Under the pieces are notes generated by a model. That model did not search any database. It was not told the origin of the DNA and was given only the letters and a program-made list of their open reading frames with translations. The position numbers and the translations under genes were made by a program. This document shows positions 1 to 21,913 of a stretch of DNA of 21,913 nucleotides, piece by piece. The stretch comes from a virus: positions 1 to 21,913 of the IMG/VR virus record IMGVR_UViG_3300032893_000294; one strand, 5' to 3'. Each line of letters begins with the position of its first letter. Within the stretch, counting starts at the first letter, position 1.

Positions 1-1
1 C

Positions 2-271
2 AATGCCAGGGCCAAGACGCCAGAGGAATACAAGACAAAAGGCAGCGATTGTGCGCTCTGCGTCTTGTTTCCAATGTCATCCTGCGGGTCGTGTCCGGTA
101 GCAAATAAAACCGGTTACTCAGACTGCGTTGGTACGCCGTATTATGACGCACGGGCCGCCGCTATGGATTGGGCCATTTTCAGAACTGAACAAGAGCGCA
201 ACGCCGCCCACGCTGCCGCCCGTGAGGAAGTAGCCTTCCTGAAGTCGCTGCTGCCGAAGGGGAAGAAATGA
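2..271 (+). CDS. CxxC-rich small phage protein, 5' end outside window
   Basis: The frame is open from the left edge to a TGA at 269-271, so the gene very likely starts upstream; a TTG at 65 is the first start-like codon but would cut off the first CxxC. The visible 89 residues have CALC, then CGSC-P and a later C before a G-T-P-Y motif, followed by a charged helix ending GKK. Two CxxC pairs suggest a small zinc-binding knuckle. Proteins with this cysteine spacing are common uncharacterised phage accessory proteins, to my knowledge; the function is unknown. The stop overlaps the next ATG (ATGA at 268), so it belongs to the plus-strand operon. Confidence 0.75.
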   Translation, partial: NARAKTPEEYKTKGSDCALCVLFPMSSCGSCPVANKTGYSDCVGTPYYDARAAAMDWAIFRTEQERNAAHAAAREEVAFLKSLLPKGKK

Positions 272-426
272 CCGCTTGGCTCCTCGAACCCTTGATCGCG
301 CTCTGCTGGTCGCCTGTCCTCGCCGTCTGCTGGTGCGCGCTGGTGCTGTGGTACCTGGTCGCCCGGCTCGTGGTCTGGCTAGCCGTGGCATTGGCGCTGG
401 TGATGGTCGTGCTGGGGAGGGTGTGA
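268..426 (+). CDS. Small hydrophobic membrane protein (52 aa)
   Basis: ATG at 268 overlaps the upstream stop (ATGA) and follows an AAGGGGAAG Shine-Dalgarno-like stretch. The 52-residue product is almost entirely hydrophobic, rich in Leu, Val, Ala and Trp, with one or two membrane segments (about 5-30 and 31-50) and a short basic end. Its stop TGA overlaps the ATG of the HTH gene at 426. It has no recognisable family. The tight coupling on both sides and the RBS are the main evidence that it is real; membrane microproteins of this kind in phages can act as holin-like, exclusion or anchoring proteins, but nothing here decides which. Confidence 0.6.
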   Translation: MTAWLLEPLIALCWSPVLAVCWCALVLWYLVARLVVWLAVALALVMVVLGRV

Positions 427-1046
427 TGCGCTCGCAGGAATGGATGGAAACTGAAGCGATCATCCACGGTCATGTTCAGCAGTTCTCGACCGACAAGCGC
501 CAACGACCGTTGGACATGTTCGTCCTTAACGCACGTTATCAAGCCGGGGAGACGTTGTCGGAAATCGCTGCCGATATGAAAATGAATTCAGATACTTTAT
601 CAAGACATCTTAAGGCCATAGGCGTAACGATCTACCGCAAAGGGCATCGTTCTTCATCTATCAAAAATGAGCGTAATGCCAAAGCCTGTGAAATGTATTT
701 GGCAGGTTATTCCTTGGGAGAAGTGGCATCCGAATTCAAAATTTCACGAGAACGCGTTCGACAGATTCTTGTGCAGTCTGGTGTTACTGAACGCCATGGC
801 GTAGGTGTTCAAAGGAAAGAACAATGGACGGCGGCACGGATAAGAAAGAACGCAAAAGCTCAAGCTGTTGCCGAACGACGCGCCGCACGTAAACGGCGAG
901 ATGATGAATGTGTCCGACGATATGAAGCTGGCGAAACCTACAAGGAAATCACAAAAGCGACCGGCCGCCCGGTGTCAAAGCTAGTTGTTCTATTTCGTAA
1001 ACGTGGTTGTGCATATCGAATTAAGCCAAAGAATAAACAGCCATGA
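426..1046 (+). CDS. Triple helix-turn-helix DNA-binding protein
   Basis: The start is taken as ATG 426, which overlaps the previous stop and has GGGGAGGG just upstream; the frame is open further 5' but that part overlaps the microprotein gene. The 206-aa product holds three similar units, each beginning with Y-x-A-G: residues about 38-67, 91-121 and 166-197. The middle unit (S-L-G-E-V-A ... S-R-E-R-V-R-Q-I-L) closely resembles the recognition helix of sigma-70 region 4. A very basic stretch (about 138-161) links units two and three. The gene is clearly less GC-rich than its neighbours, which suggests separate acquisition. A DNA-binding regulator is likely; whether it represses, activates or acts like a sigma or anti-termination factor cannot be told. 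Its ATGA junction at 1043 couples it to the next gene. Confidence 0.85.
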   Translation: MRSQEWMETEAIIHGHVQQFSTDKRQRPLDMFVLNARYQAGETLSEIAADMKMNSDTLSRHLKAIGVTIYRKGHRSSSIKNERNAKACEMYLAGYSLGEVASEFKISRERVRQILVQSGVTERHGVGVQRKEQWTAARIRKNAKAQAVAERRAARKRRDDECVRRYEAGETYKEITKATGRPVSKLVVLFRKRGCAYRIKPKNKQP

Positions 1047-1207
1047 TCGATCTGTTACTTCGCACCGCCACAGGCACCGCCGGCCTATTGCTACTGGTCT
1101 TAAGCGCCCAGCTGTGGTCGCTCGACTGGTGGGGTTCTGGTCTGGCGGCCACCTGCGGCGGCTGTGCGCTGGCGTGCGCGGTGTTCTGGAGGGAACTGGA
1201 ATGGTGA
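1043..1207 (+). CDS. Small membrane protein (54 aa)
   Basis: ATG at 1043 overlaps the HTH gene's stop (ATGA). The product has a short polar start, a hydrophobic segment at about 11-25, a W-W-G turn, and a second hydrophobic Cys/Ala-rich segment at about 33-48, ending in charged residues. This reads as a two-pass membrane hairpin. No family is recognised. It has no strong RBS, so translation is probably coupled to the HTH gene. It resembles the microprotein at 268-426 in size and position relative to the HTH gene, so the HTH gene is bracketed by two membrane microproteins. Confidence 0.6.
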   Translation: MIDLLLRTATGTAGLLLLVLSAQLWSLDWWGSGLAATCGGCALACAVFWRELEW

Positions 1208-1260
1208 TCGATGCCCGCATAAGGCGCCCGGTGGTCAATCTGTGGGAGAAGTACAAATGA
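1201..1260 (+). CDS. Possible 19-residue peptide
   Basis: An ATG at 1201 lies seven bases after GGAGGG, one of the best Shine-Dalgarno matches in the cassette. The reading frame runs 19 codons to TGA 1258-1260, which overlaps the next ATG (1257). The peptide is basic and contains one Trp. It may be a real micropeptide or a leader that keeps ribosomes loaded for the gene at 1257. Evidence is only the RBS and the overlap on each side. Confidence 0.4.
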   Translation: MVIDARIRRPVVNLWEKYK

Positions 1261-1598
1261 GCTACGATTTCTATGTGGGGCAGAAGGTGGTGTGCGTCGA
1301 TGATAACTTACACATGGATTGGGAGTCAAACAGAGGGTGTGAACCGTGGCCGCTTATGGTGACTAATGGCAGTGCGTACGTCATCTCGGAAATACTTCTT
1401 TTGACAAAAAATAACGGAATAACCATACAGGGCCTTAGACTGCGTGGAGTAGTGAGAGATTGTAATTGTCCGCTTGACGCACGCCGCTTCCGCCCCCTCG
1501 AAACCAAATCCGACCCGCTCGAAATCTTTCGCCAGATGTGCCGCGATGCTGAATCCGGCCAGAAGCGCAAGCTGGAGCGGACCAAGGTGCAGCCATGA
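1257..1598 (+). CDS. Small soluble phage protein with VGQKVVCVDD start
   Basis: ATG 1257 is preceded by GGGAGA eight bases upstream. The 113-aa product begins with F-Y-V-G-Q-K-V-V-C-V-D-D, then a segment with Y-V-I-S-E-I and I-Q-G-L-R-L-R-G, and a charged C-terminus. This layout, a beta-rich small domain with a VGQ-V-C-V-D start, is one I know from many uncharacterised phage and alphaproteobacterial proteins and looks like an SH3-like barrel, though that fold is inference. It has Cys at 14, 28 and two in the R-D-C-N-C motif. The function is unknown. Its stop overlaps the Fic gene start at 1595. Confidence 0.75.
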   Translation: MSYDFYVGQKVVCVDDNLHMDWESNRGCEPWPLMVTNGSAYVISEILLLTKNNGITIQGLRLRGVVRDCNCPLDARRFRPLETKSDPLEIFRQMCRDAESGQKRKLERTKVQP

Positions 1599-2053
1599 CT
1601 AGCGTCACGCTTGGCCTACGCGGGTTCATCGCGGAGTCGAATCATATTGAAGGAATCGACCGGGAACCGTTTGACCGAGAGATCGAAGCAGCAGAACGCT
1701 TTCTGCGGATAGTTGAACCGACGGCCATTGACCTAGGCGACATGCAGGCCGTTTTTGCACCGGGCAAACCGTTACGTGAGCGCGTCGGCATGGACGTTTG
1801 TGTCGGCGAGTACATGGCCCCTGAAGGCGGGCCGCAAATAGTGGCAGCCCTCAACAAGATCATGCGCTCAGCACGCGGCGGCGTTCACCCGTGGAAGGTC
1901 CACGTCCGGTTTGAAAAGCTGCATCCCTACCTAGACGGTAACGGTCGAACAGGACGGATGCTATGGCTGTGGGGCATGGAGCGCCAAGGGCGTCGGGGGT
2001 TCGCGCTGCCATTCCTTCATTGGTTTTACTATCAAACGCTCGAACATTTGTGA
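1595..2053 (+). CDS. Fic domain protein (probable AMP/NMP transferase)
   Basis: Fic proteins transfer AMP or another nucleotide from NTP onto Ser, Thr or Tyr of a target protein. Residues 110-121 give a complete Fic active-site motif, H-P-Y-L-D-G-N-G-R-T-G-R, with catalytic His110, Asp114, Asn116, Arg118 and Arg121 all present. Upstream, residues about 66-90 look like the beta-hairpin flap that holds the target. Residues 15-20 read S-N-H-I-E-G, matching the [S/T]xxxE[G/N] inhibitory-helix motif, here N-terminal as in class II Fic proteins. At 152 aa it is a minimal Fic core with no extra domain. ATGA overlap with the upstream gene fixes the start. The target is unknown; host modification during infection or a toxin-like role are both possible. 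Confidence 0.9.
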   Translation: MTSVTLGLRGFIAESNHIEGIDREPFDREIEAAERFLRIVEPTAIDLGDMQAVFAPGKPLRERVGMDVCVGEYMAPEGGPQIVAALNKIMRSARGGVHPWKVHVRFEKLHPYLDGNGRTGRMLWLWGMERQGRRGFALPFLHWFYYQTLEHL

Positions 2054-2064
2054 GGAGAACTGCA

Positions 2065-2589
2065 ATGCACCCCAACACCATCGTCCTTATCGGCTCGACG
2101 CTCATGCTGGCCGCGTTTGCCTACCTGCTGCTGGCCGGCCAGGCAGGCGCCGCCGACAAGAACTTCCCGCAATGCTGCACGGCCATCTATGGGTCCAGCG
2201 GGTGTACGCCGATGAAGGAGTGTGTGGCGCAGGCCACAACAGGACATATCACTGTTCCGAATCATCCACTACCGCCCAACAGTAGCAATGGCGAATGGGC
2301 CAGTGTTTGTGTCATGGACATTGGCTATCCGTGTGAAGTGATGGCCGTTGACGAAGACCCACTGACCGCCGCCCACGCGCTTTGCCACGAGCACGAGCTG
2401 GCCAACGTCAGGCTACTCAGCAACCCAACCAAACCGCTCTACGCAACGGGCTGGCAGAAAGACTGCGAGGCGGTTGCGGTCAAATACGCCCGCCGCGAGG
2501 CCGACGAAGAACGCAAGGCGCGCGAGGCATTCAAAGCCAAGGAGAAGGCCGATCTCGCCTTCGTGCATAAGGTGGCGGTGGGGCCATGA
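2065..2589 (+). CDS. Secreted cysteine-rich protein of unknown function
   Basis: ATG 2065 follows TGAGGAGA, a strong RBS. Residues 1-30 are a Sec signal peptide: hydrophobic 6-24, with a likely cut after A-G-A near residue 29. The mature part (about 145 aa) has eight cysteines (37, 38, 47, 53, 82, 90, 107, 134), an even number consistent with periplasmic disulphides, and a His-rich motif H-A-L-C-H-E-H-E at 104-111 that could bind a metal. The last 35 residues form a highly charged Arg/Glu/Lys helix. It is not HExxH, so a zinc protease is not supported. No family is recognised. A periplasmic role such as altering the envelope or blocking superinfection is inference only. Confidence 0.8.
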   Translation: MHPNTIVLIGSTLMLAAFAYLLLAGQAGAADKNFPQCCTAIYGSSGCTPMKECVAQATTGHITVPNHPLPPNSSNGEWASVCVMDIGYPCEVMAVDEDPLTAAHALCHEHELANVRLLSNPTKPLYATGWQKDCEAVAVKYARREADEERKAREAFKAKEKADLAFVHKVAVGP

Positions 2590-2729
2590 GCGATATCGCC
2601 GACTACGGCTGGAAGATGTTCATGTATGGCGTCATTGCCGCCAATCAGGTTTGGCTCATGGTGATAGTTCTTTATGTCGTGCCAAAGATGAATGAGCTGA
2701 GGCAGAAAGCAAAAGGCCCCGACGTTTGA
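2586..2729 (+). CDS. Small single-pass membrane protein (47 aa)
   Basis: ATG 2586 overlaps the stop of the secreted-protein gene. The product has a polar start, a membrane segment at about 14-34 and a positively charged tail (K-M-N-E-L-R-Q-K-A-K), so the C-terminus probably faces the cytoplasm. It is the last gene of the plus-strand cassette, and its stop lies inside the hairpin at 2712-2743. No family is recognised. Confidence 0.6.
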   Translation: MSDIADYGWKMFMYGVIAANQVWLMVIVLYVVPKMNELRQKAKGPDV

Positions 2730-2743
2730 CCGCCGGAGCCTTT
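2712..2743. terminator. Hairpin between convergent operons, probable bidirectional terminator
   Basis: AAAGGCCCCG (2712-2721) pairs with CGGAGCCTTT (2734-2743) with one mismatch and a 12-nt loop. It lies where the plus-strand cassette meets the minus-strand unit. Read on the minus strand the stem is followed by TTTTGCTTT, a fair U-tract; on the plus strand it is followed only by TTT, so it should work better for the minus strand. Confidence 0.6.
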
Positions 2744-2782
2744 CACACTTGGGCGCCGGGGGGCGGGACGCCCGAGGCGAAT

Positions 2783-3109
2783 TCAGATGGCCGCTTCGAT
2801 GGACGTGATGATACCGCTGATAAAGTTGAGCCCATCGGTCAGCGCCTTCATGGCGCCGTTCCACGCGTCGGACTTGGCCTGCTCCGCATAAGGCCCCCAG
2901 GCTTGAGTGAACGCGTCGGATGGCGAGACGCCCTGCTGGATGAGTTCCGAGAACTTGGTTACGCCGACATTGAAGTCGTTCAGCTCTTCGCCCACCAGAC
3001 CAATGGCATCGGCCGACAGGGCCGAAACAGTGGACGCCGCATTACCGAGAACGCCTGCCTTGGCGGCATTGAGAAGCCCGGCCCAGATAGGCTGTGCAAA
3101 CAGGGACAT
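2783..3109 (-). CDS. Unknown 108-aa protein in its own transcription unit
   Basis: ATG at 3109-3107 follows AAAGGAGA (3116-3122), an excellent RBS. The 108-aa product is mostly helical, rich in Ala, Gly and Ser, net acidic, with few basic residues and no cysteine. It has hydrophobic or amphipathic stretches near 8-24 and 94-108 but no clear signal peptide. I do not recognise a family. It is separated from the lysis operon by 263 bp of structured non-coding DNA with a promoter and terminator, and has a terminator just after it. That isolation fits a moron-like gene expressed independently of the tail and lysis genes. A late small structural protein is an alternative. Confidence 0.8.
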   Translation of the reverse strand: MSLFAQPIWAGLLNAAKAGVLGNAASTVSALSADAIGLVGEELNDFNVGVTKFSELIQQGVSPSDAFTQAWGPYAEQAKSDAWNGAMKALTDGLNFISGIITSIEAAI

Positions 3110-3130
3110 GATGATTCTCCTTTGGGTTAT

Positions 3131-3210
3131 GACGCGAGCGCCGCGTCCGGCGGTCCACCCATTGCCCTAGGGGTCAGCACCCAAAGGATGGGGCAGGCAA
3201 CGGATGGACC
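3131..3210 (-). promoter_or_regulatory. Structured leader upstream of the 108-aa gene
   Basis: On the minus strand GGTCCATCCGTTGCC (3210-3196) can pair with GGCAATGGGTGGACC (3166-3152) over 15 bp with two G-U pairs. In RNA from the plus strand these would be A-C mismatches, so the pairing favours minus-strand RNA. Inside it is a small CCCA/TGGG hairpin. Next comes GACGCG-GCGCT-CGCGTC (3147-3131), a perfect 6-bp hairpin ending eight bases before the RBS. There is no open frame with coding character. It may protect or gate the RBS at 3116-3122. Confidence 0.6.
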
Positions 3211-3226
3211 CCCGGATGGGGCGCGT

Positions 3227-3251
3227 AAAACAAGGGCCGAAGACGCCCTTG
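3227..3251 (-). terminator. Rho-independent terminator
   Basis: On the minus strand CAAGGGC pairs perfectly with GCCCTTG around the 7-nt loop GTCTTCG, followed at once by TTTT (3230-3227). A 7-bp GC-rich stem with a UUCG-containing loop and a U-run is a classic intrinsic terminator. It ends the candidate small RNA and would also stop read-through from the lysis operon. Confidence 0.8.
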
Positions 3252-3332
3252 CGACTCCGGCCCTTGCTGTGGGTTGGATACTACCAGGTCATGACGCTGG
3301 TAGGCGGCTTCCCTGTGCACCGGTAAAGCCAT
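3227..3332 (-). ncRNA. Candidate phage small RNA or attenuated leader (about 106 nt)
   Basis: The predicted start is near 3332, seven bases after the -10 box; the end is the T-run of the terminator at 3227-3230. In order the RNA could form GGCTT/AAGCC (3330-3326 with 3310-3306), a perfect 7-bp hairpin CTACCAG/CTGGTAG (3303-3297 with 3287-3281) whose 9-nt loop holds the palindrome GTCATGAC, a single-stranded stretch, and the terminator hairpin. An upstream AAGGGCCG (3265-3258) can pair with CGGCCCTT (3239-3232) in competition with the terminator stem, which would allow on/off switching. This is read directly from sequence; expression and function are inferred. A C4/IsrK-type antisense RNA is one family to test, not a claim. 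Confidence 0.55.
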
Positions 3333-3338
3333 GGAGCC

Positions 3339-3367
3339 AGTATAAATCGGGGCGCAGGGAGAGGCAA
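3339..3367 (-). promoter_or_regulatory. Sigma70-like promoter
   Basis: Minus-strand TTGCCT (3367-3362) and TATACT (3344-3339) are separated by exactly 17 bases. The -10 matches consensus at five of six positions and the -35 at four of six. The -10 lies in an AT-rich island within GC-rich DNA, just after the stop of the last lysis-operon gene. It points at the candidate small RNA and, past the terminator, at the 108-aa gene. Confidence 0.6.
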
Positions 3368-3372
3368 GTAGG

Positions 3373-3714
3373 CTAGCACGGGTCGCTGGACGGCTGCTTG
3401 GGCGAAATCTTTTGTTCCAGTTGGCGGATACGGCGCTTGAGCTTGTTCACGTCATCGTCCGCCGCGTCAGACGGGTGAGCCTGGGCATCCGCCTTTGCCC
3501 GCTTGAGCTTGTCGCAATAGAAGTCCTCGGCGAACAGGGCCTGGGTGAGCGACTCGTCGCCCTGCTCCTTCTGGATTTGCTGGCCTTCCGCATAAGGCAC
3601 CCACGGCGGCAGGTGCCCGCCTACAACCGTGGTGAAGATCGTCACCACAGTCACCACGACGCCCAGCGCGGCGCCGGCCTCAGCAATCCGCTTTAGACTG
3701 TCCATTATGTTCAT
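3373..3714 (-). CDS. Membrane-anchored coiled-coil protein (113 aa)
   Basis: The product has one membrane segment at about 13-33, then a W-V-P-Y stretch, an acidic middle and a charged coiled-coil helix near 88-105 ending P-S-S-D-P-C. No lipobox or signal cleavage site is clear, so a type II-like membrane protein with its C-terminus in the periplasm is the simplest reading. It overlaps the preceding gene by 35 bp, more than other junctions in the operon. It closes the lysis-side operon and is followed by the promoter at 3339-3367. No family is recognised; holin-related or spanin-like roles are possible but unsupported. Confidence 0.65.
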   Translation of the reverse strand: MNIMDSLKRIAEAGAALGVVVTVVTIFTTVVGGHLPPWVPYAEGQQIQKEQGDESLTQALFAEDFYCDKLKRAKADAQAHPSDAADDDVNKLKRRIRQLEQKISPKQPSSDPC

Positions 3715-3850
3715 GGCAGTTGCACCTTTCCAGTTCGGTTTCCAGCCGTGTCACCCGTTGCTGGAGCGCATTGACGGCCAGCGCGCACCAGCCAACGATG
3801 CCAGCGCCAATGATCAAGGCGACAGTGTAGGCAGACTGTACCGCATCCAC
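3680..3850 (-). CDS. Small TM plus coiled-coil protein (56 aa)
   Basis: I chose GTG at 3850, four bases after the upstream stop and six bases after a GGCGAG RBS-like stretch; a longer frame would overlap the upstream gene. The product has a membrane segment at about 8-26, then a heptad-like helix (L-Q-Q-R-V-T-R-L-E-T-E-L-E) and a Cys/His-rich tail, C-N-C-H-E-H. This layout resembles small i-spanin-like or holin-accessory proteins, but a good spanin pair already exists upstream. The function is unknown. Confidence 0.55.
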   Translation of the reverse strand: MDAVQSAYTVALIIGAGIVGWCALAVNALQQRVTRLETELERCNCHEHNGQSKADC

Positions 3851-3854
3851 ACGA

Positions 3855-4019
3855 TCAGCTCGCCTGATTGACGATGGGTTGAATCTTCGCGGCCAGCGCC
3901 GTCTCACCTTGTGCCGTCAGTGCATCGCAGATGCACTGTCCCTCTTCTTTGGTCAGGCTGACCTTTTCGTCAGGATGACCAGCAACGGAAACGATAATTC
4001 CACCGCCCGAGCTACTCAT
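3855..4019 (-). CDS. Small soluble protein (54 aa)
   Basis: ATG at 4019-4017 follows CAGGAGAAATAG, where GGAG is the RBS and TAG the stop of the preceding gene. The 54-residue product starts with M-S-S-S-G-G-G, then a short beta-like stretch, then two likely helices with a C-I-C motif and the pattern T-A-Q-G-E-T-A-L-A-A-K-I. It has no membrane segment. It is a short unknown protein placed among small membrane proteins. The longer frame starting at 4142 is rejected because it lacks an RBS and overlaps its neighbour. Confidence 0.6.
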   Translation of the reverse strand: MSSSGGGIIVSVAGHPDEKVSLTKEEGQCICDALTAQGETALAAKIQPIVNQAS

Positions 4020-4021
4020 GG

Positions 4022-4294
4022 CTATTTCTCCTGATGATGCAGAAGGTCTTGGGGCACCTTCACGCCCTGATTGGAAAGCTGCTCCAGAAATGCCTCGTTG
4101 CGCTGGAGCCAGTACGACATCACAGACGCCTGCTTCTGGCATTCAAAGGCATAGAACGCGGACATGATCGAAAGCACGATGGCGAACGCCGTGAAGAACG
4201 GACGGTCCATGCCGACAAGGCTAACGCGAACATTGGAGCCGGAGCCTTCGACCCGCTGCCCCATGTCGTCAATCGCTGTGTGGCCTTCGCTCAT
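4022..4294 (-). CDS. Single-pass membrane protein (90 aa)
   Basis: The start ATG lies two bases after the stop of the upstream gene. Residues 1-30 are soluble, about 33-50 form one membrane segment (F-F-T-A-F-A-I-V-L-S-I-M-S-A-F-Y), and the rest is a helix with aromatic and Gln residues ending H-H-Q-E-K. It lies in the lysis region after the spanins. An antiholin, second holin or accessory membrane protein is possible; the sequence does not decide. Confidence 0.65.
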   Translation of the reverse strand: MSEGHTAIDDMGQRVEGSGSNVRVSLVGMDRPFFTAFAIVLSIMSAFYAFECQKQASVMSYWLQRNEAFLEQLSNQGVKVPQDLLHHQEK

Positions 4295-4296
4295 CG

Positions 4297-4566
4297 TCAG
4301 AATCCAAGAAAATGCTTCACGAAATCATGCACTAAAGGGTTATACGCAATCAGCACGACCACGAGGATAAGCCCCGCGATTTCGATTCTCCGCAATCTGT
4401 TTTCCGACCCGTTCTGGCTCTTGCGTAGTTCGCGATAGCGAAGCGCACACCGCGTCACATGTCGGTCAAGATCGGTCGTCTCCGACTTGTCCGGCATTCC
4501 CAATTCATCATCTTGCGGATCATAATCACCACGTCCAAGATTGAAGATGCTCGCCAAGGCGTTCAT
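4297..4566 (-). CDS. C-terminal tail-anchored membrane protein (89 aa)
   Basis: The start follows the spanin stop by three bases with TTAGGGA just upstream. The first 60 residues are polar and charged, and about 63-78 (A-G-L-I-L-V-V-V-L-I-A-Y) form a membrane segment near the C-terminus, followed by an aromatic tail. This tail-anchored arrangement is seen in some small phage lysis-region proteins. The function is unknown; it is probably co-expressed with the spanins. Confidence 0.65.
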   Translation of the reverse strand: MNALASIFNLGRGDYDPQDDELGMPDKSETTDLDRHVTRCALRYRELRKSQNGSENRLRRIEIAGLILVVVLIAYNPLVHDFVKHFLGF

Positions 4567-4569
4567 TCC

Positions 4570-5097
4570 CTAATGCTGCACTGATGTTTGTTCTGTTTTG
4601 ATCCAGTCTTGCAGGTCGATCAATTGCTGGCGTGTGGTCGCCGCGAGTCCGTTGTTGGCGACGATGACGCGGACGGCGTCAGAGAGCTTGGTTGGGCAGG
4701 GGGCGTCATCAGGTTGGGTGGTGGGGTAGGAAACACGGTCAGGGTCACGACCTTCGGTACTGGCGTTGTACAGGCGGATAGCGCCGCAAGGCAAAGGAAA
4801 GCGAGCATCGATCTTGCGAGTGACATAAACGGGCACCTTCTGCACAAGTTTCACGGTTTGCACGACGATCTTCTGGCGGGCTTCGGCGGACTTGACGGCG
4901 GACGCCAGCGAGATGGCGTCGGCCGCTGCCTGCTTCTTGCGTGCGGTATCTTGCGCCTCCACGTCGGCGCGGGCATCCGCCAGCTCCAGCTGGGCAATCT
5001 GGCCCTGCTCGTACTTGTAGACGAGGTAGCCGGCGCCCCCAGCGCCTGCCAACATGCCCACCAGCCCGGCAATGGGAATTGCGGTGAACAGGCTCAT
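4570..5097 (-). CDS. Inner-membrane spanin (Rz-like)
   Basis: I-spanins join the inner membrane to an outer-membrane lipoprotein and fuse the two membranes at the last step of lysis. The 175-aa product has an N-terminal membrane segment at about 6-27 and a long Ala/Gln/Lys coiled coil at about 28-85, then a periplasmic part with two cysteines (104, 134). The first codon overlaps the holin stop (ATGA). The o-spanin frame lies wholly inside this gene, as in lambda Rz/Rz1. The order holin, i-spanin, nested o-spanin after the endolysin is typical of Gram-negative phages. Confidence 0.85.
   Translation of the reverse strand: MSLFTAIPIAGLVGMLAGAGGAGYLVYKYEQGQIAQLELADARADVEAQDTARKKQAAADAISLASAVKSAEARQKIVVQTVKLVQKVPVYVTRKIDARFPLPCGAIRLYNASTEGRDPDRVSYPTTQPDDAPCPTKLSDAVRVIVANNGLAATTRQQLIDLQDWIKTEQTSVQH
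4620..4826 (-). CDS. Outer-membrane spanin lipoprotein (Rz1-like), nested
   Basis: This frame lies inside the i-spanin gene. I chose ATG 4826, preceded by AGAAGG nine bases upstream; ATG 4808 is a shorter option. The 68-aa product has a lipoprotein signal with lipobox A-L-S-A-C (Cys19), then a Thr/Pro-rich mature part with P-T-P-P-P and P-P-A-Q-P, the Pro-rich composition expected of Rz1 proteins. The lipid anchor would hold it in the outer membrane to bind the i-spanin coiled coil. Confidence 0.85.
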   Translation of the reverse strand: MSLARSMLAFLCLAALSACTTPVPKVVTLTVFPTPPPNLMTPPAQPSSLTPSASSSPTTDSRRPHASN

Positions 5098-5354
5098 GGC
5101 TGCCCACCCGTGCCGGTTCCGCCGGCAGTGAGTGCAATCTTCTGGATAGCGTCGTCTTTATCGTGGCTCGATTTGGATGAGCCGAAATAATAGGTCACGA
5201 TGGTTCCACATGAGCCGATCACAATACCAATAAGCGTGATGATGATGTCATGATTGCCCTTGGGCAGTTCAAAGAAGCAGACCACGATGATCAGAAAAGC
5301 CAGGATGGAGAACGCGGCACCCGCCACAAAACGAGAAGTCCACAGGTCTTGCAT
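5094..5354 (-). CDS. Holin, two membrane segments
   Basis: Holins form the inner-membrane hole that times lysis and lets endolysin out. The 86-aa product has membrane segments at about 10-30 and 37-58, a short P-K-G-N turn between them, then Y-Y-F-G-S-S-K-S-S-H-D-K-D, a motif common just after the last TM of phage holins, and a Gly-rich polar tail. It begins one base into the endolysin stop and overlaps the i-spanin start by 4 bp. It is the best holin candidate of the several small membrane proteins here. Confidence 0.8.
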   Translation of the reverse strand: MQDLWTSRFVAGAAFSILAFLIIVVCFFELPKGNHDIIITLIGIVIGSCGTIVTYYFGSSKSSHDKDDAIQKIALTAGGTGTGGQP

Positions 5355-5980
5355 TAAGCCTCCTTGCCACCCAGCAAGGCCAGCGCCCGCTGCTTGGCTT
5401 TGATGCGTTGCTGCAAAGCGTTGGTGCCACCGTTAATGAGCCGGGTCACCTTTTCGGTATCGTCCAGGTCGGCGGCTTCCGCGCACTTGCGCTCGATGAA
5501 ATAGGCGATAGCCACTGGCACGCCATAAACGGGATCGGCCACCATGTCGGGGTCGTCCACAAACGGTTGCCCCAGCTTGGCGCCGAAGTGTGCGTAATTG
5601 TCCTTGAAAGTCAGTTGCAGCGGCCCGCGCCCCCTGTATGTCCACCCGTCGCCGGATGCTTCGTTGCCGTTGCCGTAGCGCCCGGCATAGGCCGCGCTCG
5701 CCAGCGCCTTGGGGTTGCGTCCCAGTTCGTCGGCCCGGCCAGCTAACAGGGGGAATCGCGCCGCGACCGCTTCAGCCGAATAGTTCAGGTTCTCCTCGCG
5801 CCGGGTAAAGCTCCAGCTTTCCACGCAGGTCTGGGCCAGGAAGTGCGCAGCCCTGAGCGGTGTGGCGAGCCCGGCCGGACCAAGTTGCGCGTCGAACAAA
5901 GGCGCATAGGCTTCCATCAAGGCCGTAGTGTCGTTGGCCAGCGCTATGCGGCGGAGCAGGTCAGTGGTGACGGCGATCAT
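5354..5980 (-). CDS. Endolysin, glycoside hydrolase family 19
   Basis: GH19 endolysins cut the glycan strands of peptidoglycan. The 208-aa protein carries the family's landmarks: H-F-L-A-Q-T-C-V-E-S around 46-55 with catalytic acid Glu54, E-N-L-N-Y at 63-67 with the second Glu63, Y-R-G-R-G-P-L-Q-L-T at 115-124 and N-G-G-T-N at 183-187. There is no signal peptide, so it should depend on the holin next door. The start overlaps the RTX gene by 4 bp. Length is normal for a single-domain phage GH19 enzyme. Confidence 0.92.
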   Translation of the reverse strand: MIAVTTDLLRRIALANDTTALMEAYAPLFDAQLGPAGLATPLRAAHFLAQTCVESWSFTRREENLNYSAEAVAARFPLLAGRADELGRNPKALASAAYAGRYGNGNEASGDGWTYRGRGPLQLTFKDNYAHFGAKLGQPFVDDPDMVADPVYGVPVAIAYFIERKCAEAADLDDTEKVTRLINGGTNALQQRIKAKQRALALLGGKEA

Positions 5981-6615
5981 TTGCGCCTCCTATGGTTGAG
6001 CGCGCCCCAGGCGCCCATGTCGGCCGGCGGGTAGCTGTTGAACAGGAAATCGGATGCCGACAATGTGAGGTTGCCCAGCAGATTGACCGAGAAATCCGGT
6101 TGGCCGTCGCCGTCGAGGGCGGCTTGGATCACGGTCACCGCCGTACCATTGGCGCGGTAAGGCGGCCGAAATGCGGGCTGGAAGGTTATACGGTAATTGA
6201 CTTCGCCCGGCACCCCGTCGAATGCGGCGGTACCGATGAAGGTGCAAGACACGTTCGCCTTGCGGCACACCCCCGCCATGGCAATGACGTCCGTACCCGG
6301 CACAAAGTCGGTGATGGTGTCGGTCGTAGCCCCAAAACTCTCCTTGGCCTTGTTGAAGCCGAAAGCGTTAATGCCGCCACCCCCGGTGAGCGTATCTGCG
6401 CCATTCTTGCAGTCGCCGCCAGAGGTATCGGCCCCGCAGGCATCGCCCCACAACACGTCATCACCATCGCCGCCGATGAGAACGTCATCGCCGCCCAGAC
6501 CCACGAGCGTGGCATTGCAGCTATCCGCTGCCACGATGGTGTCGTTGCCGTCCGTACCGAACTGCGGAAAGCATCCGGTAGTCGCTATGGCCAGCGCTGC
6601 TAAAACCGTTTGCAT
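5977..6615 (-). CDS. Secreted small RTX (calcium-binding repeat) protein
   Basis: ATG 6615 follows AGGGGG. Residues 1-14 are hydrophobic and lead to T-G-C at 13-15, giving a weak lipobox, so it is secreted and possibly lipidated. Residues about 19-80 hold RTX nonapeptide-like units (G-T-D-G-N-D-T-I, G-G-D-D-V-L-I-G-G-D-G-D-D-V-L, G-A-D-T-L-T-G-G-G-G). These are followed by F-G-F-N-K ... D-T-I-T-D-F-V-P-G-T-D-V-I at about 84-111, the capping motif that follows RTX repeats in serralysin-type proteins. Known RTX beta-rolls fold when they bind calcium. The rest (112-212) has a cysteine pair and a beta-rich tail without a known domain. No catalytic domain is present. It sits between the tail fibre and the endolysin, coupled to the latter by 4 bp. 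Confidence 0.85.
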   Translation of the reverse strand: MQTVLAALAIATTGCFPQFGTDGNDTIVAADSCNATLVGLGGDDVLIGGDGDDVLWGDACGADTSGGDCKNGADTLTGGGGINAFGFNKAKESFGATTDTITDFVPGTDVIAMAGVCRKANVSCTFIGTAAFDGVPGEVNYRITFQPAFRPPYRANGTAVTVIQAALDGDGQPDFSVNLLGNLTLSASDFLFNSYPPADMGAWGALNHRRRK

Positions 6616-6627
6616 GAAACCCCCTGT

Positions 6628-9138
6628 CTAGAGCTGATGAACTTCGAGCGTGGACCCTACCAGCACGCTGGAGGTCCCGGAAGCCACTTTTTGCGAGAAC
6701 TGGGCCGTGAGCGTGCCACCCGCATTGACTACGACCGTTCCTTCCATAACGACCTTGCCAGCCGTGCAGCCTGCCGTATTACCGTTCGATACTCCCCAAT
6801 CAGTCACGCGGGTGGAAATGACGTTCAACCCGGATGAATCACAGACCATCTGGACTTCGTAGATATCTGAAATGGCGGTGGACGTGCCCCCCATACGTGC
6901 CCGGATACCGCCGGTACCGTCCAGATTGACGAACAGGATGGCTTTGAAATAATAGGTGGTGCTGGACGCAACGTTCGACGACAACCCAGTAATGACTGTG
7001 GGCGAGGTGGTTGTCTTGTCAAACTGCGAAGTCGTGGCAACGATGGCCGGTACGCTGGAGCCGGTGCCGCCGTTGGCCACCGGCAGCACGCCCGATACCT
7101 GAGATGCGAGGTTGGCCGTTCCTGTCAGATCACCAAAGTCCGGTTGCGCTGTCAACCACGCCGTCCCGTTGTAACCGGTGAGGAAGAAGTGCGTGACCGG
7201 AGGCGTAGCCGGCGCGTACATGCACCCCAACGCGTTGTACAACGCTGCCGGGCACTGCGACGGATCAAGCGAGCCAGACAAGTCGGAGAAATCAGGCTGG
7301 GTAGCCGCAGGTGCGCCGCCGGTAGAGATGGTGTTGATCCATTTGTGCGGCACGCTTACCAGGCTCTTGACACCGCCGAGCGTGGACGCTGATGGGTTAG
7401 GCAATTGAGAGGCCGCTACCGACCCGGAAATGTCGGTGAACGCCGGTTGGGTGGCACCCGCTGCTCCATTGACTGAACTAATGGTGTTTATCCATTGGTG
7501 TGGAGTGCTGGGCCAACTCTTGACCCCGCCCAACGTAGACGACGTGGGCAATGGCAATTGAGAGGCGGCCACATTACCGGAAATATCGCTGAACGCTGGC
7601 TGCGCGGTGAGCCATGTCGTTCCGTTGTAGCCGGTGACGAAGTAATGGGTTACAGGGGGATCGGCCGGCGCGTACATGCACCCCAACGCCAGACCGGTGG
7701 AAGGCGGACATTGTACAGCACTCAAGGTCCCTGTCAGATCGCTGAAATCAGGTTGAGTAGCCGCCGGAACACCGGAAGTGGAAATGGTGTTGATCCACTT
7801 ATGCGTGGTCGCGGCAAAGCTGCGAACGCCACCGAGCGTGGACGATGTCGGATTGGGAAGTTGCGCGGCGGTGAGCGTGCCGGACAGATCGGAGAACGCC
7901 GGTTGCGCTGTCAACCACGTCGTTCCGTTATAGCCGGTGACGAAGTAATGGGTTACAGGGGGGTCGGCGGGAGCAAATAAGCACCCCAGCGCCAGCCCCG
8001 TGGCAGCGGGGCATTGCGAGGCGGCGAGACTTCCAGACAGGTCGGAGAATGCCGGGCGGCTCTGGTGCGGGGTGCCATCGGTGCCAATCCAGGCTATCCA
8101 ATTGTGCGAAGCCGATGTGATAGAATTGATGCCGCCGAGCGTTACCGCCGTGGGCGCCGGAATTTGTGCCGCCGTAATTGTACCGGTAAGGTCCGAAAAA
8201 TCGGGCTGGGTACATACCGGCGTGCCCGACGTGCTGTAGCCGATAGCCCAGTTGCTGGCCGCGCAGTTGGACGCGATGACGCCGCCATAGTTGCCCGCGC
8301 CAGACGCGGGTGCCGGAATTTGCGCGTGAGAAGCGGTACCCGAGATGTCGGTGAATGCGGGCTGGGCGCTCAGCCAGCTGGTCCCGTTATATCCAGTCAG
8401 GAAATAGTGCGTGACTGGCGGGTCGGCCGGCGCGTACACGCAACCCAGGGCAATGCCGGTGGACGCGGGGCACTGAGACGCGGCCAGCGTGCCCGAGATA
8501 TCGGTGAACGCGGGCTGGGTCGCGGCCGGCACGCCAGAAGTAGAGATTGTATTGATCCACTTGTGGGCAACGGATGCCAGGCTTTGTACACCACCGAGCG
8601 TGGAAGCCGTGGGATTGGGCAGCCGCGCTGCGGCCAACGTGCCGGTAACGTCCGTGCCTAAATTGACCGCGCCCCAGGTAGGAGCGCCGGATGCATTGCC
8701 GTGCAGGACCGTGGTGGTGGACCCCAGTGATCCCAACGCGTTGGGAGCGCTCGACCCGTTGCCCAGCACCAGCGCGTTGGAGGTAAGCGAGGAAAATCCA
8801 GCGGTGAGCGGGCCGACGGTAGCGCCATTGACGCGGACGAACACGCCGGTAGACGTCACCCAGATGTCGCCGTTCTTGGGAACGGTCGGCGGCACGCCGG
8901 GAATGAGATTGAGGCCCGCACCGGAGCTGGACGATGCAGCGGTTGTCAGCGGCCCGGTCAGGATTCCACCGGTGAGCAGCAGCGGCGGCGATTTCAGCAC
9001 ATCCTGCTTGGCGCTGAAATAGGAGTTCCATTGCGTGGCTGTTGGCACCTGCCCGGTGACAAATCCCGGATTGGACTGCGCCAGCGCCGCCGCCGACAAC
9101 CCGGCCAACGCCAGAGCCAACAGAATTCGCTTAAACAT
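6628..9138 (-). CDS. Repeat-built tail fibre with apparent signal peptide
   Basis: ATG 9138 was chosen over an upstream start because GGGGGT lies just before it and it overlaps the previous stop by only 8 bp. The 836-aa protein begins with M-F-K-R, a hydrophobic stretch and A-A-L-A-Q, a convincing Sec signal peptide, then G-Q-V-P-T-A-T-Q-W-N-S-Y-F, a motif common at the N-terminus of tail fibres. The middle (about 160-690) is made of alternating modules: S-T-L-G-G-V ... K-W-I-N-T-I-S-T and L-G-C-M-Y-A-P-A-D-P-P-V-T-H-Y-F ... G-Y-N-G-T-T-W-L. These are joined by P-A-F-S-D-L-S-G-T linkers. A C-terminal beta-rich domain (about 700-836) ends S-S-V-L-V-G-S-T-L-E-V and is likely the trimeric tip that binds the host. 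Confidence 0.85.
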   Translation of the reverse strand: MFKRILLALALAGLSAAALAQSNPGFVTGQVPTATQWNSYFSAKQDVLKSPPLLLTGGILTGPLTTAASSSSGAGLNLIPGVPPTVPKNGDIWVTSTGVFVRVNGATVGPLTAGFSSLTSNALVLGNGSSAPNALGSLGSTTTVLHGNASGAPTWGAVNLGTDVTGTLAAARLPNPTASTLGGVQSLASVAHKWINTISTSGVPAATQPAFTDISGTLAASQCPASTGIALGCVYAPADPPVTHYFLTGYNGTSWLSAQPAFTDISGTASHAQIPAPASGAGNYGGVIASNCAASNWAIGYSTSGTPVCTQPDFSDLTGTITAAQIPAPTAVTLGGINSITSASHNWIAWIGTDGTPHQSRPAFSDLSGSLAASQCPAATGLALGCLFAPADPPVTHYFVTGYNGTTWLTAQPAFSDLSGTLTAAQLPNPTSSTLGGVRSFAATTHKWINTISTSGVPAATQPDFSDLTGTLSAVQCPPSTGLALGCMYAPADPPVTHYFVTGYNGTTWLTAQPAFSDISGNVAASQLPLPTSSTLGGVKSWPSTPHQWINTISSVNGAAGATQPAFTDISGSVAASQLPNPSASTLGGVKSLVSVPHKWINTISTGGAPAATQPDFSDLSGSLDPSQCPAALYNALGCMYAPATPPVTHFFLTGYNGTAWLTAQPDFGDLTGTANLASQVSGVLPVANGGTGSSVPAIVATTSQFDKTTTSPTVITGLSSNVASSTTYYFKAILFVNLDGTGGIRARMGGTSTAISDIYEVQMVCDSSGLNVISTRVTDWGVSNGNTAGCTAGKVVMEGTVVVNAGGTLTAQFSQKVASGTSSVLVGSTLEVHQL
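7142..8452 (-). repeat. Four diverged copies of a ~90-bp fibre module
   Basis: Copies near 7142-7232, 7599-7690, 7901-7992 and 8361-8452 encode the G-C-x-x-A-P-A-x-P-P-V-T-H-Y/F-F module of the fibre. The second and third are almost identical over about 40 bp around CCGGTGACGAAGTAATGGG. Spacing is about 457, 302 and 460 bp, with the K-W-I-N-T-I-S-type modules between them. They reflect duplication inside the gene. Confidence 0.85.
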
Positions 9139-10612
9139 ACTGACCCCCAGTCTGTGTGGTGCCCGCAATGGAGCCGGGGAACGAGCCGCCGCCTCCATTG
9201 GTATCGATGACGCCGTTGGCCTCGACGATGTATTTCTTGCCGGTAGCCGAACCTGAGAACGTCACCACGCCTGTATCGCAGTAGATTTGCGCGGCAGCCG
9301 CGCACAACGCGAACTCGCTGGAAAATGCCGGCGAACCCGAAACGGTGACGGCAGTCACGCTGGTATCGAAGTAGATTTCGCCGCCGCGCGTGGCATTGAG
9401 ATGCCACTCGGCGCTGCCGGTGATGGCATAATTGCCTTCGCAATAGATGCGCCCGCCGTTCCACGCGAACATGTGCGCGTTAGCGGCCGAGCCGAACACC
9501 ATGCCGGTGTGGTTAATCTGGCCGCCCGCATTGGCGTCAACGGAATTGCCGCCGCTGGTGACCTTGAAATTCTGCAGTGTGTATGCCGCACCATACCCTG
9601 CACCGAACGCCGTGCCACTGTCGTTGATGATGCACGAATTGGCGTTGCCAGAGGTGGACATGAACAAAATCGAATTGACATTGTCGGCCCCCGGCGGGCG
9701 GCCATAGGCGCTGAACCCGGCGGTGTAGGTGCCGTCCGCCACCGTGACTGTGGCGTTGAACCCGGCGAGGTCGTAGGTATCGTTGATGACGTTCCATGCG
9801 TGCTGGAAGGTGAGCCAGGGGGTGAGCGCAGTTAACCCGTCGTTGGCATCGTTGCCGGTGGTGGCGATATAGAAGGTGGTATCGCCGGACAGAATGGTGC
9901 GGCCCGACGATCCGCCGCCACCGCCACCGTTCTGCAGCTGGTATGATGTGCCGTCCGGCACCACGGTCGCCATACCGCTAGACGGCAATTCGCCCGGCAG
10001 CACGTTGGAGCCGTCGGGGTGGACGACCGGTTTGGCGCCAAAACCGTTCAGATTGAGCGTAACTGAACTGGTGTTGTCCGCCGCGCCCTTTTTGATCTTG
10101 ATGGACCAGCCCGTTAGCGCCGCGAACGACGGCGGGGCCGGGGTAAGCGTGGCAACCATCGCATTGGCCGTGCCACTGTCGGCCGCGTACAGATCGGTCG
10201 GCGTATAACCCACCCAGTTGGCCCCACCGGTATCGGGGTCGCTGGTGTTGTCGTCCACCGTGCTGATCCAGAACCAGCCAGAAGTGGCCGCTGCCAGCAC
10301 CGCGCCTTGCGGGTAGCCACCGATGGCCGAAGAAAACGTGCCATCGTAACCCACCGGCCCGCCCGCGTTGTTCAGCCATTGCACCCATTGGGTAATCTGG
10401 AGCAACAGGCCGTTGAAGTCCTGCCCGAACGGCCACGTGCCGCCCGCGCCTTCCGGGGTCATCGAGAGCGGTGGAAAACCATCGGTCAGCGATGCCGCGC
10501 CGTCCTGAATACCGATCTGCGAGGCTTCCGGGATGGGGCGAATGTAGCCCGGCCCAGCCGCGTTGGCGAACGGGATTGGAAACTTCAGCGTGGGAATGTC
10601 GGCAATCTTCAT
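9131..10612 (-). CDS. Tail fibre or spike with beta-helix domain
   Basis: ATG 10612 follows GAGGAC, and the gene starts seven bases after the previous stop. The first 140 residues hold P-F-G-Q-D-F-N-G-L-L and G-Y-P-Q-G-A-V-L ... W-I-S-T-V-D-D-N-T-S-D-P, typical of the virion-attachment part of tail fibres. A Gly-rich linker (229-238) leads to a pectate-lyase-like right-handed beta-helix (about 246-480) opening T-F-Y-I-A-T-T-G-N-D-A-N-D-G-L-T. Such domains often bind or cut surface polysaccharide, but no catalytic residues can be assigned. It follows the DUF2612 baseplate gene, the usual place for receptor-binding genes. Confidence 0.85.
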   Translation of the reverse strand: MKIADIPTLKFPIPFANAAGPGYIRPIPEASQIGIQDGAASLTDGFPPLSMTPEGAGGTWPFGQDFNGLLLQITQWVQWLNNAGGPVGYDGTFSSAIGGYPQGAVLAAATSGWFWISTVDDNTSDPDTGGANWVGYTPTDLYAADSGTANAMVATLTPAPPSFAALTGWSIKIKKGAADNTSSVTLNLNGFGAKPVVHPDGSNVLPGELPSSGMATVVPDGTSYQLQNGGGGGGSSGRTILSGDTTFYIATTGNDANDGLTALTPWLTFQHAWNVINDTYDLAGFNATVTVADGTYTAGFSAYGRPPGADNVNSILFMSTSGNANSCIINDSGTAFGAGYGAAYTLQNFKVTSGGNSVDANAGGQINHTGMVFGSAANAHMFAWNGGRIYCEGNYAITGSAEWHLNATRGGEIYFDTSVTAVTVSGSPAFSSEFALCAAAAQIYCDTGVVTFSGSATGKKYIVEANGVIDTNGGGGSFPGSIAGTTQTGGQYV

Positions 10613-10619
10613 CTTGTCC

Positions 10620-11258
10620 TCAAGGGCTGATCACGACCGAGGCCACTACGCCCACAGGTTTCGGCAGCACGTGCGATTGCTCGATGATTGCCAGCTGCAC
10701 AGGCGTTGGATCGAACTTGAACGTGTAGGTCATCGTCATGTCGCGCCCGTCGGTCACGTAGCATTTCCCCGAACTTCCGAACAAAGTCATGAGAATGTTG
10801 TTGATAGCGAGGATGGAGCCGTCGCAGATGTTGGCGAACGCCTTGGCCAGAATGAGCTGCCGGTAGGCGTAGTCCGACAGCAGGTAATTCTCGGTAAACG
10901 GCGTGCCGGTCCAGAACGGCGCCTGATTGAACGGCTCTACATCCGTGCCGCCGTTTTCGTTGAACCCGAAATAGGCGCCGGTGGTCACCTGCAAAGCGCG
11001 ATTGACGCCCACGATGCGGCCCCAGACATCCAGCCCATAGCCCACGGCGGTGTCTACGTTCCAGATGAGATTGTAGAAGCTCTCCCAGTTCACTTCCTGA
11101 TCGACGCACTGCGAAAAGTTGTCGATCATCTCCAGCAGCGTGGGGCTGTTGGCGTACTGCGAGATGACGGTATCTTCAACATCGAAGTACGGAACGAAGG
11201 CGCCCGCGCCGATGGGGCTGATGCCGATCTGGAACTGGCCGATTGCCGAACTGGTCAT
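10620..11258 (-). CDS. DUF2612-type baseplate protein
   Basis: The 212-aa protein has [12 protein letters not shown] at about 74-85, the signature of DUF2612 phage proteins, followed by a domain with [14 protein letters not shown]. In gene order these follow the J-like wedge protein and precede the fibres, like P2 gpI or Mu gp48, and probably link the baseplate edge to the fibres. The start overlaps the J-like gene by 4 bp. Structural role by family and position; no enzyme motif. Confidence 0.85.
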
Positions 11259-12676
11259 GTCAAGGTGATCTTGATGTCGTTGGCCTGGGTGACCGGCACC
11301 TGATCGATGCCCACCTGGATGGTTTCCTGATCGAGCGCCGCAGCTGTGATCGTCGTGCTACCGGCCGTCTGCGACAGATCGACTGTGTAGGTGCCGATGC
11401 CGCCCGAGCCTGTGCCGAGCGCGGTAATCTGCGTGCCTTCCTGAATGGTCGAGCCGGAAATGACCTGCCCCACCGCGAGCGTGCCAGAGGTAACGGCGGA
11501 AACAGTGAGCGTCGTACCCGAAATGGAACCGGTGACTACCGCGCTGGCCACATTGTTGGAGCCCAGGAACAGGGAAATGATCTGCACCCACGGGCCTAGC
11601 ACGGCCACCGCCGAGATATAGCGGCTGGCGTAGATGATGGAACCGATGCGGGCGCGCGGCCCATTGTCGGTGCCGGCGAACGCATTGATGATGGCCGTCT
11701 GGATAAGGCTTACCGCGTTGGACGGTACCTGCGGGTTGTTGGCGATATTGATGGCGAACGCCACCACGAGATCGTCCGGCCGCTCGAATTTCACCGTATA
11801 GGCCACCGGGTTGGCATACAGGGGGTTGTTGTCGTAAGCGGTGACCGTGGTGTTGCCGGAGTAAGGCGCACCGGGGCTCTTCTTCGACAAAATGGCCTGC
11901 GCCACGTCCGAATCGGTGCCTCCAACCACGGCCACGTAGATGGCGTAAGCCGCGATGGTGTAGTCGCCGATGGTGGTACTGGTGGACGACGCATTGTCGT
12001 AGGCGTAGTAGTCGAGCACACCCGCCACCTTGGACACCGCGCCGATGATGGAACCCGCTGCGCCAAAGCTGTTGCCGGCCACGGACTCCGCTCGCCGCGC
12101 CTCGAAGTTGGCGCGGTTCTCGACGTCGACACCGGTCACGCCATCGGTGGGATTGTTGATGCTGTCCCAGCCGGGAATAGCCTGGTAAATGATGTTGAGC
12201 GTGTTGGCGGGGCAGACTACAGGCCCCGGCACCGAACAGGCAAAGGGCAGCGTGACCGTGCCGCCGATACCGATCTTGCCGCCGGTGGTGCAGATGTAAG
12301 TATTGCCTGCCTGATCCTGCGCCAGAGCGCCGGCCTTGATCTTGACCCCGGCAAGGCCGGAACATGTGCATTGCACCACGGTCGACAGGGCCGGGTTGCG
12401 CTCGATGAAATAGATGCGGGCAATGGCATCCTGCATGCGCCCCGACGCATAAGCCGGGTCTACCTGATTGGTGAGAAAGCAGAACGTGTCGTCGGCGTTG
12501 GCGATGATGGCCGCCATGGACGAGGCCAGCTGGCCCTGCGGCGTTTCCAGCGCGGGGTTGAGGTTGCCGCCGAAGGCGTCGTTGATGTCTTCCTGCACGC
12601 CGGCCAGGATGTCCTGCTCGTCGGGCGGTATGAACCCGTTGGCGCCGAATGTTGGGGGAGGGACATTTGTTGGCAT
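11255..12676 (-). CDS. Baseplate wedge protein, J/gp47-like
   Basis: The 473-aa protein matches the layout of P2 gpJ / Mu gp47 / T4 gp6 family wedge proteins. It has an N-terminal helical part, [11 protein letters not shown], an A-G-x-x-I-x-A-G core with Y-I-C-T-T-G-G, then [16 protein letters not shown] and repeated V-A-V-V-G-G. It forms the ring of wedges that opens when the tail contracts. Residues about 379-445 are an extra Gly/Thr-rich domain near the C-terminus (listed separately). It begins four bases after the gp25-like gene. Confidence 0.88.
11342..11542 (-). other. Inserted Gly/Thr-rich domain in J-like protein
   Basis: Residues about 379-445 read [15 protein letters not shown], then [10 protein letters not shown], then [12 protein letters not shown] and a closing S-Q-T-A. 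The same pattern occurs in the sheath and tail terminator proteins, so it is an accessory, probably surface-exposed domain rather than part of the J fold. Confidence 0.75.
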
Positions 12677-12679
12677 GGG

Positions 12680-13030
12680 CTAGAACGACGCCGCCTGGGT
12701 AAAGCCGTTCTTGTCGGTAATCTGGACCTGCCCCGCCACCGTGCGGTGGTTGAACGACGAGATGAAGCAGCGCGCGGTACGCACGCCCGGCACAGTCAGC
12801 GCAGCAGCCACGAACTGCGATTTGAGCAGCGTAAGCGGCGGCAGCTTGCCCAGAATGCGCTCCCAGTACGGGATGCCCTTGGTGGTGTCGTAATACAGTT
12901 CGCCCTTGAACAGGCGGATGGCGCTGGCCGCGTCCTGCGCCATGGAATAGGGGTCGGTCGCCACGGCAATGTTGCCCGAGATGTCGGCCACCAAATCCCA
13001 TTCGTTGGTATCGAGCAACAGCGTGTTCAT
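12680..13030 (-). CDS. Baseplate wedge protein, gp25/gp46-like
   Basis: The 116-aa protein has Q-D-A-A-S-A-I-R-L-F-K-G-E-L and D-T-T-K-G-I-P-Y-W-E-R-I-L-G at about 32-62, the pattern of the P2 gpW / T4 gp25 / Mu gp46 family. These small proteins join the sheath to the baseplate wedges and start sheath assembly. ATGA overlap with the spike gene upstream; the J-like gene follows three bases after the stop, the order seen in other contractile tails. Confidence 0.85.
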   Translation of the reverse strand: MNTLLLDTNEWDLVADISGNIAVATDPYSMAQDAASAIRLFKGELYYDTTKGIPYWERILGKLPPLTLLKSQFVAAALTVPGVRTARCFISSFNHRTVAGQVQITDKNGFTQAASF

Positions 13031-13692
13031 ACAGGGACCCCCGTATCACCGGAGCCAGTGGTGACGCCGGAATGCGTATGCGTGCTGCCGACCGCTTTGC
13101 CGTTGTTCTTGAGCAATCCGGTAGTGGCAATGGCCGCCGCACTCATGTCGATGATATTACCGTTACAGTCGGTAATAGTGATGCCGTCCGCGTTCATCAC
13201 GACTGAATTGCCGTTCTTGTCGACGATGGCTATGCCAAGGTCGTTGAACTGGACGTACTGGTTAGGCACGCCGTTGAGTACGCCGCCCAGATAAACGCCG
13301 TCCGAAAAACTGAACCGGCGATAAGAGCCGGGGTTGGCTATGCCGCGAACAGCCTTGTTGGCCGAAATATCGCGGTCGCAAATGGCCACGCGCCCGATGT
13401 CGCCCACCTGCGGGTCCATGATGATGGCGTTGAGGCCGCCCTGGACGCGCTCGTACAGGATGTTGTGGATGACGCCATGCTGCGAAGCGTTGTTGTCGCC
13501 GTCCACCATGTTCGTTATGGGCTGAACGTCGATGAGGCCCGCTTCGGCAACCTCGCCCGCGCTGGTCACCGCCACTACTTTGGCCAGAATGATCGTGCGG
13601 ACTCGCGCCAGCTTCTGAGTGATGATGAAGTTCAGCGCATTGAAGTCCGCAGTGCCGTCGTTGGGGCGGAACTGGCCGTAGCCGTCGCTCAT
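13027..13692 (-). CDS. Baseplate central spike, gpV/gp138-like
   Basis: ATG 13692 (overlapping the hub stop) was chosen over an out-of-place longer frame. The 221-aa protein has an OB-like N-terminal part (about 30-115), a P-G-S-Y-R-R-F-S-F-S-D-G-V-Y link, then short beta repeats (V-D-K-N-G-N-S-V-V-M-N-A-D-G-I-T-I-T-D) that fit a trimeric beta-helix. The C-terminal S-T-H-T-H-S has an HxH pair (His205, His207), which in P2 gpV and phi92 gp138 spikes binds an iron ion at the tip. The spike is the point that pierces the outer membrane. Confidence 0.88.
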   Translation of the reverse strand: MSDGYGQFRPNDGTADFNALNFIITQKLARVRTIILAKVVAVTSAGEVAEAGLIDVQPITNMVDGDNNASQHGVIHNILYERVQGGLNAIIMDPQVGDIGRVAICDRDISANKAVRGIANPGSYRRFSFSDGVYLGGVLNGVPNQYVQFNDLGIAIVDKNGNSVVMNADGITITDCNGNIIDMSAAAIATTGLLKNNGKAVGSTHTHSGVTTGSGDTGVPV

Positions 13693-14567
13693 TTGGACAC
13701 CGGCGCCGGGAACGAAGGGTTGATGCCGCTTACGCGCGTAAACCAGTTGCCATCCGGCACTTTGGAATCGAGGTCGTGGTCCAGCATGTAGACGGTCCAC
13801 GTGCCGCAAGCCGGTGTGAGCATCGATTGCACGTTGATCTGGCCCCCTAAGCCAATCGACGGGTTGAACAAGGTCTTGACCATGATGCCGTTGGGTGTAT
13901 AGGCCGGGTACCCGTCCATGCCAGTATCCGGCGAGATGAGCGGTACTGAGCCGCCGCGCGAACCATCGCGTGGCCAGATTTCCAGCTTTAACGGGTCGTC
14001 CAGCGACCAGTTGATGCCGGCTTCTTCAGCGCACGCCTTGGCCTGATCGCGCACCGACCCGTAATAGTGCGGGTTGGACAACTGCACGCTCACGCCGTTG
14101 TTGACGAAGGCCCGGCCCATCTGCGCGGCAAACCCGGACATCACCAGCGCCGCGTCCACGCCCCCCTGGAAACTGGTGGGCGGAATGAACTGCGTGGCTT
14201 CCGTCAGTCCGGTATGCGCCTCCACATAGAGCGAAACGTCCGGCGAATTGTCGAAATTGGCATAGGCGTTGGTGATGGTTCCCTGGAATACCACCGCCAT
14301 GCCGTTCTGCGAGTCGCCCGCTTCCAGCGTGACAGTATTACGCGGCACCAGGATGACCTTCATGCCGAGCGTCGACAATTTGTTCATCATCGACAACGTC
14401 ATGCCGTAGACGTCGATCTGGGCGGTACCCATGGCATTGCCGCCAGCCTTGACGATCTTGGCGCTCACCCGCAAGCCGGATAGCTTGACCGTGTTGGTGC
14501 CGCTTTCGGCAAAAGTTCCGCTGGCCAGCGTGAAAGTGACGTCGATCAGCCGCTCAACGAAGGACAT
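13689..14567 (-). CDS. Baseplate hub protein (gp44/gpD/gp27 type)
   Basis: The 292-aa protein lies between the plug-like protein and the spike, the hub position in contractile tails, and overlaps the spike start by 4 bp. It is beta-rich with V-F-Q-G-T-I-T-N-A-Y near 93-102, a middle helical part (R-D-Q-A-K-A-C-A-E-E-A) and a C-terminal beta domain. Hubs form a trimeric ring joining the tube to the spike. The family call rests mostly on gene order and length; the sequence is diverged from the classic members. Confidence 0.75.
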   Translation of the reverse strand: MSFVERLIDVTFTLASGTFAESGTNTVKLSGLRVSAKIVKAGGNAMGTAQIDVYGMTLSMMNKLSTLGMKVILVPRNTVTLEAGDSQNGMAVVFQGTITNAYANFDNSPDVSLYVEAHTGLTEATQFIPPTSFQGGVDAALVMSGFAAQMGRAFVNNGVSVQLSNPHYYGSVRDQAKACAEEAGINWSLDDPLKLEIWPRDGSRGGSVPLISPDTGMDGYPAYTPNGIMVKTLFNPSIGLGGQINVQSMLTPACGTWTVYMLDHDLDSKVPDGNWFTRVSGINPSFPAPVSK

Positions 14568-14568
14568 T

Positions 14569-14880
14569 TCACCCCAGACCGTTCAGGTCGGTCAGCTCCA
14601 GATAAGCGAGGCTGAAGCGCGAGCCCAGCCCTGTGTAAACCGGGTCGGCATTGCCCTGGTTGTCGATGAAGATGAAATCACCGATGAAGCCCAGGTACAG
14701 CGAACGCACGATCCGATTGATGTTCTCGCAGATGACGCCGCCGATAATGAGCGTGTCGTTGACATAGACGTCCATGAACAGCCCGGCTGCCTTCTGGTAG
14801 ACGTTCAGCTTACACGACTGATCGGCCAGCGTGACACCGAGCGTTTGCGACGGAATGGGTTGGAGCGGAACGATTTGCAC
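14569..14880 (-). CDS. Baseplate plug-like protein (Pam3 gp18 type)
   Basis: GTG at 14880, just after the previous stop, puts the start at V-Q-I-V-P-L-Q-P-I-P-S-Q-T-L, matching how I recall this family beginning; ATG 14919 would add 13 residues overlapping the upstream gene. The 103-aa protein has V-Y-Q-K-A-A-G-L-F-M-D-V-Y-V-N, G-V-I-C-E-N, Y-L-G-F-I-G-D-F-I-F-I-D and Y-T-G-L-G-S-R-F. I recognise it as the family of the cyanophage Pam3 baseplate plug gp18, thought to close the tube at the baseplate. The call is from memory of the motifs, not a search. Confidence 0.8.
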   Translation of the reverse strand: MQIVPLQPIPSQTLGVTLADQSCKLNVYQKAAGLFMDVYVNDTLIIGGVICENINRIVRSLYLGFIGDFIFIDNQGNADPVYTGLGSRFSLAYLELTDLNGLG

Positions 14881-14881
14881 T

Positions 14882-15550
14882 CTACCAGCCGCCCCCTCCG
14901 CCGCCACCGCCTCCAGCACCGCTGCTGCCAGTGCCGTTATGTTCGGCCGGGATTGCCGCCTGACTCATGGAAGGCGAAGTCGTCTGCACCGTGCCACCGT
15001 TGACCGGACTGGCGCTCACCGGCGACTTGGTATTGGAAAATTCCGCCGTAGCGGTGACGCGAATCTGCTCGCCATAGAAGCCAATGGTGATAAGCCCGGC
15101 GCCCTTGGTGGCGTTGCGGTCGTACTCATTGCGCCGGAAATTGACGCTCGAATAGACCGCTTCCGGCGTCACCACGTCGTACAGATCGAGCGACGTCAGG
15201 ATCGTGTCGGCCGACTGAATGAAGGTAGCGCGGTCGTCCGGCGTGCCGCCCACCGACAAGGCGATGTTGACCTCGAACGGGGTTTCTACCTTGTCATAGG
15301 TCTGAAACGCGCCCTTCTCCACCGGGTAATCCGACAGCGTCCATTCCTTGCGGTAGCTCATGTCGATCACGTTGTCGGACGCGATGACCGGGCTGTTGTT
15401 CAGGAAGATGCCCCATTGCGGGTCAACCGATTGTCCAAAAGACGACGAACCATCGGAGGTTAGCAACGGCGGACTGGTTTGTGGTAGCGCAGGGTCCCGC
15501 AGGACAGGGGGAACGCCTTGTGCGGCCGGAACCTGATAGAAGATCGACAT
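14882..15550 (-). CDS. Dit-like tail/baseplate protein
   Basis: The 222-aa protein carries D-Y-P-V-E-K-G-A-F-Q-T-Y-D-K-V near 74-88 followed by a beta domain, the pattern of Dit-like N-terminal domains that join the tail tube to the hub. The first 40 residues are Pro-rich and disordered. The C-terminus is odd: a run of nine glycines ending in Trp. The ATG shares one base with the tape-measure stop. Position directly after the tape measure supports a distal-tail adaptor role. Confidence 0.75.
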   Translation of the reverse strand: MSIFYQVPAAQGVPPVLRDPALPQTSPPLLTSDGSSSFGQSVDPQWGIFLNNSPVIASDNVIDMSYRKEWTLSDYPVEKGAFQTYDKVETPFEVNIALSVGGTPDDRATFIQSADTILTSLDLYDVVTPEAVYSSVNFRRNEYDRNATKGAGLITIGFYGEQIRVTATAEFSNTKSPVSASPVNGGTVQTTSPSMSQAAIPAEHNGTGSSGAGGGGGGGGGW

Positions 15551-17355
15551 CAGACCGGCCCGCCATTGGCCTGGTTGGCGAGGCTATTGCGCTCCAGTGC
15601 TGCACGCAGGTCGCGCGCTATACCGGTGGCATCCTTGGCCTGGGTCACCACGGTGATGTGGCCGATGTGCGTTGACTTGGTCGACGACTTGGTTACGCCG
15701 CCAGACTTGCTCAAGACGTTCGCATATACGAGCCGCTGTGCCAGTGCCGCCATGACGTTGGCGGGTCTTTCATAAAGCGAAGTGATGATCGACGTTGCCT
15801 GGCTAGCGTCGGTAGCCGCGCTCAGTGCGCGCCCGGCCTTCTGCTCGGAACCCTGGCGCAGTTCGTAATTGATAAAGGCCAACTGTTCGTCGTGCGTGGA
15901 ACTGCGAATGTCGTGGCCCGCCCACCGCGCAAACGCGGCCTGCCTGTCGGGATGCCATTGCGCCAGCCCATAAGCTGAGCCGCTGTCACCCACGGCGCGT
16001 GCGTTGCCGCCGCTCTCCGCCTGAATGTTGGCCGCGATACCGATGGCCTGTTCGCGCGTCCAGCCCATTTTCTGAAGCTTGGCGACATCGTCGCCCGAAA
16101 CCGCGCCGCCACCGCGCCCGCCAAACGCGGATGCCCTTGCTGGCGACTTGCCGCCAAAGGCATCGATCTGGCGTCCGGCATTGGTGACGTCATCGCTCAT
16201 GTCGCCCCAAAGATGGTGCCACCAGTGCTTTACAGCGTCCCAGTGCTTGTAGAGTTCATAACCGGCGAAACTGATAGCCGCGATTCCGGCGATGATCCAC
16301 CCCACCGGTGTGGCAAGAATTGCCGCGCCGAGCGCCGCGAACGCATCCGCCAAGGCTGGCAATGCCACTGTGGTGAGCGTACCAAGTACACCAGTGAGGG
16401 CAATGGCGCCACCGCCAAGAACTTCAAAACCAAGAGACATTGCCGCAACTGCGACACCAACAAAACTAATGACCATTGCCGCCGACAACGCCAGAACCGC
16501 CGCCGTCAACACAGCGAAGAAGGCAATGAGCAACGGTTTGTGAGCTTCCAGAAACGCTATAAACGCCGTTAATGTTCTTAGTATCGCGCTTATTGCCGGC
16601 TCCAAAAGGGTGAAGATTGTATGACCGGAACGAGTGGATTCTTGTTCCAATTCTTTCAGATTTTTATTAAATTCCTTACCAGCCGCAATGTCGGCCGGTG
16701 TCATAGCTAGACCTTTTTGTGCATCCAGCGCTTCCTGGATTGCCTTGCGGCCCTGCATAATGAAGGCAATCGTGCCGGGGTCCATACCCATCGCCGTAAG
16801 CAGTGCAGTAGCACGCGCCGGGTCCATGCCTTTGACATGGTCGGAGATTTCGAGGAACAGCTCGGACGCGGTCTTGAGGTGCCCGTTACCATCGATGAGG
16901 CCGATGCCCAGCGCGCGCAAATACGGGATGACGGCGGATTCGCCGGTAAGCGAGAACTGCTGCAGGTTCTGCGACAAATTGAACAGCGAGGAGGTAACCC
17001 CGTCCGCCGAACCGCCGGCCTGTACCACGGCTCCTCGCCATTCGGCCAAGGTCTGGACTGAAATGTCCATCATGGTGGACATGCGGCCGAGCTGAATGTC
17101 GGTGGTCACCAGATCGGAGATGAATTCCTTGATGCCTTTGCCGGCGGTAAACACCGCATAAAGCGCGATCAGTTCGCCGCGCAGGCGTGAGAAGAATTCC
17201 GTGCCGCGTTTGCCGGCACCTTCGATATCGTCGCCCGCCTTGCGCGCCGAATCGCCGGTCTTCTTGAAGTCGTCCTCGACCTGTTTGCGCCCCTTGGTGT
17301 AACCGGAGGCGTCGAGGCCCACTTCTACCAGCAAACTGTCAATGACGGTCGGCAT
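15550..17355 (-). CDS. Tape measure protein with tail lysozyme domain
   Basis: The tape measure sets tail length and is ejected ahead of the DNA. ATG 17355 (sharing a base with the chaperone stop) gives 601 aa; a TTG three bases earlier is possible. Order: N-terminal part with D-A-S-G-Y-T-K-G-R-K-Q-V-E typical of tape measures; helical 60-265; strongly hydrophobic 270-365, likely membrane-active; then a phage-tail-lysozyme domain (about 424-540). The lysozyme has M-G-W-T-R-E-Q-A-I-G-I-A-A-N-I-Q-A-E-S and Y-G-L-A-Q-W-H, Glu447 being the likely catalytic acid. At about 1.5 angstrom per residue this predicts a short tail of roughly 90 nm. A patch at 16430-16690 is visibly AT-richer than the rest. 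Confidence 0.9.
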   Translation of the reverse strand: MPTVIDSLLVEVGLDASGYTKGRKQVEDDFKKTGDSARKAGDDIEGAGKRGTEFFSRLRGELIALYAVFTAGKGIKEFISDLVTTDIQLGRMSTMMDISVQTLAEWRGAVVQAGGSADGVTSSLFNLSQNLQQFSLTGESAVIPYLRALGIGLIDGNGHLKTASELFLEISDHVKGMDPARATALLTAMGMDPGTIAFIMQGRKAIQEALDAQKGLAMTPADIAAGKEFNKNLKELEQESTRSGHTIFTLLEPAISAILRTLTAFIAFLEAHKPLLIAFFAVLTAAVLALSAAMVISFVGVAVAAMSLGFEVLGGGAIALTGVLGTLTTVALPALADAFAALGAAILATPVGWIIAGIAAISFAGYELYKHWDAVKHWWHHLWGDMSDDVTNAGRQIDAFGGKSPARASAFGGRGGGAVSGDDVAKLQKMGWTREQAIGIAANIQAESGGNARAVGDSGSAYGLAQWHPDRQAAFARWAGHDIRSSTHDEQLAFINYELRQGSEQKAGRALSAATDASQATSIITSLYERPANVMAALAQRLVYANVLSKSGGVTKSSTKSTHIGHITVVTQAKDATGIARDLRAALERNSLANQANGGPV

Positions 17356-17962
17356 CAATCCTCATCCTTGGCATTGCGCACGACCCGGCGATTGTGGGCG
17401 TCCACGGCAATGACCTCCAGCAGATCGTAGGCATCCTCCATGCCGTACACGGTCTGCAGTTCATGCAAGGTGGCCAGTTCGGACGACACGATGACGCCTA
17501 TGATGCGAGGGATGTTGCCGTATTCTACAAGCCCGCTGACGCCAGACCCGAGGTCAACTTCTGTTTGGCGGCGGGCGACAAAAAATCCAGGTGGAGCTTG
17601 ATCACCTCCGCGCGCAGCTTGAGACGGGTGGGGATTTCCTCGATATCGTCGGACACCAGGGGGAAGGCGGTTTCCGGGTGCGCGGGATCGCGGATGACCA
17701 TCACGCACCCCATCATTTCGTCCAGCAAGGGTTCGATGTCGTCGAACGGCAATTTGAAGAATTGCGCGGCGCCGAGCGTGGCCACGCCCGCCAGCCCGCT
17801 GCCCTTGACCGTTTCCGGCAATTCCACGCCCGCGTTCTGCAACACCAGCAGCGCGCGGATGCCCCATTTTTCGGCCTGCGCGGCGGGCATCTCGGTAATC
17901 TTGAACACCTTGCCCTTGTCGCGGCCTTCGTCGGTAATGGTGACTATTGCAGTCTTTCTCAT
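17355..17962 (-). CDS. Tail assembly chaperone, -1 frameshift product
   Basis: Reading starts at ATG 17962 and shifts -1 at the slip site 17579-17585, then continues to TGA 17357-17355. The fusion would be 202 aa: 128 shared residues plus a 74-residue extension. The extension contains G-L-V-E-Y-G-N-I-P-R-I-I-G and L-H-E-L-Q-T-V-Y-G-M-E-D-A-Y-D-L-L-E-V, clearly coding but with no start of its own. It lies between the tube and the tape measure, where G/GT chaperones of lambda and E/E' of P2 are found. The long form is expected to bind the tape measure in small amounts. Confidence 0.85.
17525..17962 (-). CDS. Tail assembly chaperone, short form
   Basis: The 145-aa zero-frame product starts at ATG 17962, which overlaps the tube stop by 4 bp (ATGA). 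It begins M-R-K-T-A-I-V-T-I and has E-K-W-G-I-R-A-L-L-V-L-Q-N-A and F-D-D-I-E-P-L-L-D-E-M-M, like other phage tail chaperone N-terminal domains. It stops at TAG 17527-17525 shortly after the slip site. As in lambda gpG this should be the abundant form that coats the tape measure. Confidence 0.88.
   Translation of the reverse strand: MRKTAIVTITDEGRDKGKVFKITEMPAAQAEKWGIRALLVLQNAGVELPETVKGSGLAGVATLGAAQFFKLPFDDIEPLLDEMMGCVMVIRDPAHPETAFPLVSDDIEEIPTRLKLRAEVIKLHLDFLSPAAKQKLTSGLASAGL
17579..17585 (-). promoter_or_regulatory. Ribosomal slippery site T TTT TTG
   Basis: In the zero frame the codons are GAT TTT TTG, so the heptamer fits X XXY YYZ exactly and a -1 slip enters the open extension frame. 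Two bases downstream, GCCCGC-CGCCA can pair with TGGCG-TCA-GCGGGC to form an interrupted 11-bp stem, a possible stimulator. The spacer is shorter than usual. Confidence 0.8.
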
Positions 17963-18402
17963 GCGCCAACCTGCAGGACCACCGACTGCCATGTAATCGA
18001 GAACTTCCGCATCTGCAGCAGTTTCTTGGCATCGGGCAACATCGGCACGGTCTTGAGGAACCCGCGCGTGAGCGTTGCTTTCTTCTGCAATGAGCGCAGC
18101 GTGATCACGCCGTTGGCGATATAGAGCTGGCGGTTGGCGATCTGGGCCTGGTTCCATTGGTCGAAAATGTCGGCCGATTCGGAGTCGGCTTGCAACGTGA
18201 TCGACTGCTTGACTTCGTTGAACACGAAGCCGGCCGACAGGCGGCCGTCGACGCCCATCTGGGTTTCGGCGGTCTCGACCGGATCGGTTGCAAAGACGTC
18301 ATCCACCCCGAACCCTTGCAGCGATTGCGGCGACGGGAACAGGTCGGTAATCGACAGCAGGTAGGTGGCGTCTGCTGCTGTAAGCGTGCGGGTGTTGGCC
18401 AT
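17959..18402 (-). CDS. Tail tube protein
   Basis: The 147-aa protein directly follows the sheath gene, has a GGAG RBS, and precedes the chaperones, which is the tube position in contractile tails. It has beta-rich segments such as G-F-V-F-N-E-V-K-Q-S-I-T-L-Q-A-D-S-E-S, and an R-G-F-L-K-T-V-P-M-L-P-D-A-K-K stretch. Length is normal for a tube monomer. I assign it by position and character; it resembles DUF3277-type proteins from memory. Confidence 0.82.
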   Translation of the reverse strand: MANTRTLTAADATYLLSITDLFPSPQSLQGFGVDDVFATDPVETAETQMGVDGRLSAGFVFNEVKQSITLQADSESADIFDQWNQAQIANRQLYIANGVITLRSLQKKATLTRGFLKTVPMLPDAKKLLQMRKFSITWQSVVLQVGA

Positions 18403-18414
18403 TGACGGTCGCTC

Positions 18415-20172
18415 CTACTGGACGTCGATAGAGGTGAGATCGATCTGTTGGACCGCTTCGCCGTCCATGTACCAGAACGTGCATGGCGGCGATTGCCGGG
18501 CTTGTCGAACCTGCGGCGAAGCATCCTTGACCTGCAAGTACCAGCCTTGGCTGGATAGCACGTTGCTGATGGTCGTTCCCGCCGCGTTGTTCACTTCAGC
18601 GGCCTGCGCCGCCGACAAGGTCACGCCCGCGCGGAAAGCACCGAAGTTGAGCCCGGCGTTGATGACGTCGGCGCATGCGGCTTCGATGAGCGCGTAACCG
18701 GTCGAGTTGTATGGGATGGACTTCACGGTGAACAACAATTCCATCAACGCCAGCTGGAACTCGTTGTTGAGCCAAATCTGGTTGATGTAGCTGTCCATCC
18801 ATTCGAATGGCCCGCTCACGCTGCCCGGCGACAACCCCTGGAACTGCTGGTTAGCCGTTGCCCACGCGCCATAGAAATTATAACCGTTGGCGATGAGGTT
18901 GGACGCTACCGACTGGTTGGTGATGTCCGGCACCAGCCCGGTCTGGCTGCGGAACTTGTAGGTAATACGCCCGTTGGTCTCGGTGAAATCGATGGACGCG
19001 CCGATGCCAATAGCGAACGCCGCCTTGGTGTAGTCGGGGCAGTTGATGAGAAAGGTGCCCGAGTAATCGCCCTGCTGAAGCAAATAGCCCAGCGAGGTCG
19101 TCGCCGGCACCGTGGTCTGGGGCGAAGCGTCCGTATCCCAACAGACGTAGGCGTAGCGGTCGTCGGTGGTGCTCACCCACTGGGCAAACGCGAGCTTTAC
19201 CGCGTTGCCGGTATCGCCGTCCGCGTCGGGGTCGAACAGCGTCATGAAGGTAGCCCAGTCCTGGGTCTCTTCAATGAGGTTGTTCATGAAGGTAGCGGGA
19301 ACTTGTGCGGCCACACCCTGCGACAGCACGGCGCCGGTTGCCTGCGTGAGCAACAAGGGCGCCGCCAGCGTGCCGGTGGCATAAGCGATGGTCGAGCCGT
19401 TGCCCTTGTCGGGTGAGGTAATGACGAACGCGCCCGACACCGAATCGTAGGTAACGGTGGGACCCGACGCCACGCCGCCGGTCATGGACTCGCTGGCCAC
19501 CGTCTGAATGGGACTCACGAAATAAGTGCCGGTACCGCCCGTGCCGGAATCCAACCCCACAATGAGCGTGCCATCCGTAACGCCGGTGCCGGCAATGATC
19601 ATGCCGACATAAAGCGTGCCCGAGCCCACGGCGGTGACCGTCATGATGGACCACGGTTGCGGCAAAGGCGGGAACGGCGTGGCGATGGATGCGGTAAACG
19701 ACGCGCTGGCGGGAGCTTCCGCCTGCAAAGCGGTCTGGAGGATGGACGCCGCATCCGAGAACGAGGTGGCGCCGGACAGATCGATGCCGGAAGCGTTGTA
19801 GGGCACGGTGCTGACGGTGATGTCGAGCGCGCCACTCAACCCCTGCAACGTGGTAAGCGACATGCCGGAAATATCGCCACCGCGCAGATAGGAATGAACC
19901 CGGTGCTGGTTGTACTGGGCAAACAGCATGGCGCCGGGCTTGACGTTGGAGTTATCGAAGCCCTGGAAGTAGATGGCCGCCGCTGCGGCTTCCGTCGATC
20001 CACCGCCGAAGTAGTCCGATACGTCGAGCGCGTTGGCAAAACTGTGCACGTCGCCGATTGGCACCTGCGTATTGGTGGTGAGCGCCAGCCCCACCATGTC
20101 GAGCGCGGAGCCGCCGGCCGCCAGCACGTTGGGCGTGACGTTGACGATATCTGATGCGGGAATGGAATTCAT
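18415..20172 (-). CDS. Tail sheath protein, DUF3383 type
   Basis: The contractile sheath surrounds the tube and shortens on infection. ATG 20172 follows AGGAG. The 585-aa protein has the DUF3383 features I recognise: V-S-D-Y-F-G-G-G-S-T-E-A-A-A-A-A-I-Y-F-Q-G-F near 51-71, P-G-A-M-L-F-A-Q-Y at 79-87 and V-T-Y-D-S-V-S-G-A-F-V-I-T-S at 240-253. Others are the A-T-G-A-V-L-S-Q-G block and a C-terminal F-W-Y-M-D-G-E-A-V-Q-Q-I-D-L. Residues about 156-233 are an inserted Gly/Thr-rich domain splitting the usual sequence between I-L-Q-T-A-L-Q-A and the V-T-Y-D motif. Because that region of sheaths is outward-facing, the insert likely decorates the tail surface. Confidence 0.9.
   Translation of the reverse strand: MNSIPASDIVNVTPNVLAAGGSALDMVGLALTTNTQVPIGDVHSFANALDVSDYFGGGSTEAAAAAIYFQGFDNSNVKPGAMLFAQYNQHRVHSYLRGGDISGMSLTTLQGLSGALDITVSTVPYNASGIDLSGATSFSDAASILQTALQAEAPASASFTASIATPFPPLPQPWSIMTVTAVGSGTLYVGMIIAGTGVTDGTLIVGLDSGTGGTGTYFVSPIQTVASESMTGGVASGPTVTYDSVSGAFVITSPDKGNGSTIAYATGTLAAPLLLTQATGAVLSQGVAAQVPATFMNNLIEETQDWATFMTLFDPDADGDTGNAVKLAFAQWVSTTDDRYAYVCWDTDASPQTTVPATTSLGYLLQQGDYSGTFLINCPDYTKAAFAIGIGASIDFTETNGRITYKFRSQTGLVPDITNQSVASNLIANGYNFYGAWATANQQFQGLSPGSVSGPFEWMDSYINQIWLNNEFQLALMELLFTVKSIPYNSTGYALIEAACADVINAGLNFGAFRAGVTLSAAQAAEVNNAAGTTISNVLSSQGWYLQVKDASPQVRQARQSPPCTFWYMDGEAVQQIDLTSIDVQ
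19474..19656 (-). other. Inserted Gly/Thr-rich domain in sheath
   Basis: Residues about 173-233 read M-T-V-T-A-V-G-S-G-T-L-Y-V-G-M-I-I-A-G-T-G-V, then D-G-T-L-I-V-G, then G-T-G-G-T-G-T-Y-F-V and I-Q-T-V-A-S-E-S-M-T. The match to the domains in the J-like and terminator proteins is clear at the protein level. Confidence 0.8.
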
Positions 20173-20178
20173 CGCGTG

Positions 20179-20904
20179 CTACTCCTGTGGGTAGGTTTCT
20201 TCCACGTTGATCGTCGTAATGACCGCTTGGTCGGCGAACTGCTGCGGCAGGCTCAAGGTTGGATTGACCTGCAGCGAAGCCTCAATGACCCAACGGTCCT
20301 CGTATTGCTTTTCGGCATTGATGAACGGAATCTGGCGCGGGTCTTCCGAATACAGGGGGGCGGCTGAATACCCGTTGCGCTCGAAGAAAAACACCGCGTA
20401 ATCGTCGCGCAAGGCGGTGGATATTGCCTGCGCATTGTCGCCGCTGTTGGGGCCGTGCACGTCCAGCTGCACCACAACCTTGGTGGGCTGGCTGAGCAAG
20501 GCCAGCCCCGCCGCCATGGCCTGGCTGGCAACCGCCTGCGACGGCGCCACCACATAGACGCCAACACCGCCCGGTGTGCCGCTCGTTTGCGAGACGATAG
20601 CCGAACCCGCCGCCAGATTGGCGCCAAAGAGCGCCGCCCCCGCCACCAGCTTGCCCAGCACCACGGCAGACACCGTCATGGCCGTGCCGGCAATGACCGC
20701 CGTGAACGAGGCGTCGTCGTAGTCGTCCACGTTGGTTTCCAACCGCTCGCGGCGGATGGCGTTCATGGTAACGAAGTCCGGCCCCTTGGGCTCCGGCACG
20801 CGGTTTACCTGCGCCTGGATCACTTCCACCCCGGACGGCAGGAAGCTCAACAGGTAAGCGCGCAGCGCCTTGAAGGCGTCGTCTTGGACGGGGGCGAGGA
20901 TCAC
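20179..20904 (-). CDS. Tail terminator protein, LIC_12616/gp12-like
   Basis: GTG 20904 overlaps the tailspike stop by 4 bp. The 241-aa protein begins with A-L-R-A-Y-L-L-S-F-L-P-S-G-V-E-V-I-Q-A-Q-V-N-R-V-P and P-K-G-P-D-F-V-T-M, the pattern of the LIC_12616/neck-terminator family, and ends with V-V-V-Q-L-D-V-H-G-P and F-F-F-E-R-N-G-Y. Terminators cap the tube and sheath at the head end; location just before the sheath agrees. Residues about 67-133 are the inserted domain, which splits the family sequence right after E-T-N-V-D-D-Y. Confidence 0.85.
   Translation of the reverse strand: MILAPVQDDAFKALRAYLLSFLPSGVEVIQAQVNRVPEPKGPDFVTMNAIRRERLETNVDDYDDASFTAVIAGTAMTVSAVVLGKLVAGAALFGANLAAGSAIVSQTSGTPGGVGVYVVAPSQAVASQAMAAGLALLSQPTKVVVQLDVHGPNSGDNAQAISTALRDDYAVFFFERNGYSAAPLYSEDPRQIPFINAEKQYEDRWVIEASLQVNPTLSLPQQFADQAVITTINVEETYPQE
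20506..20706 (-). other. Inserted Gly/Thr-rich domain in tail terminator
   Basis: Residues about 67-133 read A-M-T-V-S-A-V-V-L-G-K-L-V-A-G-A-A-L, then A-A-G-S-A-I-V-S-Q-T-S-G-T-P-G-G-V-G-V-Y-V-V and S-Q-A-V-A-S-Q-A-M. It is the most diverged of the three copies in this window. Confidence 0.75.
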
Positions 20905-21913
20905 GATGTCGCATAGGACGGCGTAGTGCCGTAAGTTGGGTAGTTGATGTTATTGCCGCTGTTGTTGACGACCGGAGTCACGGTCGCAATCAGATATTGC
21001 GGGTCGAGATAGATGTTCGACGCGCCGGAATCCAATTGAATGCCGATGTTTCCAGCGCCGGTATTCACCAGCAGCGAGTTCGCGCCGCCGCCGCCCACCA
21101 TCTTGAAGCCGACGCAATTCGTTCCGATGTGGACGAAGAAATTGCAGAACTCGAAACGGCAACCATGCAGTTCGTCCTTGCCGTTTGTGGACGTATGGTA
21201 ATACCCCTTTTCCCACCCCTGAATGGTTGCTCCGAACATCCGGTTTTGCCCGCCGGTTGTGATCTTGACGGCAACCGATCCGGGACGCGGCGTCGTGCCC
21301 AGCCCGGCAAAATATCCACCGAATGACTGGAAGCTCGGAGACAGACCCTGCGTCTGAATGCCGGTCAAGCAATCGCCAGCGGCAAAATTCCACATCTCGT
21401 GGTATTGGGCATTTCCGCTCAGGCCATCGATGGTCAGGCCGATGCCGCCGTAATAATCCGAGACCGTCACATCTTCATAGATGCAGCTTTCGGTATCCTT
21501 GACGACGATGCCGTTGCCGCTCGTATTGCCTACTGCGCCCTTGACCTGCAAGCGCGCAAAAGCATAGCCGAGCGTGCTGTGCGACCCCTTGTAGGCCGTG
21601 ATAGCGGTAATTCCATTGTCTGAGATGATACGGGACGAACCGTTCGCTTGGCTGTTGCTCACGCCCTGCACGCCTTCGCCAAGCATCAACGTACCGGGAT
21701 AGGGAACGGTCAGACCCGTACCAATCCGGTAACGGCCCTGTGGAAAATAAACAGTGCCGCCCCTGTTCGGGTCCATGGCGTTGAGCGCGGCCTGTATCGC
21801 GGCACTGTCGTCGGTCGTGCCGTCTCCCGCCGCGCCGAAGTCCAGCACGTTTTTCCATGTCGCAAAGCGATCACCGAATGAACGGGAGGCGATGCCACCC
21901 GTTACCTTGGTCG
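20901..21913 (-). CDS. Tailspike with pectate-lyase-like beta-helix, 5' end outside window
   Basis: The frame is open to the right edge, so the N-terminus is missing; the GTG at 21848 is not a likely start because the codons before it read G-G-I-A-S-R-S-F-G-D-R-F-A-T-W-K-N, a typical lead into spike domains. Next comes V-L-D-F-G-A-A-G-D-G-T-T-D-D-S-A-A-I-Q, the signature of Pectate_lyase_3 type right-handed beta-helices, and many short Gly/Asn-rich rungs to the end. Such spikes bind or degrade capsule or O-antigen. It lies before the tail terminator, not with the other fibres, which is unusual. Catalytic residues cannot be assigned. Confidence 0.88.
   Translation of the reverse strand, partial: TKVTGGIASRSFGDRFATWKNVLDFGAAGDGTTDDSAAIQAALNAMDPNRGGTVYFPQGRYRIGTGLTVPYPGTLMLGEGVQGVSNSQANGSSRIISDNGITAITAYKGSHSTLGYAFARLQVKGAVGNTSGNGIVVKDTESCIYEDVTVSDYYGGIGLTIDGLSGNAQYHEMWNFAAGDCLTGIQTQGLSPSFQSFGGYFAGLGTTPRPGSVAVKITTGGQNRMFGATIQGWEKGYYHTSTNGKDELHGCRFEFCNFFVHIGTNCVGFKMVGGGGANSLLVNTGAGNIGIQLDSGASNIYLDPQYLIATVTPVVNNSGNNINYPTYGTTPSYATS

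Follow-up and report, generated by a model that had tools for sequence, protein, structure and literature searches.

The window, the whole stretch of DNA that was analysed, comes from an uncultured tail-bearing phage; its IMG/VR record is a linear virus fragment exactly 21,913 bases long. Its minus strand carries leftward genes from 21848 to 3373 that form a contractile-tail module, encoding a DUF3383-like sheath, a tape measure, a baseplate spike, a wedge, a J-like protein and tail fibres. A GH19 lysozyme and an Rz-like spanin provide lysis functions within the same array. Rightward genes occupy the left of the window and end at 2589. Alone between the two sets lies a gene for a 108-aa protein (3109-2783, minus strand). 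The 263-nt gap ahead of it is the largest in the leftward array, where late genes otherwise overlap or are closely spaced, the exception being one 166-nt gap that precedes an ORF with an unrefined start.

The nearest phage relatives are uncultured IMG/VR contigs that share at most 68% identity in single tail proteins. Named relatives, at about 40% in the sheath, are a Helicobacter pametensis prophage, Pantoea phage PA-1 and Pseudomonas phage Amjad_SA. Three of the structural genes appear to have an inserted domain in common, with a motif that includes G.I..G., located at about residues 375-445 of the J-like baseplate protein (11255-12676, minus strand), 150-235 of the sheath (18415-20172, minus strand) and 65-140 of a 241-aa protein (20179-20904, minus strand). 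Pieces of these three proteins match other structural genes of the relatives, and the shared region is possibly a mobile beta domain that has spread across structural proteins.

Other genes of the window have features of their own. A rightward gene (1595-2053, plus strand) encodes a Fic/DOC-family protein (Pfam E 2e-7) that is possibly a Doc-like toxin or an AMPylase. The translation of a late-operon gene at 5977-6615 (minus strand), with the lysozyme on one side and a tail fibre on the other, contains RTX-like repeats GGDDVLIGGDGDDVLWG. Small ORFs at 3680-4142 and 4297-4566 (minus strand), between the spanin and a 113-aa gene, have codon scores of -0.15, -0.09 and -0.01, unlike the late genes, and the starts or gene calls in these two regions are uncertain. 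No homologues were found for the neighbouring 113-aa protein.

The 108-aa gene itself is coding-like. Its codon score of 0.348 falls among those of the late genes (0.18-0.42), compared with -0.23 +/- 0.29 for antisense frames. Its ribosome binding site (RBS), described as strong in an earlier note on this DNA, has an ideal Shine-Dalgarno (SD) sequence, AAAGGAG at 3123-3117, 7 nt ahead of the ATG at 3109. The protein is predicted to be all-helical, and the AF2 model has four helices at low confidence (pLDDT 66.7). A fold search with this model against PDB and BFVD returned nothing at E <= 0.001. Homologues were likewise absent from phage records, IMG/VR, GTDB genomes, plasmids and the relatives' records, and the gene is missing from all phage relatives found (L002-L012, L021-L036 and their records). 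The protein resembles no antirepressor. We guess that it is accessory or host-directed.

Two intrinsic terminators flank the gene. T1 (3227-3267, minus strand; CAAGGGCCGGAG...CTTCGGCCCTTG-TTTT) lies in the leader, about 100 nt past the stop codon of the last late gene. It has a stem of about 15 bp (3267-3230) followed by UUUU, with a dG of -30.6 and a z of -6.7. An inner competing arm, CAAGGGC at 3251-3245, allows a shorter stem (3251-3231), and the U run consists of four U only. T2 (2712-2740, minus strand), which lies 3' of the gene, was not part of the earlier description and has the highest terminator score of the window (d = 24.3, compared with about 14-15, or 14.9, for T1). In both, a GC-rich stem runs directly into a U run and the score is over the threshold. 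The d'Aubenton-Carafa scan covered both strands of the 21.9 kb, and T1 and T2 are the only sites with d>0; at d>=14, two were found where 0.12 are expected per shuffled window. One sits just before and the other just after the 108-aa gene, all on the minus strand, which supports the view that the gene stands alone and has signals of its own.

The leader is structured, belongs to the minus strand and is non-random. All of the elements that the earlier note had listed in order for the gap can be read on that strand, and its judgement that they are not chance-like agrees both with where the window's two sole terminators lie and with the folding of the leader. RNA 3340-3110 (minus strand) folds at -119.3 kcal/mol (z -6.1, as against -3.7 for the plus strand). 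In a GC-corrected scan of 120-nt segments on both strands (n=1,454), 3270-3151 (minus strand) ranks first in stability relative to GC content (-5.1 sd), ahead of the best segment that does not overlap it (-3.0 sd). This signal stems from two hairpins, T1 and a second one termed I1 (z -6.8), whose stabilities were reached in 0/300 shuffles. I1 is also the longest inverted repeat of the leader region, equalled in 0/300 shuffles. The first 65 nt of the leader, by comparison, are near chance (z -1.5). They include a readable 7-bp hairpin, CTACCAG-CGTCATGAC-CTGGTAG (3303-3281, minus strand), whose loop contains the palindrome GTCATGAC (palindromic loop GUCAUGAC).

G-U pairs had been said to make a 15-bp stem valid in minus-strand RNA only. 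In sense this is right: T1 (2 on the minus strand versus 0 on the plus strand) and T2 (4 versus 0) show it clearly, and it assigns the terminators to the minus strand. The argument is weak for I1, which has 3 G-U pairs on either strand in the minimum free energy fold and 2 versus 1 in the ungapped register.

The leader has no recognizable kin. The search for homologues in other phages and in Rfam that the earlier note had proposed gave no homologue and no Rfam family, with only chance matches in Rfam at the gathering threshold and at E 10. Leader DNA gave chance-level matches against phages, plasmids and relatives. The pattern of the terminator stem matched 51 times, in no case with further similarity to the leader or the gene, and was taken as generic. 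A second copy, as expected of a repeat or REP element, was sought in the window and none was found.

Hairpin I1 (3138-3224, minus strand) starts 2 nt past the U run of T1. Its 29-nt arms (3224-3196 and 3166-3138) include a 15-bp run with G-U pairs and pair at -61.7 kcal/mol. The loop region holds a further element that the earlier note had not described, an anti-Shine-Dalgarno UCCUUUGGGU (3179-3188, minus strand). It can form an alternative helix, I2, by 10 consecutive Watson-Crick pairs between 3188-3179 and 3127-3118, where the 3' arm ACCCAAAGGA spans most of the SD. Only 3/1000 shuffles of the upstream leader yield a run against the SD region that does as well, and a longer 16-nt match stands at 88%. 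A scan of IMG/VR with the I2 pattern gave 0 matches.

From the geometry, complete I1 and I2 helices are expected to exclude each other, as four nucleotides cannot span I1. The leader thus has two mutually exclusive folds, one of them over the SD, as is characteristic of an RBS switch. The fold with I1 has an advantage of about 21 kcal/mol, and the hairpin is complete before the SD gets transcribed. Opening the SD is computed to cost 2.0-3.5 kcal/mol with the 5' arm of I1 present and 5.4-6.8 kcal/mol without it, so that the RBS would be open by default and damage to this arm would close it. In equilibrium folds the protection that I1 gives is modest, since the SD is still partly paired even without I2 (0.41 unpaired). 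We therefore regard the I1/I2 pair as a computed possibility and not as a demonstrated switch.

Ahead of these structures lies a sigma-70-like promoter candidate (3367-3339, minus strand), with TTGCCT at 3367-3362, a 17-nt spacer and TATACT at 3344-3339. This site, proposed as a promoter in the earlier note, is indeed present and matches at 9/12 positions, but it is weak and its kind is no more frequent in the window than in shuffles (6 versus 8.0 +/- 3.1). It may be real by its position, although it carries no statistical weight. A 52-codon ORF (3332-3174) starts near the supposed transcription start and overlaps the leader; it was considered as a leader peptide and rejected because its codon score of -0.27 is noise-like.

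Our preferred explanation, which we hold with about even confidence, is that the 108-aa gene is a single-gene, moron-like unit insulated by terminators, expressed by read-through of T1 and with I1 keeping its RBS open. The unit would be situated past the leftward late operon, with its tail and lysis genes, and before the convergent rightward genes. T1 would halt most transcription from the late operon, along with any from the weak promoter candidate. Polymerases that pass T1 would make an mRNA in which I1 folds upon transcription and holds the anti-SD off the SD, leaving the strong RBS open for synthesis of the helical protein, and T2 would terminate the transcript past the gene. The two terminators, I1, the I2 pairing that excludes it, the RBS and the coding character of the ORF are computed results, whereas control by read-through, moron status and the guarding of the RBS by I1 are inferred. 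The explanation is favoured by the two terminators that alone in 21.9 kb score d>0 and that flank the gene on its own strand, together with the large gap, the late-gene codon usage and the ideal SD. The role of I1 as a guard is suggested by its advantage over I2 and its completion before the SD, and cargo status by the absence of the gene from all relatives found. Against this explanation, a moron usually has its own promoter, and the candidate here is not above chance; it is unusual for a moron to have a terminator separating promoter from gene; T1 has a short U run, and the guard effect of I1 is modest.

The simplest alternative, an end-of-late-operon terminator before a separately insulated gene, was missing from the options of the earlier note, which had offered a small RNA or an attenuated leader. 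In its plain form, T1 only ends the late operon, the promoter is fortuitous, I1 is a hairpin for mRNA stability or RNase III, and the gene is expressed by low, unregulated read-through. The position of T1 shortly beyond the last late gene, the chance-level count of promoter-like sites and the commonness of hairpins at operon ends all suit it. We nevertheless judge it somewhat unlikely, as it leaves unexplained why an anti-SD match should fall exactly over the SD and why the gene should have its own strong T2 and strong RBS.

The two options of the earlier note both need the promoter, and the promoter statistics weaken both. A phage small RNA of about 106 nt (3332-3227, minus strand), made from this promoter, ended by T1 and acting in trans, would fit the correct order of promoter-like site, hairpins and terminator as well as the fold of the segment (z -5.0). 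This z is mostly due to T1, however, with the near-chance 5' portion adding little, and there is neither an Rfam match nor a relative. The promoter is not above chance, and without one the reading would lack a start; we consider it unlikely. Quite unlikely too is a regulated attenuator or RBS switch, in which a phage or host factor (an antiterminator protein, an antisense RNA, RNase III or a ligand) would decide whether T1 is read through, or whether I1 (open) or I2 (closed) forms. The two competing 5' arms of T1, the mutual exclusion of I1 and I2 and the precise placement of I2 over the SD speak for such control. Yet either competing arm yields a terminator, no antiterminator fold was found, the overlapping ORF is not coding-like, and the energetic lead of I1 means that a factor would be needed to open it.

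A related switch, in which I1 forms only on transcripts that have passed T1 and traps the anti-SD, so that only intact full-length leaders are translated, seems improbable to us; if true, the gene would be silenced when I1 is cleaved or its 5' arm is lost. Kinship with C4/IsrK-type antisense RNAs, which would place such an RNA ahead of its own target gene, is highly improbable: the locus is arranged like IsrK (PMC4825925), with a gene behind a promoter, a short RNA and a terminator, but Rfam gives no match even at E 10, the duplex of 3332-3227 with the downstream RBS (-23.9 versus -23.0 +/- 3.3 in shuffles) is matched by 111/300 shuffles, and the downstream gene is unlike an antirepressor.

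What the locus means depends on these readings. A regulatory leader would offer a phage case in which terminator read-through goes together with a guarded RBS. The 108-aa protein would then be dose-controlled, which usually points to a host-directed or toxic product. If this is merely an insulated cargo gene, the case is routine; cargo genes that come with terminators and a structured leader are common.

Structured RNAs also occur in the relatives. Contig L009 carries a DUF3800-VIII RNA (RF03075) at 17051-17116 (plus strand; 56.3 bits, cut-off 40.2). This RNA lies between small genes close to where the lysis genes of that contig are found. It resembles the leader described here in being a small structured RNA near the lysis genes of a kindred tail array; RF03075 has no match in the window. 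A second contig, L027, has an sRNA-Xcc1 (RF02221) at 5739-5823 (plus strand; 82.2 bits).

The 6S RNA of lambda, made from pR' and ended at tR' with antitermination by Q, is a phage example of a 5' leader attenuator. In both, a promoter (here a candidate) is followed by a short leader, and polymerase must then read through an intrinsic terminator. Downstream, however, lies one gene and not a late operon, and no Q-like gene was identified in the fragment.

In IsrK of Gifsy-1, a short RNA ends at a terminator, and the longer isoform made by read-through serves as mRNA for the gene that follows (PMC4825925). The layout of a short terminated RNA followed by a gene is alike, whereas our leader matches neither IsrK nor the C4 antisense RNAs in sequence or structure, does not pair significantly with the downstream RBS, and has no upstream frame like orf45 and no antirepressor gene. 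The read-through mRNA of IsrK is translationally closed; the one here is predicted to be open by default.

The locus can also be compared with the moron or accessory loci of HK97/HK022-type prophages (PMC7067206). It differs from these in lying on the same strand as the late operon, in having a promoter that is only a candidate (one 9/12 site), and in the extra terminator and very stable hairpin between this candidate and the gene. In common with them, it consists of a single small gene at the edge of a lytic operon that is absent from relatives, here phages with no more than 68% identity in single tail proteins, and that has a strong RBS and its own terminator, T2.

Follow-up and report, generated by a model that had tools for sequence, protein, structure and literature searches.

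The window, that is, the whole stretch of 21,913 bases analysed here, is the tail region of a contractile-tailed phage whose structural genes lie on the minus strand. Three of its virion proteins, a J-like baseplate wedge protein, the sheath and the tail terminator, each carry one copy of a putative ornament domain of approximately 70 residues, and all three copies sit within 9.4 kb of one contig. The features concerned are the following:

20179-20904, minus strand: tail (neck) terminator, 241 aa, carrying copy 3
18415-20172, minus strand: sheath, 585 aa, DUF3383, carrying copy 2
17959-18402, minus strand: protein of the E217 gp32 family
11255-12676, minus strand: J-like baseplate wedge protein, 473 aa, carrying copy 1
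11333-11551, minus strand: putative ornament domain, copy 1, residues 376-448 of 473 in the C-terminal part of the J-like protein
19468-19713, minus strand: putative ornament domain, copy 2, residues 154-235 of 585 in the sheath, between the helix 138-150 and the strand 239-243
20500-20721, minus strand: putative ornament domain, copy 3, residues 62-135 of 241 in the terminator, which it splits

The other genes of the window include a tail assembly chaperone, a tape measure, baseplate hub and wedge genes, a structural protein (phrog_587), fibre-like genes, and an endolysin. The J-like protein matches PF04865 Baseplate_J in Pfam with 52.1 bits (gathering cut-off 21.1) and phrog_6 in PHROGs with E 1.7e-56, and its relative in the PDB is gp44 of phage E217 (8env_J, E 2.4e-13). 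The sheath matches PF11863 DUF3383 with 446.5 bits (gathering cut-off 34.9), and the terminator matches PF23961 Phage_tail_terminator_9 with 84 bits (gathering cut-off 27). Both matches fall into two stretches, of which the best, residues 235-580 in the sheath and residues 138-232 in the terminator, starts at the end of the insert or beyond it. The tail machine of E217 (sheath gp31, gateway gp29, and gp44) offers homologous counterparts of the sheath and of the J-like host. According to the report on E217 (PMC10329688), the sheath possesses three globular domains, gp32 is the tail tube, a terminator-like gateway links the neck and the sheath, and gp44 is part of the baseplate nut. The E217 sheath differs from that of the window in its length of 504 aa, without an insert of such size at the site.

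The segments in the J-like protein, the sheath, and the terminator are homologous copies of one domain, which confirms what the earlier note had proposed. With the J copy as query in a protein search of the whole record, the other two copies are recovered with E 5.2e-10 and 5.1e-8, and nothing besides the three copies appears at E <= 10. A test profile built from 69 copies of other phages, with the window rows left out, scores 85.1 bits in the sheath (E 3.2e-26), 83.7 bits in the J-like protein (E 8.7e-26), and 78.8 bits in the terminator (E 3e-24), while the next-best of the 238 stop-to-stop open reading frames of the window reaches 3.4 bits (E 1.1). Furthermore, the matches of all three window proteins fall within region 554-644 of phrog_38233 and region 387-467 of phrog_21413. 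Aligned with one another, the sheath and J copies share 47% identity, the sheath and terminator copies 50%, and the J and terminator copies 39%. The bounds given previously lay in the right segments, with the exception that the sheath stretch starting at 19656 omits the first strand and a short Pro-rich loop.

The domain has a biased composition, which could in principle produce a likeness by convergence of Gly/Thr/Val-rich beta sequence in segments that are core parts of each family. Against this stand 1,500 shuffles of the three proteins, which keep the same composition and reach at most 9.9 bits with the same profile, compared with 79-85 bits for the real copies, as well as the empty sites described below for all three families and the E217 sheath (504 aa), shorter by about the length of the insert. 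The shuffles and the empty sites rule out this reading, the probability of which is negligible.

Relatives of the three hosts were gathered from IMG/VR, by each full protein and by the domain copies (among the matches listed), and also from genomes; the counts that follow include redundant entries (for example, L096 and L097, or L108 and L193, which share one contig). In the case of the sheath, both flanks match in 66 open reading frames, of which 12 have an empty site (gap of -4 to -1 residues), while in 52 the gap holds one or more copies recognised by the profile. In L116, the copy sits slightly upstream of the site, and L113 carries an insert of 78 residues that escapes the profile. The lengths of the filled gaps group around 70, 143, and 205 residues, and the readings of 103-108 in seven rows (the L104 group) arise because the match of the second flank starts late. 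Among the terminators, 15 of 57 have 5-15 aa at the site, and 42 of 57 have 65-79 aa including a copy. The J-like proteins carry no copy in 5 of 53, one copy in 43, and two copies in 5. The domain therefore splits otherwise continuous family sequence in the sheath and the terminator, as previously suggested, and the same holds for the J-like protein.

The structural comparison of the sheath points in the same direction. The sheath model superimposes on the sheath of phage Pa193 with Z 34.2 over 453 residues and on that of E217 (8env_A, 504 aa) with Z 33.7 and rmsd 3.5 over 454 residues, spanning residues 20-572 of the model. Approximately 100 residues of the model remain unpaired with E217 and Pa193 over this range of approximately 550 residues. 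They would mainly constitute the insert, in agreement with the sequence alignment, in which the offset between the sheath and E217 grows from 1 ahead of the insert to 87 beyond it. At the DNA level, the alignment of the empty sheath L114 with three filled relatives reveals no sharp insertion junction.

The copy of the J-like protein, modelled alone with AF2 from a 72-row alignment (the first GTG of the folded stretch being read as Met), is all beta, with pLDDT 95.3 and pTM 0.82, and its predicted strands occupy positions 4-22, 29-32, 40-45, and 53-72. The whole sheath, modelled from a 46-row alignment, reaches pLDDT 88.0 and pTM 0.84, and residues 157-235 in this host context have pLDDT values of 76-92 in blocks of ten residues. 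The sheath copy contains six predicted strands, at residues 157-164, 175-184, 191-195, 202-210, 215-220, and 225-235, a pattern that fits the J model if the first and last long strands of the latter are each split in two. The agreement between the J copy alone and the sheath copy in its host is thus a likeness of strand pattern, to which the terminator copy is joined by its profile match. In place of the three unrelated folds or family core parts that would have spoken against a shared domain, matching strands in the J and sheath copies and empty sites in the relatives were found.

Taken together, the models indicate a small self-contained all-beta fold, probably a barrel. The best match among solved structures is chain 1 of 8eci from Arthrobacter phage Bridgette, with Foldseek E 0.024, 31% identity, and Z 7.2 with rmsd 2.2 over 67 residues. 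It is tied with the barrel of IF2 (9h9h_Y, Z 7.2) and followed by eEFSec (5izl_A, Z 6.8) and Uba1 (Z 6.4, with values of 5.0-6.4 against its residues 178-260), the tail tube of phage Mystique (9n71, residues 103-179, Z 6.2), and F1-ATPases (Z up to 5.5). All these matches lie below Z 8 and suggest at most a shared arrangement. The barrels of IF2 and eEFSec, the E1 FCCH domain (PF16190), and the N-terminal barrels of F1-ATPases display a comparable arrangement at Z of approximately 5-7, and they differ in that no sequence relation to the domain was detected. Among the fold matches listed, most of them barrels, neither an Ig fold nor a carbohydrate-binding module is prominent, an absence that says nothing against either. 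Against PDB sequences, the domain alone and its profile yield chance matches only. Among predicted viral structures, the BFVD contains 15 matches at E <= 1e-3, including an HK97-type capsid protein (64% identity), a P22 gp10-like protein, and a protein with side-tail-fibre repeats.

The match with Bridgette raises the question of whether the domain acts as cement, contacting neighbouring subunits and stabilising tail and head in the manner of capsid decoration proteins. Bridgette is reported to carry dimeric cement proteins around the penton (PMC13033339), and chain 1 of 8eci is presumably this cement protein. Together with the BFVD model A0A3G2KGJ4 from phage Judy, the chain appears to have a similar small beta fold, with 31% identity over the domain; both differ from the domain in forming a separate protein of approximately 125 residues, which the PDB profile search at E <= 10 does not find. 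However, the match to 8eci stays under Z 8, translation-factor barrels match about as well, and the insert is both present and absent within one well-supported sheath group and is one to three copies deep, which is awkward for a fixed interface. By analogy with decoration proteins such a role is conceivable, and it is considered unlikely.

The domain forms a family that is uncatalogued in Pfam and NCBIfam and, judged by its sequence, appears to differ from Ig-like families. When 72 copies are compared with Pfam and with NCBIfam, nothing significant is obtained, the best E being 0.024 and 0.0082, respectively, each with one unrelated-looking family. Ig families appear among these comparisons once as Big_6 (E 0.44, Pfam) and once as Ig_like_ice (E 0.033, NCBIfam), neither significant. 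PF16190 (E1_FCCH) is absent among the 19 Pfam families listed at E <= 1 for the 72 copies, and a profile comparison with phage FCCH-like stretches, comprising two FCCH-like sequences, shows no relation; PF16190 matches do occur elsewhere in two domain-bearing open reading frames. Two PHROGs families, phrog_21413 (unknown function) and phrog_38233 (tail fiber protein), contain a stretch matching the domain, and they differ in being whole-protein families of 595 and 896 positions, respectively, in which the domain is not a separate unit. A full-text literature search with the motif strings of the domain returned no paper, and in the titles and opening lines of abstracts on sheath insertions, promiscuous or Ig-like domains, and protein shuffling, the domain is undescribed. 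The lack of a catalogued family may be due to its thin presence in named phages: at E 1e-5, at least 5 of 50,697 named phage records match one query copy, and at least one and at least three match two other query copies, all of them lower bounds because the low-complexity filter of BLAST was on.

Beyond the window, the domain is found in a wide range of hosts. The scan covered the window and 268 loci, 269 sources in total; because these had been selected for the domain or its hosts, the result is no prevalence. Of the 269, 263 carry the domain, in 423 open reading frames with 615 copies. With the domain masked, the host reading frames fall into 45 clusters, some of which may be pieces of a single family. 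In addition to the host proteins of the window, the representatives of 28 of the 45 clusters were scanned, 20 with PHROGs and 8 with Pfam. The labels obtained comprise head closure Hc3, minor head protein, head protein, baseplate wedge, tail fibre, a tail sheath of another family (phrog_10581, L077), Phage_capsid_4 (L143), and, weakly, head-tail adaptor Ad3 (E 0.00087), and several clusters are labelled by nothing other than the domain. In a set of 22 related virus records, the domain occupies 0-8 places, with at least one in 21; the record without any copy, that of L114, is 43,151 bases long and possibly incomplete. Two rhizobial genomes have 6 and 7 places, confined in each genome to one stretch (approximately 18 and 16 kb, respectively) that is presumably a prophage. 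Meanwhile, 2 of 299 genomes from the phylum of genome G024 carry the domain, G024 itself included.

The presence of the insert changes repeatedly among related sheaths. In a quick tree of 59 sheath cores from which the insert was removed, 10 of them empty (7 of the 66 were dropped, 3 as too short and 4 as identical cores), presence requires at least 6 changes and copy number at least 16. Starred branches alone force 4 changes for the empty state, the stars of a quick tree being weaker evidence. The empty sheath L114 groups with the filled L016, L130, and L088, with SH-aLRT 100 for the four. On the same tree, the state of the terminator requires 4 changes. Where both states are available (n=51), sheath and terminator are both filled in 34 cases, the sheath only in 10, the terminator only in 5, and neither in 2.

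The earlier note regarded the domain as a mobile decoration that had spread within one phage. The first part stands, in that an extra domain is gained and lost in unrelated virion proteins, as the empty sites and the minimum of 6 changes indicate. The second part would imply that the decoration was recently copied from one tail gene into two others within the window phage, and the position of the three copies inside 9.4 kb would suit such copying. The identities between copies speak against it. After removal of exact duplicates (476 copies reduced to 350), the mean identity between copies at different sites, calculated for the sheath, J, and terminator sites of the loci from L087 onward and the window, is 0.394 within the same genome (91 pairs) and 0.406 between different genomes (7,495 pairs), so that copies of the same genome have no excess similarity. 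At the same site in different genomes, the mean is 0.436 (4,006 pairs), and for tandem copies at one site it is 0.425 (36 pairs). The window copies, at 39-50% among themselves, are closer to same-site copies elsewhere, reaching 72% for the sheath (L236), 78% for the J-like protein (L120), and 62% for the terminator (L134). Recent copying within this phage is accordingly very improbable.

Descent appears to be largely bound to the site. Of 153 copies, 130 have their closest counterpart in another genome at the same site. In a poorly resolved domain tree (350 copies reduced to 230), the host label requires 51 changes, compared with a minimum possible of 6 and a mean of 143.2 after shuffling; by host, the changes are 6 for the terminator (1 forced), 33 for the sheath, and 22 for the J-like protein. 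The nearest neighbours by site and the label changes together indicate that inheritance is mostly within a site, some copies having been exchanged among the sheath, the J-like protein, and other hosts. The window J copy itself also shares 75% identity with a copy from a sheath (L130) and equally with one from a head-closure protein (L017). Over longer times, exchange of copies between sites is likely, to judge from these identities. The terminator copies may represent nearly one lineage, the insert at this site being old and useful, and inheritance bound to the site may reflect an adapted role of its own for each site; both points weigh against the ornament reading given below.

The composition of the domain departs strongly from that of its hosts. 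Over 40,036 domain residues, taken from redundant open reading frames and compared with the rest of the same frames, charged residues account for 3.4% versus 13.5%, Thr/Ser for 32.1% versus 16.8%, Gly for 16.9% versus 9.4%, aromatics for 4.3% versus 9.5%, and Trp for 0.1% versus 1.6%. The window copies all have at most 4% charged residues (1.5% in the terminator copy). Simultaneously, they show some individual traits: the terminator copy is not rich in Thr/Ser (17.6%), and the sheath copy contains a single Trp, its aromatics amounting to 8%. Near-invariant positions of the domain are occupied by Gly, Thr, Gln, and, in one column, Tyr, and besides this Tyr no cluster resembling a conserved ligand site is seen in the columns of the domain. 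Such a composition favours a neutral folded body.

Carbohydrate-binding modules typically possess a conserved ligand site, which is often aromatic. Glycan binding, which the earlier note had offered as an example of a shared surface property of the tail, finds no positive evidence here; the Gly/Thr/Gln/Tyr columns and the few aromatics are weak counter-evidence and not a disproof. In a related form, the domains would be weak adhesion modules that bind glycans or surface polymers and give the virion avidity for the surroundings of the host. The domain is present in fibre-like proteins and, in the bacterial open reading frame L146, stands beside Laminin_G_3, a lectin-like domain. In addition, Ig-like phage ornaments are reported as modular epithelium adhesins (PMC13370021). 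Nevertheless, aromatics at 4.3% and Trp at 0.1%, and one conserved Tyr among Gly, Thr, and Gln in place of a cluster, argue against adhesion, as does, while excluding nothing, the want of a prominent carbohydrate-binding module among the fold matches listed. An adhesive role is decidedly unlikely.

In tailed phages, promiscuous Ig-like domains are known in virion proteins, and their purpose has long been debated. The present domain resembles these Ig-like ornaments as a small all-beta domain that is optional, occurs in unrelated virion proteins, and has a mostly unsettled function. It differs from them in having no significant match to an Ig sequence family in Pfam or NCBIfam and in its position as an in-frame internal insert of the sheath, the terminator, and the J-like protein; its listed fold matches, mostly barrels, reach Z 7.2 at most and leave room for an Ig sandwich. 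Phage structural proteins are known to be mosaics of domains (PMC10684548).

With the alternatives weighed, the domain is probably an optional virion ornament situated at insert-tolerant loops of three tail proteins, where it would add neutral surface bulk. It would be inserted in frame at permissive loops of the J-like protein, the sheath, and the terminator. Since the host chain is continuous at the empty sites, the ends of the domain would lie close together and leave the host fold intact. The loop in the sheath, which takes up over 200 additional residues in as many as three tandem copies, would therefore face the outside. Gain and loss would proceed via recombination between phages and not by copying inside one genome. 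The domains, low in charge, might add neutral bulk and tune the stability of the virion or its weak interactions with the environment, no dedicated receptor-binding site being involved; this part is a guess drawn from composition.

More tentatively, and with rather less than even confidence, the domain may be a widespread uncatalogued ornament cassette in the outer loops of nearly all kinds of exterior virion proteins, at 0-8 per phage and mainly in uncultured phages. If so, the surface character of the particle would be tuned separately from the receptor-binding proteins. The domain would represent a second promiscuous ornament family beside the Ig-like folds. It accounts for some unannotated sequence in the genomes of environmental phages, and it shows where the sheath, neck, and baseplate of contractile tails can take up extra domains. 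Natural relatives with and without the insert (L114 compared with L130 and L088, and sheaths with 0, 1, 2, and 3 copies) make the purpose of the ornament testable.

Two copies of the ornament domain, the all-beta insert of about 70 residues in the J-like, sheath and terminator proteins, were found in a bacterial ORF, alongside DUF6701 and Laminin_G_3; therefore, the domain may also have bacterial surface proteins as further hosts. In two other loci, the ornament domain and a match to PF16190 (Ubiquitin-E1 FCCH), a small beta-barrel whose fold bears a weak structural resemblance to the ornament domain, lie within one ORF each.

L146:959-4861, 1,301-residue ORF with both copies, Rhodocyclaceae bacterium MAG
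L151:1208-6922, PF16190 match of 29.9 bits, barely over the 29.5 cut-off, Nitrosarchaeum MAG
L212:2979-4241, PF16190 match of 20.2 bits, under the 29.5 cut-off

Among the predicted structures in BFVD, collagen-repeat proteins of the giant virus Indivirus ILV1 contain a predicted stretch resembling the ornament domain in both fold and sequence, with identities of 53% (A0A1V0SCQ2) and 39% (A0A1V0SDM6_2). This stretch could be a real transfer or an assembly artefact.

Four other genes of the window, all on the minus strand, are as follows.

5977-6615, minus, small protein with serralysin C-terminal/RTX calcium-binding repeats (PF08548, E 3.2e-9)
6628-9198, minus, 856-residue repetitive protein
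17358-18157, minus, tail assembly chaperone (phrog_1932)
20901-21911, minus, pectate-lyase-like, tail-spike-like fragment, incomplete at the contig end

Reading on from the chaperone in the -1 frame gives a match to phrog_3976, and the T TTT TTG at 17579-17585, where the reading frame was derived by hand, is consistent with a classical -1 slippery heptamer. The repetitive protein is built with 300-nt repeats (65-70% identical) and 127-nt repeats (63-72% identical); a Pfam search returned nothing significant for it, and its single PHROG match is weak (E 0.0035). The RTX-repeat gene is flanked by fibre-like and endolysin genes, and the pectate-lyase-like fragment adjoins the tail (neck) terminator gene (20179-20904, minus) on its upstream side.
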